Part shown: one piece after another, positions 1 to 64,000 of the stretch
Numbering within the stretch: the first letter of the stretch is position 1
How the letters are laid out: each line of letters starts with the position of its first letter
NCBI GenBank assembly: GCA_903901335.1
Contig: CAIUQR010000030.1
Location: 1 to 64,000, forward strand
Direction: 5' to 3'
DNA: 64,000 nucleotides
Source of the DNA: an uncultured delta proteobacterium
Lineage (GTDB): Bacteria; Desulfobacterota; Desulfobulbia; Desulfobulbales; Desulfocapsaceae
Translations under genes and position numbers: made by a program
Notes under the pieces: generated by a model
Told to the model about the DNA's origin: nothing
Database searches by the model: none
What the model saw: the letters and a program-made list of their open reading frames with translations, nothing else

Positions 1-1
1 T

Positions 2-535
2 GATATTGTAGTCGAATATGCCAATGAGGGGACGGACACGGTTCAGTCAAGTATCAGCTACGTTCTTCCCTCCAATGTCGAAAATCTCACCTTGACCGGT
101 ACCGCTGATATTAACGGAACCGGCAATACCCTTGATAACATCCTTGTTGGCAACAGCGGCGTAAATATTCTTGACGGCGGCCTTGGTGCCGATACGATGA
201 CGGGCGGCCTCGGCAGCGACATCTTCGTCATGGACACTGCCCTCAGTTCTTTAAATATTGATAAAATTACCGATTTCATGGCCGGACAGGACAAGATCGA
301 GCTTGATAGAAGTTTCTTTGCGTCCCTTCTATGTGTGGGTTCGTTATCCTCTTCCAATTTCTGGGCGAGTGCAAACGGGTCGGCAGCAGATGGCAGCGAC
401 TATATCCTCTACAACACCACTTCAGGAGCACTTCTCTATGATGCCGACGGCAATGGCGGGGGAGCGGCTATCCAGTTTGCCACCCTTACCACCAAACCGG
501 TTATGACCGCTGCCGATTTTCTGATCGCCGCTTAG
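2..535 (+). CDS. C-terminal part of an RTX-type secreted protein (5' truncated by window)
   Basis: The frame is open from the window edge and gives 177 residues before a TAG stop. It contains the pattern typical of large bacterial RTX adhesins and enzymes: a block with ENLTLTGTADINGTGN, then the calcium-binding nonapeptides GNSGVNILDGGLGADTMTGG and GLGSDIFV, then a roughly 90-residue tail beginning ITDFMAGQDKIELD. In this family the C-terminal tail is the type I (HlyBD/TolC-like) secretion signal and the repeats fold on extracellular calcium. The function of the missing upstream part cannot be told. The stop codon is part of the target-site duplication of the IS701-like element that follows, so the protein end is preserved. 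Confidence 0.9.
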   Translation, partial: DIVVEYANEGTDTVQSSISYVLPSNVENLTLTGTADINGTGNTLDNILVGNSGVNILDGGLGADTMTGGLGSDIFVMDTALSSLNIDKITDFMAGQDKIELDRSFFASLLCVGSLSSSNFWASANGSAADGSDYILYNTTSGALLYDADGNGGGAAIQFATLTTKPVMTAADFLIAA

Positions 536-2072
536 CCCTACAACGCAATTTAATGAATCTGATCAGCTCCCCATATTCGTTTCCGCCTGTGAGACAGATA
601 GGCACGATGGTTTCGAAGTTGAATCCATTCGATAAGGCAAATAGTCGTTTCAATGTCAAATTCTCTCATTGGCAGCACCGTTCTCAACAGGAGTCTAAGC
701 TGCGATGGAGTAATGGCTGGTGCTTTTTCCCCCCAATCTGATTTTAAGGTGCCAGAGAAAATAATGTGCAAGCATACAGGTCAAAACATGATGGTTCCAG
801 CCGAGAAATTTTCTCACCTCGTATTGATCCATCCCCAGTTCCGTTTTTGTTTCTTCAAAACATTGCTCTATGGACCACCGCAAACCGCTCAGCCACACAA
901 ATTTTTCCAACCTGGTGCTGATCGGTGCATTTGAAATGAAATATGAATACTGTGGCTCATTCTCTATGGTTCTTCGTATGAGCAACCAAACCGTTTTGAG
1001 GGGGAGCCCTTGGTGGGCAAGGACAACTCGCCGTTTCGTAAATTCGTACTCAATGGGTCCCTTGGTCCCCTCAGAGACTTTTCGTCTATACCAGAAGAAG
1101 TCATTGATTCTATTTGCGAGTGCTTTGAATGTCATTGGTTCTTTGGCATTGTCCGACAGGATTTTTTTAGTCTGTGTCTGCCCGCGATACTTGTATTTTT
1201 TTTCGACAACATCTGGTTGTTTCGGCCAACAGGTTGTGTTTTCCGGTGCCTGCCCCAGGTAGGTCACCCCCACAAGGGATTCAACCGCTTCAATGAATTC
1301 GGGACTGGTTGTGTAGACGGAATCGGCAAGAACATAACGAAACGGGATCTGTTGTTTCTCCGCAAGGTCCTTGAGCATTTCCGCTGCCAACTGAGGCTTG
1401 GTTTGGAATTTGATCTCGGCTGGCAGTTTGCATTTTTCTCGCTTTTCGCTGTAATCTTCCGAGAACCATTGCTCGGGAATATAAAGCCGTTTGTCAATGA
1501 GGGCATAACCATGAGCAGAGGTATAGGCAGCAAAAACACCAACCTGGCAGTTGTCGACTTTGCCGATGGTGCCGCAATATTGCCTGGCCACGCCTATGGA
1601 ATCGCCTCCTTTTTTCACGAAACCGCTTTCGTCGAAAATTAGAGCACCATCAGGATGGCCGATATCGTCATTTACCAAACTGCGATACTTATCAATAATT
1701 CGTTCATCGTCCCACGTCGCATCGGAAACAAAACGCTGCATTGCTCTGACCCTTCCGCCTTCTATGGCAAACGCGATAGGCTCTATAGACTTTCGCTCCA
1801 GTTGGCTAAACTGACCTGCCATGTAGCGGAAGAAATTGTCCCGCAATTCACTGCGGCGAAAGCAATCGGTAAAGTTCTCATGAAACCCTTTAAGTTCAAC
1901 GAGTAAAGCGGACACATCGCTTCGGTCTAACTCAAACTTTGGGACTGCATACAAATAGTCAGTTTGTCGAATATCTGGTAACATGGCTTGTCTCCTTTCT
2001 GAGGTTTCGATCAGAATAGCAGACAATGCTTGCCGAAATCAATATTAAAATTTTATATATTGCGTTGTAGGG
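536..2072. mobile_element. Complete IS701-like insertion sequence with 14-bp terminal inverted repeats
   Basis: The left end CCCTACAACGCAAT (536-549) is repeated exactly, inverted, at 2059-2072. Both ends are flanked by TTAG (532-535 and 2073-2076), a 4-bp direct duplication that fits the YTAR target preference known for the IS701 family. The 1537-bp element holds one transposase gene on the minus strand. Intact ends, intact duplication and an intact reading frame suggest a fairly recent insertion. Confidence 0.9.
695..1984 (-). CDS. IS701 family DDE transposase
   Basis: The 429-residue product resembles the DDE superfamily endonucleases of IS701-type elements. Candidate catalytic acids are D118 in LIFDESGF, D221 in VLADSVY and a Glu in SIEQCFEETKTELG near residue 377. 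The start is placed at ATG 1984 because AGGAGA lies just upstream; the frame could extend 14 residues further. The gene fills the insertion sequence bounded at 536-2072 and is uninterrupted, so the element is probably still able to move. Confidence 0.9.
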   Translation of the reverse strand: MLPDIRQTDYLYAVPKFELDRSDVSALLVELKGFHENFTDCFRRSELRDNFFRYMAGQFSQLERKSIEPIAFAIEGGRVRAMQRFVSDATWDDERIIDKYRSLVNDDIGHPDGALIFDESGFVKKGGDSIGVARQYCGTIGKVDNCQVGVFAAYTSAHGYALIDKRLYIPEQWFSEDYSEKREKCKLPAEIKFQTKPQLAAEMLKDLAEKQQIPFRYVLADSVYTTSPEFIEAVESLVGVTYLGQAPENTTCWPKQPDVVEKKYKYRGQTQTKKILSDNAKEPMTFKALANRINDFFWYRRKVSEGTKGPIEYEFTKRRVVLAHQGLPLKTVWLLIRRTIENEPQYSYFISNAPISTRLEKFVWLSGLRWSIEQCFEETKTELGMDQYEVRKFLGWNHHVLTCMLAHYFLWHLKIRLGGKSTSHYSIAA

Positions 2073-2089
2073 TTAGTGCCGTGTAACGT

Positions 2090-2305
2090 TTATTGATAAT
2101 CGATTCCGAAAAACCTGAATCTCAAATACTGCACCGGATAGGCCCACCAAACAAAAAGAAGAGCCAACAGAAAATCCGGTGTAAAAATCCTTCCAGGAAC
2201 CTCAAGTCTCCTGAAATTCATCCCGGCGGCGCTGAGGATGGCGTTAATCCGGTCTCCAGCTATCCCTTTCAAACGATCAAGTTTCTTATTTGATCCTATT
2301 GAGAT
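2090..2305 (-). pseudogene. Remnant of an IS5-family transposase C-terminus
   Basis: On the minus strand the translation includes LKGIAGDRINAILSAAGMNF, which matches the conserved C-terminal segment of IS5/IS1182-like transposases (usual form LKG-x-GD-x-INA-x-L-x-AAG-x-N-x-RK). Only about 70 residues remain and neither an upstream catalytic core nor a terminal repeat is seen. It is therefore a degraded fragment next to the intact IS701-like copy. Assignment rests on one conserved block only. Confidence 0.6.
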
Positions 2306-2319
2306 TCACAGGACTGCCC

Positions 2320-2352
2320 AAAAAGGCCTCCGGTTTTTCCGGAGGCCTTTTT
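2320..2352. terminator. Strong rho-independent terminator, probably bidirectional
   Basis: A perfect 14-bp stem (AAAAAGGCCTCCGG, loop TTTTT, complement) carries A and T runs on both flanks, so it can work in either direction. Before the IS insertion it would have ended the RTX gene transcript about 240 bp past its stop codon. It also insulates the polysaccharide locus that follows. Confidence 0.88.
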
Positions 2353-2646
2353 GCGTGAAGACGTATTTGCCGGACAATCGAAAAAAAGTATAGCCTTCCA
2401 ACGATCATCTTGTTAAATTCTCTCCATTTTATAGGGATGTTGATTGGCAGACCGAAATGTGGTTTTTCATCATCTGCTGGTAAAGTTACGAAGAGACATG
2501 GATTCCGGATTTTTAGCTTTATTGATGATTACCAGGCACCACGGCTCAGAGGGCCACCCTAATGCTCAATAATTTGGAAGAAAAAAATCGTAGTGAACCG
2601 TTTAAAAAAAATCCCCAATTGGATGGAGGGCTTGCTTTATAGCAAT
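2353..2646. other. Leader region of the polysaccharide locus, no gene seen
   Basis: This 290-bp AT-rich stretch lies between the terminator and rfbA. No JUMPstart/ops element, tRNA or convincing coding sequence was recognised. A GTG at 2593 opens in frame with rfbA and would add 18 residues, but the family start is at 2647. The promoter of the locus is probably here, yet no sigma-70 pair stands out. Confidence 0.5.
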
Positions 2647-3519
2647 ATGCGTAAAGGTATCATTCTTGCCGGTGGCTCCGGCACCCGGCTCTACCCGGCC
2701 ACGCTGGCTGTATCGAAACAATTGCTGCCCATTTTCGATAAACCGATGATTTACTATCCCCTGACGACCCTGATGCTGGCGGGTATACGTGATATGTTGA
2801 TCATCTCCACCCCCCAGGACACGCCGCGTTTTGAACAACTGCTGGGAGATGGCAGCCAGTGGGGGCTCAATCTCAGTTACACCGTCCAGCGGAGTCCGGA
2901 TGGGTTGGCGCAGGCCTTCCTGATCGGCGAACAGTTCATCGGCAGAGGTGAGGTTGCTCTCGTGCTTGGCGACAACGTCTTTTATGGACATGGATTTCAA
3001 AAACTTTTAGCTAACGCCAGCGCCCAAAAAATGGGGGCCAGTATTTTTGCCTACTATGTTCAAGATCCCGAGCGCTATGGCGTCGTGACCTTTAATGAAC
3101 AAGGCCGGGCTACCAGTCTGGAAGAAAAGCCGAAACAGCCGAGATCAAAATTTGCCGTGACCGGGCTCTATTTTTATGATAACCAGGTTGTCGATATCGC
3201 CAAGAATATCAAACCGTCAGCGCGCGGCGAACTGGAAATTACCGACGTCAATCAGGTGTATCTTGAACGCAACCAGCTGCGCGTCGAGATCATGGGGCGT
3301 GGCTATGCCTGGCTGGATATGGGGACCCATGAATCCATGCTGGAGGCCAGCCAATTTATCCAGACCATTGAAAAACGTCAGGGATTGAAGGTCGCCTGCC
3401 CGGAGGAAATCGCTTTCCGTCTGGGCTGGATAACCGCCCGGCAGTTGGAAGCTCTCGCCCAGTCGCTCGCTAAGAATGGGTATGGGCAATACTTATTGGG
3501 CATCCTCAAAGAAAGGTGA
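2647..3519 (+). CDS. rfbA: Glucose-1-phosphate thymidylyltransferase
   Basis: The enzyme joins dTTP and glucose 1-phosphate to give dTDP-glucose, the first step to dTDP-rhamnose and other deoxysugars. The 290-residue protein shows the nucleotidyltransferase signature GGSGTRLYP at residues 8-17, [25 protein letters not shown] and the ending typical of RfbA/RmlA. The start at ATG 2647 gives the usual length; an upstream GTG at 2593 would add an unusual tail. rfbC follows 4 nt downstream, but rfbB and rfbD are not in the window and must lie elsewhere if rhamnose is made. Confidence 0.95.
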
Positions 3520-3523
3520 GGAT

Positions 3524-4069
3524 ATGAAGGTGATACCGACCGCAATTCCGGATGTGCTGATCATCGAACCGAAAATTTTCGGTGATGACCGGGGCTTTTT
3601 CTTTGAGAGCTTCAATGCCAGGGCTTTCAAGGAAGCAACTGGCATTCAACCTGATTTTGTCCAGGATAACCACTCGAAATCGGCGAGAAATGTCTTGCGC
3701 GGCCTGCATTATCAGATTAAGCGTTCCCAGGGGAAGCTGGTGCGGGTCGTCTTGGGTGAAGTCTTTGACGTCGTGGTCGATATCCGAAAAAGTTCGTCAA
3801 CGTTTGGACAATGGGTGGGTGAGAAACTCACGGCAGAAAACAAAAAACAGCTCTGGATACCTGTAGGATTTGCACATGGCTTTGTCACCCTTTCCGACTA
3901 TGCCGAGTTTCTTTATAAAACGACAGAATATTATGCCCCTGAGTGTGAACGTTGCATCCGTTGGGATGATCCGGCACTCGGTATACAATGGCCATTGGCC
4001 GGGGAACCCCGGGTGTCGGATAAGGATCGCACCGCCTTTTCTTTTGCTGAAGCGGAGTACTTTTCCTGA
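3524..4069 (+). CDS. rfbC: dTDP-4-dehydrorhamnose 3,5-epimerase
   Basis: The 181-residue cupin-fold protein carries family blocks: DDRGFFFESFNARAF, QDNHSKSARNVLRGLHYQ, KLVRVVLGEVFDVVVDIRKS and VGFAHGFVTLSDYAEFLYKTT. In RmlC the conserved His in LRGLHYQ and the Asp/Tyr around the YKTT segment carry out proton transfer at C3 and C5. The start at ATG 3524 is preceded by AAAGGTGAGG; an earlier in-frame ATG is buried in rfbA. Its stop overlaps the start of the exporter gene, indicating one operon. Confidence 0.95.
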   Translation: MKVIPTAIPDVLIIEPKIFGDDRGFFFESFNARAFKEATGIQPDFVQDNHSKSARNVLRGLHYQIKRSQGKLVRVVLGEVFDVVVDIRKSSSTFGQWVGEKLTAENKKQLWIPVGFAHGFVTLSDYAEFLYKTTEYYAPECERCIRWDDPALGIQWPLAGEPRVSDKDRTAFSFAEAEYFS

Positions 4070-4887
4070 TGCAACAATTCAGTATCTCTCCACTTGAAAT
4101 GATTGCCGGTTTCTGGCGCAATCGGAATTTGATTAAAGCAATGGTTGTGCGCGAGGTGGCGGGGCGCTACCGCGGCTCAGTCATGGGGATCCTCTGGTCG
4201 TTTTTCAATCCCCTGCTCATGCTGGCTGTGTACACCTTTGTCTTCAGCGTGGTGTTCAAGGCGCGCTGGGGAACGGGCAGTGACTCGAAAATCGAATTCG
4301 CCATGTTGCTTTTTGCCGGGCTGATTGTGTTCAGGCTCTTTGCAGATTGCGTCAATCAGGCACCAGACTTGATTCTTTCCAACGTCAACTACGTCAAAAA
4401 GGTGGTATTTCCTTTGGAGATATTCCCTTGGGTAGCTTTAGGAGCAGCTCTGTTCCATGCCCTGATCAGTCTTGGCGTATGGCTCCTTGCCTATCTCATT
4501 CTTTTTGGTTTGCCACACGTTACGGTGCTACTGCTGCCGCTGGTTCTTCTTTCGTTGCTGGTGTTTATTCTGGGGCTGACCTGGGGGCTGGCTTCACTGG
4601 GCGTTTATTTGCGCGATGTCTCCCAATTTATCGGCATCGTCACCACAGTGCTGATGTTTCTTTCGCCTATTTTTTATCCAGCAAGCGCGCTCCCGGAAAT
4701 GTACCGCCGCTTGCTGGTAATTAACCCGCTTTTCCCAGTAATCGAACAGACCCGTGAGGTGTTATTTTTTGGAAAGGTTCCTGACTTTAATGTCTTGGCA
4801 GTATATTTGCTAGGAGCTACTTTGGTCGCCTGGCTCGGGTTTGCCTGGTTTCAGAAGACACGAAAAGGATTTGCCGATGTCCTCTGA
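4069..4887 (+). CDS. wzm: ABC-2 polysaccharide exporter, membrane subunit
   Basis: The 272-residue integral membrane protein belongs to the Wzm/KpsM ABC-2 permeases. It has an amphipathic N-terminus, the conserved REVAGRYRGSVMGILWSFFN, six hydrophobic segments, and the late block FLSPIFYPASALPEMYR typical of O-antigen exporters. With the ATPase encoded immediately downstream (11-bp overlap) it should move undecaprenyl-linked glycan across the inner membrane. Its start overlaps the rfbC stop in TGATG, so translation is coupled. Confidence 0.93.
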   Translation: MQQFSISPLEMIAGFWRNRNLIKAMVVREVAGRYRGSVMGILWSFFNPLLMLAVYTFVFSVVFKARWGTGSDSKIEFAMLLFAGLIVFRLFADCVNQAPDLILSNVNYVKKVVFPLEIFPWVALGAALFHALISLGVWLLAYLILFGLPHVTVLLLPLVLLSLLVFILGLTWGLASLGVYLRDVSQFIGIVTTVLMFLSPIFYPASALPEMYRRLLVINPLFPVIEQTREVLFFGKVPDFNVLAVYLLGATLVAWLGFAWFQKTRKGFADVL

Positions 4888-6964
4888 GATCGCCATTAAA
4901 GTTGAAAACCTGAGCAAGGTCTATCACATCTATGATCAACCTCGGGATCGATTGAAGCAGTTCATACTTCCCCGTATGCGTAGTATGGTTGGTCAATTGT
5001 CAGAAAACTATTTTCGGGAGTTCTGGGCGCTCAAAGACATCTCCTTTGAAATCAAGAAAGGCGAAACGGTAGGCGTTATCGGACGGAATGGAAGTGGAAA
5101 ATCGACTCTTCTGCAAATGATTTGCGGTACGCTCAATCCCACGAGTGGCAGTATACAGACGTGTGGTCGCATTGCAGCCTTACTAGAACTAGGGTCCGGA
5201 TTTAACATTGAATTCACCGGGCGTGAGAATGTGTACATGTACGCTGCTGTCCTGGGCTTGAGCAAGGAAGAGGTGGATACACGATTTGATGACATTGCCT
5301 CATTTGCCGGCATCGGCGATTTCATAGAACAGCCAGTCAAGATCTATTCAAGCGGCATGGTCGTACGACTGGCTTTTGCCGTATCGGTTTGTGTCGATCC
5401 AAATATTCTTGTAATCGACGAAGCCCTGGCTGTCGGTGATGCCGCGTTCCAATTCAAGTGCCTGGAACGAATGAGACTTCTTACTAAGTCCGGGACGACG
5501 CTGTTGTTTGTTTCTCACGATATTGGCATGGTCAAAAGCTTTTGTCATCATGTGATTTATCTGGAACATGGACAGGAAAAAATGCAGGGCCAACCGGAAG
5601 TGGTGGCCGAACAATATTTCCTGGACTTACGTGACGAACAATCCCGCCAGAGCACGGGAGCGGGCTTGGTGTTTCGCAAAAAGAACCTGGGTGCAAGTAA
5701 CCTGACGGCGTTCGGAACGGCCCAGGGGCATATTGTTTCCGCCTGTTTTCTACCGGACGAGAGTATGAATATGGTTGTCAGTGGTGGTGAAAAGGTTCGC
5801 ATCCGCATCGAGTCTGAGTACGACCCAAATCTGCCGGGTGCGGCCATAAGTATGATCTTGTTGGATCGGCGCATGCTTGACATTGCCGGCAAGTATTTTT
5901 TCTTACGCGAAAAAACAGTAAAAAATGGGAAATACGTTGCTGAAATCGATTTGGAGTTTGAGGCTCGCCTTAGGCCAGGAACTTATTTTATCACTTTGCG
6001 CCTGGAAAGCCGTCTTATGGGCCAGAACTTTATGCCAGTGGATAAGCAGCCTGCGGCCTTGTCCTTCAAGGTAACTCCTTACGAGCCGGAATTCTTAGGA
6101 ACTGTGGATATCGGCGTCCGACAAGTGCCGAGTTTTACGGTCCCGGCATTACTCTCCGGAAAAAAACGCGTTGTTGCATTACTCGCAGTGCGCAATGAGG
6201 CTCTTTATTTGCCCCGCTGTCTCGAGCATTTGAATGAACAAGGAGTAGAGACTTGTATTATTGACAACGACTCCACCGACGACAGCCTTGAAATTGCGCG
6301 AGGATACAAGAACAAAGGAGTGTTTCGAATAGAAAGATATCCATATCCAGGTTATTTTGATTGGGTGGGGTTGCTGAGCATGAAGGAAAGGCTGGCTGAG
6401 GAAATCAATGCGGAATGGTTTATCCACCATGACGCCGATGAAATACGGGAAGCCCCCGTACAGTACTCCACATTATCAAATGCTCTGTTAGAAGTGGAAA
6501 GAGCTGGATATAATGCTGTTAATTTTGACGAATTCGTATTTCTACCTACCGGTAGTGCTTGGGAAAATGACGAGCCTCGAGATTTTGTGTTTGAGTTTCG
6601 GGATTATTATTATTTTTGCCCTCGTCCTTTGCACAGAGTCAATGCGTGGAAGAAACAAACGGGTCAAGTCGATTTGGTTACAAGGGGGGGACATCAAGTA
6701 CTATTTAACGATCGTCATGTTTGTCCGGATTCCTTCATTCTGCGGCACTATATTGCATTGAACCTTAACCATTTGCTTCGAAAATATGGTCAAGAACGCA
6801 TCTACAACCCCAAGGAAGTTGAGGAGCGCAAATGGCATGGAACATGCGCACGATTTGATCCAAACAAAGTGAAATTACCGCTCAGAGAAAATTTGCGGAA
6901 TCTTGACGTTGAAGGCTGGGTCCGCTCCACTCCCGTTATTAAGCACCCATTTTTTGGGGAATAA
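4877..6964 (+). CDS. wzt: Polysaccharide ABC exporter ATPase fused to a glycosyltransferase domain
   Basis: The 695-residue protein has three parts. Residues 1-260 form a Wzt/KpsT-like ATPase with Walker A GRNGSGKST (69-77), signature YSSGM and Walker B ILVIDEALAVGD. Residues about 280-410 resemble the beta-rich Wzt C-terminal domain that in some O-antigen systems reads the capped chain end. Residues 429-695 form a GT-A type glycosyltransferase-like domain with AVRNEALYLPRCLEHL, IIDNDSTDDS and the acidic motif HHDADE at 517-522. A transferase fused to the exporter ATPase is unusual. ATG 4877 is favoured because AGGA lies upstream; an ATG at 4841 lies deep in the permease gene. Confidence 0.9.
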   Translation: MSSEIAIKVENLSKVYHIYDQPRDRLKQFILPRMRSMVGQLSENYFREFWALKDISFEIKKGETVGVIGRNGSGKSTLLQMICGTLNPTSGSIQTCGRIAALLELGSGFNIEFTGRENVYMYAAVLGLSKEEVDTRFDDIASFAGIGDFIEQPVKIYSSGMVVRLAFAVSVCVDPNILVIDEALAVGDAAFQFKCLERMRLLTKSGTTLLFVSHDIGMVKSFCHHVIYLEHGQEKMQGQPEVVAEQYFLDLRDEQSRQSTGAGLVFRKKNLGASNLTAFGTAQGHIVSACFLPDESMNMVVSGGEKVRIRIESEYDPNLPGAAISMILLDRRMLDIAGKYFFLREKTVKNGKYVAEIDLEFEARLRPGTYFITLRLESRLMGQNFMPVDKQPAALSFKVTPYEPEFLGTVDIGVRQVPSFTVPALLSGKKRVVALLAVRNEALYLPRCLEHLNEQGVETCIIDNDSTDDSLEIARGYKNKGVFRIERYPYPGYFDWVGLLSMKERLAEEINAEWFIHHDADEIREAPVQYSTLSNALLEVERAGYNAVNFDEFVFLPTGSAWENDEPRDFVFEFRDYYYFCPRPLHRVNAWKKQTGQVDLVTRGGHQVLFNDRHVCPDSFILRHYIALNLNHLLRKYGQERIYNPKEVEERKWHGTCARFDPNKVKLPLRENLRNLDVEGWVRSTPVIKHPFFGE

Positions 6965-6994
6965 CGATATTGCATGACTTCTCACTGACAATTT

Positions 6995-7675
6995 ATGCTA
7001 ATCTCAGTCCACCTTCCCAAAACTGCTGGAACTAGTTTTGGACAATCCCTCGAAAATCACTTCGGCAAGTATTTACTCAAAGATTATGAAGATTATCCGA
7101 TCAATACACCAATTATTAAACGAAATTTAAGGGCCATAAAAGATTGTCTGAATAGAGCTATCCGAAACATCAACGGCATACATTGTGTGCATGGTCATTT
7201 TCTTCCTCTTAAGTATTTATTTTTAGGAAGTAGAACAAATGTCAAATTTATTACGTGGCTACGTGATCCTGTGGAACGGCTTGCATCCCACTACTATCAT
7301 TGGCAAAGAGTGTATGAACCAAATACCCCCCAGCCTCTCCTCAGAAGAGTTATTGAAGAAAATTGGTCCCTTGAGAGATTTTGCCTTAGTTGTGAAATTA
7401 GAAATTTTTATAACCAGTTTTTATGGGGTTTTCCTATAAGACGGTTTGATTTTATAGGTATTGCTGAGCATTTTGAAGAAGATTTTGTCTTTTTCTCGGA
7501 GCAGGTTCTTGGAATTCATCTTCCTATATATAAAATAAATGCCAATGAAGAGAAGAAAGAAGGCCAGATTTACATTACTGATTCAAATTTCAGGAAAAAA
7601 ATTGAATCTTATCATGAAAAAGATATGATCTTATATAAAAGAGTTTTAGAAAAGCGGCTAAGGATCTCCAGGTAA
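6995..7675 (+). CDS. Sulfotransferase-fold protein
   Basis: The 226-residue protein has a PAPS-type 5'-phosphosulfate loop variant HLPKTAGTSFGQSL at residues 6-19 and a 3'-phosphate segment WLRDPVERLASHYY, which resemble the Sulfotransfer_2/heparan sulfate group more than the GxxRSGTT group. It would transfer sulfate from PAPS to a hydroxyl of a sugar. The acceptor cannot be inferred. The gene is AT-rich relative to the exporter genes and lies 30 bp after wzt, in the same direction as three further sulfotransferases. Confidence 0.8.
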   Translation: MLISVHLPKTAGTSFGQSLENHFGKYLLKDYEDYPINTPIIKRNLRAIKDCLNRAIRNINGIHCVHGHFLPLKYLFLGSRTNVKFITWLRDPVERLASHYYHWQRVYEPNTPQPLLRRVIEENWSLERFCLSCEIRNFYNQFLWGFPIRRFDFIGIAEHFEEDFVFFSEQVLGIHLPIYKINANEEKKEGQIYITDSNFRKKIESYHEKDMILYKRVLEKRLRISR

Positions 7676-7722
7676 CAATCAAGTCATTAAATTAACTGCT
7701 AAATTTTGAAAAGAGGTTTGTA

Positions 7723-8577
7723 ATGTCAGAGTTGACAGATGAATACCTTCCCCCTGTTGCTGTAGGAGGAGTCGGAGGAAGTGGAACTCGTCTTGTTGCT
7801 CAATGCTTAAGAGAAGCAGGATTTTTTATAGGATCTGACCTAAATGGCGCATACGATAACCTCTGGTTTACTTTACTATTCAAAAGAATTGAAATCTTAA
7901 ATTCGACTGAATATGAATTTAAGGAACTAGTTGATATATTTTTCAAAGGAATGAATGGAAGCAGGAAGTTTACCGCGACACAAATTCATTTAATAAACGA
8001 ATTAGCATCATTAGATAGAGAACAACATCCAGCAACATGGTTAAAAGAGAGAGCAAAATCTCTTTTGTCTGAGAAGCAAATTATTAAACCTAATGTTAGA
8101 TGGGGTTGGAAGGAGCCAAATACTCATATTGTAATAGACCGGTTAAAAAAAAATATTCCAAACATGAAATACATTCATGTAATGCGGAATGGTTTGGACA
8201 TGGCTCATAGTACAAATCAGAGGCAACTTAAGTTATGGGGGGAACACTTTATCGGCTCCAAGGTCCCTGTGTTACCTTATTATTCACTCATGTATTGGCG
8301 TATTGTGCATCAACGCATTTCTGAAATCTGCGATTCAATGGGTGAGAATTTCCTTCTTCTTAACTATGATGACTTTACCTTGCATTCAGAAAAAGGAGTA
8401 AAAGAATTACTACAATTTCTTAATGTTGATGTTACTGGAACTCAAATGAACAGACTATCAAATTTGATTAAGCCTCCAGAATCTATCGGCAGATTCAAAC
8501 GGCACGGTATCAATATATTTGATGCGTTTGATGTGGCATTTACGAAACATTCTGGTTTCACAACTGATATGGAATAA
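7723..8577 (+). CDS. Sulfotransferase family protein
   Basis: The 284-residue product opens with VGGVGGSGTRLVAQCLREAG, a P-loop-like phosphosulfate-binding segment, and has YIHVMRNGLDMAHSTNQR as the probable 3'-phosphate segment. The central GWKEPNTH resembles the GxKxP block of bacterial sulfotransferases. AAGAGGT precedes the ATG. Codon use is strongly AT-rich, as in the preceding gene. It may act on the same glycan as the neighbouring sulfotransferases; substrate unknown. Confidence 0.75.
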   Translation: MSELTDEYLPPVAVGGVGGSGTRLVAQCLREAGFFIGSDLNGAYDNLWFTLLFKRIEILNSTEYEFKELVDIFFKGMNGSRKFTATQIHLINELASLDREQHPATWLKERAKSLLSEKQIIKPNVRWGWKEPNTHIVIDRLKKNIPNMKYIHVMRNGLDMAHSTNQRQLKLWGEHFIGSKVPVLPYYSLMYWRIVHQRISEICDSMGENFLLLNYDDFTLHSEKGVKELLQFLNVDVTGTQMNRLSNLIKPPESIGRFKRHGINIFDAFDVAFTKHSGFTTDME

Positions 8578-8705
8578 ACCTGCACCATTGAGGACTCAAG
8601 CCGGAAATCGAATTACATGTGAAGCTCTTTCCGGCACAAGGCTGCCAAGAATTTGATTTTCAGCCGAACGCTACGGTAAAAACACGCCTGGATCATTGAC
8701 CTTCC

Positions 8706-8891
8706 TGCAAGAAGGATACAGAGACGGAGAGAGATATTCTGAAAAAGGCTATGGCCATCTTCAAGCAGGACATCGAAATGAGATATCCCTTTGTAAAAGA
8801 GAATCGCTCCCTGTTTCCGTTGGTTAAGATGTGTCAACTATTCAGTATTTCTCTATGGTCGAATTGGGCCAAACTGGAAAATGTGGCTTAA
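8706..8891 (+). pseudogene. Remnant of an IS3-family transposase (OrfA end / OrfB start)
   Basis: The plus strand reads ERDILKKAMAIFKQD, then MRYPFVKENRSLFPLVKMCQ LFSIS, then loses similarity and stops at 8889. ERDILKKA is the usual end of IS3-family OrfA and the second segment matches the usual beginning of OrfB (pattern YxFI-x5-FP-x2-xMC-x3-VS). No terminal repeats or catalytic DDE residues remain. The rest of the 8578-8921 gap holds no gene that I can support. Confidence 0.65.
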
Positions 8892-8921
8892 TTGAATGTT
8901 CACAAAACATGAAGATGGAAT

Positions 8922-9821
8922 ATGTGTCAAAGCAAACATATACAAAGCGCTCCTTTTATTGTAGGCGTTGGACGCTCAGGTACGACTTTACTCCGACTTA
9001 TGCTGGATTCGCATCCCCATCTCAGCATTCCTCCTGAAACTCATTTCATCAGGAAATTATTAAATTCTTCCTATTCACAATGCGACGAAAATTTTTTTTT
9101 TAATACTGTTGTTTCAACTCGGACCTGGAAGGATTTCGGCATTGAAGAAACCGAATTATATAATAGGCTGATAACAATACCTGAATTTTCCATATCAGAT
9201 GGTTTACGTGTATTTTATACATGTTATGCTGAAAAGAATAATAAAATTTTATGGGGCGACAAAACACCAATCTACCTGTCAAACATGACGGAAATTCAAC
9301 GTATATTACCAGAATCATTTTTTATTCATATAATACGAGATGGCCGCGATTCTGCAATATCTTATCGTGGTTTATGGTTTGGACCTGGGAATAGTGTACT
9401 GGCGCATGCGAAAATGTGGTCAGATCGAATATATGAAGGCAGAATGCAAGCTAAGAATCTCAACAGAAAATACTTTGAAATACGTTACGAACGTCTAGTA
9501 GCAGAACCCGAAAAAGTTCTTAAAGAAATATGCGATCTCTTGGCGCTAAATTATTGCGACGATATGCTTAATTATCATTTATCAGCAAAGGATCGTATTT
9601 CTCAGATGCAATCTCGTATCAGTGCAAAAGGCGAATATATTGCAAAAGAGCGAATCCATAATATGTTTGATTTAACCTCAACTCCTCCTGATAAAAGACG
9701 CATAGGGCGTTGGCGCAAAGAAATGAGCAGAGAAGAACTGATGCTTTACGAATCTGAGGCAGGACCTCTGCTTCACAATCTTGGTTATGAAACTAATTTT
9801 CCTGAGTTATGGAAAAAGTGA
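8922..9821 (+). CDS. PAPS-dependent sulfotransferase family protein
   Basis: The 299-residue protein shows a clear 5'-PSB loop, FIVGVGRSGTTLLRLMLDSH at about residues 11-30, and a 3'-PB segment HIIRDGRDSAISYRG, the two hallmarks of the Sulfotransfer_3 family. WGDKTP lies between them, matching the G-x-K-x-P block. It overlaps the next sulfotransferase gene by 13 bp, so the two are translated together. Likely role: sulfation of a surface glycan or lipid-linked intermediate in the cytoplasm; acceptor unknown. Confidence 0.85.
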   Translation: MCQSKHIQSAPFIVGVGRSGTTLLRLMLDSHPHLSIPPETHFIRKLLNSSYSQCDENFFFNTVVSTRTWKDFGIEETELYNRLITIPEFSISDGLRVFYTCYAEKNNKILWGDKTPIYLSNMTEIQRILPESFFIHIIRDGRDSAISYRGLWFGPGNSVLAHAKMWSDRIYEGRMQAKNLNRKYFEIRYERLVAEPEKVLKEICDLLALNYCDDMLNYHLSAKDRISQMQSRISAKGEYIAKERIHNMFDLTSTPPDKRRIGRWRKEMSREELMLYESEAGPLLHNLGYETNFPELWKK

Positions 9822-10594
9822 AAGCTCTCCCCATCATCGTCGGCGGGTTCTATCGTTCCGGCACTTCACTGATACGCCGTCTGCTGGACGCACACAGCCG
9901 CATCCATTGTGGGCCGGAGGTTAAATTCTTTAAGGACTTGCGAGGTGATTATCTAAACGACCCATTGAGCCATGTCAGATTATTCTCTACTCTTCCCTCT
10001 CTGGGATTGGAGATGGGCGAGATACGTGATATTTTCGGCAAAGCCTTCGTCAAAGCACATGAAATTGCTGCCGGCAAGGCCGGTAAACCTCGATGGGCCG
10101 ATAAAAATCCGGAAAACGTGCTCTATCTTGAAGAATGGCGACATTTATTGCCGGATGGATTTGTGTTTGTCCATGTTGTACGCAACCCTCTGGATGCGCT
10201 TGCTTCGTTACTTGAGATTGGTTTCCCCAAGGCCGTTCCCGCCGCTTTTGAAGACAAAATCAAGCTTCTCAGCACTTATATAGATGCAGGTTCAAAATAT
10301 GAAGCTTTGCATCCAGAAATGAGTTTTCGCGTCCAATACGAAGACTTAGTGACCTCCCCAACAACCACTCTTGAGTCTCTCTTTCACTGGCTTGGAGAGG
10401 ATTTTGAACCACATGTCCTCCTGAATTTCAACAGTACCGCGCGAGGTCGGGGAATAGAAGACCCGAAGGTTGTCGCAACAGAGAGGGTGCATACGCGAAG
10501 TGTGGGACGATGGCGAACTGACCTGACTTCAATTCAAATAGAATTAGCTGAAAATATTTTAGGCATATCAGGCCGCCAGCATGTTGTAAGGTAA
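9809..10594 (+). CDS. PAPS-dependent sulfotransferase family protein
   Basis: The 261-residue product begins PIIVGGFYRSGTSLIRRLLD, has RWADKNPENVLYL as the G/W-x-x-K-x-P block and HVVRNPLDALASLLE as the 3'-phosphate segment. It is a paralogue of the preceding gene and overlaps it by 13 bp. GC content rises again here relative to 7-9.8 kb. Substrate unknown. Confidence 0.85.
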   Translation: MEKVKALPIIVGGFYRSGTSLIRRLLDAHSRIHCGPEVKFFKDLRGDYLNDPLSHVRLFSTLPSLGLEMGEIRDIFGKAFVKAHEIAAGKAGKPRWADKNPENVLYLEEWRHLLPDGFVFVHVVRNPLDALASLLEIGFPKAVPAAFEDKIKLLSTYIDAGSKYEALHPEMSFRVQYEDLVTSPTTTLESLFHWLGEDFEPHVLLNFNSTARGRGIEDPKVVATERVHTRSVGRWRTDLTSIQIELAENILGISGRQHVVR

Positions 10595-10698
10595 ACCGGA
10601 ATAACTGACCATCATGCCACAGACAAAGTTAAACAGGATCTTGATATGATAAAGCGCTTACTCCCTTCCTGTTATCAAGATGGGCTCAACAAATAGGC

Positions 10699-13600
10699 AT
10701 GGATGAAGTGAGAAAAAAAATAATTGTTGTGTTGGGCATGCATCGGAGTGGTACCAGCGCAATTACACGTGGGTTGCAAACACTTGGGGTTAATCTCGGG
10801 AGCAGTCTGATACCCCCGGACGATAACAATGAGAAAGGTTTTTTTGAAGATATTGAAATTAATAGTTTTAACAATCAGTTACTGTCTGCTTTGGGTAGTG
10901 ATTGGCATGCCTTGTCGTTTATCCCCTCCTCCTTGTTCGAGCAAGAAAACCTTCTGCCTCTTAAGTTGCGCGCCATCGAGTTGATGCGCACCAGAATCGG
11001 GGAGCAGCCGTTTGGAATGAAAGATCCTAGGATAGGGAGGTTGTTACCCTTCTGGCACGCAGTATTCAATTCTCTGAATGTAAGCCCCTCGTATCTTATC
11101 GCTATCCGTCATTCTATGAGTGTAGCCCGGTCTCTGAAAAAAAGAGATGGTTTCGATCATGAAAAGAGTTACTACCTCTGGATAGAGCATATTATCCCAA
11201 CTATGCTGGAAACAGTAGGTGCAAACAGAGTCGTTGTAGATTTTGATTTACTGATGGCTGATCCTCAAGCACAACTGAAGCGAGTGGCACAAGCTTTGGA
11301 CTTGCCCTTCAACTCCGATTCATCCAAACTTAAAGAATATATCGGTGAATTCCTGGATACGAAGTTGCGACACACCCAGTTTGAAATCGGAGACTTAGGC
11401 AGTGATCCTGCAGTCCCTCTTGATGTTATTAGTGCATATGAGATGTTGAATCGCCTTGCGCGTGATGAAATCAACATAGATGCACCGGAGGTCGTGGAAA
11501 TATTCGGGCAATTAAATGCTAGATTGCGGTCCTTGGCCCCAGCATTTAATTACATAACGCTTCTAGAAAGAAAGATATCCGACCGGGACAGTGAGATCAT
11601 GGGCCTGAAGCAGGGGATATCCGACCGGGACAGTGAGATCATGGGCCTGAAGCAGGGGATATCCGACCGGGACAGTGAGATCATGGGCCTGAAGCAGGGG
11701 ATATCCGACCGGGACAGTGAGATCATAAGCCTAAACCAGGGGATTGCCGACCGGGATGGTCAGATCGCCATCCTTATTGCGGAACGAGAGCACATTCTCG
11801 ATTCGACGAGCTGGAAAATAACAATGCCCCTACGGGCTGTTCGTCGCAGTACAGTATTTAGTCCAATTCGTCTCATGCGAAAGATTATTTCTGATGGAGC
11901 GCGATGGGCATGGCTGAAATTGCCGCTTTCCTATCAACACAAGTCATTGCTCAAGAACAAACTGTTTGACCACTTTCCATTTCTATTTTGCTGGAGTCGG
12001 GCGTATCGCAGCTGGGCTGCCATGAAGGTGCCAAGTGCTACAGCACCTGATTTAATGAATAATCAGGGCGCCTCACTTGTGTCTGGAGTAGCATCCGATG
12101 TATATGTGCCTTTACTTCAAGTGCTCCCAACTGAAGATGTTCCTGTTCGGTTGATTGCGTTCTATTTACCTCAATTTCATCCTATAATTGAAAATAATAC
12201 GTGGTGGGGTGAAGGATTTACTGAATGGACCAACGTCAAACCTGCATTACCCCAATTCGGGGGACACTTTCAACCGCACATACCTGGTGAGTTGGGTTAT
12301 TACAATTTACTCGACGGAACGACACAATATCGGCAGATTGAGCTGGCAAAACTCTATGGCATTGGCGGATTTTGTTTCTATATGTATTGGTTTGGCGGCA
12401 AACTGTTGCTGGAAAAGCCAGTTGAAAATTATCTGAATGATCACAGCCTTGATTTGCCATTCTGCCTTTGCTGGGCTAATGAAAACTGGAGTCGTCGCTG
12501 GGATGGCTTGGAGAGCGAGATTCTCATAGCTCAAAATCATTCTCCAGAAGACGACCTGGCATTCATTAAATATGTTTCACAATATATGAGAGACCAACGC
12601 TATATATGCATTGATGGCAAGCCATTATTGCTGGTGTATAGACCAAGCTTGTTGCCTTCTCCTAAAAAAACGGCCAAACGTTGGAGACAGTGGTGTCTGA
12701 AAAATGGTATTGGCGAGATTTACCTTGCCTACACACAGTCATTTGAGACAGTTGATCCGAGTAAATATGGTTTTGATGCCGCTATCGAGTTTCCGCCAAA
12801 CAACTCTTCACCGCCGGATATCACAGAGACAGTTAAACCTCTGAATAATTTTTGTGGAACAGTTTATGACTGGCGGGTTTTTGTGGAACGATCACGCAGC
12901 TATCAAAAGCCTGCTTACAAGTTATTCAGAAGTGTTTGTCCGTCCTGGGATAACACGGCGAGAAGAAAAAACACCGGGACTATCTTTTTAAACAGCACTC
13001 CCTCAGGCTATCAAGAATGGTTGGGAAACGCAGTTGCTGAAACATGTGACAGGATTATAAATCCGGATGAGCGTCTCGTTTTTGTTAATGCCTGGAATGA
13101 ATGGGCGGAAGGTGCGCATTTGGAGCCTGATACGCATTATGGCTATGCTTATTTAGAGGCAACTCGCAGGGTATTGACTGGTGAAACCGATTCGAAAAAG
13201 AAGCAAAAAATTATTATTGTTTCTCATGATGCACACCCGCATGGCGCTCAATTTTTGGCCCTCGGTATAGCGAGATCACTAAAACAAGATCTGCGTCTGG
13301 CGGTGGAGGTGGTCCTTCTCGGTGGCGGACGGCTTGCACCTGATTTTGAGGTGCTGGCTCCTGTTCATAATGTAAGGTTTTCCCGAAACGCCTATGAAGC
13401 AATAAGAAATCTTGCGAATTCACTCGCTCAACGAGGCTTCACCAAGGCAATTGTTAATACGACAGTTTCTGGTGAGGTGATCCCGATGTTCCGCGATGCC
13501 GGCATAGAAAGTATCTGTCTTGTGCATGAACTCCCCGGAGTAATCCAAAGCTATCGCCTCGAAAATCATGTTAAACAAATCGCCACATATGCCAAGAAGG

Positions 13601-15159
13601 TGGTATTTCCTGCACAAGTTGTAGCTGAGGGGTTCTCCGGATTTGCTGCTGTGGATGGTTCCAAGAAGGTTATTCGCCCCCAGGGTTTGTATCGCAGGAA
13701 TAAATGGCGATTTGAGAAGCTCTTAGCAAAATCGAAATTGTGTGAGCAGCTTGGCTTAAATCCGGACACAAAAATAGTTCTTACTGTTGGCTATGCTGAC
13801 CACAGGAAAGGTGTTGATCTTTTTGTTGAATGTGCTCTAAGCATTTTAGCGACACGAAATGATACTGATTTTGTATGGGTGGGTCATTGGGAACAAGGAA
13901 TGCAAAAGGAGATTGAAAACAAACTCCTGAAGAATCCATGTGCCAATAAAATTCATTTCGTCGGATATAATCCTCAAACCGATTTGTTTCATGCAGCTTC
14001 AGATGTATATGCGTTGACCTCGCGGGAGGATCCATTCCCCAATGTAGTACTTGAGTCTTTTGATGCAGGCGTTCCAGTTGTGGCATTTGCGGACACTGGC
14101 GGTGCTGCGCACCTTGTGGCGAAGGTGGGTGGGTTCGTTGTTCCAGCCCTTGATATGGCGAAATATTCGGCAGCGATTTGTCATTTACTCGATAACTCGG
14201 AGTTATCTGTTTGTTTGGGAGAAGCTGCACAAAATCATGTAGATGAGCACTTCGCTTTTCGCCCTTATCTGTTCGATCTCTGTGGAATGCTGGGCATTAA
14301 TTTGCCAAAAGTTTCGGTTATAATACCCAACTATAATTATGCTCAATACATTGAAGAGCGGCTTAACAGTATCCGTAACCAGTCTGTTCCCGTATTTGAG
14401 CTGATCATATTGGATGATGCCTCAACTGATCAAAGTATTTCTAAAATTTCCGGTTGGCTGGCGTCAACCCTTACTGACGCAAGGGTAGTAATTAATCAAA
14501 CCAACTCGGGTAGTGTGTTTGCGCAATGGCAAAAAGGTGTTTCACTTGCAAGGGGTGACTGCGTTTGGATTGCCGAAGCAGATGATCTAAGTGATCCGGA
14601 CTTTCTGGAGGTGGTTCTGCCGCCGTTGGTATCTGGTGAAGCGGTGTTGAGCTATTGTGATTCTCAACAAATTGATTCTTGCGGGACAGTTCAAGCAAGG
14701 AATTACCAGGACTACCTTCGTGTTGTTTCTGAGGAGAAGTGGAAGGGTGCTTACATTGCGAGCGGTGCCGAAGAATGCAGATCGTCACTGGCTATACTTA
14801 ACACGATACCAAATGTCAGTGCTGTTGTATTTAAACGCGACGTAATCAGTGCTGTTATGATCCAACACTTCGAAGAGATAGCGCACTTCAGGAAAGCTGG
14901 TGATTGGATTGTGTATATCCACGCCCTTTCTCATGGTAATATTGCCTTTTCGCCACGTACGGCAAACAGCCATCGACGGCATGGGGGAAGTGTTATTGGG
15001 AATAGTGTCGATCAAGATCTGTTGCAGGAAATAGCTGAGATCCAGCTGTTTGTCGAAAAAAAGCATCAAGTTGTCGAGAATATTAGATTAAGGGCTGCAG
15101 ATTACATTATTAGTCTACAGACAAGGTTAGCGCCGATAATTCCTGAAAACCACGGTTGA
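10699..15159 (+). CDS. Multidomain sulfotransferase / GH99-like / GT4 / GT2 glycan enzyme
   Basis: The 1486-residue protein contains five parts. Residues 1-275 are a sulfotransferase domain (VVLGMHRSGTSAITRGLQ, KDPRIGRLLPFW). Residues 293-348 are 14-residue repeats predicted to form a coiled coil. Residues about 481-830 match the GH99-like WbsX domain (RLIAFYLPQFHPIIENNTWW, GFTEWTNVKPA, WANENWSRRWDG, NAWNEWAEGAHLEPD). Residues about 834-1203 form a GT4-like glycosyltransferase (TSREDPFPNVVLESFDAGVP). Residues 1206-1480 form a GT2 domain (VSVIIPNYNYAQYIEERL, EADDLSDPDF). WbsX-like proteins sit in O-antigen loci, so joint building and sulfation of a glycan is inferred. No signal peptide or membrane segment is evident. 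Confidence 0.85.
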   Translation: MDEVRKKIIVVLGMHRSGTSAITRGLQTLGVNLGSSLIPPDDNNEKGFFEDIEINSFNNQLLSALGSDWHALSFIPSSLFEQENLLPLKLRAIELMRTRIGEQPFGMKDPRIGRLLPFWHAVFNSLNVSPSYLIAIRHSMSVARSLKKRDGFDHEKSYYLWIEHIIPTMLETVGANRVVVDFDLLMADPQAQLKRVAQALDLPFNSDSSKLKEYIGEFLDTKLRHTQFEIGDLGSDPAVPLDVISAYEMLNRLARDEINIDAPEVVEIFGQLNARLRSLAPAFNYITLLERKISDRDSEIMGLKQGISDRDSEIMGLKQGISDRDSEIMGLKQGISDRDSEIISLNQGIADRDGQIAILIAEREHILDSTSWKITMPLRAVRRSTVFSPIRLMRKIISDGARWAWLKLPLSYQHKSLLKNKLFDHFPFLFCWSRAYRSWAAMKVPSATAPDLMNNQGASLVSGVASDVYVPLLQVLPTEDVPVRLIAFYLPQFHPIIENNTWWGEGFTEWTNVKPALPQFGGHFQPHIPGELGYYNLLDGTTQYRQIELAKLYGIGGFCFYMYWFGGKLLLEKPVENYLNDHSLDLPFCLCWANENWSRRWDGLESEILIAQNHSPEDDLAFIKYVSQYMRDQRYICIDGKPLLLVYRPSLLPSPKKTAKRWRQWCLKNGIGEIYLAYTQSFETVDPSKYGFDAAIEFPPNNSSPPDITETVKPLNNFCGTVYDWRVFVERSRSYQKPAYKLFRSVCPSWDNTARRKNTGTIFLNSTPSGYQEWLGNAVAETCDRIINPDERLVFVNAWNEWAEGAHLEPDTHYGYAYLEATRRVLTGETDSKKKQKIIIVSHDAHPHGAQFLALGIARSLKQDLRLAVEVVLLGGGRLAPDFEVLAPVHNVRFSRNAYEAIRNLANSLAQRGFTKAIVNTTVSGEVIPMFRDAGIESICLVHELPGVIQSYRLENHVKQIATYAKKVVFPAQVVAEGFSGFAAVDGSKKVIRPQGLYRRNKWRFEKLLAKSKLCEQLGLNPDTKIVLTVGYADHRKGVDLFVECALSILATRNDTDFVWVGHWEQGMQKEIENKLLKNPCANKIHFVGYNPQTDLFHAASDVYALTSREDPFPNVVLESFDAGVPVVAFADTGGAAHLVAKVGGFVVPALDMAKYSAAICHLLDNSELSVCLGEAAQNHVDEHFAFRPYLFDLCGMLGINLPKVSVIIPNYNYAQYIEERLNSIRNQSVPVFELIILDDASTDQSISKISGWLASTLTDARVVINQTNSGSVFAQWQKGVSLARGDCVWIAEADDLSDPDFLEVVLPPLVSGEAVLSYCDSQQIDSCGTVQARNYQDYLRVVSEEKWKGAYIASGAEECRSSLAILNTIPNVSAVVFKRDVISAVMIQHFEEIAHFRKAGDWIVYIHALSHGNIAFSPRTANSHRRHGGSVIGNSVDQDLLQEIAEIQLFVEKKHQVVENIRLRAADYIISLQTRLAPIIPENHG
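11575..11775 (+). repeat. Tandem 42-bp coding repeat, four units plus a partial fifth
   Basis: Three identical 42-bp units and a slightly diverged fourth encode ISDRDSEIMGLKQG; a partial fifth reads IADRDGQIAIL. Each unit is two heptads, so copy-number change keeps frame and lengthens the coiled coil between the sulfotransferase and GH99-like modules. Near-identity of the first three units points to recent expansion by slippage or unequal recombination. Confidence 0.93.
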
Positions 15160-15194
15160 CTTATTAGGTAGGTAAAATATTCCGGATAATCTCA

Positions 15195-15971
15195 ATGATC
15201 AAACTACTGCGTTTGTTAAAAAGAAAACAACAAACAGCTAGGGATAATATTTTGGAAAGTGAAGGGTATTGTTCTACTTGCAACCAAAACGCGTCCTTTG
15301 TTGCTAAAGACCTTTGGCTACGAGATCACTTCCTGTGTGTAAAGTGTGGAAGTATCCCAAGGGAACGTGCGCTCATGCTGGTTATAGAGCAGTTCTATCC
15401 TAACTGGCGAGATTTGATTATCCATGAGACATCACCTGGCAACAGGGGCGCAAGTGTTCGATTGGCTCATGAATGTAAAACTTATATCCCGTCTCAATTT
15501 TTTCCAGAACAAAAACTGGGGGATATTTATAATGGTGTGAGGTGCGAGAATCTTGAAGCACTTACTTTTGGAGACGAAAGCATTGACTTACATATTAGCC
15601 AAGACGTTATGGAGCATATCTTTCATCCTGTCAAAGTATTTGAGGAAATCGCCCGAACATTAAAGCCCGGTGGCGCGCATGTATTTACAGTGCCGCTGGT
15701 AAATAAAATGAAGGCTTCAAAACTTCGAGTAAAAATGTCCGGAAATAGCTCCATTGAACACATTCAACAACCTGTATACCACGGCAATCCAATTGATTCA
15801 AAAGGTTCATTGGTAATAATGGATTGGGGGTATGACATCGTCAAATACATATTTGATGCGACGGGGTTATTTACGTATACTATCTATATAGATGATATTA
15901 CTAAAGGTATTAGAGCAGAATATATTGAAGTGCTTGTAACTGTAAAATCCAATAGTGAATTAGGCTCCTAA
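15195..15971 (+). CDS. SAM-dependent methyltransferase with N-terminal zinc-binding motif
   Basis: The 258-residue protein starts with two CxxC-type pairs, CSTCNQN (about residue 27) and CVKCGSIPRERAL, which could bind zinc. A class I methyltransferase core follows, with ISQDVMEHIFHPVKVFEEIA and LKPGGAHVFTVPLV as motifs post-I to VI. The glycine-rich motif I is weak (HETSPGNRGAS), so activity is less sure than for the other methyltransferases here. Position in the glycan locus suggests methylation of a sugar or a sugar-lipid end. Confidence 0.75.
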   Translation: MIKLLRLLKRKQQTARDNILESEGYCSTCNQNASFVAKDLWLRDHFLCVKCGSIPRERALMLVIEQFYPNWRDLIIHETSPGNRGASVRLAHECKTYIPSQFFPEQKLGDIYNGVRCENLEALTFGDESIDLHISQDVMEHIFHPVKVFEEIARTLKPGGAHVFTVPLVNKMKASKLRVKMSGNSSIEHIQQPVYHGNPIDSKGSLVIMDWGYDIVKYIFDATGLFTYTIYIDDITKGIRAEYIEVLVTVKSNSELGS

Positions 15972-16137
15972 CGTATGAATAAACACCGCCTTATTTCAGG
16001 GGGAAGAGGTTATTGGTTCCTACCTGGTAGGGGTGCCTATTCCTAGGTGTCTTGACAAGATGGGGGAGTGTAGTCTAATGGCATGCTGTGGATTGAAGGA
16101 AAGATAAGACCAAACGTTTGTTATGAAAGGAGGTCGT

Positions 16138-16929
16138 GTGAATCAATACTTGGTTTTCGATGATATTCTTCGTCAATATTGTGTGGACATAGCTTCGACT
16201 TTAGGTGTGTGTTCTATCATTCATGAAGAAGATTTGATCTTCAAATTTGTGTTGGAGCACCCTTGCTTTTCACAGAGGACGAGGAGTGCCGTCGAGTATT
16301 ATTTTAATGATGGAAGCAATTCTGCGAAAAAGCTTTATCAACTTATCCAAGACAATCTGAATATTGATCGAGATAAACGTTATCGGTTGCTCGAATTTGC
16401 TTCAGGGTTTGGATGTGTCACGCGTCATTTGAAAAAACATTTTCCTGATTTTGAAGTCATCGCTTGCGATATCCATGAGGCAGCTATTGATTTTATAGTA
16501 AATACAGTACGCACTAAAGCAATACTTTCAAAGAAATCTCCTGAAGATTTCTTTCAACAGGAGTCTTTCGATGTGGTTTTCGCTCTTTCATTTTTTTCTC
16601 ACATGCCTGAACATACCTGGGGAAGATGGCTTAAATCCCTTTTTAATGCTGTTTCGGACGACGGATTGCTCATTTTTACATGCCATGGAAAGGACAGTCG
16701 GAAATATATTGGGAATCCTGTTATTCCTGATTCTGGATTCTATTTTAAGCACTCGAGTGAACAGACAGACCTTTCAAGCGAGGAATATGGAACGACCTTA
16801 ACCCACAAAAAATTCGTATTAAATGAAATTGAAAAACAGACGGGTGATAGTCTTGTATGTTTTAAACAAGGGAATTGGTGGCAACACCAAGACATTTATA
16901 TTTTAAAAAAATCAACAACATCTGATTAA
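16138..16929 (+). CDS. Class I SAM-dependent methyltransferase
   Basis: The 263-residue product has motif I RLLEFASGFGCVTRHLKK, the acidic end of strand 2 VIACDIHEAA, and FDVVFALSFFSHMPEHTWG. The start is set at GTG 16138 because the ribosome-binding sequence AAAGGAGGT occupies 16126-16134; an ATG at 16123 would put that signal inside the gene. The substrate is unknown; glycan O-methylation or chain termination is a reasonable guess from context. Confidence 0.8.
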   Translation: MNQYLVFDDILRQYCVDIASTLGVCSIIHEEDLIFKFVLEHPCFSQRTRSAVEYYFNDGSNSAKKLYQLIQDNLNIDRDKRYRLLEFASGFGCVTRHLKKHFPDFEVIACDIHEAAIDFIVNTVRTKAILSKKSPEDFFQQESFDVVFALSFFSHMPEHTWGRWLKSLFNAVSDDGLLIFTCHGKDSRKYIGNPVIPDSGFYFKHSSEQTDLSSEEYGTTLTHKKFVLNEIEKQTGDSLVCFKQGNWWQHQDIYILKKSTTSD

Positions 16930-17047
16930 GAAATTAGCAGTTTTACCTCTCTCCACCCCTTCCCTGTGGTATGTTTAGGTCCGTTACGCATACAAATTTG
17001 CTCGTTTCGAAAGAACATCTTATTGTCGAGGGGGCTGCGACAGACTC

Positions 17048-18067
17048 ATGAATAAAGAAGGCTTGAGAGATTCAGGTCAAAAATTTTGGCCGAAGATCAC
17101 TGTAGTTATAGTCAACTGGAATGGAGAACAGTTTCTCGAGCGATGCCTAACTTCTTTGATGGATCAAACGGTCAAGCCGCAAGAAATCATTTTGATAGAT
17201 AACGCAAGTTCCGACGGTTCACTGGGGATTGCGCGGCGGTTCCCTTTGGTGCGGCTGATCGCGCTCGACCAGAACACGGGCTTTGCACGCGGAAACAATC
17301 TGGCGATCAAGGCGGCATCAAAAGAGTCTACATGGATTGCGCTCATCAATTCCGATGCATATGCCGGACCGCGCTGGCTTGAATCGCTGTTGCTGGCCGC
17401 AGAATCTAACCCCGAATTTGTCGCGTTCGGTAGTAAATTGGTGAATGAGGCCGAACGGATGCAGATGGATGGGGCCGGTGATGCCTACCACATGAGCGGG
17501 CTTGTTTGGCGCATGGCGCATGGCACACCTGTGTCGGCTTCTGCGGAGAATGAGCACGAGGTGTTCTCGCCCTGTGCCGCGGCGGCACTTTATCGGCGCA
17601 GTGCTGTGCGTGAAGTCGGCGGTTTTGATGAAGATTACTTTTGTTATGTGGAAGATGTGGATCTCGGTTTTCGTTTGCGGTTGGCCGGATATCGTAGTCT
17701 CTATGTGCCCAATTCCGTAGCCTATCATGTCGGCTCAGGTTCAACTGGTGGGCAGCATAGCGATTTCGCTCTGTACCATGGCCATCGAAACGTGGTATGG
17801 ACCTTCGTGAAGGATATGCCCGGCATCTTGTTCTGGCTGCTGTTGCCGCTGCATGTGTTGCTGAATCTGGTGAGTATCGGTTGGTTTGCGTTGCGTGGCA
17901 GGGGTGGGCTGATGCTGCGAGCCAAGCGTGATGCCCTGCTAGGCTTGTCCAAAATGTGGTGCAAGCGGCAACAGATTCAAAAGACTCGGATTGCTTCAAT
18001 TGCTGAGATTTGGCGACAATTGGATAAGCGGATCATTACAACAAAACCAGGTGGAAAACGACTGTGA
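17048..18067 (+). CDS. GT2 family glycosyltransferase (rhamnosyltransferase-like)
   Basis: The 339-residue protein opens with ITVVIVNWNGEQFLERCLTS and DNASSDGS, typical of the GT2 family; NSDAYAGPRWLE fills the DXD-like position, and CAAAALYRRSAVREVGGFDEDYFCYVEDVDLGFRLRLAGY is the usual acceptor-side block (split here by residue: CAAAALYRR at about 178, then the EDVDLGFR segment). A hydrophobic C-terminal hairpin, ILFWLLLPLHVLLNLVSI, probably anchors it to the membrane. It overlaps the next GT2 gene by 4 bp. The donor may be dTDP-rhamnose, given rfbA and rfbC upstream, but this is inference. Confidence 0.88.
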   Translation: MNKEGLRDSGQKFWPKITVVIVNWNGEQFLERCLTSLMDQTVKPQEIILIDNASSDGSLGIARRFPLVRLIALDQNTGFARGNNLAIKAASKESTWIALINSDAYAGPRWLESLLLAAESNPEFVAFGSKLVNEAERMQMDGAGDAYHMSGLVWRMAHGTPVSASAENEHEVFSPCAAAALYRRSAVREVGGFDEDYFCYVEDVDLGFRLRLAGYRSLYVPNSVAYHVGSGSTGGQHSDFALYHGHRNVVWTFVKDMPGILFWLLLPLHVLLNLVSIGWFALRGRGGLMLRAKRDALLGLSKMWCKRQQIQKTRIASIAEIWRQLDKRIITTKPGGKRL

Positions 18068-18954
18068 GTGCCGTCATTTCAACAATTATCGTCAATTATA
18101 ACGCGGGTGCCTTGTTGCGTTCTTGTGTCGATTCTTTGCTGAATTGTCCTCTGGAAATCGAAATTATCGTCGTTGATAACGCGTCGACGGATGGGAGTCT
18201 GGAAGCTTTGCAGGGATTGCCATGCCTGCAGATAATTAAAAATCCAGCCAACGTTGGTTTCGCTGCGGCTTGTAATAATGGATTGCGTGTTTCTTCAGCG
18301 CCGTTCGTGTTGTTCCTTAATCCGGACTGCTTTTTTAAACCGGGTGTCCTCGCTGAATTATTGGCCGCGATGGAGAAAGATGGGCGCGCTGGTATGGCGG
18401 CGGGGGTTCTGACTAATGTGGACGGGACCGAACAAGCCGGTGGCCGTCGGGCAATACCCACTCCCTGGCGGTCTTTTGTGCGGGCATTCGGGCTAGGTCG
18501 TTTTTCTGATAGGTGGCCGCGCCTGTTCTTTGATTTTCATTTGCACAAGCAGCCGTTACCGGATCACCCTATCGAGATGGAGGCAACTTCAGGCGCCTGC
18601 ATGATGATCAGACGTGAGGCAATGCAGAATGTCGGAGAATGGGACGAAGGGTATTTTCTACATTGTGAAGACTTGGACCTGTGTATGCGATTCCGGCAAA
18701 AGGGTTGGAAAATTCTTTTCGTACCGGATGTTAAAATTATTCATGTCCGAGGCACATGCGGCCGGACGCGCCCGCTATTTGTCGAATGGCATAAACACAA
18801 AGGCATGGTCAGGTTTTACCGAAAGTTTTTTCGGCATCAGTACCCTGGAGTATTGTGGCCGCTTGTGGTGACCGGTGTGTGGTTACATTTTGTGCTTGTG
18901 GCTGGGTACCACGGTGCACGTTGGTTGGCACGGGTCTGCCGGAGAAAAGTGTGA
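18064..18954 (+). CDS. GT2 family glycosyltransferase
   Basis: The 296-residue enzyme starts at GTG 18064, overlapping the stop of the previous GT2. It has STIIVNYNAGALLRSCVDSL, DNASTDGSLEAL, FLNPDCFFKPGVL as the DXD-like site and GACMMIRREAMQNVGEWDEG with HCEDLDLCMRFRQKGW. The C-terminus is hydrophobic (VVTGVWLHFVLVAGYHGA). It is a paralogue of the upstream gene and probably adds a second sugar of the repeat unit. Confidence 0.88.
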   Translation: MSAVISTIIVNYNAGALLRSCVDSLLNCPLEIEIIVVDNASTDGSLEALQGLPCLQIIKNPANVGFAAACNNGLRVSSAPFVLFLNPDCFFKPGVLAELLAAMEKDGRAGMAAGVLTNVDGTEQAGGRRAIPTPWRSFVRAFGLGRFSDRWPRLFFDFHLHKQPLPDHPIEMEATSGACMMIRREAMQNVGEWDEGYFLHCEDLDLCMRFRQKGWKILFVPDVKIIHVRGTCGRTRPLFVEWHKHKGMVRFYRKFFRHQYPGVLWPLVVTGVWLHFVLVAGYHGARWLARVCRRKV

Positions 18955-19817
18955 TTAGCGGAAAGGTTGGTTTGCTTGGTGCAACCAGTCTGGCCGGTGA
19001 GGCGTTGATTTCACTTCTGCAAGGAGGTGGTGCCCAGGTTCACGCCTTTTCACGAAAGCCACAGCCTTCAGGGAGTGATGGTCTCGTTTGGCACAGGCTC
19101 TCAGTTGCAGACCGCAGTCAGTCTAATCTCATAGAACATTGGCTGTGTGCAGCACCCGTCTGGGTCCTGCATGAGCATTTCACAGTGCTTGAAGCCTGTG
19201 GGGCGCGCCGTGTTGTGGTCCTTTCTTCCACCAGCCGCTTTACAAAAAAAGAGTCTCCCGATCGGGCCGAAAAGGCTCTTGCCGCTCGTTTGATAGAGGG
19301 TGAAGAAAGTCTGAAAGCATGGGCAACCAGTAAAGAGGTTGAGTGGGCGATTCTTCGACCTACCTTGATGTATGGCCTCGGTCGGGACAAGAATATTACC
19401 GAGATAATCCGCTTTATTCGTCGGTTTGGGTTTTTCCCCTTGTTGGGAAAGGCGGGCGGTTTGCGGCAGCCTGTTCATGTCCAGGATGTGGCAGCGGCGT
19501 GTATTGCTGCGTTGGAATCTCCTGCCGGGGTAAATCGTGCATACAATATTTCCGGTGAAGAAACCGTGCCCTATTATGAAATGGTGAGCCGGGTGTTTGC
19601 CGCTCTGCATCGTTCACCACGGCTGTTGACTATACCCTTTGCAGTATTCGGCATTACGGTGGCCTGTTTGCGCTTGCTGCCAAGATATCGTCACTGGTCC
19701 GTCGCCATGGCAGAGCGGATGAATAGCGATCTGGTATTTGATCACTCGGATGCAGCACGGAATTTGGGCTTTTCTCCTCGTCCATTTCGACTCTCCCGGG
19801 AGGACCTGCCGCGATGA
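18951..19817 (+). CDS. NAD-dependent epimerase/dehydratase (SDR) family protein
   Basis: The 288-residue product is an extended SDR protein with the nucleotide-binding turn VGLLGATSLAGEALISLL, VVVLSSTSRF, and the family block EWAILRPTLMYGLGRDKN followed by QPVHVQDVAAACIAAL. The canonical YxxxK is not obvious, so it may be an atypical reductase. GTG 18951 is chosen because GGAGAAAA lies just upstream and it overlaps the GT2 stop by 4 bp (GTGA). It likely modifies a nucleotide sugar or lipid-linked sugar. Confidence 0.8.
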   Translation: MISGKVGLLGATSLAGEALISLLQGGGAQVHAFSRKPQPSGSDGLVWHRLSVADRSQSNLIEHWLCAAPVWVLHEHFTVLEACGARRVVVLSSTSRFTKKESPDRAEKALAARLIEGEESLKAWATSKEVEWAILRPTLMYGLGRDKNITEIIRFIRRFGFFPLLGKAGGLRQPVHVQDVAAACIAALESPAGVNRAYNISGEETVPYYEMVSRVFAALHRSPRLLTIPFAVFGITVACLRLLPRYRHWSVAMAERMNSDLVFDHSDAARNLGFSPRPFRLSREDLPR

Positions 19818-19948
19818 ATCTGGATAGCGTATTCCATCGGAGAGTATGTTATTTCAATATGTTGCTCGTAATGCTATTTTGGATAATTTTGTAAGAGGTT
19901 GATAGTGATATTTTTTTCAAATGCGATGTTGAGAAAGGAAGAGGGAAC

Positions 19949-20683
19949 ATGAGTGAGCGGGCTGAGCATGAGATTCATCACGGAGAGTTTCTATCCAGAA
20001 AAGATACAGAACTAATTTGGGGGTGGGGAACTCCGGCAGGTCGTGTGCGCGCAACTCGACGTGCCAAACTCATTGAAATGGGAGCGGCACTTTGTCGAAA
20101 TACTCATGTGTTGGAAATTGGTTGTGGGACCGGAATGTTCACTGAAATGTTTGCTAAAACGGGCGCTCGAATTGTTGCAGTCGATATTTCTGCCGATCTG
20201 CTGAAGAAGGCAAGGGCGCGCAACTTACCAAAAGAAACGGTGTGCTTCCTGGAAAAGCGGTTTGAGGAATGCGATGTGGATGGTCCGTTTGACGCTGTTG
20301 TTGGATCATCGATACTCCATCACCTTGAATTGGAAATAGCCCTTCAGAGAATTTATGAATTACTGAAACCAGGAGGAGTAATAAGCTTTGCTGAACCTAA
20401 TATGTTGAATCCACAGATTTTTGTGGAACGTAAATTCAGGCGCTTGTTTCCATATATCTCTCTCGATGAAACTGCATTCGTGCGGTGGACTCTTAAGAGG
20501 AACCTACAGAAAGCAGGTTACTCAAATATCGAGATAACACCCTTTGATTGGCTGCATCCGTCTGTGCCTCAATCTTTGATCAGTTTGGTCTCGGCGATGG
20601 GGCGAACATTAGAGGTGGTTCCTTTTTTGCGTGAATTTGCAGGTTCGTTGTATATAAGAGCGACCCGTCCTTCACCAGGATAA
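19949..20683 (+). CDS. Class I SAM-dependent methyltransferase
   Basis: The 244-residue protein has a textbook motif I, VLEIGCGTGMFTEMFAKTG, the strand-2 acid IVAVDISADLLKKAR, FDAVVGSSILHHLELE and LLKPGGVISFAEPNM. AGGAAGAGG precedes the ATG. It is the third methyltransferase of the locus. Similar proteins in glycan clusters methylate sugars; the acceptor is not known. Confidence 0.87.
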   Translation: MSERAEHEIHHGEFLSRKDTELIWGWGTPAGRVRATRRAKLIEMGAALCRNTHVLEIGCGTGMFTEMFAKTGARIVAVDISADLLKKARARNLPKETVCFLEKRFEECDVDGPFDAVVGSSILHHLELEIALQRIYELLKPGGVISFAEPNMLNPQIFVERKFRRLFPYISLDETAFVRWTLKRNLQKAGYSNIEITPFDWLHPSVPQSLISLVSAMGRTLEVVPFLREFAGSLYIRATRPSPG

Positions 20684-20763
20684 GGAGAGTAATCCCCAGG
20701 TATTATCTTTTTCCAAAGCCACAGCGCAGAAAAATTCTGGGCAATACAAGCGGGAGTAAGTTT

Positions 20764-22047
20764 ATGGATATGCGGAAGTATTTTTACCAGTTGATTGCCA
20801 AATACATCCGGTTTTATGTGCGGCCAGAAGATACTATGGCACTTGTCAGCAATAGTTCAGATTTACTGCCGGTTATGTTCCCGGAGAGTTTGAAGTGGGA
20901 TGGTAGCCTGCCCAATAATGAGGACCCAGTTGATTACGTTGTGATTAGCGGTTGCATTCATTATGAGCGTGACATCCAAATGTTTTTACAACAATTACAC
21001 CACCATTGCATCCCAACTACTCGGGTAATTATCACGTTTTATAGCGCACTTTGGCGTCCTTTGCTGAATTTGGCTACAAAGTTGGGATTGCGTGTAAAGA
21101 CACAGGAAGAAAATTGGCTTGCTCCCGAAGACGTTGAAAATTTGGTGCGGTTATCGGGATATGATTCGGTTAAGACCGACAGTAGAGTTTTGTGTCCGAT
21201 ATATATCCCGTTAATCAGTGACTTCCTGAATAGGTTTATTGCCCCGTTGCCTTTGTTTAAGGGTTTGGCTATGTTGAATATTCTGGTGGCTCGGCCAGTG
21301 ATGGTTCCGGGAGCCTTGCCAGTTCCCCTATCCGTCTCTGTTATTGTACCGGCGCGCAACGAAGAGGGTAACATCGACAATGCTGTTCAGCGGCTGCCAG
21401 CCATGGGGCCGGATGATGAGTTAATCTTTGTGGAAGGAAACTCAACTGATAACACCTGGGAGAAGATCCAGGAGGTTCAGAGACAATATGGTTCAACCCG
21501 TAACATTATAATCGCGCAGCAGTCGGGCAAGGGGAAAGGAGATGCTGTGCGTAAAGGATTTTCTTTGGCTACCAAGGATATTTTCATGATCTTGGATGCA
21601 GATCTGACTGTTCCGCCGGAAGATCTTCCCAAATTCTATAATGCCATTGTCGGAGGGCAAGGCGAATTCATCAATGGCAGCCGTCTAGTGTATCCCATGG
21701 AAGGCCAAGCGATGCGCTTCCTGAATATGGTCGGCAATAAATTTTTTGCTGTGGCTTTCTCTTTCGTTCTGGGCCAGCGGTTCCGTGATACTCTCTGTGG
21801 CACCAAGGTTCTTTCCCGCACTCATTATGAGAAATTGGCTAAGCATCGTAAATATTTCGGCGAGTTCGACCCTTTTGGTGATTTTGATCTGCTTTTCGGC
21901 GGCGCCCGTATGGGCTTGAAAATTGTTGAAGTACCTATCGGTTATCGAGACAGGGTTTATGGGGCCACGAATATATCGCGCTGGCGCCATGGTCTGATCT
22001 TGCTGAAAATGTTGATCTTTGCTGCCACCCGCATACGGTTCATCTAA
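20764..22047 (+). CDS. Glycosyltransferase 2 (dolichol-phosphate mannosyltransferase-like) with N-terminal extension
   Basis: The 427-residue protein has a C-terminal DPM1/GtrB-like GT2 domain from about residue 180: VSVIVPARNEEGNIDNAVQR, FVEGNSTDNTW, GKGKGDAVRKGFSLA, MILDADLTVPPEDLPKFY, and GTKVLSRTHYEKL. The first 170 residues look like part of a methyltransferase-type fold (DYVVISGCIHYERDIQMFL) without a glycine-rich motif. GtrB-like enzymes load sugars on polyprenyl phosphate for GT-C transferases, which fits the membrane protein gene that overlaps its stop by one base. Confidence 0.85.
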   Translation: MDMRKYFYQLIAKYIRFYVRPEDTMALVSNSSDLLPVMFPESLKWDGSLPNNEDPVDYVVISGCIHYERDIQMFLQQLHHHCIPTTRVIITFYSALWRPLLNLATKLGLRVKTQEENWLAPEDVENLVRLSGYDSVKTDSRVLCPIYIPLISDFLNRFIAPLPLFKGLAMLNILVARPVMVPGALPVPLSVSVIVPARNEEGNIDNAVQRLPAMGPDDELIFVEGNSTDNTWEKIQEVQRQYGSTRNIIIAQQSGKGKGDAVRKGFSLATKDIFMILDADLTVPPEDLPKFYNAIVGGQGEFINGSRLVYPMEGQAMRFLNMVGNKFFAVAFSFVLGQRFRDTLCGTKVLSRTHYEKLAKHRKYFGEFDPFGDFDLLFGGARMGLKIVEVPIGYRDRVYGATNISRWRHGLILLKMLIFAATRIRFI

Positions 22048-24284
22048 TGGTGAAGCAATTGAGGGAGCAGGGCTTGCAAAATGGAGTTTTTGGTTTGCCG
22101 AGGAAGAAATGGCTTCCACATATCGTGGTGACTGTATGGTTGATATTTCAAGGCATTTCCATTTGGTCACATGCTTTAAATAGCCAGCAGCCACCGATCT
22201 ATGATCCTTTGGGTTATTTTCAGAAGGGTAAGACTTTTTGGGAAAATATCGACCATGGCAAATGGGTCAATCCTCTCAACATTGAGCCGACAGCTCGTCC
22301 ACCTGGCACCATTTTGATGTCCTTCCCTTTTGGATATTCATCTGATTTTCATGGCTTTCACTTTCGTTCAGCTTATTTCCCCATCGTAAGTATGGTTGTG
22401 GCTGTCTACCTGGCGGTTGGGCTGTCTCGATCTCTGACCGTGGGTTGGGGAGTAGCGAGTATAGCGTTGCTCTTTTCTTCCTTACCATTGTTCTACCAGT
22501 TCGAGTTGGTAGAGAACATGGAAACTTCTGTGCGTTGGGGGTTGGTAGATAATTTTCAGGCAGGTGTTGCGGCCATGGCTGCCGCTGCATGCATTAGAAG
22601 TTTGAGCACTGTTTCCCTGCGCTGGCTCGGCCTGGGGGGGGGGCTGGCTTCATTCACACTCTTGATCAAACCCTCGGGGATCATGGTCATGGCCCTTTTG
22701 GGCTTATCATGGTTCATACTTGCAATATGGAACGTCTTGAAAGCACGGCAGAATCCTGATTCTCCTTCAGAGTGGTCCCGCTATTTGATGTTTGGTGTAA
22801 TCCAGTTGGCGGGTATTTTTTCATTTTTTATCATCATTTGCGTATCATCGAAATATTTTTCGCCCGAAAATTTTAGATTTGCCAAACAAGTATTGGCGGT
22901 GGCGAAGGATGTATTGGCAATACCATTATCTCGGGTGCCTGCTTTGATCCACTGGAGCATAGGGGAGGCTGTGATCATTTGGATCGTCGCGATCATAGCC
23001 CTTTATGGATGTAATCCGCATTGCCGCAGCGGTATGAATGAACAGAGTCGATCCCCCCGAACTGTTGGCTTCCTGATGATGGCCTTTCTCGTTTGGGCAG
23101 GTGGCGTTTGGTACTGGCTGGTTGTGCAAGCGGGCGGCCATGTAATCAGGTATTTTTCCCCCTTTGCGCTTGGGGGGCTCGTATTCCTGGTTCCTGTGGC
23201 TATTCAGGTCTGGCAGCATGCAAAAACATGGGTTCGAACCATCATAATACTGATTTGTGTGGTGCCAACAGTCAACATGGCCTGCCTCCTGACGCAGAAT
23301 AATCCTCCTATCCTCCGGCAAAGGGAGGCAGGAGTAAGTGTCTCTGTAGGTACATCGCGCGCAGAAGAAGATCAGGCCAATGTTTTTCTGGAAAAAGTTC
23401 GCCAAGGTGAAAGGAATATAAATGTGTATTCTTTTCATTCTGGGATTGGCGCTATGGTCTTTGAAAATATTGGCAGTTATGAAGCGCTTGTACGGCCTGA
23501 TTATCCCACTTATATTACCAAACTGCAGATAAACTGGAGGACTGGGTTTGTGACGCGGCTTAACGATTTGTTGTCCGTTGATTACGTTCTTTTCCGTCCC
23601 GTAGGAGGAGACGCGGAGAGGCAACGTTTAATGCAAATTCAAACCATTGAATCTTTCGGACTTGAAAATCAGGTTTTTCAAGCATGGCTCAGCGGATTGA
23701 CGGAGAAAAACGGTGTTCAAATCGTTTCAGAAACCCGTGTGCGTCTATTGGAAATTATAGATGGTGCACAATTTGAGCGTGACGTCGATCAGTTTGTGTC
23801 CGCTCGCTCCTGGCACACAGCCTTTAACAAGGCGAATCCCCCTCACCGATGGTGGAGCAGTGCTCAAATTTCAGCCTACAGCCCGACCCCGGCAGAAAAA
23901 GAGATCCAGTTTGGGGACCTTTACAAGCTTCATTCACTGATGATAAAACGTGAAGCTGATGAGTTGAAAGTGGAGGTATGGTGGGAGGAAATGAAACATG
24001 AAGAGAACAACAACCAGCGCCTCATGTTTTTTCACTTAATAGACACCCAGGGGAATATTTACAATAATCAACAGATTTCTGTGGGAAGATATAAGAGTAT
24101 ATTTCCAGATCAGAGATGGAGGTATGATTCGATCTCCTTTACATTGCCTGTTGATCCGAATGTTAACGCTTTGGCTTTTGGCATTTATCATCCAGATAGC
24201 AAAATAGGAATTCTGCCGGCTGACAAAGGGATCAGGGATTGGGACGGGCGCCGTGTGGTGGTTCCACTGTCTGCTGCCAAGTAG
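22047..24284 (+). CDS. Large GT-C-like membrane glycosyltransferase
   Basis: The 745-residue product has roughly ten hydrophobic segments in its first 430 residues and a soluble C-terminal half, the arrangement of GT-C fold polyprenyl-phosphate-sugar transferases (GT39/ArnT-like). The first periplasmic loop holds an acidic pair region around NSQQPPIYDPLGYF, and PTARPPGT resembles the RPP segment of ArnT-like enzymes. No family-specific active-site motif is certain. It overlaps the upstream DPM1-like gene by one base, so a donor-making and donor-using pair is likely. It is the last gene of the polysaccharide operon. Confidence 0.75.
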   Translation: MVKQLREQGLQNGVFGLPRKKWLPHIVVTVWLIFQGISIWSHALNSQQPPIYDPLGYFQKGKTFWENIDHGKWVNPLNIEPTARPPGTILMSFPFGYSSDFHGFHFRSAYFPIVSMVVAVYLAVGLSRSLTVGWGVASIALLFSSLPLFYQFELVENMETSVRWGLVDNFQAGVAAMAAAACIRSLSTVSLRWLGLGGGLASFTLLIKPSGIMVMALLGLSWFILAIWNVLKARQNPDSPSEWSRYLMFGVIQLAGIFSFFIIICVSSKYFSPENFRFAKQVLAVAKDVLAIPLSRVPALIHWSIGEAVIIWIVAIIALYGCNPHCRSGMNEQSRSPRTVGFLMMAFLVWAGGVWYWLVVQAGGHVIRYFSPFALGGLVFLVPVAIQVWQHAKTWVRTIIILICVVPTVNMACLLTQNNPPILRQREAGVSVSVGTSRAEEDQANVFLEKVRQGERNINVYSFHSGIGAMVFENIGSYEALVRPDYPTYITKLQINWRTGFVTRLNDLLSVDYVLFRPVGGDAERQRLMQIQTIESFGLENQVFQAWLSGLTEKNGVQIVSETRVRLLEIIDGAQFERDVDQFVSARSWHTAFNKANPPHRWWSSAQISAYSPTPAEKEIQFGDLYKLHSLMIKREADELKVEVWWEEMKHEENNNQRLMFFHLIDTQGNIYNNQQISVGRYKSIFPDQRWRYDSISFTLPVDPNVNALAFGIYHPDSKIGILPADKGIRDWDGRRVVVPLSAAK

Positions 24285-24405
24285 ATTATTTTTAAAAATA
24301 ACAATTTTTATTCAAGATCAGGGCCTGCGCAACCACTTCTAAACAGTTAGGCCTAATGTGCATCAACCCCATCCCTACCCTGCTCAATATGCTCCTTTTC
24401 CAGGC

Positions 24406-25494
24406 TTACCCGTGCAAGGCCGACAGAACCGCTGCGGCCACGTCATCCTGATCGGTTTGGCTAAGGTACGGATGCATTGGCAGGCTGATAACTTTTTGGG
24501 CCAAGTGTTCAGCAACCCTGAAGCTCAGATGTCCCTGATTCATGGCCGGCTGCTTATTCAACGGAATCGGATAGTGAACAGCTGTGGGAATATTCTTTTC
24601 CGTTAATGCCTTCTGTACTTTTTCTCTGTCTTCCACCTGTATCGTGTATTGCGCATAGACGCTTGTATTGCAGGCCTCGATATATGGTGTCACGATCCCG
24701 TCGGATGCCAGAAGGTTCGAGTATCTCTCTCCGATTTCGGCACGTTTCTTAATTTCTCCAGCAAAGATATCCAACTTGGCTAGAAGGACGGCAGCCTGGA
24801 GGGTGTCGAGCCTGCCGTTGATTCCTACCCTGGCGTGATGATAGCGTTTATCCTGTCCGTGAACGCTGATTTCCCGCATAATATTAGCCAATTCATCATT
24901 GTCCGTAAAGCAGGCGCCTGCGTCGCCGTAGGCACCGAGCGGCTTGGACGGGAAAAAGGATGTACAGCCGATGGTCGTCAGCGAGCACGATTTTTTCCCT
25001 TTATAGGTTGCCCCGAAACTCTGCGCCCCATCCTCAATGACCGGAAGATTGTGTCTTACAGCGATTGCATTAATCGCATCAAAATCACAGCACTGGCCAT
25101 AGAGGCTCACCGGCATGATCGCTTTTGTTTTTGGCGTAATGGCTGCCTCGATAAGGCCCGGATCAAGATTGTAGGTTTTTGGATCTACATCGATAAAGAC
25201 AGGCGTTGCTCCTAACAGCGCAATCGTCTCGCCCGTCGCAATAAAGGTGAACGGTGTAGTAATGATTTCGTCTCCGGCACCAATACCAAGGGCCATCATC
25301 GCAATCAGAAGGGCGTCCGTGCCGGAGGAGACGCCAAGACAATGCTTCACTCCGGTGAATTCGGCCAATTTAGGCTCAAGTTCCTTGACTTCCGGACCTA
25401 AAATGTACTGACCGTGTTCTAAAACTTTTTTGATTCGTGCATCTATATCCGCCTCAATACCTTTGTATTGGGACTTCAAGTCAATAAAATTCAT
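24406..25494 (-). CDS. wbpE: UDP-2-acetamido-2-deoxy-ribo-hexuluronate aminotransferase
   Basis: The 362-residue PLP enzyme is very close to Pseudomonas WbpE: HGQYILGPEVKELEPKLAEF, TYNLDPGLIEAAITPKTKAI, PVSLYGQCCDFDAINAIA, the lysine segment CTSFFPSKPLGAYGDAGACF and AVHYPIPLNKQPAMNQG. WbpE transaminates a UDP-3-keto-GlcNAc-uronate on the route to diacetamido uronic acids of O-antigens. AAGAGGA precedes the ATG. WbpA, WbpB and WbpD partners are not in the window. It is convergent with the polysaccharide operon but presumably serves it; it could also be co-transcribed with the radical SAM gene 112 bp upstream. Confidence 0.88.
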   Translation of the reverse strand: MNFIDLKSQYKGIEADIDARIKKVLEHGQYILGPEVKELEPKLAEFTGVKHCLGVSSGTDALLIAMMALGIGAGDEIITTPFTFIATGETIALLGATPVFIDVDPKTYNLDPGLIEAAITPKTKAIMPVSLYGQCCDFDAINAIAVRHNLPVIEDGAQSFGATYKGKKSCSLTTIGCTSFFPSKPLGAYGDAGACFTDNDELANIMREISVHGQDKRYHHARVGINGRLDTLQAAVLLAKLDIFAGEIKKRAEIGERYSNLLASDGIVTPYIEACNTSVYAQYTIQVEDREKVQKALTEKNIPTAVHYPIPLNKQPAMNQGHLSFRVAEHLAQKVISLPMHPYLSQTDQDDVAAAVLSALHG

Positions 25495-25605
25495 ACGTAT
25501 CCTCTTAAAATCAATAATAGAGATATTTCCATCTCATACGATATACCGGGCAGGGGTCCGAACGGGTACATCAAGCGGTAGTTTATCCTTAATGGGCATA
25601 TTGTT

Positions 25606-27030
25606 CTATACATTTCTTTCCCCCTGAGAGTGCTGCCGTTTCAGGCGCAGAAGGGTCCTGAACATCGGCTCTGTCTGGTTTCTCTCTTTTCTCTCCCGGA
25701 GTGCGGCCTGTAAAAGTTCCGGCGGCGGCCTGGACTCCGTCAGCCGGATACAGTTCGGGCGGTTTGCAATCTCCCTGGTGATAATATTGGCCAGTTCAGC
25801 GTCACCAAGCTGCGGCGATACATAAAAAAGCGGTGCGAGCAGAGATGTCTCCGGCCGGATGAGTCCTTCAGCGATTGCCAGTTCCGCAAGCGGCGTCCGT
25901 GGATAGATCCGCAGCCCCTCAGTGATATGAACCATATCGTCCCGGCCAATATACTCATCAATAAAGGCGAAACTCTCCAGCAGTGTCTCTTCGGTCTCTC
26001 CGGGGCCGCCGAAGATGAAGAACCACATGGTGGGCATCTCATGTTCACGGATTAGCCGTGCCGCCTTCCGGAGATGTTCGATGGTGAAGTTCTTGTGATA
26101 ATTTACAAGCATCACCGGGCTTGCGGAGTCAGGTGTGGAATCGATCTGGGCAAAGCCGGCCCGTTTCATCAGGTCAAGGAGATTGCCGCTGATATTAACC
26201 GGATTCATTCCCATGGTCCGCAGGGTAACCGAGAGTTTGCGCCGGATGATCTCCTCGCAGATGGCCTCGGCATGGCCCGGCGGGTCGTTGAAGGTCGAGT
26301 CGACAAACTCGAAAACCAGGCCCGGATTCCGGATTCTGTCATGTGTGGTCTCAATCTCATTGACCACATGGGCCACCGTCCGCTTGCGAAACGTCCTTCC
26401 TTCCAGGATCGGGTACGAGCAGTAGATGCAGCGGTGGCCGCAGCCGCGCTTGGTCTGGATCGGATAGGCCCCCCGTTCGCTGTAGGGGGCGTAATTCAAC
26501 AGGGTGTCGAGATCGGAAGAAAAGGGTTTGTCCAGCGGCAGGGAAGACGTGGGATTGACCCCCGCATTTTCCCCGGCCAGGACTACGCCTGCTATCTGCG
26601 ATGGTTCACCACCCTGTTCAAGGGCCTGCAGCAGCAGCGGCAAGGCCTCCTCGGCCTCGCCGGTGATCCCGAAATCGGCACCGAAGACCTTCATCAGCTC
26701 ATCGGGAAAAATCGTGAAACCGGAACCGCCAAGAATAAGTTTGGCTCTGCTCTCCTTAATCGGGGCAAGGTAGGTCTCCAGGATACCGGGGAGATAGGAG
26801 TGGGTGGAACCCTTCACCATATCATCGATGTTGCGGATGGAAAGCCCAATATAGTCAGGCTGGAACTCCTGCAGATGCCGGCGCACCTCGTCGCTTGACA
26901 GTAAATAGCCATCCAGGAATTCGACCTGGTAGGCATCGCGCAGTCTCTGGTAGAGCAGGGCAAGTCCGAGCGGCGGGACGGGATACGGCGTGGTCGCCTG
27001 GTTCGTCGACAGGAGCAGTATCTTTTTCAT
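25606..27030 (-). CDS. B12-binding-domain radical SAM protein
   Basis: The 474-residue protein has a cobalamin-binding-like Rossmann domain (residues about 1-150, with VPPLGLALLYQRL and LILGGSGFTIFPDELM) and a radical SAM core whose iron-sulfur cysteines are C197, C201 and C204 in RGCGHRCIYCSYP. IFGGPGETEETLLESFAFI is the GGE-like core block. The usual cobalamin-ligand motif DxHxxG is not seen, so cobalamin may bind without a histidine ligand, or not at all. It lies 2 bp after the ACP gene and may act on an ACP-bound or lipid substrate. Confidence 0.88.
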   Translation of the reverse strand: MKKILLLSTNQATTPYPVPPLGLALLYQRLRDAYQVEFLDGYLLSSDEVRRHLQEFQPDYIGLSIRNIDDMVKGSTHSYLPGILETYLAPIKESRAKLILGGSGFTIFPDELMKVFGADFGITGEAEEALPLLLQALEQGGEPSQIAGVVLAGENAGVNPTSSLPLDKPFSSDLDTLLNYAPYSERGAYPIQTKRGCGHRCIYCSYPILEGRTFRKRTVAHVVNEIETTHDRIRNPGLVFEFVDSTFNDPPGHAEAICEEIIRRKLSVTLRTMGMNPVNISGNLLDLMKRAGFAQIDSTPDSASPVMLVNYHKNFTIEHLRKAARLIREHEMPTMWFFIFGGPGETEETLLESFAFIDEYIGRDDMVHITEGLRIYPRTPLAELAIAEGLIRPETSLLAPLFYVSPQLGDAELANIITREIANRPNCIRLTESRPPPELLQAALRERKERNQTEPMFRTLLRLKRQHSQGERNV

Positions 27031-27032
27031 CT

Positions 27033-27299
27033 CTATGGATGTTGCTGGGACTCGATAAATTCCGCCATCGAGTTGACCGTCTGCAGGATGGTCAGGGCAT
27101 GGCTCTGGTCGTTGATGCTCACGCCGAACTTCTTCTGTATCCCGATGACCAGTTCGAGACCGTCCAGCGAATCGAGGTTCAGGAGTTTACTCTCGAAGAT
27201 CATCTCGTTGTCATCGATCTGTTCGGGTTGGACCTCGGCAATCTTCAGGGTCTCGATGATCATTTTTTTTATCTGCAGTCTAAGCTCTTGGTCTGACAT
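27033..27299 (-). CDS. Acyl carrier protein
   Basis: The 88-residue protein has the helix II signature LLNLDSLDGLELVIGIQKKF, with S44 as the phosphopantetheine site. It is acidic and of usual ACP size. ATG 27299 is preferred; a GTG nine bases earlier is also possible. It sits between the BtrH-like acyltransferase gene and a radical SAM gene, a layout which suggests that the BtrH-like protein takes its acyl group from this carrier. Confidence 0.9.
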   Translation of the reverse strand: MSDQELRLQIKKMIIETLKIAEVQPEQIDDNEMIFESKLLNLDSLDGLELVIGIQKKFGVSINDQSHALTILQTVNSMAEFIESQQHP

Positions 27300-27314
27300 G
27301 GTTCTCACTTGTTC

Positions 27315-28319
27315 TTATAATTTTTTCGCAGTTTCTGACAGGCGTTCGAAAATATCCTTTTCCACATGCGCCCTCTGATGGATCATACATTTCAGTTCCT
27401 GCAGACGAACGGGCCCCAGATCCCGTTCTTTGCCGATTCGGGCGACGAAGAGCGATATCTGCCGCCATTCGTCACCGTTGGCCATCATCTCTTTGGCCAG
27501 GGCCTCCAGGCTTTTGTTGCCGAGCAGGGTGCCCGCTTCTTTCAGGAACGAGGCGTAGAGATAGCGGAAACCGCCGCCGCCGGTCCCCCGGTCTTCAAGG
27601 ATAACATGGATCATCATGATCTCATGGGAGAGATGATCCGTATTCCGGCAGAGTTTCGGCCAGGAGGTCACCTTGTCGCCGAAATATCTGATGCCGCGGA
27701 TCCCCATGAAGGGCAGCGGGACGCGCAGCATGTAAAAGCAGGTCTGTTTAATTCCGGCCTTGATCGCGCTTTGCATGTCCACGTCAGGCTTGACGCCGGT
27801 GACGTGGAACTGAAACCCGGCCGGTGCAAAAGGGCCTTTCACCGACCGGGCAATCTTCAGGGTGCGTTCATCCAGCCGGGCGATCTTCGGGTAGTAGACA
27901 TCACTTATCAGGTAGTCTGCCCCGTCTTTGCCGATGACATTGACGAAATGGGCGTTGAAGTGGGCCCTGGCGTAGGCCGGGAGGTACTGCATATAGAAAA
28001 AGTCCACCTGCACGGCCACCGGAATCCCCTGATCGAGAAGGCTGTCCAGGGCAGCCATGGCCTTGTCCGGGGTCCTGTTTTTCTGACAGCTGATCTGAAC
28101 ACCGAGTCGTTTCTGCACGGCTGTACGGATCTTGCCCGGCTGATTGCGGAGGACAAAGGTCGGAAAATCCAGGGTGGGGAGCTTGAAATACCCAAAAAAA
28201 AGGCCGCCGGAGATACCGAAAACCATGGGTTCGGAGATGGCGAGGCCCGCATGATTCAGCTGGGCTGTAACGGCGCCTGATTCGCAATGCGCAGCCATTT
28301 TATGGGTAAAGGCGATCAT
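27315..28319 (-). CDS. BtrH-like acyltransferase (BtrH_N plus DUF4872 type)
   Basis: The 334-residue protein begins with the BtrH N-terminal signature: HCESGAVTAQLNHAG at residues 11-25 then SEPMVFGISGGLFFGYF. In butirosin synthesis BtrH moves an acyl group from an acyl carrier protein to an amine; the Cys after His is the probable nucleophile of this papain-like family. VQVDFFYMQYLP and AHFVNVIGKDGADYLISD complete the fold. The start overlaps the regulator's stop by 4 bp, and an ACP gene follows 16 bp downstream. The acceptor is unknown. Confidence 0.85.
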   Translation of the reverse strand: MIAFTHKMAAHCESGAVTAQLNHAGLAISEPMVFGISGGLFFGYFKLPTLDFPTFVLRNQPGKIRTAVQKRLGVQISCQKNRTPDKAMAALDSLLDQGIPVAVQVDFFYMQYLPAYARAHFNAHFVNVIGKDGADYLISDVYYPKIARLDERTLKIARSVKGPFAPAGFQFHVTGVKPDVDMQSAIKAGIKQTCFYMLRVPLPFMGIRGIRYFGDKVTSWPKLCRNTDHLSHEIMMIHVILEDRGTGGGGFRYLYASFLKEAGTLLGNKSLEALAKEMMANGDEWRQISLFVARIGKERDLGPVRLQELKCMIHQRAHVEKDIFERLSETAKKL

Positions 28320-28801
28320 GTCCTTAACTCGCTGGCCTGCCTGTCCCGAACGGAAATGCGGCTGATGATAACCGAGGGCAGGGCGGTCTGTTCATTATGG
28401 ATGGCAAGACCCTCCTCCTCACAGAGGATGACCTGAAAGAGCTGAGCCACCGGGATGCCGAAAACGGTTGCATAGCGTTCAAGCAGGGCGACACTGGTGC
28501 GGGAAAACCCCTTCGGTGTCATCTGGAAGCGCAGTTTCCTCCGGCTGATGCCGACCCGGCAGGCCAAGTCTCCCTCGCCGATCTCGACCAGATCTTTATA
28601 GTAGGCTAAAGGAGAAATTTTTCCGGCCTTCAGCTCCTCCAGGCGTATGGTTTGCAGTCTGGCCTTCTTGGCAAAAAAATCATCAAGATAGTTTTTGACC
28701 ATATACGAGCCGGTCTGAACCGGGCCATAGGTCTGATCATCTTTTTCAATGTATAAAATGAGCTGGTGGGAACTCTCCACCTTGCTGTCTTCTTCTTTCA
28801 C
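28316..28801 (-). CDS. Helix-turn-helix (XRE-like) regulator
   Basis: The 161-residue protein carries a central HTH-like stretch, LVEIGEGDLACRVGISRRKL followed by TSVALLERYATVFGIPVAQLF, typical of XRE-type DNA-binding proteins. Flanks are not recognised. It starts at GTG 28801 with no clear ribosome-binding site, so an internal start is possible. It is the first gene of the minus-strand BtrH/ACP/radical SAM operon and is divergent from the ABC exporter, the usual position for a local regulator. Confidence 0.7.
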   Translation of the reverse strand: MKEEDSKVESSHQLILYIEKDDQTYGPVQTGSYMVKNYLDDFFAKKARLQTIRLEELKAGKISPLAYYKDLVEIGEGDLACRVGISRRKLRFQMTPKGFSRTSVALLERYATVFGIPVAQLFQVILCEEEGLAIHNEQTALPSVIISRISVRDRQASELRT

Positions 28802-28960
28802 GGCTGTACCTGGATTGTATCTGCAGTTGGGTGAAGTATGGGGTAAAGCATAATGGAATTGTCTTCCTTTTCAACCAAATAGCCGTTACAATAAATGCTC
28901 GATTTAAAAAAACAAGGGAAATTTCCTGATAATGAATCTTTTCAGTGGTGTCATGAGTCC

Positions 28961-29746
28961 ATGAGCGCTGTTGCCTCACATTCTGATCGAGCCCGGTCCG
29001 CTACCATTGCCATTGAGGTTGACTCACTGGTGAAGATATACAAAAATGCGACGGATCCCGCTCTGAATAATTTTTCGTTGTCGGTTGAAGGCGGCAGCTT
29101 TTTTGGCCTGCTCGGCCCGAACGGCGCCGGGAAGACGACGGCGCTCTCCATTATTACCGGGCTGCTGGCGCCGGACAGCGGCAGCGTCACCATCCTCGGC
29201 CTGCGGCTCGATCGGCACCTCCGGCAGATTCAGACCAAGATCGGACTGGTTCCCCAGGATCTTGCCCTCTATGAGAACCTGACCGCGACTGAAAATCTCG
29301 TCTTCTTCGGGAGACTGTATGGCCTTGCCGGAAGAGAACTCCAGACCGAGATAGATCGATGCCTGGAGTTCACCCAGCTGCAGGAGCAGCGCAACAGGCG
29401 GGTATCGACCTTCTCGGGCGGGATGAAAAGACGTCTCAATCTCTCCGCCGGGATGCTGTACCAGCCGGATATCCTCTTTCTCGATGAGCCGACGGTGGGG
29501 ATCGATGCCCAGTCCCGGCAACTCATCCACGAGCGGCTCACGGACTTGAACCGGCAGGGGACGACGCTTATCTATACAACCCATTATATGGAAGAGGCCC
29601 AGGAACTCTGCTCCCATGTCGGGATAATTGACGACGGCAGGATCATCCAGCAGGGAAGGACCATGGATCTGACCCGGCAGCAGGGTTTTAACAACCTGAA
29701 CGATCTGTTCTTCTCCATTACAGGCAAGAAGTTGCGCGATGTTTAA
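28961..29746 (+). CDS. ABC transporter ATP-binding subunit (ABC-2 type exporter)
   Basis: The 261-residue ATPase has Walker A LGPNGAGKTTALS, Q-loop VPQDLALYENLTATENL, signature FSGGMKRRLNLSAGML, Walker B ILFLDEPTVGID and the switch His in IYTTHYMEEA. This is the DrrA/CcmA-like family that drives export of drugs or lipids with an ABC-2 permease. ATG 28961 is chosen as nearest to the domain; an ATG at 28895 in the same frame is possible. A TACAAT hexamer just before 28895 could be a -10 box, which would favour the later start. Confidence 0.92.
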   Translation: MSAVASHSDRARSATIAIEVDSLVKIYKNATDPALNNFSLSVEGGSFFGLLGPNGAGKTTALSIITGLLAPDSGSVTILGLRLDRHLRQIQTKIGLVPQDLALYENLTATENLVFFGRLYGLAGRELQTEIDRCLEFTQLQEQRNRRVSTFSGGMKRRLNLSAGMLYQPDILFLDEPTVGIDAQSRQLIHERLTDLNRQGTTLIYTTHYMEEAQELCSHVGIIDDGRIIQQGRTMDLTRQQGFNNLNDLFFSITGKKLRDV

Positions 29747-31037
29747 ATTCTTTAATCATATCATAGCCTCCACGTGGAAAGAGACACTTCTTCTCCGGCG
29801 CGATAAGGCAGGCCTTCTGGTCCTGTTTTTCATGCCGGCAGCGCTCGTCATCATCATCACTCTGGTCCAGGAAAATATCATGGAACTGAGCGGTGAAAAG
29901 AAAAGCGCGATTCTCTTTCTGGACCAGGACCATGGGCAGATCGCGACCCGTCTGCGGCAGTCCCTGCACGATTCGAAGAGGGTTACGCTGGTTGAACTCG
30001 ACGGTGCGACGGTGCGCCGGGATGAAGCGATAGCGCGGGTGCGGAGGGGTGATTATCAGGTTGGGGTTATAATTCCGGAGGGGACCTCGACAAGGCTTGA
30101 GGCCCGGATAGAGACGCTTTTTGCGGCCGATGCGCCTTCGGGAAAGGCCTCTGACGGGGATCTTATCCTGGTCTATTTTGATCCCGGGGTGCTGCCTGGT
30201 TTTCGGTCCGGAATTCTTGCGGCCTTACAGCTCGCGACCTTCAACATCGAGATGGAGTTGAAGGTCAAGGCCCTGCAGGAAAACGTTGCCGTCCTACTGG
30301 CCGGTCAGCAGATGATGATGGGGGGGGGCGGGAAAAAACCGGACCTGGGGCTTACCCATCTGCAGGAGAACCTTCTGACGATTTCAGAAGAGCAGGCAGG
30401 GTCGAAAAGGGAAGAGAGCGCGCCGAGCGCGGTCCAGCACAATATCCCGGCATGGGCCCTGTTCGGCCTCTTTTTTACCTGTATACCGCTGGCCGGATCG
30501 CTCCTGGTTGAACGGAATTCGGGGATCTGGATCCGTCTGATGACCATGCCGATCTCGTCCGTTTCGTTACTTATCGGCAAGATAATCGGCTATGTCGGGG
30601 TCTGTTTCAGCCAGATTCTGCTGATCGTCCTGATCGGCCATTTTCTCTTTCCTACCTTAGGCTTACCCGCGTTTACGATCAATGGGCACCTGGTGCCGCT
30701 GGTTGTTATCTCGCTCTGCTGCAGCCTGGCTGCCTGCGGCTATGGTGTGCTTCTGGGAAGTGTGTGCACCAGTCTCGAGCAGGCCTCGATGTTCGGCTCG
30801 ATCTCCATTGTCATTACCGCAGCTCTCGGAGGGGTCCTGGTGCCGCCCTATGCGATGCCGGGTGTGATGCAAAGGATCTCCGGCTTTTCGCCCCTGAACT
30901 GGGGGCTTTCTGCCTATCAGGATGTCCTGCTGCGCGGCTCCTCGATTGCACAGATATCCGGCGATCTCTGCCGCCTGCTGGCCTTCTTTCTGGTCCTGCT
31001 GCTGATCTCCTGGTGGCTGAACCGCAGGTCGCAATAA
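29739..31037 (+). CDS. ABC-2 type exporter permease
   Basis: The 432-residue membrane protein has one N-terminal membrane helix (about residues 22-42), a large soluble domain of about 190 residues, then five or six C-terminal helices, with FGSISIVITAALGGVLVPPYAMP near the end. This is the ABC2_membrane_3 plan (YhhJ-like). It overlaps the ATPase gene by 8 bp. It likely exports the product of the neighbouring acyl-carrier-based genes; that link rests only on position. Confidence 0.88.
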   Translation: MFKFFNHIIASTWKETLLLRRDKAGLLVLFFMPAALVIIITLVQENIMELSGEKKSAILFLDQDHGQIATRLRQSLHDSKRVTLVELDGATVRRDEAIARVRRGDYQVGVIIPEGTSTRLEARIETLFAADAPSGKASDGDLILVYFDPGVLPGFRSGILAALQLATFNIEMELKVKALQENVAVLLAGQQMMMGGGGKKPDLGLTHLQENLLTISEEQAGSKREESAPSAVQHNIPAWALFGLFFTCIPLAGSLLVERNSGIWIRLMTMPISSVSLLIGKIIGYVGVCFSQILLIVLIGHFLFPTLGLPAFTINGHLVPLVVISLCCSLAACGYGVLLGSVCTSLEQASMFGSISIVITAALGGVLVPPYAMPGVMQRISGFSPLNWGLSAYQDVLLRGSSIAQISGDLCRLLAFFLVLLLISWWLNRRSQ

Positions 31038-31159
31038 GCGTGCATTATTTGTTATTTTGTGAAAAGAAGAGACGTAGTTGAATTGTTGATAATAAACTTT
31101 TTAAATATGAAGTATGTCAACAAATCAACCTCATCCATTTTTGGGTTTTGGAATTATTT

Positions 31160-31366
31160 CTAAGGAAGAAATGATTCCAAACCTAGCCAGATTCCTGCTG
31201 TAATCAATATGAAAAAACTAAGGACGAAAAATATTTTTCTATTTCTTGCGGCATATTTTTCTCCTCCTTTCTTGATCCATACGTCATAGGTCTTTTTATT
31301 ATTTGCAAGGAAAAAATAACGTACTCCGACAACGGCCGCGAATATTATGAAAAAATAGTCTACCAT
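31160..31366 (-). CDS. Small two-helix membrane protein of unknown function
   Basis: The 68-residue product has two hydrophobic helices (YFFIIFAAVVGVRYFFLA and FFVLSFFILITAGIWLGL) joined by a basic loop with several Lys and Arg. AGAGGA stands 8 nt upstream of the ATG, so it is probably translated. I do not recognise the family. It lies in an AT-rich stretch between the exporter and the lipid operon and may be a later insertion. Confidence 0.55.
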   Translation of the reverse strand: MVDYFFIIFAAVVGVRYFFLANNKKTYDVWIKKGGEKYAARNRKIFFVLSFFILITAGIWLGLESFLP

Positions 31367-31419
31367 AATTTGAATCCTCTTAGTTATAACTATGGCATTG
31401 GTTGGTTGTTTTTTCCCTG

Positions 31420-31530
31420 ATTCAACAAGTTGATAGTCGGGTCATAATACCGTGTCCGGTAATATGAAAATCCGGTTGCATCGGGCTTCCAGATTCTCCT
31501 GTCTTTAATCGCAGTTCGCGATAGGCACGG
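31420..31530 (-). pseudogene. Fragment of an RHS-repeat protein core
   Basis: The minus-strand translation contains TGFSYYRTRYYDPTINLL, which resembles the conserved end of RHS/YD-repeat cores (GLYYYRARYYDP). Only about 35 residues look related and no repeat array or toxin tip is present. It is a small relic, not a working gene. The rest of 31370-31604 shows nothing else. Confidence 0.45.
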
Positions 31531-31604
31531 ATTGCGTGTCTCAGGTTGCGGGGGGAGCAAATAGTCTAAAAAACTCCAGCTATCGACCTGAGCAGTTACC
31601 ACAA

Positions 31605-32945
31605 TTATATAGTATCCGTCCCCCTCCTGATCAGCCAGAGATCGCTGACCTTGCGGTAAAACTCCGGCAGCGGCAGCGTGGTCCTGGTGACGGCGTTGAA
31701 CATATTGTATTTTGCCAGGTCCTGGTCGACAATGTCGGCCTGGGCCTCCCGGTAGAAAGAGGTTCCGGGAAACGGGGTCAGGATTGTATACCCGGCAAAG
31801 GCCACTCGATGCCGGGCGGCATAATCGGCCAGGGCGCGGAAATCCTCGTCGTTATAGGAAGGCGGGATGATGTAATTACCGCGGAGCATGATCCCGTTAT
31901 CGTGAAATATTTTTATGGCTTTGTCGATCTGCTCCGCCTGCAGCTGCTTGTTATAGCGCTTCAGCTCGTCCTGCCGGATGGATTCAAACCCGGCGATGAC
32001 CACCTTCAGGCCGCCTGCCGCCAGTTTTTCAATAAGTTCGGGGTTGTCCGCCGCGGTATCGACCCGAATGTCCATGATAAAGGTCTTTTTGATCCCTTCT
32101 TCTTCGATCCGGTCGAAAAGTCGACGGGCAAAGTCCAGGTTGACCAAGGTGTTGGCATCCGAGAACCGGACCACATCATACCCATCCAGGCCTTTCAGCT
32201 CTTCGATTACCGATTCCACTTCACGCTGGAAATAGCGGCCGCCAAATTGCGGCCAGATCGAGCAGAATGAACAGGAGTACGGGCAGCCAAGGGATGTGAA
32301 GACATAGGTGGACGGCCCGGGGGCCTTGCCGACCCGGTAGGTCGAACGCCAGCGCTCAAGAAGGCTCCTGTCCGGCAAGATGAAATCCTTGCCGGCCGGG
32401 TCGAGGATTGGAGTGGGCGCCGGTGTGGCGATAAGCTCAGTGCCCCGGCGGACAATGATGCCGCCGATATGGTCAAGGCTTTTTTTTATTTCAATTGCCT
32501 CCACAATCTGCCGGAAGCTCCCGGCGCCGGGACCGATGCAGACGATATCCACGCCTGGATCACGAAAATGTTCGGGGCAGAGGGTGGCGTGCAGACCGCC
32601 CGCGACGGTGACGATATCTGGATTGAAGGCCTTGACGGTGCGCAGGATCTCAAGGCCCAGTGGAAACTCGGAGGCAATAAAGGTGACACCGACGATTCCC
32701 GGTTTTGTCCGCTCCAGAAATTCCAGGACCATCTGTGCAGGAGGCGGACTGTCGGGGATGAGATCATACTCTCCTTTCATTTCCAGCAGGCTGACATCGT
32801 GATCTTTCAGGTTGGCGGCAATGGTCAGAAGTCCCAGCGGTGGGCCGATCAGCTTCTTATGGATGAACTGCTTGGCCTCTTCGCAGGCATGGGTGAGGAT
32901 GCCGTTATGGGGCGAGCGGGGCGGGTTGATCAGGGCAATATGCAT
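31605..32945 (-). CDS. B12-binding-domain radical SAM protein, last gene of the lipid operon
   Basis: The 446-residue protein has an N-terminal cobalamin-binding-like domain (GPPLGLLTIAANL, IVGVTFIASEFPLGLEIL, VAGGLHATLCPEHF) and a radical SAM core with C221, C225 and C228 in LGCPYSCSFCSI. NYIIPPSYNDEDFRALADYA is the late core block. Relatives include hopanoid- and tetrapyrrole-modifying enzymes, which work on lipids or large rings. It starts 4 bp after the crotonase stop, so it belongs to the twelve-gene operon. C-methylation or C-C bond formation on an acyl chain is possible; unproven. Confidence 0.9.
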   Translation of the reverse strand: MHIALINPPRSPHNGILTHACEEAKQFIHKKLIGPPLGLLTIAANLKDHDVSLLEMKGEYDLIPDSPPPAQMVLEFLERTKPGIVGVTFIASEFPLGLEILRTVKAFNPDIVTVAGGLHATLCPEHFRDPGVDIVCIGPGAGSFRQIVEAIEIKKSLDHIGGIIVRRGTELIATPAPTPILDPAGKDFILPDRSLLERWRSTYRVGKAPGPSTYVFTSLGCPYSCSFCSIWPQFGGRYFQREVESVIEELKGLDGYDVVRFSDANTLVNLDFARRLFDRIEEEGIKKTFIMDIRVDTAADNPELIEKLAAGGLKVVIAGFESIRQDELKRYNKQLQAEQIDKAIKIFHDNGIMLRGNYIIPPSYNDEDFRALADYAARHRVAFAGYTILTPFPGTSFYREAQADIVDQDLAKYNMFNAVTRTTLPLPEFYRKVSDLWLIRRGTDTI

Positions 32946-32949
32946 GTCT

Positions 32950-33582
32950 TCAGGATTTCCGGGAAGGAAAATGTTGATGATGTTTTTCGATCAGCCTGCG
33001 GGCGGTGTCCAGCAGGTCGTTTTTGTCGACAATCAGGTCAACGATATCGAGGTCCAGGGCGTCGTCAGCCAGAAGGTTTTTGCCGGACAGGATGAGCTCA
33101 ATGGTCTTGCCCAAGCCTGCAAGCCGGGGCAGGCGGATGGTCCCGCCGCAGCCCGGCATCAGGCCAAAACCTGTCTCCGGCAGGGAAAACAGCGCATTTT
33201 TGGTGCAGATCCGATAATGACAGCTCAGGGCCAGTTCCATACCGCTGCCGAGACAACATCCCTGGATTGCAGCCACGACCGGGAAAGGCATCTGGGCGAG
33301 TTGCTGAAACGAGCCAAGCGAGCGGTTCGTCGCCTCCAAAATGGCCGCTGCATCATCCTGCCCGAGCCGGTCCGTCAATTCTTCAATATCTGCTCCCGAC
33401 GAAAAATGCCTGCCCTGACCGGAGATGACAAGGCCTCTGGTTTCCGGATACCGGTCGATATCCGCGATGATCCGGGAAAGCTCCTCGAAGAAGAGGCGAT
33501 CAGTCTTGTTCGCCGGTGGCGAGCAGAGCTCCAGATGCAGGATATCGTCCGGATGATGCAGGATGACTCTTTTCTGCTGCAC
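32950..33582 (-). CDS. Enoyl-CoA hydratase/isomerase family protein (crotonase 1)
   Basis: The 210-residue crotonase keeps both catalytic glutamates: E116 in GSGMELALSC and E136 in SLPETGFGLMPG; oxyanion-hole segments are GRHFSSGADIEEL and QGCCLGSG. It is shorter than the usual 260 residues at the C-terminus. GTG 33582 is taken as the start because AGGAGG lies 6 nt upstream and because it begins one base after the preceding stop; a far upstream ATG would lie inside the AcpS-like gene. Likely step: hydration/dehydration of a 3-hydroxyacyl or 2-enoyl thioester. Confidence 0.88.
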   Translation of the reverse strand: MQQKRVILHHPDDILHLELCSPPANKTDRLFFEELSRIIADIDRYPETRGLVISGQGRHFSSGADIEELTDRLGQDDAAAILEATNRSLGSFQQLAQMPFPVVAAIQGCCLGSGMELALSCHYRICTKNALFSLPETGFGLMPGCGGTIRLPRLAGLGKTIELILSGKNLLADDALDLDIVDLIVDKNDLLDTARRLIEKHHQHFPSRKS

Positions 33583-33583
33583 C

Positions 33584-33946
33584 TCAATCCTCCTGCAGTA
33601 CGGCAAGGCCATAGGCCGTGCTTCTGGTATGGGAGATGGACAGAAAAAGAATATTTGGAGAAGAGAGGCCTGGGCGATCAGGTAAAAAGAGAAGCACAGG
33701 GCGGTCATTCGGTCGTCGGCCCAGCACAATGTCCTTTTCGCTGAGGCCGCCGTCCTTTCCCTTGGTGAGAAGGTGCAGGACAGCTCGTTTAAGGGCCAGG
33801 CTGCCGACGGTGGAACGGATATGCCGGGTGCTCAGTTCTGCCTGCTCCTCGGCAGAGAAATAGGTGCCCAGGAGGGGATCGTGTTGCACCTCTTTAATAT
33901 CCAGATTCACGAGTACCGATCTGATGGCCTTTGAGTCGCTCTTCAT
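33584..33946 (-). CDS. AcpS-like phosphopantetheinyl transferase, degenerate
   Basis: The 120-residue protein fits the AcpS fold: an N-terminal NLDIKEV (D16) in place of GVDIVEI, YFSAEEQAEL, an LALKRAVLHLL helix, and a clear C-terminal LSISHTRSTAYGLAV. The helix should read KEA; here the metal-binding Glu is Arg54. The family's Mg-binding site is thus incomplete. AcpS works as a trimer with active sites at subunit interfaces, so it may act as a partner of the complete enzyme at 40508-40894, or be a non-catalytic carrier-binding protein. It overlaps crotonase 2 by 4 bp. Confidence 0.72.
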   Translation of the reverse strand: MKSDSKAIRSVLVNLDIKEVQHDPLLGTYFSAEEQAELSTRHIRSTVGSLALKRAVLHLLTKGKDGGLSEKDIVLGRRPNDRPVLLFLPDRPGLSSPNILFLSISHTRSTAYGLAVLQED

Positions 33947-34689
33947 GGTTTGACGCTCTTCTGCTCTGATTCCATGGTGACCACATCCTGCGCCAGTTCG
34001 CAGAAAAGCCGGGTCTCTTCGGCCAGCGCCTCTTCCATCGGCATCCGCCTGCCGTTATGGATGGAGCGCATCACGGCCCGGATCAGCTTCGGCGGGTGGC
34101 TCGCAGTGAGCGCTTCCAGAAAACGTATCGCCTCTTCCTCGATCTTCTTTGCCGGGGAGACGAAATCAACGAGTCCCATTTGCAGGGCCTCGGCCGCGCC
34201 GATCATCCGGCCGCTGAGGATAAGATCGATCAGGTGCCTGGGGAGCAGCTGCCGGGAGGCGAGGGTCCCTCCCATGCCCGGCATCAGGGTATGGCTGCAT
34301 TCGGGAAAACCGAACATCGCGGTCTTGGCGGCAAAGCGGAAGTGGCAGGCCAGTGCAATCTCAAGGCCGCCGCCCAGGCAGCTGCCGGAGATCATTGCCG
34401 CCACCGGAATCGGGGCAAAGGAGATGAGCTGTAAAAGTTCTTTTGCACTTTGCAGGGCATCCTGCAGGGCACTGGCATCGCGGAAAGAACCGGCAAAGCT
34501 CTCAGGATCGGCGCCGCTGCAGAAATGCCGTCCCTCGCCGCGCAGGATAACGGCCTTCAGCTCGCGATTATCGAGAAAAGAGCGCAATTCCTCCTTTTCC
34601 GCAAAGACGGGATGAACCAGGGCATTCGTGGGCGGATTGACCATGGTTATCCAGCCAGTTGAGCCTGTTGTATGATAGTGAAACCGCAT
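33943..34689 (-). CDS. Enoyl-CoA hydratase/isomerase family protein (crotonase 2)
   Basis: The 248-residue crotonase keeps E110 in GGGLEIALAC and E130 in GFPECSHTLMPG, and the oxyanion segments GRHFCSGADPESF and SGSCLGGG. Crotonases cover hydration, isomerisation and decarboxylation, and the polyketide ECH1/ECH2 pairs of HMG-CoA cassettes are a known example of two crotonases in one cluster; here the HMG-CoA synthase itself is absent. It lies 7 bp after the dehydrogenase gene and overlaps the AcpS-like gene. Confidence 0.88.
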   Translation of the reverse strand: MRFHYHTTGSTGWITMVNPPTNALVHPVFAEKEELRSFLDNRELKAVILRGEGRHFCSGADPESFAGSFRDASALQDALQSAKELLQLISFAPIPVAAMISGSCLGGGLEIALACHFRFAAKTAMFGFPECSHTLMPGMGGTLASRQLLPRHLIDLILSGRMIGAAEALQMGLVDFVSPAKKIEEEAIRFLEALTASHPPKLIRAVMRSIHNGRRMPMEEALAEETRLFCELAQDVVTMESEQKSVKP

Positions 34690-34696
34690 AGTCTAT

Positions 34697-35746
34697 TTAA
34701 ACGATTAAAAGATGTTTTTTATTTTTGCCTGTTGTCCCGGCAAAAAGCATACCCGAAAATCCCCTGGCCTGAAAGATCCTTTCGCAGACGATCTGCAGCT
34801 GATCAAGGGTGATGTTTTGTCGCCGGTATGCCTGAAGGCAGGCCTCTTTCAGTGTGTCTCCAAGGTGTTGCTGCAGATTTTGCCGTTCCACTGCGCTCAC
34901 CGTATGGTTCGGCCAGGGCAGGTCGCAGCCGATCATCAGGCCGTCTTTATTCTTCTTTCCCCTTTTGCCGAGGTCTAACAGTCTCTTAAGGCCCGAGATC
35001 AGCAGGTCATGGTCTGCCTGTGCCGTTTTCTCGGCAAGGTTCCGATAGTTGGCAGCGGCAGTATGGATAAGATCAAGACCGATTGCATCCATCATCGACA
35101 GCTGGCCGAGCCCGATCAGGTCCGATTTCGAGGCCTCATCGACGACCTTTGCCGGGATTCCGCCCTGCAGCGCGCCCAGGCAGGCGGCCTGTAAGGGCAG
35201 CAGGAGCCTGTTAATCAGAAAGGCGTTATTCTCGTCCTGCTCAAGGACATCGCAGCTGTTTTCCTGAAAAAATCGGAGACTCTCTCTTCGTCGCTGTTCA
35301 TGGCAGGTTTCAGGGACGATCAGCTCGACACAGGCCGTCAGCTGCACCGGGTAGAAAAAATGGGCGCCCAGGCAGTTGCGGTGGAGGGTCCGGGGCAGCA
35401 GGGAGGAGGAGTTGCTGAAGATCAGGGTCTGCTCCGTGATTAGATGCGAAAGGGATGCCAGCGCCTCTTTTTTTTGGGCTGACGATTCATGGGTTGATTC
35501 AATGATGACATCCGGAAGCGGGATGCCGTCTGCGGCCAAAAGATGACAATCCGCGTCGAACAGACTCTGCCGCTCCGGGAAGAATTTTGCCGTTCTGCGG
35601 CGTATCTTGGCAATCCTTTGCAGAAGTTCCGCCCTTTGTTCCGGGGAGCTGGTGACCCAGTGGACGGAAAGGCCTTTTTCAAGGAAAAAGTCCCCGATAT
35701 TCCATGCCATTTTTCCGGATCCTGCTATTAATACCTTTTGTTTCAA
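34697..35746 (-). CDS. 3-hydroxyacyl-CoA dehydrogenase family protein
   Basis: The 349-residue protein has an NAD-binding start VLIAGSGKMAWNIGDFFL and the family dyad H129 (LGAHFFYPVQLTACVELI) with E141; SNSSSLLPRTLH and INRLLLPLQAACLGAL match the hinge and C-terminal domain. It starts at TTG 35746, overlapping the FabD-like stop as TTGA. In beta-oxidation it oxidises L-3-hydroxyacyl-CoA; in a synthesis operon lacking FabG it may run in reverse and reduce a 3-ketoacyl thioester. Whether it takes CoA or ACP substrates cannot be told. Confidence 0.87.
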   Translation of the reverse strand: MKQKVLIAGSGKMAWNIGDFFLEKGLSVHWVTSSPEQRAELLQRIAKIRRRTAKFFPERQSLFDADCHLLAADGIPLPDVIIESTHESSAQKKEALASLSHLITEQTLIFSNSSSLLPRTLHRNCLGAHFFYPVQLTACVELIVPETCHEQRRRESLRFFQENSCDVLEQDENNAFLINRLLLPLQAACLGALQGGIPAKVVDEASKSDLIGLGQLSMMDAIGLDLIHTAAANYRNLAEKTAQADHDLLISGLKRLLDLGKRGKKNKDGLMIGCDLPWPNHTVSAVERQNLQQHLGDTLKEACLQAYRRQNITLDQLQIVCERIFQARGFSGMLFAGTTGKNKKHLLIV

Positions 35747-36678
35747 TAGTTGAGCCGCCGCTTGAGATTTCTGAGGTTATAATGACGGGGTGCGGCATCG
35801 ATAAAGCGGGCGTGCTGGGAAAGAGAAACGCCTGCCCCGCATTCAATCACCGCCTCCACCCCGATCTCCGTCAACTTTTTCAGAACCCCTGGCCAGTGAA
35901 TGGGATGGGAGAGATTCGCCGCTGTCATCTCGATCAATTCCTCTTCGGTGCGTATAAGGCTGTGATCCAGTGCCGACAGCACCGGGCAGATCGGCCGCTG
36001 CCAGTGGAGCGATTCGAGAAAGTTCCGCAGTTCGTGTGAGGCCTCCGCCATGAAGAGCGGGCTGTGAAAGGGGATATCGACAGGTAAGGGGATGGTCTTG
36101 ACGGCGCCGGCCCCTTCGGCCCAGGCAAGCAGGCGGTCCGTCTCCTTTTTATAGCCGACATAGACCCCGGAGCTGGCATTGTTCAGGTTGGCCAGATTCA
36201 CCGATGTCAGCCCTTTTTCGGTAATGACCTCGGCCACCTCATCATGATCGAGACCGATGATAACCACAACACCGAAACGTTTTTCCGGATTGAACTTCCG
36301 GCCGAGCCGATGGGCCTTTGTAATTATGGCCAGGCCGTCGGGAAATGAGATTGCCCCCGCTGCCGCCAGGGCCGCATAGATGCCGAGACTATGGCCGCCC
36401 ACCAGCTTCGGGACGAGGCCATATTCGCCAAAAACCCGGAAGGTGCCGCAGGCAAACACATAGGCAAAGACCTCGTGGCTGAACTGGTCACCCTCAAAGG
36501 TCGCGTTCTGTAAAAGCGAGGCAGCAAGATCGACACCTGCCATCTCTGAGCCTTGCCGGATAAAGGGCTCGATGACGGTCCGGTATTTCCGGTAAAACTG
36601 GCCTTCCCTGCCGAAGGGCTTTACCCCGATACCGGGGAAGAGGAAGACCCATTCGCGGGTGTCGTCAAAGAGCGTCAT
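35743..36678 (-). CDS. FabD-like (malonyl-)acyltransferase
   Basis: The 311-residue protein carries the acyltransferase nucleophile S97 in GGHSLGIYAALAAAG and the general base H205 in PFHSPLF, with ECGAGVSLSQH near the end. In FabD an Arg in a RGxxM segment selects malonyl; here the segment reads AHRLGRKF, so extender specificity is unclear. It overlaps the KAS III gene by 14 bp. It would load an ACP in the same operon. Confidence 0.88.
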   Translation of the reverse strand: MTLFDDTREWVFLFPGIGVKPFGREGQFYRKYRTVIEPFIRQGSEMAGVDLAASLLQNATFEGDQFSHEVFAYVFACGTFRVFGEYGLVPKLVGGHSLGIYAALAAAGAISFPDGLAIITKAHRLGRKFNPEKRFGVVVIIGLDHDEVAEVITEKGLTSVNLANLNNASSGVYVGYKKETDRLLAWAEGAGAVKTIPLPVDIPFHSPLFMAEASHELRNFLESLHWQRPICPVLSALDHSLIRTEEELIEMTAANLSHPIHWPGVLKKLTEIGVEAVIECGAGVSLSQHARFIDAAPRHYNLRNLKRRLNY

Positions 36679-37780
36679 AGGTCAGAACATACCCCGCCTG
36701 CATAAATTTGCTCACCTCGGTGACAAAGCTTACGATACAGTCACCGGGGTTGAATCGCTCTTCCCGGATGATCTTATCCAGGCAGATGAAGGCCATCGGT
36801 GGCCCGCAGTAGCCCAGCTGGTCCAGTTTGGAGTAAAAGATCGAATCATGCAGTCCGAGCTGCAGGAACTCCTCTTTGATCGAGTCGACGATATGCTTAG
36901 TGGGCAGGTTGATCTGAAAGTGGCGAACGGCATCGAGGGAAACTGAACTCCTAGCCATCATGCGCTGAAACCCCTTCAGGAAAATGGAGCCGCCCTCCTC
37001 CTGGAAGTCGCTGGTGGAGAGGGCGTTTCTGAACCTCTGGCGCAGGTGATGGTAGCCCAGCTCGAACTCCTCTTTCGGGTTCAGCCAGAGGGCGGGGCGG
37101 AGGTTGAACATCAACGATGGCCGCTTCCCTCCGATGGATTCGATAAAAGTGGTTTCGACCCGCAGATCCTGGGGGTGCCTTTTTTCGGAGGACAGCACCA
37201 GCGCCCCCGCCCCGTCAGAGAGGAACCAGCGCAGGAACAGGGACTCCTTGTCGGCCAGCGGCTGGTTGTAATACTCGGCCCGGAGCTCGGAAGAGGCTAT
37301 ATTCGCGGACAGGACCAAGGCATTGCGATTCTGGCCGGACTTGAGCAGCTGATGGCCGAGATAGAGTGCCTTGTAGGCCGAGGTGCAGTTGGCATGGATC
37401 GAAACCTCGTCGCAGGTTTCGATGCCAAGCGCCTCCTGGATCCGGACCGAGGCGGTGGGCATCTGGTCCTGGTGGGCCGAGCCGTAACAGATCAGATCGA
37501 TATCCGAAGGCGTGAGCCCGGCGGCCTTGAGGGCCTTTTTGGCAGCGGCGACTGCCATGGTGATATTGTCCTCGGTAAAGATCCTGGTCTTGGGATCGAT
37601 GGCATAGTGGACATAGTGAATATCGAGGAGTTCGCGCATCACCGGGTGGGTCCGCTCGATCCATTTCCGGATCTTTTCCGGAGCCTGATCAAGCTCTCCC
37701 AGGATCTTTGGAATATCATCGAAGGCAACAGGTTTGCCGGGAAGATAACTGCCGCTGCCGCAGATATAGACCGCATTCAT
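36665..37780 (-). CDS. KAS III (FabH-like) protein with altered catalytic triad
   Basis: The 371-residue thiolase-fold protein has the nucleophile C132 in SIHANCTSAYKALYLG. The FabH motif HQAN reads HFQIN (287-291), with Phe288 where the catalytic His is expected, and the Asn of YGNTSAAS is replaced: QLGYCGPPMA with Tyr324. Condensing enzymes of this family need Cys-His-Asn. Similar changes occur in KAS III homologues that act as acyltransferases or starter-selecting enzymes. His296 (TKHIVDS) could replace the base. It overlaps KAS II by 4 bp (ATGA). Not certain whether it condenses, primes or transfers. Confidence 0.88.
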   Translation of the reverse strand: MNAVYICGSGSYLPGKPVAFDDIPKILGELDQAPEKIRKWIERTHPVMRELLDIHYVHYAIDPKTRIFTEDNITMAVAAAKKALKAAGLTPSDIDLICYGSAHQDQMPTASVRIQEALGIETCDEVSIHANCTSAYKALYLGHQLLKSGQNRNALVLSANIASSELRAEYYNQPLADKESLFLRWFLSDGAGALVLSSEKRHPQDLRVETTFIESIGGKRPSLMFNLRPALWLNPKEEFELGYHHLRQRFRNALSTSDFQEEGGSIFLKGFQRMMARSSVSLDAVRHFQINLPTKHIVDSIKEEFLQLGLHDSIFYSKLDQLGYCGPPMAFICLDKIIREERFNPGDCIVSFVTEVSKFMQAGYVLTYDAL

Positions 37781-39030
37781 GGCCTTTCCTCTCCTTCTCG
37801 GCGTAAATGGTCATATGCCGAGAAGATATTCACCCCATTGTGGCCGCCGAAGGCAAAGGAGTTGGACATCACATGGCGCAGGTCTTTTTCCCGGGCCTGC
37901 AGCGGTACATAATCCAGATCGAGCCTGGGATCGGGGTGGGTCAGGTTGATGGTCGGCGGGATGATACCTTCGTACAACGCCTTGCAGGAAATAACAGCTT
38001 CGACCCCGCCGCTGCCTGCAAGACAGTGGCCGGTCATGGATTTTGTCGAGGAGACCGGGATCTCGTGAGCCCTGTCGGCAAAAACCGTTTTGATGGCCAG
38101 GGTCTCATAGAGATCGTTCAGGTTCGTCGAGGTGCCGTGGGCATTGATATAATCGATGTCACCGAGGGTAAGTCCGCTCTCCTGCAGCGCCCGCTGCATG
38201 CATCCGGCCATCCCTTTGCCGTCCGGCTCCGGAGAGAGGATGTTGTAAGACTCGGTGTAAAATCCCGGATAATGCATTTGCGCATAGATCCGGGCCTCCC
38301 GTCTACGGGCATGATCCAGGGATTCCAGCACCAGGATCCCTCCTCCCTCCCCGATCACGAAACCGGAACGTTTCGCATCGAAGGGCCTGGAGGCGGTTGC
38401 CGGGTCGCCGGTTGCCTCGGCCAGGGCTAGGAGGTCGCAGAATCCTTCGATGTCGGGATAATTGAGTGAAGAATCAACGGAGCCGCAGAGAACCACGTCG
38501 CATTGTCCGGAACGGATGAGGCCGTAAGCCGCTCCCATCGCATACACCCCGGAGGAACAGGCGGTACCGATGATGAAAGACGGACCGTGCAGTTTCCAGT
38601 TCAGCGAGATCCAGGAAACGGGTGCATTGGGCATGTTTTTCAGGATACGCATCTCCTCTTTCCCGACTTCGCCTGGGACATAAGAGGTTCCGGTGGAGCC
38701 CAGAATCACCCCGATCCGGCTGCGGTCAAGCCGTTCCATATCAAGCTGCGCATCGGCGATGGCCATTTCGGCAGTGAGCAGGCCGATCTGGGTGGAGCGG
38801 GTCATCTGGCTGCGTTTTCGTTTTTTGATATGGCTCTGAAAGAGGGCATCCGCCGCCTGTGGCAATTCCACGCCGAAGGGGCAGGAGAGCCGTGCCGGGT
38901 CCAGGTTCCTGAAAGGCGCCGTGACACTTTTGCCTGCGATCAGCCCCTGCCAGGAGTCGGCAAGGTTGACGCCGAGACCGGTCATCAGGCCGAGCCCGGT
39001 TATAACAAGAGGTGACGGGTTGGTCTTCAT
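37777..39030 (-). CDS. Beta-ketoacyl-ACP synthase II (FabF-like)
   Basis: The 417-residue enzyme has the full KAS II triad: C158 in GTACSSGVYAMG, H298 in INAHGTSTN and H335 in STKSMTGHCLAGSGG. It condenses malonyl-ACP with an acyl chain. The frame runs on upstream for 128 codons, but that part lies inside the flavoprotein gene and reads as nonsense, so ATG 39030 (ATGA overlap with the preceding stop) is the start. No chain-length factor partner is adjacent, so it probably works as a homodimer. Confidence 0.93.
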   Translation of the reverse strand: MKTNPSPLVITGLGLMTGLGVNLADSWQGLIAGKSVTAPFRNLDPARLSCPFGVELPQAADALFQSHIKKRKRSQMTRSTQIGLLTAEMAIADAQLDMERLDRSRIGVILGSTGTSYVPGEVGKEEMRILKNMPNAPVSWISLNWKLHGPSFIIGTACSSGVYAMGAAYGLIRSGQCDVVLCGSVDSSLNYPDIEGFCDLLALAEATGDPATASRPFDAKRSGFVIGEGGGILVLESLDHARRREARIYAQMHYPGFYTESYNILSPEPDGKGMAGCMQRALQESGLTLGDIDYINAHGTSTNLNDLYETLAIKTVFADRAHEIPVSSTKSMTGHCLAGSGGVEAVISCKALYEGIIPPTINLTHPDPRLDLDYVPLQAREKDLRHVMSNSFAFGGHNGVNIFSAYDHLRREGEERP

Positions 39031-40505
39031 TGTATCCGCTCCGCGGCCAGGATGCCCGACTTCACGCTCTGCATGAAACCGCCGAGCCTGTTGGTCCAGG
39101 CGGAGCCCATCAGCACGTTGGTAACCGGCATCTTCGCTGCCTTGAGTATGTGTCTGTGCGTGCCGGCCGTGCAATTCAGCCCCATGATCGCCCCCAGAGG
39201 GTTGCCGGTGTACCTGGCCATGGTCCGTGGGGTAGCCAGATCCGAGATCACGATATGCTCCCGGAGTCCGGGATATCTTGCGGCAGCCATTGCCAGGAGC
39301 TCCCGGCTGATCCTTTCCTTCTCCCTGTGATACTGAGCCTCGTCCACTGCAAGCCACATCTCCGGGGCGGTCCCACCGATAAGACTCAAGGTATGGCCTC
39401 CCTGTGCGATGCATTCCGGATCCGAATTCCCAGGCGCGGTGATGGAAAAACCCAAGGGTTCGATCCTGCTCGTCTGCTTATCAAAACATCCATCAATATC
39501 CGCATCGGGAAAGACCATGGCGATATGGCAATCCATCCCGAGTTTTTTTGGCGAACAGTCGAGTCCCAGATTGAGGGCGACAACCGAGATCGAAGGCTTC
39601 AATGTCTCCAGATTCCGTCTATACCCCGCAGTAAAAGAGGCCTGTCCGATGAGATTATTTACCATATCAGGGAGATTATTACCCCCGATAATCGCATCAC
39701 AGGGCAGCTGCCGTCCATCTGAGACGCGGACGGCAACGGCCTTTTTTCGTTCAATGATAATCCTCTTGGCAGCCGTGTTGGTGAGAAGCGTTCCCCCCAG
39801 TTGGAGAAAGCGCTCCCTCAGACAATCCGTCAGCTTCTGGCCGCCGCCGGCGATGGTGTACATCCCGTTTTTCATCAGCAGAAAGAACATCATCATAAAA
39901 TTCACGGTCGGAAAATCCCGCATCGGGATACCCATGAAGACGGCCGGCTGGAACAGGATGGCCATGAGCCGTTCATCGTGGAAAAAACGTTGAAGATAGG
40001 TCCTGGTCGGCAGCATTGAATGCTGTAAGAACGCCGGGATTTTCGGAATAAAAGGCGGGATGGAACGGTAGCCGGAAACCCTGTGGTCAAAGAGACGGGC
40101 ATAAACAGTAGCATATTTTTCCAGGTCATGGCGAAAAAGCCGAATCCCTTTTTCCTCGGCCGGGAATTCCAGGGTGAGGGATTCGAGAAGTGTGTCATAG
40201 TCGCCCGGCATCTGAAAGAGAGAGTCGCCGAGATGAACCCGGAATCCTTGGCGCAGGCGGATAAACCGAACGGAATCGGAGAGTCCCAGGGTCTCGATCA
40301 TAGCGGCGAATTCCTGGCCCGGTCCGCCGGCCGGAACCACATGCAGGGCGAGATCGAAGGTAAATTTTTGCCTGCGAAACGAGACGGCATACCCTCCGAC
40401 CCGGGGTTCTTTTTCGAGAAGGGTTACACAATGTCCCCGCTGCAGGAGTCTAACTCCACTTGCTAGACCGCCGAGTCCCGCGCCTATCACAACCACGTTC
40501 GCCAT
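39027..40505 (-). CDS. Phytoene desaturase / retinol saturase-like FAD oxidoreductase
   Basis: The 492-residue flavoprotein starts with the dinucleotide-binding turn VVVIGAGLGGLASGVRLLQR and EKEPRVGGYAVSFRRQ, and has GGGQKLTDCLRERFLQLGG and the C-terminal MGSAWTNRLGGFMQSVKSG typical of CrtI, CrtISO and RetSat. These enzymes desaturate, isomerise or saturate conjugated polyenes. In this operon the substrate would be a polyene acyl chain, not a C40 carotenoid, as no crtB-like gene is near. ATG 40505 is chosen, 2 bp after the transferase stop. Confidence 0.9.
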   Translation of the reverse strand: MANVVVIGAGLGGLASGVRLLQRGHCVTLLEKEPRVGGYAVSFRRQKFTFDLALHVVPAGGPGQEFAAMIETLGLSDSVRFIRLRQGFRVHLGDSLFQMPGDYDTLLESLTLEFPAEEKGIRLFRHDLEKYATVYARLFDHRVSGYRSIPPFIPKIPAFLQHSMLPTRTYLQRFFHDERLMAILFQPAVFMGIPMRDFPTVNFMMMFFLLMKNGMYTIAGGGQKLTDCLRERFLQLGGTLLTNTAAKRIIIERKKAVAVRVSDGRQLPCDAIIGGNNLPDMVNNLIGQASFTAGYRRNLETLKPSISVVALNLGLDCSPKKLGMDCHIAMVFPDADIDGCFDKQTSRIEPLGFSITAPGNSDPECIAQGGHTLSLIGGTAPEMWLAVDEAQYHREKERISRELLAMAAARYPGLREHIVISDLATPRTMARYTGNPLGAIMGLNCTAGTHRHILKAAKMPVTNVLMGSAWTNRLGGFMQSVKSGILAAERIQ

Positions 40506-40507
40506 CG

Positions 40508-40894
40508 CTATCTCCTGCCGAAAACATGGACGATCACCACCTGTTCTCCCGTTCGCGGAGAAAAAAAACCGGCTGTGCAATCGCTGACGTTGTTCTGTTG
40601 CGAGAACGACAGGACCGGACGCTGGAATTGTTGTCCGGGGACGAAGAACAGCTCACATTCGGTGAAGTTGAAAGGAACGCCCAAGGCTTTGAATACCGCC
40701 TCCTTGCAGCAGAAAGAGGAGCAAAAGCCCAGAGCCTTGTCGGGAAGGGTCCGGATATGTTCAACTTCTTTTCTGGAGAACACCATCGGCAGCGGATCGT
40801 TCTGATCCGCATAGCAAGAAAAACGTGCTATCGTCTCGCCATCGACTCCGCATCCGATAAGCGTCCGGTCCGACTCAGAGCTGAACGTTAACAA
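40508..40894 (-). CDS. 4'-phosphopantetheinyl transferase (AcpS-like)
   Basis: The 128-residue protein has both catalytic motifs of holo-ACP synthases: GVDGETIARF with D18 and E20, and SSFCCKEAVFKALG with K64 and E65. The C-terminal SxSH motif is lost (it reads LSFSQQNN). It should attach phosphopantetheine to the ACPs of this locus. It overlaps the ACP gene by 20 bp. A second AcpS-like gene at 33584-33946 has the SISH motif but lacks the Glu, so the two look complementary. Confidence 0.85.
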   Translation of the reverse strand: MLTFSSESDRTLIGCGVDGETIARFSCYADQNDPLPMVFSRKEVEHIRTLPDKALGFCSSFCCKEAVFKALGVPFNFTECELFFVPGQQFQRPVLSFSQQNNVSDCTAGFFSPRTGEQVVIVHVFGRR

Positions 40895-41186
40895 TATTGT
40901 TGCCGTGCTGAATGATGGCCTTGGTCAGGCTGATCACCTGGCCCAGGGTATTGGCGGGTTTTTCCATCAGATGATGCCCAAGTGTTTTCAGCTCAATGGT
41001 AAGCTCATACCGTTTTCTGACTAGTTCAAGAAGCGATAAGAGCATAAGGGAATCACCTTCAAGTTCTTCGATGATGTCGGTGGTATCACGAAGGTCATCC
41101 AGGTCCACATCACATTCCTCAGAAAAATAGCTATAGACCATCTTTCTGATTTCATTCTCTATTTCAGGTGTTATTGATCGGGTCAT
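40875..41186 (-). CDS. Acyl carrier protein of the lipid operon
   Basis: The 103-residue protein has an ACP-like helical pattern with EELEGDSLMLLSLLELVRKR and S46 as the prosthetic-group site. It is longer than a fatty-acid ACP and rather divergent, as usual for dedicated carriers. ATG 41186 is preferred; a TTG at 41207 would add seven basic residues. The PPTase gene begins inside its 3' end. It is the second ACP gene of the 25-43 kb region. Confidence 0.83.
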   Translation of the reverse strand: MTRSITPEIENEIRKMVYSYFSEECDVDLDDLRDTTDIIEELEGDSLMLLSLLELVRKRYELTIELKTLGHHLMEKPANTLGQVISLTKAIIQHGNNIVNVQL

Positions 41187-41207
41187 TCTTTTTCTCAATG
41201 CAGACAA

Positions 41208-41405
41208 TCGGAGTCAATCGAGCCTTTCTTGTATCCTGCTGGGGGACAGAGGGATTTTGTATTCGTACTGGGCACATAGCCTCTCTCCTCCAGTCGGATC
41301 GATTACTGTATCAATTCTGACCGGATGCTGCAATAAGTTTTATTCTCAGAAACCGGCTTTGCCGGGCGGATACAACGCCTGGAAGGGGAGTTTGCCCGGT
41401 AGTTT
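41208..41405. other. Intra-operon gap with a short GC hairpin
   Basis: This is the only gap of real size in the minus-strand operon. It contains CCGGC-TTT-GCCGG at 41353-41365, a compact hairpin without a U-run. It may stabilise the mRNA end or separate expression of the first gene from the eleven others. No gene is seen here. Confidence 0.4.
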
Positions 41406-42941
41406 TTACGCGCATATCGGTCCGGGATCAACCTGCTCAATTTCTTCCAGGATTTCCGCACGATGAGCAGCCGTTGCCTGCAGGTAGCCGTTGAATGAGG
41501 CGATGAGCAGCAGATATTCGATGACATTTCCAATCGACACCTTTTTCTCTCGGGCCAGGCGGAAGAGCAGCCGGTAGAGTTCTTTTTTGGCCGGATTATC
41601 AGTGACCAGATACTGGCGGAACAGGTAGATCATGGACCGAATTTTATCCATGATGCCGATATCCGCCTCGTTGTAATGGGTGAAACGGCCGTTTCCAAGG
41701 GTTATGCAGGCCTTCTGCAAGATGACCTCGTAGCTGAACATGTTCTCGAGCACGGAAAAGTATTTTCTGAACATCTCCGCCTGCGAGATATGCATATAGC
41801 GCATGGTCGGATAGATGCCCAGCATATCGGTGTCGATGGCGTTAACCCTGTCCTCCTGTTTCATCCGATCATAGAGGTCCGTGCCCGGATAGGCGGTCAA
41901 AATATTCAAGGAAACCATTGAGATCGCGTTTTTTACCGTAAAATCGAAGATCGTATCGAAGGCATCGAGGTGATCGGAATCAAATCCGACAATAAAAGAG
42001 CCGATCACATGGATGCCGTGATTGTGAATGGTCTTGATGCCCTGTTCGAATTTCTCTCTCTTGTTGTGGTGTTTCCCGGCCTCCTGCAGGGAGGCGTCGT
42101 CCAGAGATTCGATACCGATAAAAATGGAAGTGCAGCCGGCCGCAGCCATCTTGGTCAGCAAGTCCTCATCATCGCAGAGATCGAGACTTGCCTGACACAT
42201 CCAGGAAATCTTCAGCGGTTTCAACCTCTCCATCAGGGCATGGGCGTATTTTTTATCGGCGGTCAGGTTGTCATCGGCAAAGGTCAGCTGCCTCTTCGGC
42301 AGCGCTTCGATCTCGGCAATGACATTATCAATCTCCCGGTAGCGATGCCGTGGCCCCAGCATATTCCTGACTGCACAGAAATCGCATTTATACGGACAGC
42401 CACGGGAAACCTGCACCGGTATTGCCATAAACTTTTCGGTTGCGATCAGATCCCAGCGCGGCACCGGACTTTTTTTGAAGTCGCAGACGGCGGCATTTTT
42501 ATAGGTCGGTTGCAGTGTTCCCCTTTCAAAGTCGCAAAGACATTGCTGCCAGGCGCCTTCGGCCTCGCAGATCACCACCGCGTCGGCATGTTCCAGGCTC
42601 AACTCCACATTGAAGCTGACCTGTGGCCCGCCCATCACAACGGGAATCTCCTTTTCCCGGAATCTGTCGGCAATTTCATATCCTCTTTTAACGGAATTGC
42701 CGAGGGCGGTGATCCCGACAATATCCGGTCGCAGAGAAAAATCAACGGCCTCGGCCTCCTCATCGATAATGTGGATATCGTAATGTGCAGGCGTTATGGC
42801 CGCGATTGTCGGCAGGGAGAGCAGCGGGACAGGGGCTTTTTTACCCATCACCTCGCAGAGTTCCTTGAAATCCCAGAAATAGCGGAGCCTTCGTCTGGGG
42901 TTGATCAATAACAGTGAATAGCGCCGCTGGGTTGCAGTCAT
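41406..42941 (-). CDS. B12-binding-domain radical SAM protein, first gene of the lipid operon
   Basis: The 511-residue protein has a cobalamin-binding-like domain (LLSLPTIAAITPAHYDIHII, PDIVGITALGNSVKRGYEIA, VVMGGPQVSF) and a radical SAM core with C182, C186 and C189 in RGCPYKCDFCAV; GSFIVGFDSDHLDAFDTIF and NILTAYPGTDLYDRM resemble hopanoid HpnP/HpnJ-type enzymes and other lipid modifiers. A 120-residue helical C-terminal part is unassigned. It leads the operon, with about 390 bp of upstream DNA shared with the divergent glycosidase-like gene. Confidence 0.9.
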   Translation of the reverse strand: MTATQRRYSLLLINPRRRLRYFWDFKELCEVMGKKAPVPLLSLPTIAAITPAHYDIHIIDEEAEAVDFSLRPDIVGITALGNSVKRGYEIADRFREKEIPVVMGGPQVSFNVELSLEHADAVVICEAEGAWQQCLCDFERGTLQPTYKNAAVCDFKKSPVPRWDLIATEKFMAIPVQVSRGCPYKCDFCAVRNMLGPRHRYREIDNVIAEIEALPKRQLTFADDNLTADKKYAHALMERLKPLKISWMCQASLDLCDDEDLLTKMAAAGCTSIFIGIESLDDASLQEAGKHHNKREKFEQGIKTIHNHGIHVIGSFIVGFDSDHLDAFDTIFDFTVKNAISMVSLNILTAYPGTDLYDRMKQEDRVNAIDTDMLGIYPTMRYMHISQAEMFRKYFSVLENMFSYEVILQKACITLGNGRFTHYNEADIGIMDKIRSMIYLFRQYLVTDNPAKKELYRLLFRLAREKKVSIGNVIEYLLLIASFNGYLQATAAHRAEILEEIEQVDPGPICA

Positions 42942-43335
42942 AATGGTTGAAGTTTTCTTCTCCAGGAGAGAAATGTTTTCTCAATTTTGAGTGCGACGGG
43001 GAACCTTGAAAATAGAATCCGTTGAGGAAAAACTGTGTCCTTAAAAGGTCCTTCCGGAAAGGCCTGCTGTCCTTCTTCCGATAAAGACTCACGAATATAT
43101 ACGGATCCGGCAAGGACTGTCCATCGAAAAGGGCAGGAAAATTGCGAAAATGTGTTTTTACCTTAACAATCACGTTTTGGATTGCTGCAAAGATATCCTC
43201 GTTTTCCGGCATTTTTCAGGTTGGAGCGTGGTGAATTTTATGGTAAGGCTGACACATTATCAAAAGAGAAGGTTTTCAGGTTTCAGTCAACGGCCTGAAG
43301 ATCGAAGACTATCAAAATTCTTCCTCCTTACCCCC
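42942..43335. promoter_or_regulatory. Divergent regulatory region with an imperfect 20-bp palindrome
   Basis: This region separates the minus-strand lipid operon from the plus-strand secreted protein. At 43046-43065 there is a near-palindrome, AGGTCCTTCCGGAAAGGCCT, with eight of ten positions paired and one wobble. It could be an operator or a small hairpin. No clear sigma-70 promoter stands out. Reading frames that cross it lack codon or family support. Confidence 0.35.
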
Positions 43336-44592
43336 ATGAAATCTCAAAGAGCGCTTTTTCTTTTTCTTATCTGGCTGATCCTTTTTCCGTTCACGAGTCA
43401 CGCTGCCGCAGGCACAGAGGTGAACGAGAAAACATCGAGTTTATCCCCTGACACTCCGGCTCCGGCCAGATTTGTGGTCCGAGGTACACAGCTGCTTGAT
43501 CTTAAACGAAACTCCCCGGTCTTTTTCCGGGGCATCGGCTATTCTCCGTATCTCCCCAATGAAACGCCCCTGCAAGGTGCTGCACCGGGTGATGATGCCC
43601 GTTACGAGGAGCACCTTGGGTTGATGAAAGATATGAATGTAAATTATCTTCATGTTTTTCCAATGAATATGCCGCCTAATTTCTTTTCAGCCCTCGACAG
43701 GACAGAGATGGTTTACGGTCAGGATATTTGGCTGTCGGGTACCGCTGACGACTTTCTGGCTGAACCGTATCTTGCCAAGACCATGGAGGGTATCAAAACG
43801 ACCATCGATCATGTCTATAAGGTCGGTCGGCCGGACCGGCTGGTTTTGTTTTCCGTGGGAGATGAACTCCAGGCCGAGGCGGTGGTCCGGACCGATAGTC
43901 GTCACCCCGAAGTGCATAACTACACAGGGAAATACCTGAGAGTAAGCAACCGGACACCAACCGAAATCGCCCTCGCCCGCTTGATTGACGGGGCCATCGA
44001 CTACGAGGTGAGCCGCTATGGCCGAAGGCATCTGTACTGCCACACCAGTTGGACACATATCGGCCCCGTTGCTGATCGCCCCGATCTCGAACTACCGAAA
44101 GAAAACGTTCTGACCCCGGATCTTGGTGATCTTGTCTGCCTGAACATCTATACCTACGCCCGGGGGGTGCGCACCTCACCACCGGGTTCGGTTACCGGCA
44201 GCAGCTATCAGGGCTATCTGGAAGACCTGTCGGCCCGGACACAAAAACCGATATTTATTACCCAGGTGGGACTCTCCACCTCACCCTTTGAGCCGAAGCC
44301 ATGGGTGCCGGGCTTTGGCGGCCACAAGGTGAAGGATGTGCCGAAGGACTTTACCGCGACCTGGAAGGATATCCGTACGGCCAAGGGAGGGAAAAAGTTT
44401 TGCGGGGTGTCCTTTTTCGAACTGCAGGACGAGTGGTGGAAGAGCGGTGAGACTCCGGATGATTCGGCCCGCCATGACAGGGATGATCCGGAAGAGTGGT
44501 TCGGTCTGTATGAGGTCGGTCCGGATAATCACCTGGTGCCCAAAGGGAAAATTCCGAGGACGCTCGGCAACCTGTACCGGACACTCTTATAG
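43336..44592 (+). CDS. Secreted glycoside hydrolase-like (beta/alpha)8 protein
   Basis: The 418-residue product starts with a signal peptide (KSQRALFLFLIWLILFPF, cleavage near SHAAAG). The rest resembles clan GH-A barrels, near GH72/GH2: VVRGTQLLDLKRNSPVFFRG, GLMKDMNVNYLHVF, LFSVGDELQ at the acid/base strand and KPIFITQVGLSTSP at the nucleophile strand. The usual NE is DE and the usual TE-x-G is TQVG, so the nucleophile Glu is replaced by Gln. It may be a glycan-binding or modified enzyme in the periplasm. ATG 43336 begins the signal peptide. Confidence 0.75.
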   Translation: MKSQRALFLFLIWLILFPFTSHAAAGTEVNEKTSSLSPDTPAPARFVVRGTQLLDLKRNSPVFFRGIGYSPYLPNETPLQGAAPGDDARYEEHLGLMKDMNVNYLHVFPMNMPPNFFSALDRTEMVYGQDIWLSGTADDFLAEPYLAKTMEGIKTTIDHVYKVGRPDRLVLFSVGDELQAEAVVRTDSRHPEVHNYTGKYLRVSNRTPTEIALARLIDGAIDYEVSRYGRRHLYCHTSWTHIGPVADRPDLELPKENVLTPDLGDLVCLNIYTYARGVRTSPPGSVTGSSYQGYLEDLSARTQKPIFITQVGLSTSPFEPKPWVPGFGGHKVKDVPKDFTATWKDIRTAKGGKKFCGVSFFELQDEWWKSGETPDDSARHDRDDPEEWFGLYEVGPDNHLVPKGKIPRTLGNLYRTLL

Positions 44593-44673
44593 CACACTCT
44601 TTATCTGTCTGTTCTGCCTTTTCTTTCTTGCGCTAGCCGGACAGGATGTGTAAAGAAAGGAGGTCGGAATAAA

Positions 44674-44697
44674 ATGTGTTGTTTTTCTTCGCACTGA
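44674..44697 (+). CDS. Possible seven-codon leader peptide upstream of dgt
   Basis: The sequence AAAGGAGGTCGG is one of the strongest ribosome-binding sites in the window and stands 7 nt before an ATG that opens only MCCFSSH then TGA. The dGTPase gene starts 12 nt later behind a much weaker site. Translation of the small frame could help ribosomes reach dgt or sense Cys-tRNA. It may also simply be a displaced site for dgt. Confidence 0.35.
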   Translation: MCCFSSH

Positions 44698-44709
44698 TAG
44701 AGAGCAGGT

Positions 44710-45804
44710 ATGGGCTTTACGCCGGTTATCGGAAAATCCATCAAGAGGCAGCTGGAAGATCGGGAGGAGCAGATACTTTCCCGGTATGCCATGCTCAGCA
44801 AGAATTCCAGGGGGCGCCGTATCCCGGAGGAGGAGCAGGAAAGCGATATCCGTCTGGCCTTCCAGAGGGACCGTGACCGCATCACCCATTCCAAGACCTT
44901 CCGCAGGCTGAAACACAAGACCCAGGTTTTCCTTGCTCCGACCGGAGACCATTACCGGACCCGGCTTACCCATGTCCTCGAGGTCTCGCAGATCGCCAGG
45001 ACCATCACCTCGGCCCTCTGTCTGAACGAGGCCCTGACCGAGGCCATTGCGCTGGGGCATGATCTTGGCCATACGCCCTTCGGGCATGCCGGAGAGGCGA
45101 CGCTGAACGAGCTGCATCCCGGTGGGTTTCGCCATTATGTGCACAGCCTGCGGGTGGTCGATTTTCTTGAAAACGACGGCAAGGGGTTGAATCTTTCCTT
45201 TGAAGTGCGAAACGGCATAGTCAGACATTCCAAGGGCCGGAATGATATCCTGCCGAAGGACTCGTCCGAGATGGCCGTCACTCTGGAGGGCCAGATCGTC
45301 CGTATTGCCGATATCATTGCCTATGTGAACCACGACATGGACGATGCGTTCCGGGCTGGAATCCTGCAGGAGTCCGACCTTCCATCCGCGATCAGCACGG
45401 TGATCGGCGGCCATCATTCCAGGAGGATCAGCACCATGGTCCGCGATCTGATTGTCGAGACGCTTGCGGCTGATGACGGCGGCCTCCATATCAGTGACCG
45501 GATGCTTGAGGCCATCACCAACCTCCGGACCTTCCTCTATGAAAATGTCTACCGCTACCACCTGGTGCATAACGAGTTCGAGAAGGCGCAGCGGATTATC
45601 CGGGATCTCTATGCCTATTTCCTCGAAAACGGGCTGGTAAAAAGACGGGGGATTCTATGGGAGCATATGGATGACAAAAAAGACTGGCCCGACGAAAAGA
45701 CCGCGCATCGAAGGGTCTGCGATTTCGTTGCCGGGATGACTGATCGATACGCCCTGGGGCTGTACGAACATATTTTCCTGCCTAGACCCTGGACCGTCCG
45801 GTAA
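44710..45804 (+). CDS. dgt: Deoxyguanosinetriphosphate triphosphohydrolase-like protein
   Basis: The 364-residue HD-domain protein begins in the usual way for Dgt-like enzymes (DRDRITHSKTFRRLKHKTQV, then RTRLTHVLEVSQIARTI). Metal ligands are H88, H117 and D118 (ALGHDLGHTPFGH), and a distal Asp in ADIIAYVNHDMDDAF. These enzymes split dNTPs to deoxynucleosides and triphosphate and control dNTP pools. The length fits the shorter type 2/3 proteins. It is followed by valS. Confidence 0.92.
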   Translation: MGFTPVIGKSIKRQLEDREEQILSRYAMLSKNSRGRRIPEEEQESDIRLAFQRDRDRITHSKTFRRLKHKTQVFLAPTGDHYRTRLTHVLEVSQIARTITSALCLNEALTEAIALGHDLGHTPFGHAGEATLNELHPGGFRHYVHSLRVVDFLENDGKGLNLSFEVRNGIVRHSKGRNDILPKDSSEMAVTLEGQIVRIADIIAYVNHDMDDAFRAGILQESDLPSAISTVIGGHHSRRISTMVRDLIVETLAADDGGLHISDRMLEAITNLRTFLYENVYRYHLVHNEFEKAQRIIRDLYAYFLENGLVKRRGILWEHMDDKKDWPDEKTAHRRVCDFVAGMTDRYALGLYEHIFLPRPWTVR

Positions 45805-45921
45805 CCGGGTTCATAAAACGCTTGAATTTCAAAGGTATCATAGGGTAGTGTCAATCGGTGGTTTTGAGCTGGAATGCGGGCGCCGCTTGGCCCGATGAAA
45901 TGTTGATGATAAGGCATAGGA

Positions 45922-48588
45922 ATGAATGATAAAAATCTGTTAAGTAAAGGGTATATTTTCGCCGAAGTTGAAGAGAAATGGCTCTCGCGCTGGCAGGAAG
46001 AGGGATGCTTTTCTGCAAAGATGGAGCCTGGCCGGCCTGCTTTTTCGATAGTGATCCCGCCGCCGAATGTGACGGGGGTGCTGCATGTGGGCCATGCCCT
46101 GAATAATACCATGCAGGATGTCCTGACCCGCTATCACCGGATGTGCGGTCACAATACCCTCTGGGTGCCGGGAACCGATCATGCCGGAATTGCCACCCAG
46201 AATGTCGTCGAAAAACAGCTGGCAAGCGAGGGAAAGAGCCGTCATGATCTGGGCAGGGAAGCCTTTATCGAACGGGTCTGGCAATGGCGGGAAGAAAAGG
46301 GCGGCACGATCATCAACCAGCTGAAACGACTGGGCTGTTCCTGTGACTGGGAGCGTGAACGCTTCACGATGGATGCCGGCCTGTCGTCTGCGGTCCGCGA
46401 GGTCTTCGTTCGGCTCTACAAGGAAAAACTGATCTACAAGGGCGACTATATCGTCAACTGGTGCCCCCGCTGCAAAACGGCGCTCGCCGATGACGAGGTC
46501 GAGCACAAGGAGACGAAAGGCAAACTCTATCATATCCGCTACCCGTATGCCGACGGCTCGGGCTCTGTGGTCGTGGCCACCACCCGGCCGGAGACCATGC
46601 TCGGCGATACCGGGGTGGCCGTCCACCCGGACGATGAGCGCTATCGCCATCTGGCAGGTATCGGCATCAGGCTGCCGCTCACGGACCGTACCATACCGAT
46701 TGTCTTCGATCACCATGTTGAGAAAGATTTCGGTACCGGTGCCTTGAAGGTCACCCCGTCTCATGACCGGAACGACTATGAGATCGGCAAACGGCACGAC
46801 CTTCCGCTGCTGAAGGTCATGGACGAGCATGGGGTTATGAACGAGGCGGCAGGCAGGTATCAGGGCCTGGACCGCTTTGCCTGCCGGAAAAAGGTGGTCG
46901 AGGATCTGAAAGACCTGGGGTTTCTCGATCGCATCGAGGACTATGACCACGGGGTCGGCCATTGCTATCGTTGCCATACCGTTGCCGAACAGACGACCTC
47001 GCTGCAATGGTTCGTGTCGGTCAGGCCTCTGGCCGAAAAGGCGGTGGCGGCGGTCCGGGACGGACGGATCAATCTCTATCCGAAGACCTGGTACAACAAC
47101 TTCTACGGCTGGATGAACGACATCCGCGACTGGTGCATCTCCCGCCAGATCTGGTGGGGACACCGTATTCCCGCCTGGACCTGTACGGACTGCGGCGAGC
47201 TGATCGTCGAATCCGTCGATCCTGAGTGCTGTCCGCAATGTGCTTCCCGGAATATTGTCCAAGAGACGGATGTGCTCGACACCTGGTTCTCGTCGGCGCT
47301 CTGGCCCTTTTCGACCATGGGCTGGCCGGAAAAGACCAAGGAACTGGCCACCTTCTATCCGACCTCGGTGCTGATCACCAGTTTCGATATCATCTTTTTC
47401 TGGGTCGCCCGAATGATGATGATGGGGCTGCATTTCATGGACGAGGTGCCGTTCAGAGATGTCTATCTGCATGCCCTGGTCCGCGACAAGCATGGCAAGA
47501 AGATGTCCAAGTCCACCGGCAACGTCATCGATCCGCTCGAGGTCATGGCCGAATTCGGCACCGATGCGCTGCGTTTCACCCTGACCGCCTTTGCCGCCCA
47601 GGGGCGCGAGATCAAACTCGACGAGGAACGGATCGAGGGTTATCGCCACTTCATCAACAAACTCTGGAACGCGGCCCGTTTCGCGATGATGCATCTGGAC
47701 GACTGTGACGGCTCCGAGAAAGAGGTCGTGGCCGATTTGAAAGGTCTGCCGCTGGTCCATCAGTGGATTTTAAGCCGCACCGCCGCAACCATCGTGGAGG
47801 TCCGGCAAGGTCTGGACGAGTACCATTTCAACGATGCGGCCCAGGCCCTCTACCAGTTCATCTGGCGGGAATTCTGCGACTGGTATGTGGAGTGGATCAA
47901 GGCGGATCTCTTCAGTAAGGATGAGGTCCTGCAACGCCGGGCCAGAGGCGTCCTTCTGGTGGTCCTGGAGACGATCCTGAAGCTGATTCATCCTATTACC
48001 CCGTTCGTCACCGAAGAGATCTGGAGCGTACTTCCCGGAAAACGCGGCACCTTGATGATGGGCCCTTTCCCTGACGTGCAAGAGGACTGGCAGGACGGCG
48101 CCGCCGAGGCCCGGATGGAACTGCTGATGGGGATCATCACCGGCATCCGTACTATCCGCTCCGAGGCCGAGATCCATCCTTCCATGAAAATCGAAGCTTT
48201 TGTGGTCTGTCCTGACCGGGAAAAGGCGGGCCTCATCAGCCAATTCTCCCAGGCCATTATCGATATGACCAGACTGTCCGGTCTCACGGTGCAAAACGAG
48301 AGCTCGAAGCCGGATGATGCCGCCACCTTTATCGCCGGCGACATCGAGATCTATGTGCCGTTGGAAGGGCTGGTCGATGTGGACGCGGAGCTCGCCAAGC
48401 TGGTCAAGGAAAGGGACAAGGTCGAGGTTAAACTCAGGCAGATAAACGGCAAGCTCGGCAATGCCAAATTCCTGGCCAATGCCCCGGCGGATGTAGTCAA
48501 CCAAGAAAAGGAGAAGAAGGACGCCCTTGATTCCCGGCTGGCAAAGATCGCCGAGGCGGAAGAAAAACTGAAAAAGATCGAGGGCTGA
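45922..48588 (+). CDS. valS: Valyl-tRNA synthetase
   Basis: The 888-residue class I synthetase has the HIGH-type motif HVGH at residues 55-58 (PPPNVTGVLHVGHALNNTM), editing-domain block TTRPETMLGDTGVAVHPDDE, zinc-like CPRCKT and CTDCGEL/CPQCAS pairs, and KMSKS in GKKMSKSTGNVIDP. The C-terminal coiled-coil tail (LAKLVKERDKVEVKLRQING) is the normal ValS ending. It charges tRNA-Val and edits Thr. The next gene, nadC, starts 34 bp downstream. Confidence 0.98.
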   Translation: MNDKNLLSKGYIFAEVEEKWLSRWQEEGCFSAKMEPGRPAFSIVIPPPNVTGVLHVGHALNNTMQDVLTRYHRMCGHNTLWVPGTDHAGIATQNVVEKQLASEGKSRHDLGREAFIERVWQWREEKGGTIINQLKRLGCSCDWERERFTMDAGLSSAVREVFVRLYKEKLIYKGDYIVNWCPRCKTALADDEVEHKETKGKLYHIRYPYADGSGSVVVATTRPETMLGDTGVAVHPDDERYRHLAGIGIRLPLTDRTIPIVFDHHVEKDFGTGALKVTPSHDRNDYEIGKRHDLPLLKVMDEHGVMNEAAGRYQGLDRFACRKKVVEDLKDLGFLDRIEDYDHGVGHCYRCHTVAEQTTSLQWFVSVRPLAEKAVAAVRDGRINLYPKTWYNNFYGWMNDIRDWCISRQIWWGHRIPAWTCTDCGELIVESVDPECCPQCASRNIVQETDVLDTWFSSALWPFSTMGWPEKTKELATFYPTSVLITSFDIIFFWVARMMMMGLHFMDEVPFRDVYLHALVRDKHGKKMSKSTGNVIDPLEVMAEFGTDALRFTLTAFAAQGREIKLDEERIEGYRHFINKLWNAARFAMMHLDDCDGSEKEVVADLKGLPLVHQWILSRTAATIVEVRQGLDEYHFNDAAQALYQFIWREFCDWYVEWIKADLFSKDEVLQRRARGVLLVVLETILKLIHPITPFVTEEIWSVLPGKRGTLMMGPFPDVQEDWQDGAAEARMELLMGIITGIRTIRSEAEIHPSMKIEAFVVCPDREKAGLISQFSQAIIDMTRLSGLTVQNESSKPDDAATFIAGDIEIYVPLEGLVDVDAELAKLVKERDKVEVKLRQINGKLGNAKFLANAPADVVNQEKEKKDALDSRLAKIAEAEEKLKKIEG

Positions 48589-48622
48589 GGTCTTCTGCGA
48601 AAGGAACGAAGAAAGGAATCTC

Positions 48623-49456
48623 ATGGACAAAAACCAACTGCGCAGTCTGATCCGCTCTTTTCTGGTTGAGGATATCGGCAGAGGGGATCTGACCTCCGAA
48701 TCATTGTTCGATCCATCCCAGACCGGTTCGGCCCAGCTTGTCGCCCGGGAGAGCTGCATCGCGGCCGGTGCCGGAATGGTTGCCGCCGAGGTCTTCAAGG
48801 TTCAGAATTCCGATATAAAGACCAGCGGGGCCATGGACGACGGGACCGAGGTGGCGCCTGGTGACGTGATGCTCACCATCACAGGCCCGGTTGTCGACAT
48901 GCTGAAAGCGGAGCGGGTCGCCCTGAACCTCCTCCAGCGCCTGTGCGGGATAGCGACGCTGACCCGCCGGTTTGTGGAAAAGGTCAAACCGCATCCGGCC
49001 CGGATCACCGATACCCGGAAGACCACTCCCGGCCTGCGTATCCTGGAAAAATATGCGGTGCAGGCGGGCGGCGGCTACAATCATCGCTTCAACCTGACCG
49101 ACGGGGTGCTGATTAAGGACAATCATATCGCCGCCTGCGGTTCCATTACCGAGGCAGTGGCGCGGGTCAGAAAGAAGGTCCCGCATACCATCCGGATCGA
49201 GGTGGAGACGGAGACCCTGGAGCAGGTGCAGGAGAGTCTGGCATCTCGGGTCGACATCATCATGCTTGATAATATGGATCTGCAGACGATGAAAAAGGCC
49301 GTGCAGCTCATTGATCATCGTGCCCTGGTCGAGGCCTCCGGCGGGGTCAACCTCGGTTCGGTTCTGCAGATTGCCGAAACCGGCGTCGATATCATATCCG
49401 TCGGCGCCCTGACCCATTCGGCGTCGGCGTGCGATATCGGGATGGATTGGTTGTAG
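48623..49456 (+). CDS. nadC: Nicotinate-nucleotide pyrophosphorylase (carboxylating)
   Basis: The 277-residue enzyme turns quinolinate and PRPP into nicotinate mononucleotide. It has EDIGRGDLTSESLF, the PRPP/quinolinate blocks ITDTRKTTPGLRILEKYAV and GGGYNHRFNLTDGVLIKDNH, EVETETLEQ and LDNMDLQTMKKAV. Length is standard. AAAGGAATCTC precedes the ATG. Cotranscription with valS is likely. Confidence 0.97.
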   Translation: MDKNQLRSLIRSFLVEDIGRGDLTSESLFDPSQTGSAQLVARESCIAAGAGMVAAEVFKVQNSDIKTSGAMDDGTEVAPGDVMLTITGPVVDMLKAERVALNLLQRLCGIATLTRRFVEKVKPHPARITDTRKTTPGLRILEKYAVQAGGGYNHRFNLTDGVLIKDNHIAACGSITEAVARVRKKVPHTIRIEVETETLEQVQESLASRVDIIMLDNMDLQTMKKAVQLIDHRALVEASGGVNLGSVLQIAETGVDIISVGALTHSASACDIGMDWL

Positions 49457-49622
49457 CGGCTGAAAACCGCACGTCATACGTAACATGCTCTGATTAAATA
49501 TTTTTCTTGCTTCTTACGGGAAAAATGTGCAATACTTGCCGTATGCCGGTGAGAGCGCATTGCCTTTTTCCTGTTCCGGCAATGTGATTTGAACACATTG
49601 ATATTTAAAAGAGGAAACTTGT

Positions 49623-50447
49623 ATGCGTTGTCCTAAATGTGGCTATATTTCGTTTGATCATCTGGCAACCTGCCTGAATTGCAGCAAAGATTTCTCCGAG
49701 TTGTCATCAGCGGCGCTTGGCACGACCTATAGTGCGACCGCCCCGTCATTTCTGAAGTTTTCCCAAAACAGCGCGCCCGCTGAAGACGATATCGATCTTG
49801 AGCCGGTTCATGATGATCTGGAAGATGAATTTGACATTGTCGATCCGGATCTGAATATCCTGATCAAAGAAGAGGATGAGGGGATTGACTTCCATCCCGA
49901 TGACACATCCCTGAAAAGTGAATTCGGAGATTCGGATGATGACTTTACTGTTTCGCTCGATGAAGAGCCTGATACGGGATCTCCAGACGGTGAAATCGAG
50001 GTTGATCTGAGTCAGTTCGAAGATACGACTCCGAAAGGTGGTGGTAGCGGCATCAGAGAAGAAAAATTCACGATAGAAATGCCGGATGAACTGGCAGATA
50101 TCTCGGATCTGGCCCCTCCCGCTCTTTCTCAGAATACCATTCCGGCTGCGCCGGAGCCTAAAAGTGTCGAGGACGAGATGAACTTCGATATGGTTGACCT
50201 GGACCTCAAACTTGATGGCCTGGATATGGATTTTTCGTTGATGTCCCCGGACAAGGGTGGCCCGGAGGAGGCCATAGATCGCCTTTCCCTGGATGACATC
50301 GATGCCTCCGGATCCAGAGAAAATAAAAAGCCGTCCCCTTCTCCAACCCCCAAGTCTGCACCCGCAGCGAAACCGGCAGAGATGGACATGGATGCCGACC
50401 TGGACTTTGAACTCGACCTCGGCGGGCTGACTATCCCGAAAAAATGA
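49623..50447 (+). CDS. Acidic zinc-ribbon protein of unknown function
   Basis: The 274-residue protein has an N-terminal zinc ribbon, MRCPKCGYISFD with CLNCSKDFSEL, followed by a long acidic, low-complexity region rich in Asp and Glu (DDIDLEPVHDDLEDEFDIVD, EEDEGIDFHPDD) and Pro/Ala stretches. The end repeats LDLGGL-like segments (DADLDFELDLGGL). No membrane segment is seen. AGAGGAAACTTGT precedes the ATG. The gene lies alone between nadC and tRNA-Phe; function unknown. Confidence 0.82.
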   Translation: MRCPKCGYISFDHLATCLNCSKDFSELSSAALGTTYSATAPSFLKFSQNSAPAEDDIDLEPVHDDLEDEFDIVDPDLNILIKEEDEGIDFHPDDTSLKSEFGDSDDDFTVSLDEEPDTGSPDGEIEVDLSQFEDTTPKGGGSGIREEKFTIEMPDELADISDLAPPALSQNTIPAAPEPKSVEDEMNFDMVDLDLKLDGLDMDFSLMSPDKGGPEEAIDRLSLDDIDASGSRENKKPSPSPTPKSAPAAKPAEMDMDADLDFELDLGGLTIPKK

Positions 50448-50477
50448 GATACTGCCGGATTTGAAGAAGAAATAGTA

Positions 50478-50506
50478 TTGACACCGGAAATGATGTCGTG
50501 TAAATA
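50478..50506 (+). promoter_or_regulatory. Sigma-70 promoter of tRNA-Phe
   Basis: A perfect -35 box TTGACA (50478-50483) is followed after 17 bp by TAAATA (50501-50506). Transcription would start near 50513, about 12 nt before the tRNA. This fits a tRNA promoter with a short 5' leader. Confidence 0.7.
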
Positions 50507-50524
50507 ACGCTCTTCACATGAAGT

Positions 50525-50600
<76 letters not shown>

Positions 50601-50617
50601 TCTTATAGGACTGTTGA

Positions 50618-50654
50618 ATAAGGAGTTACAGATTCTGTAGCTCCTTATTTTTTT
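50618..50654 (+). terminator. Rho-independent terminator after tRNA-Phe
   Basis: AAGGAGTTACAG and CTGTAGCTCCTT form a 12-bp stem (one T-G wobble) with a three-base loop, followed by a long T-rich run. It ends the tRNA transcript and isolates the EF-G gene downstream. Confidence 0.93.
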
Positions 50655-50729
50655 CTTTTTTCCCCGCTGGATAATAAGCCGGGGGCTGGACGTATGCCAG
50701 TCGGTAGATTCTTGTAGAGGGCAGGAGCC

Positions 50730-52814
50730 ATGAGCAAAGATTTAAGCAATGTACGTAATATTGGTATTAGCGCACATATTGATTCCGGGAAGACAACCCT
50801 GACAGAGCGTATCCTTTTTTATACCAACAGGATTCACGCCATCCATGAGGTCCGCGGTAAAGACGGTGTCGGGGCCAAGATGGACTCCATGGAACTCGAG
50901 AAGGAACGGGGAATTACTATCCAGTCCGCTGCCACGCATTGCAGCTGGAAGGATATCAATATCAATATCATCGACACACCCGGCCATGTGGACTTCACCA
51001 TTGAGGTCGAACGGGCCTTGCGCGTTCTGGACGGTGCGGTGCTGATCCTCTGTTCCGTTGGTGGTGTCCAATCCCAATCGATCACTGTCAATCGGCAGAT
51101 GACCCGGTATAAAGTTCCGCGCATCGCCTTTATCAATAAATGCGACCGGACCGGGGCCAACCCCGAGCGAGTGACCCAGCAGCTTCGGGATAAGCTGGAG
51201 CTGAACGCCCATTTGATGCAGATGCCGATCGGCCTCGAGAATGAACTCGCAGGCGTCGTTGATCTGGTGACGATGAAGGCCGTCTATTATGAGGGTGATA
51301 ATGGCGAAGTGATTCGTATTGCCGAGATCCCGGAATCCATGCAGGAGGCGGCGCAGGCAAAACGTGAGGCCCTCCTGGAAGAGGTCTCGCTGTTTTCCGA
51401 TGAGCTGATGGAGATCATGGTTGAGGAAGGTGAGATCGATACGCAAATGATCCATGACGCCGTCCGGAAAGGCACTCTCGCCTTGGAGTTTACCCCAGTG
51501 TTTATCGGTTCCGCCTATAAGAACAAGGGCATCCAGACGCTGCTTGATTCAGTGAGGGAGTATCTTCCCTGTCCGACCGATGTCGAGAACTTTGCCCTTG
51601 ATCTGAAAAACCACGAAACAGAGGTGAAGGTTACCAATAATCCTGATGATCCGCTGGTTGCGCTGGCCTTTAAACTCGAAGACGGCCGCTATGGTCAGTT
51701 GACCTATGTCAGGACCTATCAGGGTGTTTTGCAGAAGGGCGACACCATCTATAACAGCCGTACCGGCAAAAAGGTTAAAGTCGGCCGTCTGGTCCGGATG
51801 CACTCCGACGAGATGGAAGAGATCGAGTCCTGTAATTCGGGTGATATCGTCGCGATGTTCGGGATTGACTGCGCCTCAGGCGACACCTTCACCGATGACC
51901 GCATCTCCTATTCTATGACCTCGATGCATATCCCCGAACCGGTTATATCGCTCGCGGTGATACCGGTCGATAACAAGGCCCAGATCAATATGTCCAAGGC
52001 CTTGAACCGTTTCACCAAAGAGGACCCTACCTTCAGGGCCTTCGTTGACCACGAGACGGGTGAGACCATCGTCTCTGGTATGGGCGAGCTGCACCTGGAG
52101 GTCTATATTGAGAGGATGAAGCGCGAGTATAACGCGGAGGTCCAGGTCGGCGCCCCTCAGGTCGCCTACCGCGAGACTATCACTTCGCGTGCCGAATTCA
52201 ACTATACCCATAAAAAACAGACCGGTGGCTCCGGTCAATTCGGCCGGGTTGCCGGATATCTTGAGCCCCTGGAAGAGGGCGACTATGAGTTCGTCGATAA
52301 AATCGTCGGCGGTGTCATCCCGCGGGAGTATATCCCGTCCTGCGACAAGGGTTTTCATAAATGTCTGGAGAAGGGTTCATTATCGGGAGCCACGGTCACC
52401 GGCGTCCGCTGTGTTATCAACGACGGTGCCTACCATGCGGTCGACTCCTCCGATATCGCCTTCCAGCTTGCCGCTATCGGCGGTTTTAAGGAAGGGTATC
52501 TGAAGGCAAAACCGGTGATCATGGAGCCGATCATGAAGGTTGCCGTGGAGGGACCCACCGAGTTTCAGGGGGCGGTGATGGGCAGTATCAACCAGCGTCG
52601 CGGCATGATTATCGGGACCACGGATGAGGGCAGCTATACGGCGATTGAGGCGGAAGTGCCGCTCTCGGAGATGTTCGGTTATTCCACGACGCTTCGTTCC
52701 CTGACTCAGGGAAAGGCCGAATTTACCATGGAATTCGCCACGTTCAAGCAGGTTCCGAGAGGTGTCAGTGAAGAACTCATCAAAAAATACCAGCTGGAAA
52801 AGAGTAAGGGCTAA
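50730..52814 (+). CDS. fusA: Elongation factor G, spirochaete/mitochondrial-type subfamily
   Basis: The 694-residue GTPase has the G1 motif [20 protein letters not shown] (residues 16-35), [21 protein letters not shown]2 [13 protein letters not shown]3 DTPGHVDF and G4 [12 protein letters not shown] in place of HIDAGKTT and the RGKDGVGA block are marks of the spd/mt EF-G1 group, which drives ribosome translocation in mitochondria, spirochaetes and some delta lineages. GGCAGGAGCC precedes the ATG. It is not in an str operon here (no rpsL, rpsG or tuf), so a second EF-G may exist elsewhere. Confidence 0.95.
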
Positions 52815-52908
52815 ATCATAACAGGAATGGTATTCTGAGATTGTCTGATGGGGTTTGCCCCGGACGATGAGCTGCTTGAAATAAACGAATAAAGAACGAG
52901 GTAAGGCC

Positions 52909-53616
52909 ATGGGAAAAGAAGAATTGGTATTGAATAATCCGTTACGGGCTTTGGGCTTGGAGGAAAAAGCGGAAGGGAATGGACAGAGCATGGGCCTGGT
53001 CATGTCCAGAGCCGGTCTCGGGAAAACGGCGATCCTGGTGCAGATTGCGCTGGACTCCATGATGCGCGGCAACAAAGTGCTGCATATCTCCATTGGTGAA
53101 TCCATTGATAAGGCGAAAAGCTGGTATAATGACATCCTTTCCCTGATAACGAAGGGCAAGAATATTGAAAATATCCATGAGGTGATCTCGGAGATCCTCC
53201 ATAACCGGATGATCATGACCTTCAAGGAGGCCTCCTTCAACCAGGCAAAACTGGAGGAACGGCTCGATGACATGGTCAAACAGAATATTTATAAGCCGGA
53301 CTGTCTGATCATCGATGGCTACGATTTTAACGAAAACAGCCGGGCTGCCCTGATTGGCCTGAGAAGATTCATGAAGGAGCAGGGCCTGAAGATGGTCTGG
53401 TTTTCGGCGGTCAGTCATCGTGAGGATAGCCGCAAAAGCTCGGATGGGGTGCCGGCGCCCTGCCATGAAGTCGATGACCTGTTTGAGACCGTCCTGACGA
53501 TCAAACCGGACAATCAGAATATATACCTGGATATTGTAAAATGTGCCTCCTGCGCGGTCAAGGCAGGCCTGACCCTTGCACTTGATCCTTCCACGATGCT
53601 GATCATGAAGGCATAG
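52909..53616 (+). CDS. RecA/KaiC-like P-loop ATPase of unknown function
   Basis: The 235-residue protein has a Walker A-like MSRAGLGKTAILVQIALDSM (residues about 28-47), a following KVLHISIGESIDKAK, and Walker B PDCLIIDGYDF. The order matches RecA-fold ATPases such as KaiC or DnaB-like proteins, without DNA-binding or membrane parts. AACGAGGTAAGGCC precedes the ATG. It follows the EF-G gene at 95 bp and ends before a terminator. I do not recognise a named family. Confidence 0.82.
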   Translation: MGKEELVLNNPLRALGLEEKAEGNGQSMGLVMSRAGLGKTAILVQIALDSMMRGNKVLHISIGESIDKAKSWYNDILSLITKGKNIENIHEVISEILHNRMIMTFKEASFNQAKLEERLDDMVKQNIYKPDCLIIDGYDFNENSRAALIGLRRFMKEQGLKMVWFSAVSHREDSRKSSDGVPAPCHEVDDLFETVLTIKPDNQNIYLDIVKCASCAVKAGLTLALDPSTMLIMKA

Positions 53617-53671
53617 TGCGATAGGCTGCGGGAGATTCGTTCCTCATTGAAGAGTGCGAAGAATAAAGGTG

Positions 53672-53711
53672 AAAGCGGGTTGCTCATTGATGGGTAATCC
53701 GCTTTTTTTTT
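53672..53711 (+). terminator. Rho-independent terminator
   Basis: AAAGCGGGTT pairs with AATCCGCTTT (one G-T wobble) around a 14-nt loop, followed by nine T. It ends the EF-G/ATPase transcript. Confidence 0.85.
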
Positions 53712-53737
53712 AATTACAGGCTGCTTCGTCTATTTGA

Positions 53738-53774
53738 CTGTTAGCCGTTTAATCTGAAGTGGTTTAGCTAACAG
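53738..53774. repeat. Inverted repeat upstream of hisA
   Basis: CTGTTAGC (53738-53745) and GCTAACAG (53767-53774) are perfect complements with a 21-nt spacer, 30 bp before the hisA start. It could be a regulator site with two half-sites or a leader hairpin. No run of His codons, as in classic attenuators, is seen. Confidence 0.45.
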
Positions 53775-53803
53775 ACTAAAAAGCTGCAGGCTATTAATCT
53801 ACT

Positions 53804-54604
53804 ATGAAATTTCGACCATGTATTGATCTTCATAACGGCAAGGTAAAGCAGATCGTGGGCTCTACCCTCAGTGATGAGGACCCGGGCGGGCTGCAGACCA
53901 ACTTTACCGCCGATAAGCCGTCTTCATGGTTTGCAGAACTGTACCGGGGTGATAACCTGACAGGTGGCCATGTCATAATGCTGGGGGCAGGCAACGAGGG
54001 GGCTGCCGTGGAGGCGCTTGCAGCCTGGCCCGGCGGTCTGCAGATCGGCGGGGGGATAACACCTGACAATGCACGTTTCTGGTTGGAGATGGGCGCTTCC
54101 CATGTTATCGTAACTTCCTGTGTCTTCAAGGATGGAAAGATCGATCGCGATTGTCTGGCGCGTCTCGTCCGGACAGTGGGGCGCGGTCAACTGGTCCTCG
54201 ACCTCAGCTGCCGGAAAAAGGGAGGCGATTATTATATCGTCACGGACCGATGGCAGAAGTTCACCGATGTAACCATCAGTCCGGAAACACTGATGGAATT
54301 CGGGAAGTGTTGCGACGAATTTCTGATCCATGCGGCCGATGTCGAAGGAAAATGCGCCGGTGTCGAGATCGATCTGCTGGAGAAATTGTCGGCTTGGGTC
54401 ACCATCCCTGTGACCTATGCCGGCGGGGTCCGGAACTTTGCCGATCTGGAACTGATAGATAAGATCGGCCGCGGCCGGCTGGATGCGACCATCGGCAGCG
54501 CACTCGATATCTTCGGCGGCAGCGGTATCACCTATCGTGAGGCTGTCGCTTTTCATACCTCCCGTTGCCTGACGCCCGATCCTTCTCCGGAGAAAGTCGG
54601 TTGA
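53804..54604 (+). CDS. hisA: Phosphoribosylformimino-AICAR ribotide isomerase, eukaryotic type
   Basis: The 266-residue barrel enzyme catalyses the fourth histidine step (ProFAR to PRFAR). It matches the yeast HIS6 type: PCIDLHNGKVKQIVGSTL, LQIGGGITPDNARFWLEMGA, IVTSCVFKDGKID, LVLDLSCRKK, EFLIHAADVEGKCAGVEIDL, VTYAGGVRNFADLELIDKI and GSALDIFGGSGI. The catalytic aspartates are in CIDLH and LDLSC. The usual bacterial HisA shows DxxxGxxVRLxQG instead. No other his gene is near. Confidence 0.92.
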   Translation: MKFRPCIDLHNGKVKQIVGSTLSDEDPGGLQTNFTADKPSSWFAELYRGDNLTGGHVIMLGAGNEGAAVEALAAWPGGLQIGGGITPDNARFWLEMGASHVIVTSCVFKDGKIDRDCLARLVRTVGRGQLVLDLSCRKKGGDYYIVTDRWQKFTDVTISPETLMEFGKCCDEFLIHAADVEGKCAGVEIDLLEKLSAWVTIPVTYAGGVRNFADLELIDKIGRGRLDATIGSALDIFGGSGITYREAVAFHTSRCLTPDPSPEKVG

Positions 54605-54729
54605 GCCGATCGTTCACTGTTCCTTGACCTGTCGCAGATATTTGGATACAATAATAATGAATATTCCATAGGTTTGATATAATTGAGATGTTGCAGATAT
54701 CCTGACGTTTTCCCCTGGGCCCAAAGCGA

Positions 54730-55590
54730 ATGGAACTTGATAAATACAAACAGAGACAGCAGATAGAGAAATTCATCAAGAAGATGCCGAGCCTGTCGAC
54801 CACTGTAGGCAAGGTTCTTGAAATCTGCAGTCGCACGGATGCCTCCCCCAACGAACTGAATAAGGTCATTTCCCTGGATCCGGTATTGACGGGCCAGGTG
54901 TTGAGGCTCATCAACTCCGCCTATTACTCTCTGCTGAGCAAGATCACCTCGCTCACCCGTGCCATCACGATGCTCGGGATGAATACCGTCAAGAACATGG
55001 CCTTGAGCACCGCCATTATCAGAAGTGTGTCGGGTGCAAAAAAATCAAGAGCTTTACCGACAGCCCAGTTCTGGCAGCATTCAATCGGGGTCGGTGTCAG
55101 TGCGAAACTGTTGGCCGCAGCCTGTGATATCCCTGTGGGGGAGCGGGAGGAAATGTTTATTGCCGGTCTGCTCCACGACCTCGGCAAGGTCCCCTTCGGA
55201 GATGAATATATTGAGGTCTTGACCCTGGCCAGGAAGGAGCAGCGGCCGCTGATCGAGATTGAGCGGGATCTGATGGGTATAGATCATCAGGAGGTGGGCA
55301 TGATGATTGCCGAAAAATGGAAACTGAATACGGTTATCACCAGCTGTATCGGCGATCATCATCAGGCAGGCGATGCGGCTGAGGGGTGCAGGCGCCAGGT
55401 TGCCTTTGTGGCCCTGGCCAATATGTATATCAATATCCTTGACTTCGGCTATGCCGGAGATCCTTTCCCTGATGTTGGTGATATCGAAGATCTTCTTGAA
55501 ATTACCGGTCTCAGCTGGCAGAAGTATGGCGGAATAAACGAGGACGTCGAAAAGGAAATCGAAAAAGCCCAGATTTTTCTGCATGTATAA
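54730..55590 (+). CDS. HDOD domain protein
   Basis: The 286-residue protein consists of one HDOD domain: IKKMPSLSTTVGKVLEICSR, VISLDPVLTGQVLRLINSAY, ITSLTRAITMLGMNTVKNMA, and LLHDLGKVPFGDEYIEVL, a preserved HD. HDOD proteins act in signalling and regulation, often with cyclic-di-GMP or chemotaxis systems, and mostly lack enzyme activity. It overlaps no partner domain. The next gene starts 13 bp downstream of its stop, so they are coexpressed. Confidence 0.9.
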   Translation: MELDKYKQRQQIEKFIKKMPSLSTTVGKVLEICSRTDASPNELNKVISLDPVLTGQVLRLINSAYYSLLSKITSLTRAITMLGMNTVKNMALSTAIIRSVSGAKKSRALPTAQFWQHSIGVGVSAKLLAAACDIPVGEREEMFIAGLLHDLGKVPFGDEYIEVLTLARKEQRPLIEIERDLMGIDHQEVGMMIAEKWKLNTVITSCIGDHHQAGDAAEGCRRQVAFVALANMYINILDFGYAGDPFPDVGDIEDLLEITGLSWQKYGGINEDVEKEIEKAQIFLHV

Positions 55591-55603
55591 CACGGGAGAA
55601 AAA

Positions 55604-56524
55604 ATGAGAATCAAGTTTTGGGGGGTGAGAGGATCTGTCCCCTGCCCGGGTCCGCGGACCCAGAAGTATGGCGGCAACGGGGCCTGTCTGGAGGTACGGG
55701 TCGGTGAGAAGAACCGGATAATCATTATTGATGCCGGTTCCGGCATCAGGGAACTCGGCAACTCTCTGATGCAGAACGACCTGCCGCATGGACCTATCGA
55801 AGCCGACGTGTTCCTTACCCATACCCATTGGGATCATATTATGGGCTTTCCGTATTTTACCCCGATCTATGTCCCCGGCACGAAACTGCGGGTCTATGGG
55901 CCCATCACTTTCGAGGATGATACTCTGGAGGATGTAGTGGGCGGCCAGATGAAATACAGGTACTTTCCGGTCAATGTCGGCGAGCTGGCCTCGGATATTA
56001 AATATCACAGGCTTCGGGAGGCGCCCAGCATCGACCTCGGAGGTGGTTTGATGCTGTTGACCAAGATCCTCAACCACCCGATAACGGCACTCGGCTTCCG
56101 CTTCGAATATGAAGGCAAGGTATTCTGCACCTGTTATGATACGGAGCCCTTCAGGAATCTGTTCATAACGGATCCAGACCATCCTGATTACGATGAGGCG
56201 ATGGCGCTTGAAGGCGAGGAGGTTGCCCGGGAACAGAATACGGCCATCGAGGATTTTTTCGCGGGTGCCGATCTCTTGGTCCATGACAGCCAGTATATGG
56301 CGGCGGAATACGTAAAGGGCAGGGTCGGCTGGGGCCATACGACCTTTGAGCATGCCATCGAGGCCGCAAACCGGGCCGGTGTTAAAAAGCTGGCGCTGTT
56401 TCACCATGATCCCGACCGCACCGACGACCAGATCGATGAGCTGGCCCGGACATACTGTGAACCGGGACGCTATGGGGAGACGGAGGTGTTTTTTGCAAGA
56501 GAGGGGATGGAGATAGTATTATAA
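55604..56524 (+). CDS. MBL-fold metallo-hydrolase
   Basis: The 306-residue protein has the metallo-beta-lactamase signature THTHWDHIMGFPYF (H73, H75, D77, H78), with VHDSQYMAAEY and GWGHTTFEHAIEAANRAG as later metal-binding blocks and LALFHHDPDRTDDQID at the end. It resembles the PhnP/ribonuclease Z-like group found beside HDOD and response regulators. ATG 55604 is chosen because GGGAG lies 6 nt upstream; the frame opens 21 nt earlier inside the HDOD gene. Confidence 0.9.
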   Translation: MRIKFWGVRGSVPCPGPRTQKYGGNGACLEVRVGEKNRIIIIDAGSGIRELGNSLMQNDLPHGPIEADVFLTHTHWDHIMGFPYFTPIYVPGTKLRVYGPITFEDDTLEDVVGGQMKYRYFPVNVGELASDIKYHRLREAPSIDLGGGLMLLTKILNHPITALGFRFEYEGKVFCTCYDTEPFRNLFITDPDHPDYDEAMALEGEEVAREQNTAIEDFFAGADLLVHDSQYMAAEYVKGRVGWGHTTFEHAIEAANRAGVKKLALFHHDPDRTDDQIDELARTYCEPGRYGETEVFFAREGMEIVL

Positions 56525-56546
56525 AAATAAACCTCAGGCGTTTTTC

Positions 56547-57383
56547 CTACCGCGCTCCGTTAATCCATCGCAGCCGTTCCACGCACTCCATATCGGCCTG
56601 GAACGGGATAGCTGCCGGATCCGGGAACGGAATCTCCAGCTCCCGCGCAAATGGTGTAGACGCGATGTTTCTGTTATAGGCCTCAACTAAGAGCCGTTCC
56701 AGGTTGACGGTATCCTCGATATTATAGGCAAGCAGGGTCTCCAGTGCCTTCTCGTCGTTATACCGTTCATATTCCCGCCAGAGAAGGACCGCGAAAAAGC
56801 CGTCCACCCCATCCAGTGTTCCCCTGTTGATGCCCATCTGTCTTTCACACCCTTTCAGACCGCCTTTCAGGCCGAGCCGGGCCAGGACATAGCGAAGATC
56901 GATATGGGCATGGTCCAGTTCTATTTTGAAATACCTCTCCAGAAACGGCACATCGAACCCTCGGCCGTTATAGCTGACCAGGACCTGGTAGGAAAAGATA
57001 TCGGGGACAAAATCATCAAGATTCCTGCCGCTTACATAGGTGCGCACCGTGTTGCCGTCATAGAGAGCGATGGTGGTAATCTCTGCGTCCACATCCAGGC
57101 CGGTTGTCTCAATATCGATATAGGCCGTCTGCGAACGGAAATGCGGAAAGATGCGCCAGTAATCGGCACTGGCCAGATGCTTGGTGAAAAATGACGGCCA
57201 GCCGGAGGCCAGCGCCCTCGTCGAGGATTCCAGAAAGGCCGGGATGGTTCGCAGGGGAGTACCGGCAAGCGTAAAGGGTGGCGGATCCTGCCACCCTTCC
57301 CAGGAAAGGACACCTGCCTCCCAAAGCCTTCTTTCAGTCTTCGGACCGATACCCGGAATATGGCAGAATGTCTGGTTCAGCAT
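56547..57383 (-). CDS. Ribonuclease H-like 3'-5' exonuclease (YprB type)
   Basis: The 278-residue protein has a helix-hairpin-helix-like start, HIPGIGPKTERRLWEAGV (8-25), and a DnaQ-type exonuclease domain: AYIDIETTGLD (D90, E92), VSYNGRGFDVPFLERYF and YNIEDTVNLERLL. This is the YprB family (RNase_H_2), probably acting on single-stranded DNA or RNA. It starts 3 bp after the helicase stop, so the two are cotranscribed; they may work on structured nucleic acids together. Confidence 0.9.
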   Translation of the reverse strand: MLNQTFCHIPGIGPKTERRLWEAGVLSWEGWQDPPPFTLAGTPLRTIPAFLESSTRALASGWPSFFTKHLASADYWRIFPHFRSQTAYIDIETTGLDVDAEITTIALYDGNTVRTYVSGRNLDDFVPDIFSYQVLVSYNGRGFDVPFLERYFKIELDHAHIDLRYVLARLGLKGGLKGCERQMGINRGTLDGVDGFFAVLLWREYERYNDEKALETLLAYNIEDTVNLERLLVEAYNRNIASTPFARELEIPFPDPAAIPFQADMECVERLRWINGAR

Positions 57384-57386
57384 GGA

Positions 57387-59189
57387 TCAGAATTGCGGTG
57401 ATGTCGGAGCGGCGCTTTTTTTCTGTCCCTTTCTCCGTATCTTGTTACCCTCGGGAGTGGCTCCTTTTGCCGGTTTCTGCGGGCCTTCAGTCCTGTCGGC
57501 GTGTTGATGGCGAGGGGCGTCCAGTCTGCTGATCTTCAGCATCCGCTCGTTGATCCGGACCTTTTTCAAGAGGCGCAGGATATCATCGGGCATGCCGAAG
57601 GGAAGATCGATGGTGCTGTGATCGTCAAAGATCGAGATGCGGCCGATATGCTCGCTGCTGAGCTCGGCCTCATTGGCGATGGCCCCGACGATATTGCCGG
57701 GTTTGACCCCATGCGTCAGGCCGATCTCGATACGGTATCTGTCCATGCCCTGCTCGGGTTCGCTCGCGGGCCTTTTCGTGAAGGTTTTGGGGCGAGGGGT
57801 TTTTTCAAAGGTTCTGTTCCGCTCGGATTCTTTCCTTACGGGCCGTTTGTCGGCAGGGGATTCCTTGAGAAAAAAGGGCGTATTCCCCTGAGCGATTCCG
57901 GCAAGGACTGCAGCCAGGTCGACTGCCGGGACTTTGGTCTCCTGCATGTAGCCGTCGAGAAGATCCTTAAAGAAGGTGAAATCGTTTTTCTTCAGGGTGT
58001 CGGTGATCCGTTCCTTGAAAGCCTCCACCCGCCGGGCATTGATATCTCTGACCGTAGGCACGGTCATCGGCTCGATCTTCTGCCTGGTCAACGTCTCGAT
58101 CGCATGCAGCATCCTTTTTTCACGGGGATGGATAAAGAGGATGGCCTCGCCTTTTCTACCGGCCCTGCCGGTACGGCCGATCCGGTGGATATAAGCCTCG
58201 TTGTCGAAAGGGATGTCGAAGTTGATCACATGGCTGATCCTCTCCACATCGAGCCCGCGGGCAGCCACATCGGTGGCTACCAGGATGTCGAGCTTGCCGC
58301 TTTTCAGCTGTTCTACGGTCCGCAGCCGCTGGTTCTGGGGGATGTCGCCGCAGAGCGGGGCGCAGGAATAGCCGAGTGAGGCCAGCTTTTCGGCCAGTTC
58401 GACGGTCTGGATCTTGGTGCGAACAAAGATCAGCACCCCGTTGAACGGTTCCATCTCGAGAATCCTGCCCAGCGCCTCGATTTTTCTGGAAAACCCATCG
58501 GTAAGGAGGTAGCGCTGGTGAATGGTGGTTGCCGTGGCGGTCCGTGATTTGATCATGATCTCCACGGAGTCTGTCAGGTATTTCTTGGCCATCTTACGAA
58601 TACTTGCAGGCATGGTGGCCGAGAACAGAGATATCTGCCGTTTCTCGGGCATCTGCGTCAGGACCCATTCAACATCGTCGATAAAGCCCATGTTGAGCAT
58701 CTCGTCGGCCTCATCCAGAACCAGGCTGACGATATTGTCCATCTTCAGGCTCTGCCGGCGGATATGATCCATGACCCTTCCCGGAGTGCCAACCACCACC
58801 TGCGCCCCGCGTTTTAGCTGGGTGAGCTGAGTAGCGTAGTCCTGACCGCCGAAGATGGCCACTGTCTTCAGGCCTTTCAGGTGGGCGCCATAGGTCTGGA
58901 ACGCCTCGGCGACCTGCAGGGCCAGCTCCCGGGTGGGGGTCAGAACTAAGACCTGCGGATGATTGCGCTTGAGGTCGAGGCGGTCCAGCAGAGGCAGAGC
59001 AAAGGCTGCAGTCTTGCCAGTGCCCGTCTGGGCCTGACCGACAACATCGCGACCGGCCAGGACATGGGGGATCATCTCTATCTGGATGGGTGTCGGGGAT
59101 TCGTAACCGGCGTCATCCAGGGCCTGCAACAAGGGTTGACTGAGATTGAAATCGGAGAAAAGCGGGGTCGTAAGGTCATCAAAAGACAT
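57387..59189 (-). CDS. DEAD-box RNA helicase with DbpA/CsdA-type RNA-binding domain
   Basis: The 600-residue helicase has the Q motif SQPLLQALDDAGYESPTPIQ, Walker A AQTGTGKTAAFA, PTRELALQ, DEAD in LVLDEADEML, SAT in LFSATMP and HRIGRTGRAGRKG. The C-terminus holds a DbpA-type RNA-binding fold (RYRIEIGLTHGVKPGNIVGA, SSEHIGRISIFDDHSTIDLP) and a basic tail. Such proteins unwind rRNA for 50S assembly, often in the cold. ATG 59189 follows AGGAA. A 330-bp untranslated leader upstream may regulate it, as for csdA. Confidence 0.93.
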   Translation of the reverse strand: MSFDDLTTPLFSDFNLSQPLLQALDDAGYESPTPIQIEMIPHVLAGRDVVGQAQTGTGKTAAFALPLLDRLDLKRNHPQVLVLTPTRELALQVAEAFQTYGAHLKGLKTVAIFGGQDYATQLTQLKRGAQVVVGTPGRVMDHIRRQSLKMDNIVSLVLDEADEMLNMGFIDDVEWVLTQMPEKRQISLFSATMPASIRKMAKKYLTDSVEIMIKSRTATATTIHQRYLLTDGFSRKIEALGRILEMEPFNGVLIFVRTKIQTVELAEKLASLGYSCAPLCGDIPQNQRLRTVEQLKSGKLDILVATDVAARGLDVERISHVINFDIPFDNEAYIHRIGRTGRAGRKGEAILFIHPREKRMLHAIETLTRQKIEPMTVPTVRDINARRVEAFKERITDTLKKNDFTFFKDLLDGYMQETKVPAVDLAAVLAGIAQGNTPFFLKESPADKRPVRKESERNRTFEKTPRPKTFTKRPASEPEQGMDRYRIEIGLTHGVKPGNIVGAIANEAELSSEHIGRISIFDDHSTIDLPFGMPDDILRLLKKVRINERMLKISRLDAPRHQHADRTEGPQKPAKGATPEGNKIRRKGQKKSAAPTSPQF

Positions 59190-59521
59190 GGAAATTCCTA
59201 TGGGTGAAACTGGTTTGATCCCGGGCAGGAAAGGCATATGCTCAATCTGCCAAGGAAGAGGGTGTCTGTCCAGTTCCGCGCAATCAATTTGCAAACTTCC
59301 ATGTTCTGGTCTGACACATACATTGCCTGAAAGAATGGACTCTCCGGTTTACGATCAAAAAATGAATCACAGGCGGACGAGTAGGGGGATAAAACGTCGG
59401 GACCAACAGTGATCGAGAGCGGACAAGCCATCTTTGAAAAGGCACTAACTAAAGATCGCAATTCATACCAGGTCCAGCCGGAATATGCAATACCTTTTTT
59501 GTGCGGGGTCTCCGCGGCCGG
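59190..59521. other. Long leader of the DEAD-box helicase gene, no gene seen
   Basis: Between ArfB and the helicase start lie 332 bp with no convincing reading frame or terminator. Long 5' leaders are common for cold-regulated helicases. Reading frames here lack family signals. Confidence 0.5.
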
Positions 59522-59932
59522 TCAGGAAATCTTCTTCCGCAGGGACTTCGTCCGGCTATGCAGGGTTTTTCTGTCCAGCCTTTTCTGTTGAGAAGAGGTG
59601 GACGGTCTGGTCGGTCGACGTTTTTTGCGGACCACGGTCGCGCTGCGTATGAGTTCGGCCAGCCGTTGCAGCGCATCTTCCTTGTTGCTCTCAAAGGTCC
59701 GGTGCTGCTGGGCCTTGATGACGATCGCGCCGTCTTTGGTCAGGCGCTGATCCTGCAGGGCTAAAAGCCGTTCCTTGACAAAGCCGTTCAGGGAGGATTT
59801 CCCGATCTCGAATCGGAGATGGACGGCACTCGCGACCTTGTTGACGTTCTGCCCCCCGGCCCCCTGGGCCCGGATCTGGGTCATTTCAATCTCACTGAGC
59901 GGGATTGCTATGGTTCCTGTGATCTGTAACAT
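59522..59932 (-). CDS. arfB: Alternative ribosome-rescue factor, peptidyl-tRNA hydrolase
   Basis: The 136-residue protein has the GGQ release-factor motif in IRAQGAGGQNVNKVASAVHL (GGQ at 26-28), LRFEIGKSSL, and a very basic C-terminal tail (SSQQKRLDRKTLHSRTKSLR) that in ArfB/YaeJ fills the empty mRNA channel of stalled ribosomes. Length agrees with the family. It follows the membrane-anchored gene by 24 bp on the same strand. Confidence 0.94.
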   Translation of the reverse strand: MLQITGTIAIPLSEIEMTQIRAQGAGGQNVNKVASAVHLRFEIGKSSLNGFVKERLLALQDQRLTKDGAIVIKAQQHRTFESNKEDALQRLAELIRSATVVRKKRRPTRPSTSSQQKRLDRKTLHSRTKSLRKKIS

Positions 59933-59956
59933 AATATTTTGCGTTCTGTTCCTTCA

Positions 59957-60592
59957 CTATTCGCGTTTTTCGTCAGAAAAACCGACATATTCGGTAATCA
60001 GGGTGATCTGCCCGGTGCCATGGGTGTCGACCCCGGCAATCTTCCCGGCCAGCCAGATTCTGTCGCCTACCTGGGCAGCGGTTATGCCGGGATATTTCTT
60101 CAGGCTGATTTCGGTTGCGATAATGACCCCGAAGCCGTTTTCAGAGGCGTCCAGAATAACGCTTACCTTATCTTGTCCACGCTTCGCGAGCGAGAAAAAG
60201 TACAACGGCCAGATGACCTGAAGATCCGTCAGCTTCTTCTCTTCCGTTTTCCGTTCGTACACATCCATCGCCTCAAGCTTCCGGATCACCTCATCGGGAG
60301 CGGGTTCCCTGGAAAAACCGGAGATTCTGTCCTCAGGGATCATCCGGGGCGGAAGATCGGAGACCTGGGCAAGCTGGGCAGTGGGCACCTGTTCAGGTCT
60401 CTCCTGCGCAGTATCTTGCCCTTGGGTCTGCGCAGTTCCCTTGCCGGCAGTCTTTTCGGTCGTGGCACCGTTTCTCTCTTGCTGCCTTCGGTGCTGCAGG
60501 TGCAGTGTGATCGAAAAGAGCAGGAAAATCAGGACAGCTGCAACGCCTGTCGGGATGAGCCATTTTCTCTGAGTTTTAAGCCAGTTCAGCAT
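59957..60592 (-). CDS. Single-pass membrane-anchored protein of unknown function
   Basis: The 211-residue protein begins with a basic segment and one membrane helix (LIPTGVAAVLIFLLFSITLH), then a Gln/Thr-rich linker, then a C-terminal domain with VIWPLYFFSLAKRGQDKVSV and GDRIWLAGKIAGVDTHGTGQ that looks like a small beta barrel. ATG 60592 starts the membrane anchor; the frame opens 33 codons upstream. Function is not recognised. Confidence 0.75.
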   Translation of the reverse strand: MLNWLKTQRKWLIPTGVAAVLIFLLFSITLHLQHRRQQERNGATTEKTAGKGTAQTQGQDTAQERPEQVPTAQLAQVSDLPPRMIPEDRISGFSREPAPDEVIRKLEAMDVYERKTEEKKLTDLQVIWPLYFFSLAKRGQDKVSVILDASENGFGVIIATEISLKKYPGITAAQVGDRIWLAGKIAGVDTHGTGQITLITEYVGFSDEKRE

Positions 60593-60893
60593 TGGAATTT
60601 CTTCAGTGTTATCGGAACGTCCCGGCGAATTAGTTTCTCGAATGCAGCAAGGGTCTACAATCAGAATAGAGTCAGGGGCGGCAATATGCAATGGGAAACT
60701 GAGTGTTTCCAGCGGAAAAGAGATGGATGGTGCGCGACATCATCGTTTGTCATACCTGTCAACATCAGTAAGTGGCCTTTATTACGTAACATAACTATAG
60801 CAGTCTCAACTTTTAAAAAGTTCGGGAGTTATCAAGCTGTCAAGTGGATCTAAAATGCCAACAACCAGAAAACCTGGCACGTCGCCCATTACT
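60593..60893. other. Intergenic region, no gene seen
   Basis: This 300-bp stretch between divergent genes has no supported coding region, RNA or terminator. It presumably holds the promoter of the ArfB operon on the minus strand. Confidence 0.5.
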
Positions 60894-60945
60894 ATCAATT
60901 GCATTGCAAAATTGCGTTGCATTTTTGCAATGCAATTGATATAAA
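60894..60945 (+). promoter_or_regulatory. 18-bp perfect inverted repeat overlapping a sigma-70 promoter
   Basis: ATCAATTGCATTGCAAAA (60894-60911) is repeated exactly, inverted, at 60923-60940 with an 11-nt spacer. A -35 box TTGCAT (60917-60922) and a -10 box TATAAA (60940-60945) are separated by exactly 17 bp, and the right arm of the repeat fills that spacer. Transcription would start at or next to the ATG at 60952, giving a leaderless mRNA. A repressor bound to the repeat would block RNA polymerase. Confidence 0.75.
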
Positions 60946-60951
60946 TACGAC

Positions 60952-62232
60952 ATGGACAGCATCAAGCGATCAATAACCGACACCATAATCACCCGCCTGA
61001 ACCATGAGCAGGTTGTGGCCCTGACCGGCGCGCGCCAGACCGGCAAGACCACGCTCTGCGAAATGCTGCTCCCCGAACGGCTGGACCTTGCGTTTACCTA
61101 CATCTCCTTCGACGATCCCGACGAACGGCTTCGTTTTCAGCGCTCGGCCGTGCAGATCCTCGAAAGCATCACGACACCGCTGGTGGTGCTTGACGAGGTG
61201 CAGAAAATCCCGCAGTTGTGCGACCCGCTGAAGCTGGTGGTGGACAGGGAACGGAAAAAACCTGTTGACGAGCGGAAATGCTTCGTTTTGACCGGATCGT
61301 CGCAATTGCTGATGATGAAGAACATCCGCGAGACCCTGGCCGGGCGCGTGGCGCTCTGCCAGATGTACCCGTTTTCCCTTTTTGAACTGACCGGTGGCGG
61401 CGAACTGCCGCTTCTCTCCCGAATATGGCAGGATCAGGCGCTTTCGCCACAGGACGCCGGGCGGCTGCCCTTGGTTTCGCCTCAACAATTGCGTACCCTG
61501 CGCGGGGTGCGGGACGAATATCAACGATGGGGCGGCTATCCGCCGGTGTGGCAGCGCACGGGAGAAACGGAGCGGCTGAACTGGCTCAAAGACTATCGCA
61601 AGACCTATCTGGAGCGGGATATTGCCGATGTGGGGCAGGTGGCGAACATCGATACCTTTGCCCTGGCCCAGAAGCTGTTATGCAGCCGCACCGCCAACCT
61701 GTTTTCAATCAGTGAGGTGTCGCGGGATCTGGGAGTGGCGGTCAATACCATCAAGCGCTATCTGGAACTGCTGACCATGTCGTTTCAGTGCGTTCTGCTC
61801 CCCCCCTGGCATGAAAACGTCAGCAAACGGCTGGTCAAGAGTCCGAAACTCTTCTTCTCGGACGTGGGGTTGAACAGGGCTATAGTTGGTGAGCTTTCCA
61901 TCAGTAGCGGCGCTGCCTACGAAAGTTGGCTTTGCGCCGAGCTTTTGAAGTGGAAACAGCTCCAGCCGGTGGAGCCGGAGCTGTATTTCTACCGCACCGC
62001 CGCCGGGCTGGAGGTGGATTTTCTGCTGGCGAGTGAGCGCGGAATCATCCCCATTGAGGCCAAATCATCGGAACGGGTGACCGCAGCAGACGGCAGAAGT
62101 GTGGAGACGTTCATGGCGGAACATCCGGATGCGGCAAAAGTAGGGTTGGTGGTCTATCCGGGGAATGAGGTCGTCGAATTGCGCCGGAACGTCTGGGGGG
62201 TGCCGGACTGGTATCTGCTGGGGGCGTTGTAA
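60952..62232 (+). CDS. AAA ATPase with DUF4143 domain
   Basis: The 426-residue protein has an AAA_14 domain with Walker A LTGARQTGKTTLCEML (25-40), Walker B LVVLDEVQKIPQ, the sensor SSQLLMMKNIRETLAGR, and a C-terminal DUF4143 domain with RTANLFSISEVSRDLGVAVN, a winged-helix-like stretch, and the nuclease-like segment AAGLEVDFLLASERGIIPIE followed by AKSS. This D-x-(n)-E-x-K arrangement is shared by PD-(D/E)xK nucleases. Such genes occur singly in accessory DNA of many bacteria and their role is not known. No ribosome-binding site precedes the start. Confidence 0.9.
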   Translation: MDSIKRSITDTIITRLNHEQVVALTGARQTGKTTLCEMLLPERLDLAFTYISFDDPDERLRFQRSAVQILESITTPLVVLDEVQKIPQLCDPLKLVVDRERKKPVDERKCFVLTGSSQLLMMKNIRETLAGRVALCQMYPFSLFELTGGGELPLLSRIWQDQALSPQDAGRLPLVSPQQLRTLRGVRDEYQRWGGYPPVWQRTGETERLNWLKDYRKTYLERDIADVGQVANIDTFALAQKLLCSRTANLFSISEVSRDLGVAVNTIKRYLELLTMSFQCVLLPPWHENVSKRLVKSPKLFFSDVGLNRAIVGELSISSGAAYESWLCAELLKWKQLQPVEPELYFYRTAAGLEVDFLLASERGIIPIEAKSSERVTAADGRSVETFMAEHPDAAKVGLVVYPGNEVVELRRNVWGVPDWYLLGAL

Positions 62233-62833
62233 CTATTCAACAAAACTCCCGCAATTCTTTATGGAGAGCGGGGTGCTTGGATTCTGTAGAACATCATTGA
62301 ACAGCGGGCAAGGGATCTGGAAATATATTCTATTAGATTGATATTAATATACTAAAAATAAATGAAATTTTAAATGTACCAACAAAAATTCCATTTAAAT
62401 GAATTTTTATATCGCTCAGGTATTGAAATTCGGACTAACTATACAGAGCGGAGCAAAGTTCATCAACTTTTGTTATTCCTGTTAAAATCAGAATGATGGC
62501 GTTTATATAAAAAGAAAAAACAGGTTTTGTTACGTATATCTCAGGAACATCTTAATTTGATGTGTCAAGCATTCACTTTTACATTGCCACATTAAATCTC
62601 ATGACTCTATGGCGGAGAACCCTCAATGGGCCTGGCTTCCTTTTTCAAGCAGAGAAAACGAGTTTCTGACAACTTGGAAAAAATTTGTAAACATATTGTA
62701 TTTTCAATCTTTGTCATGCATGATGGCTATATCCTAAATAAGGTCTTCGGGAAATGACCATTTTCAAAAGACCGTTCAATATGCCAACCTGAAGCAAGAA
62801 TATGCAAATTCTGTCTATATAACCAGAGGTCAA
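62233..62833. other. 600-bp AT-rich intergenic region, no gene seen
   Basis: The region after the ATPase stop is markedly AT-rich compared with both neighbours. No tRNA, no terminal repeat of an insertion sequence and no supported coding region was found. A short CCCGC/GCGGG pairing near 62245-62272 lacks a T-run. It could be the scar of an older insertion. Confidence 0.45.
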
Positions 62834-64000
62834 ATGATGTCTCAAAAGCCTACCTACGAGGAACTTGAGCAACGGGTTCAGGAACTGGAGAAAGCGGAAG
62901 TTGAGCATAAGCGAGCAGAGCAAAAGCAGCTCAGCAGTATTTTCAGAAGTGCTCCTATTGGAATCGGCTTAGTTGTTAATCGAAAATTAAAACACGTAAA
63001 TTCCCGTTTGTGTGAGATTGCAGGGTACAATGAGGGGGAATTGATAAACCAGAGCGCAAGGATTCTGTACCCTAATGATGAGGAATTTGAGTTTGTTGGC
63101 CGCGAGAAGTACGCCCAGATAATGGAGCATGGAACAGGTACAGTTGAAACACACTGGCAACGTAAAGATGGCACTATTATAGATGTTTTGCTCAGTTCGA
63201 CGCCTATCGATTTTCAGGATCACTTAAAGGGAGTTACCTTCACCGCTTTAGATATCACCGAACACAAACGTATGGAGGAAACGCTTCAGGAGAACGAACA
63301 CAGATTTCGAGAACTTTTTGATGCGGGCTCTGATGCGATCCTGTTCATTGAAAGTGGTACGGGGCAGATTTTGGAGGCAAACAACAGAGCGGCAGTATTG
63401 TTTGGCTATAGTCGTGAGGAGTTGCTCACAAAAAAGAACTGGGAACTTTCAGCAGAGCCTGAAGAAACTCGACGGAAAACCCAAACACAGACATCCCCTG
63501 ATGAAATAATAACTGTACCTCTACGATATCTTCGGAAAAAAGACGGGGATGTTTTCCCTGCGGAACTGACTGGTCGATCTTTCTTTTTGCAAGAACGTTC
63601 CGTTTTCATTGCCGCTTTTCGTGACATTACCGAACGTAAGCAGATAGAAGATGCGCTCAGGGAGAGCGAAGAAAAGTACCGCGCTATTATTGATCAGGCA
63701 GCAGAGGGCATAGTGCTTGTCGATACCGAAACCCTCTGCTTCATAGAATTCAACGATGTGGCTTGTTCTGGCCTTGGCTATTCGAGGGAGGAATTCGCAG
63801 GTCTCACCCTTTTCGACGTTCAGGGCAGTTTGGAGAGAGATGAATTCAAAAAACGTTTTAAAGAAGTGGTGGAGTCAGGGGGCGGAAAATTCGAGAATAG
63901 GCAACGGAGAAAAGACGGGACATTAAGGGATACGATTATCAGTAACCGTGTGGTGGTGACCCTGCAGGGGGGCAAATATGTCTCAGGGATCTGGCAGGAT
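62834..64000 (+). CDS. Multi-PAS-domain sensor protein, N-terminal part (3' truncated by window)
   Basis: The frame is open from ATG 62834, which follows GAGGT at 5 nt, to the window end, giving 389 residues. A short coiled coil (EELEQRVQELEKAEVEHKRA) leads into three PAS/PAC units: about residues 35-140 (IFRSAPIGIGLVVNRKLKHV, TFTALDITEHKRMEE), 150-270 (ELFDAGSDAILFIESGTGQI, AAFRDITERKQIEDAL), and from 280 (IIDQAAEGIVLVDTETLCFI). These are typical of sensory histidine kinases and diguanylate cyclases; the output domain lies outside the window. The ligand is unknown. Confidence 0.92.
   Translation, partial: MMSQKPTYEELEQRVQELEKAEVEHKRAEQKQLSSIFRSAPIGIGLVVNRKLKHVNSRLCEIAGYNEGELINQSARILYPNDEEFEFVGREKYAQIMEHGTGTVETHWQRKDGTIIDVLLSSTPIDFQDHLKGVTFTALDITEHKRMEETLQENEHRFRELFDAGSDAILFIESGTGQILEANNRAAVLFGYSREELLTKKNWELSAEPEETRRKTQTQTSPDEIITVPLRYLRKKDGDVFPAELTGRSFFLQERSVFIAAFRDITERKQIEDALRESEEKYRAIIDQAAEGIVLVDTETLCFIEFNDVACSGLGYSREEFAGLTLFDVQGSLERDEFKKRFKEVVESGGGKFENRQRRKDGTLRDTIISNRVVVTLQGGKYVSGIWQD

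Follow-up and report, generated by a model that had tools for sequence, protein, structure and literature searches.

The genes at 25606-31037 of the window, by which we mean the whole stretch of 64,000 nucleotides analysed here, are best read as the transfer-and-export end of an acyl pathway that is dedicated and independent of oxygen, with its synthesis genes in the neighbouring operon, a reading to which we give a probability of roughly 0.7. The likely role of the cluster is to make an unsaturated fatty chain, couple it to a partner and export the product. It defines an 18-gene unit for a putative lipid-like product of anaerobes, a gene set of which we found no description in the open literature searched. 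The host genome also carries a dsrA gene (568 bits), indicating that the host is a dissimilatory sulfite/sulfate metaboliser.

Two gene sets in one conserved cluster

The original prediction had described a regulator, a BtrH-like acyltransferase, an ACP and a radical SAM gene divergent from an ABC-2 exporter, and we found this gene content with all the named open reading frames where it had placed them. On the minus strand lie the genes of a B12-binding, TIGR04072-like radical SAM enzyme (rSAM_A, 25606-27030), an acyl carrier protein (ACP_A, 27033-27308, PF00550, with a likely ATG start at 27299, as already proposed), a BtrH_N+DUF4872 acyltransferase (DarH, 27315-28319) and a DarG-family protein with an XRE-type HTH (28316-28801). 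On the plus strand are those of an ABC transporter ATPase (28895-29746, although translation may start at 28961) and an ABC-2 permease (29739-31037). The gap between the permease stop (31037) and the end of the acyl operon (31605) measures 567 bp, within the 600 bp that had been claimed, and the operon holds twelve genes, as had been counted. A promoter/terminator scan stayed near shuffled expectation (16 vs 11.8; 25 vs 20.7).

The transfer and export genes had been labelled a second module; instead, they and the acyl operon are one conserved cluster, common to anaerobes of several phyla. First, in a Victivallales locus (L083) both gene sets stand in a single operon, with all genes side by side except rSAM_C, which lies just upstream. 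Second, rSAM_B is split between two contigs of a Kiritimatiellia MAG (L112 and L085), each of which breaks off inside this gene; they overlap there by 120 bp at 96.7%. Third, both sets co-occur across genomes, the check that had been proposed: the operon's type of KAS III (54-70% identity) was found in 14 of the 21 genomes carrying the window's type of DarH, but in 0 of 294 other Bacteroidia genomes and 4 of 394 genomes of the window's phylum, counts drawn from genomes related to one another, so that p-values are only indicative. Together these data indicate that the two gene sets belong together. Moreover, DarG and DarH are adjacent in 21 of 21 related loci and ACP_A directly follows DarH in 17 of the 20 untruncated ones, which argues that the grouping is not due to chance.

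The unit consists of 16 genes of a multi-phylum type and a native exporter pair. The Bacteroidales genomes keep the two apart, with the KAS III locus on another contig than the DarH cassette or at another position, and their cassette has an additional sulfotransferase, suggesting that the product may differ among lineages. Three further genomes (G435, G576 and G596) have a comparable FabF-KASIII-ECH-AT-dehydrogenase set but neither DarH nor an ABC-2 permease nearby; hence, the synthesis part can exist alone.

The acyltransferase, its neighbours and the exporter

Sequence searches of the PDB with DarH and DarG gave no useful matches, so structure prediction was needed. DarH matches BtrH_N (PF14399, 140.9 bits, 3.8e-41) and DUF4872 (PF16169, 146.1 bits, 1.1e-42), and passes the cut-off of NCBIfam NF053550 marginally (301.2 bits against 300). 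Its AlphaFold model (pLDDT 89.5) has a papain-like fold that aligns with AziU3, CtaG and CcbD along some 300 residues (Z 21.9-23.7, Foldseek/VIA), and the triad C12-H124-D140 is invariant in 41 of 41 DarH sequences, in the same residue order as C11/H128/D144 of CtaG (residues taken from the variants in PDB titles). Since DarH has both the fold of CcbD, CtaG and AziU3 and an invariant Cys-His-Asp triad, the prediction that it transfers acyl groups off a carrier protein is well supported; CtaG is described as passing the acyl group held by one carrier protein on to a different substrate (PMC6772006). Like BtrH, CcbD, CtaG and AziU3, DarH combines the whole-chain fold and the triad with a dedicated carrier protein gene alongside, but it is only 12-16% identical to them and its acyl donor is likely to be a fatty or polyene chain. 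ACP_A has a DSL serine (Ser47, invariant in 32 of 32), and its adjacency lends indirect support to the view that DarH would use a carrier-protein-bound acyl group. This acyltransferase-ACP pair can be tested directly.

Given that BtrH acylates an aminoglycoside (PMC10318531), DarH might N-acylate an amino sugar formed with the help of the DegT/StrS aminotransferase (24406-25494), whose gene comes after rSAM_A on that strand, 111 bp away; this would tie the cluster to the upstream glycan operon. We consider this very improbable and rejected it because DegT is not conserved in any related locus; GC content also differs, with 45.7% in the glycan region vs 55-56% in the cluster. Relatives of the flexirubin type form an ester, and the amine acceptor named in the original prediction found no support.

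In the AlphaFold model of the DarG-family protein, residues ~60-124 form a lambda-repressor-like (XRE-type) HTH that superimposes on DdrO (Z 10.6, rmsd 1.9, 63 aligned residues) and SinR (Z 10.1) in VIA-align. The protein scores 41 bits with NF053536, below the cut-off of 70, and holds the same position as its relatives, to which it is 21-51% identical. Although structure comparison also found HTH-like domains in enzymes such as HppE, the model suggests that this protein probably regulates the divergent region.

Both exporter proteins score over cut-off (PF00005 for the ATPase, PF12698 for the permease). In a tree, the permease falls among those of the host order (100/100), in one group with permeases from other DarH clusters, including the canonical DarB clusters of that order; the ATPase resembles the exporters of the native order more closely than it does the multi-phylum type. 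By these sequence relationships the exporter pair, alone in the cluster, is of native ancestry, unlike the other genes. Exporter homologues tied to an unrelated substrate would have spoken against the original prediction; the relatives sit in DarH clusters rather than in unrelated ones.

The acyl operon and related clusters

All twelve genes of the operon are on the minus strand and most were assigned with family models. Nearest to the exporter is an HpnR-like, B12-binding radical SAM gene (rSAM_B, 31605-32945), with homologues in L083, L112, L116-L120 and canonical DarB clusters of the host order. Then come two crotonase-fold hydratases/dehydratases, ECH1 (32950-33729, start uncertain, with an ORF overlapping the next gene) and ECH2 (33943-34689), both with both catalytic Glu. 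Between them, as in L083 and L113, lies a short protein (33584-33946) that resembles AcpS in sequence but has no Pfam match and reads KRA in place of KEA, and is possibly degenerate. The following genes encode a 3-hydroxyacyl dehydrogenase proposed as ketoreductase (34697-35746, PF02737/PF00725, His129/Glu141 conserved), a FabD-like acyltransferase (AT, 35743-36678, Ser97/His205 conserved), a DarB-like KAS III (36665-37780), a FabF-type ketosynthase (37777-39030) with a complete C-H-H triad and a CrtI-like FAD enzyme of desaturase/isomerase type (39027-40580). An AcpS-type phosphopantetheinyl transferase (40508-40894, motifs GCGVD and KEAVFKALG) is encoded next to ACP_B (40875-41207, Ser53 invariant), as in L083, L111 and L112, and the last gene is a B12-binding radical SAM gene with DUF4070 (rSAM_C, 41406-42941; up to 659 bits in the Kiritimatiellia locus L112). 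Catalytic residues are conserved across the ketosynthase, AT, dehydrogenase, hydratases and ACPs.

The cluster could be of the dialkylresorcinol/flexirubin type, in which the DarB-like enzyme would join two acyl chains into a ring and DarH would esterify a polyene acid onto it. The window shares gene order, domains and permease lineage with the DarG-DarH-ABC cassette (NF053536, NF053550), namely a DarG-like protein, a BtrH-like protein, ABC ATPase, ABC-2 permease and ACP: the Azoarcus dar cluster includes the BtrH-like protein, ABC pair and ACP together with DarB (PMC3949708), canonical clusters of the host order have DarG-DarH-ABC-ABC2-ACP next to a true DarB, and a FlxY-family ligase (717 bits) adjoins DarH in L081. 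However, the KAS III enzyme, which shares with the StlD/DarB ketosynthases (5gk0; best PDB match 2.7e-16) the KAS III fold family and the catalytic Cys (Cys132), carries Asn291 where DarB has its catalytic His and Tyr324 where DarB has its catalytic Asn. This C-N-Y signature is found in 16 of 16 sequences (the window and 15 relatives), as against C-H-N in 14 of 14 DarB, and marks the active site of this KAS III clade as unusual. The enzyme scores 127 with NF005293 (cut-off 450), no true DarB exceeds the cut-off in the host genome, and the window's DarH forms a separate clade (100/100). DarA is likewise missing near the cluster: a genome search with a DarB-adjacent flavodoxin-like gene, taken to be DarA, returned only a flavodoxin-like protein, 25% identical and encoded on another contig, and none at E 1e-40. 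A further difference is the window's acyl operon, with its beta-oxidation-type enzymes and B12-radical SAM genes. With the C-H-N triad replaced and DarA missing, we rejected membership of this type, which we regard as unlikely.

About equally unlikely is a ladderane/PUFA-type membrane lipid cluster, in which DarH would put the chain on a lipid headgroup. The Kuenenia and Desulfotalea clusters, as quoted from their published description, have FabF, phytoene-desaturase-like and radical SAM genes (PMC2649909), as the window has in an anaerobe; the Desulfotalea psychrophila cluster was compared through that description. The best model for rSAM_A, which has an intact CX3CX2C motif (C197, C201, C204) and a homologue adjoining DarH-ACP in L083 and L085, is the ladderane-type TIGR04072 ("lipid biosynthesis"), yet its 319 bits (327 in L083) fall below the cut-off of 360, and on this ground we rejected the filing. 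Moreover, the set as quoted does not include AT, 3-hydroxyacyl dehydrogenase, two crotonases or the DarH-exporter cassette. Non-anammox ladderane calls are already suspected to be wrong (PMC9902471), and tool labels such as "ladderane" or "resorcinol" for clusters of this kind may mislead.

A proposed route to an exported acyl conjugate

Gene content, its conservation and linkage, the fold and active-site residues and the ancestry of the parts are results of the comparisons above; the chemical steps, donor, acceptor, product, transport direction and regulation that we infer for the dedicated acyl pathway are as follows. The AcpS-type enzyme would activate ACP_B and ACP_A, and the FabD-like AT would load malonyl. 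FabF would elongate the chain from a starter acyl group that the C-N-Y KAS III-like enzyme would load or shuttle, and the 3-hydroxyacyl dehydrogenase and the two crotonases would carry out reduction and dehydration. Since ketosynthase, reductase and dehydratases are present but the cluster has no enoyl reductase, these steps would give a polyene acyl chain, which the CrtI-like flavoenzyme and the three B12-radical SAM enzymes may tailor. DarH would then accept the acyl group on Cys12 from a carrier protein, most likely ACP_A, and move it to a hydroxyl or amine of the acceptor, and the ABC-2 pair would export the product, probably with the DarG XRE-HTH protein regulating the divergent region. 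The make, attach and export pathway for a lipid-like compound that had been predicted is partly supported, by the linkage of the gene sets, the setting of the exporter's relatives and the fold and triad of DarH, and this support does not extend to the identity of the product.

We put forward only tentatively that the cluster represents an as yet undescribed way of making and exporting an acyl conjugate without oxygen in anaerobes of several phyla, with the C-N-Y KAS III-like enzyme in place of DarB and a B12-radical SAM enzyme taking over from the flavoprotein DarA of dialkylresorcinol clusters. A literature search on flexirubin with radical SAM in anaerobes found nothing.

Among 103 DarH genomes of the host order, 32 have the flavodoxin-like DarA, 62 a homologue of rSAM_B and 1 both. 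This near-exclusion suggests how anaerobes might replace the flavoprotein step, and the idea that a radical SAM enzyme takes it over is open to direct test.

Gene content and linkage

The ORFs of the original prediction were confirmed at their coordinates. On the minus strand lie genes for a B12-binding radical SAM protein (rSAM_A, 25606-27030), an ACP (ACP_A, 27033-27308), a BtrH_N+DUF4872 protein that is DarH by NCBIfam (27315-28319; 301.2 bits for a cut-off of 300) and a DarG-family protein (28316-28801), and divergent from them, on the plus strand, those for an ABC ATPase (28895-29746) and an ABC-2 permease (29739-31037). The twelve-gene operon, running from 42941 to 31605, encodes rSAM_C, ACP_B, an AcpS-type PPTase, a CrtI-like protein, FabF, a DarB-like KAS III (36665-37780), a FabD-like AT, a 3-hydroxyacyl dehydrogenase, ECH2, a short AcpS-like protein, ECH1 and rSAM_B. 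The operon holds two short AcpS-like genes (33584-33946 and 40508-40894), the former without the usual KEA motif, matching no Pfam family and kept in the related loci L083, L112 and L113. Between exporter and operon, a short ORF (31390-31602) with the Rhs/YD-like motif YYRTRYYDP is perhaps a remnant.

By using the window's DarH as query on named genomes, we found 21 loci whose DarH shares 47-58% identity with it; they come from Bacteroidales and further Bacteroidetes, Fibrobacter, Victivallales, Kiritimatiellia, Calditrichaceae and Hydrogenedentota. First, the Victivallales locus L083 has the order ACP_B-PPT-CrtI-FabF-DarB-like-AT-HCDH-ABC-ABC2-DarG-DarH-ACP_A-rSAM_A-ECH2-short PPT-ECH1-rSAM_B, all on one strand with few unrelated ORFs interspersed and rSAM_C immediately upstream. 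Second, in a Kiritimatiellia MAG, contigs L112 (rSAM_C to rSAM_B) and L085 (ABC to rSAM_A) both terminate within rSAM_B and overlap there by 120 bp at 96.7% identity, which indicates that both cluster parts are contiguous. Third, the window's KAS III type occurs in 14 of the 21 DarH-locus genomes (54-70% identity), in 4/394 genomes of the window's phylum and in none of the 294 other genomes in the class of one Bacteroidales genome (Fisher p of 8e-18 and 1e-19, respectively, indicative values that ignore kinship). Hence, the two modules do belong together as had been proposed, but as one cluster and not as an operon with a separate second module, and the linked acyl-transfer and export system is real and more coherent than first put. 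That DarH acylates an amino sugar via the adjoining DegT gene is unlikely, this gene being found in none of the relatives.

Among the related loci L079-L098, those of Bacteroidales have a sulfotransferase gene after the DarH-ACP pair (PF13469 of Pfam in L079, also in the Calditrichaceae locus L094), and an O-methyltransferase (L080) or a FlxY ligase (L081) is encoded near it; the Bacteroidales conjugate may be sulfated. In locus L074 of genome G356 (16732-19001), a KAS III-like gene lies immediately after an rSAM_A homologue, away from any further genes of the cluster, possibly a minimal pair. In the window's phylum, clusters L068-L073 (genomes G435, G576 and G596) encode FabF, a C-N-Y KAS III, ECH, PPTase, ACP, a second FabF, thioesterase, AT and dehydrogenase without DarH; some of their FabF-type sequences lack the catalytic Cys, resembling a KS plus chain-length-factor pair.

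Fold and active site of DarH and DarG

The AlphaFold model of DarH (mean pLDDT 89.5) matched AziU3, CtaG and CcbD, papain-fold enzymes from carrier-protein-dependent pathways, across about 300 residues (Z 21.9-23.7). H11-C12-E13, N122, H124 and D140 did not vary among 41 sequences, and DarH has the same Cys, His, Asp order as CtaG, for which C11A, H128A and D144N variants appear in PDB titles. CtaG is reported to be a transferase that takes an acyl group from the carrier protein CtaH (PMC6772006), and BtrH to be an ACP:aminoglycoside acyltransferase (PMC10318531). In the DarG model (pLDDT 81), an XRE-type HTH spanning residues 60-124 resembles DdrO (Z 10.6) and SinR (Z 10.1); on this model DarG is likely a regulator, although the same small fold is also found within enzymes such as HppE.

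Relation to DAR-type clusters and predicted chain

Canonical DAR-type loci of the window's order read DarG-DarH-ABC-ABC2-(ACP)-DarB, a layout near that of the dar cluster in Azoarcus (PMC3949708). DarB adjoins either a flavodoxin-like 303-residue gene or an rSAM_B homologue. We take the former, which had no NCBIfam match, to be DarA. Among the 103 DarH genomes of the order besides the window's, the radical SAM gene occurs alone in 62 and the DarA-like gene alone in 32; one genome has both and eight have neither, with switches inside the single genera g16, g32 and g43. This near-exclusive distribution and these switches suggest that the radical SAM enzyme stands in for DarA; the window's genome encodes the radical SAM enzyme and lacks DarA. 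The either-or pattern is order-wide (window 31605-32945; L055 12064-12975).

The KAS III-like enzyme resembles StlD/DarB (5gk0, E 2.7e-16) and retains Cys132, but has Asn291 and Tyr324 at the positions held by His and Asn in 14/14 true DarB proteins of the order; C-N-Y was found in 15/15 tested relatives. The related ketosynthase PpyS has a modelled Cys-His-Asn triad (PMC4578411). Since C-N-Y replaces C-H-N, normal condensation is unlikely, and loading or shuttling of acyl groups is the better guess. A DAR/flexirubin cluster fails as an explanation, the DarB residues being unmatched and DarA missing. Flexirubin is a dialkylresorcinol ester of an aryl-polyene acid whose joining enzyme is a proposed one (PMC3992019); DarH is a candidate for that role as well. 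A ladderane-type cluster is a rival reading in that genes are shared with the described set (PMC2649909) and TIGR04072, a ladderane-type lipid family, is the top model for rSAM_A, but at 319 bits it falls under the cut-off of 360. We conclude that this is a variant among DarH-type clusters for acyl transfer and export.

The data establish its gene content, linkage, fold, residues and ancestry; its chemistry is in all respects what we infer from its genes. Key residues are intact in FabF, AT, the dehydrogenase, both crotonases, both ACPs, rSAM_A and rSAM_B; the rSAM_C motif was taken from sequence reading. As the cluster encodes a reductase and dehydratases yet lacks an enoyl reductase, its output would most likely be a polyene acyl chain. 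The cluster probably belongs to strict anaerobes, and the host carries dsrA.

Mixed ancestry

DarH is present in 104/258 genomes of the order, but nearly all belong to a different type, scoring 440-500 bits for the most part and sharing no more than 42% identity with the window's protein. In the DarH tree, the window grouped with the multi-phylum type, whereas its ABC2 nested among permeases of its own order (support 100/100 in both trees). By best score, the multi-phylum type was nearer for every tested cluster gene but ABC and ABC2. In the window, an exporter pair of native origin therefore stands beside genes of the other type. This mixture fits the window's divergent layout, given that ABC, ABC2 and DarG are encoded on one strand in L083, in L085 and in the majority of further related loci, and it suggests a similar exported product for both types. 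The simplest reading would be that genes passed from one lineage to another. The window's first 24,300 nt (1-24300) form a glycan-type region that encodes a 1486-aa multi-glycosyltransferase protein at 10699-15159 and has 45.7% GC, compared with 55-56% in the acyl cluster.
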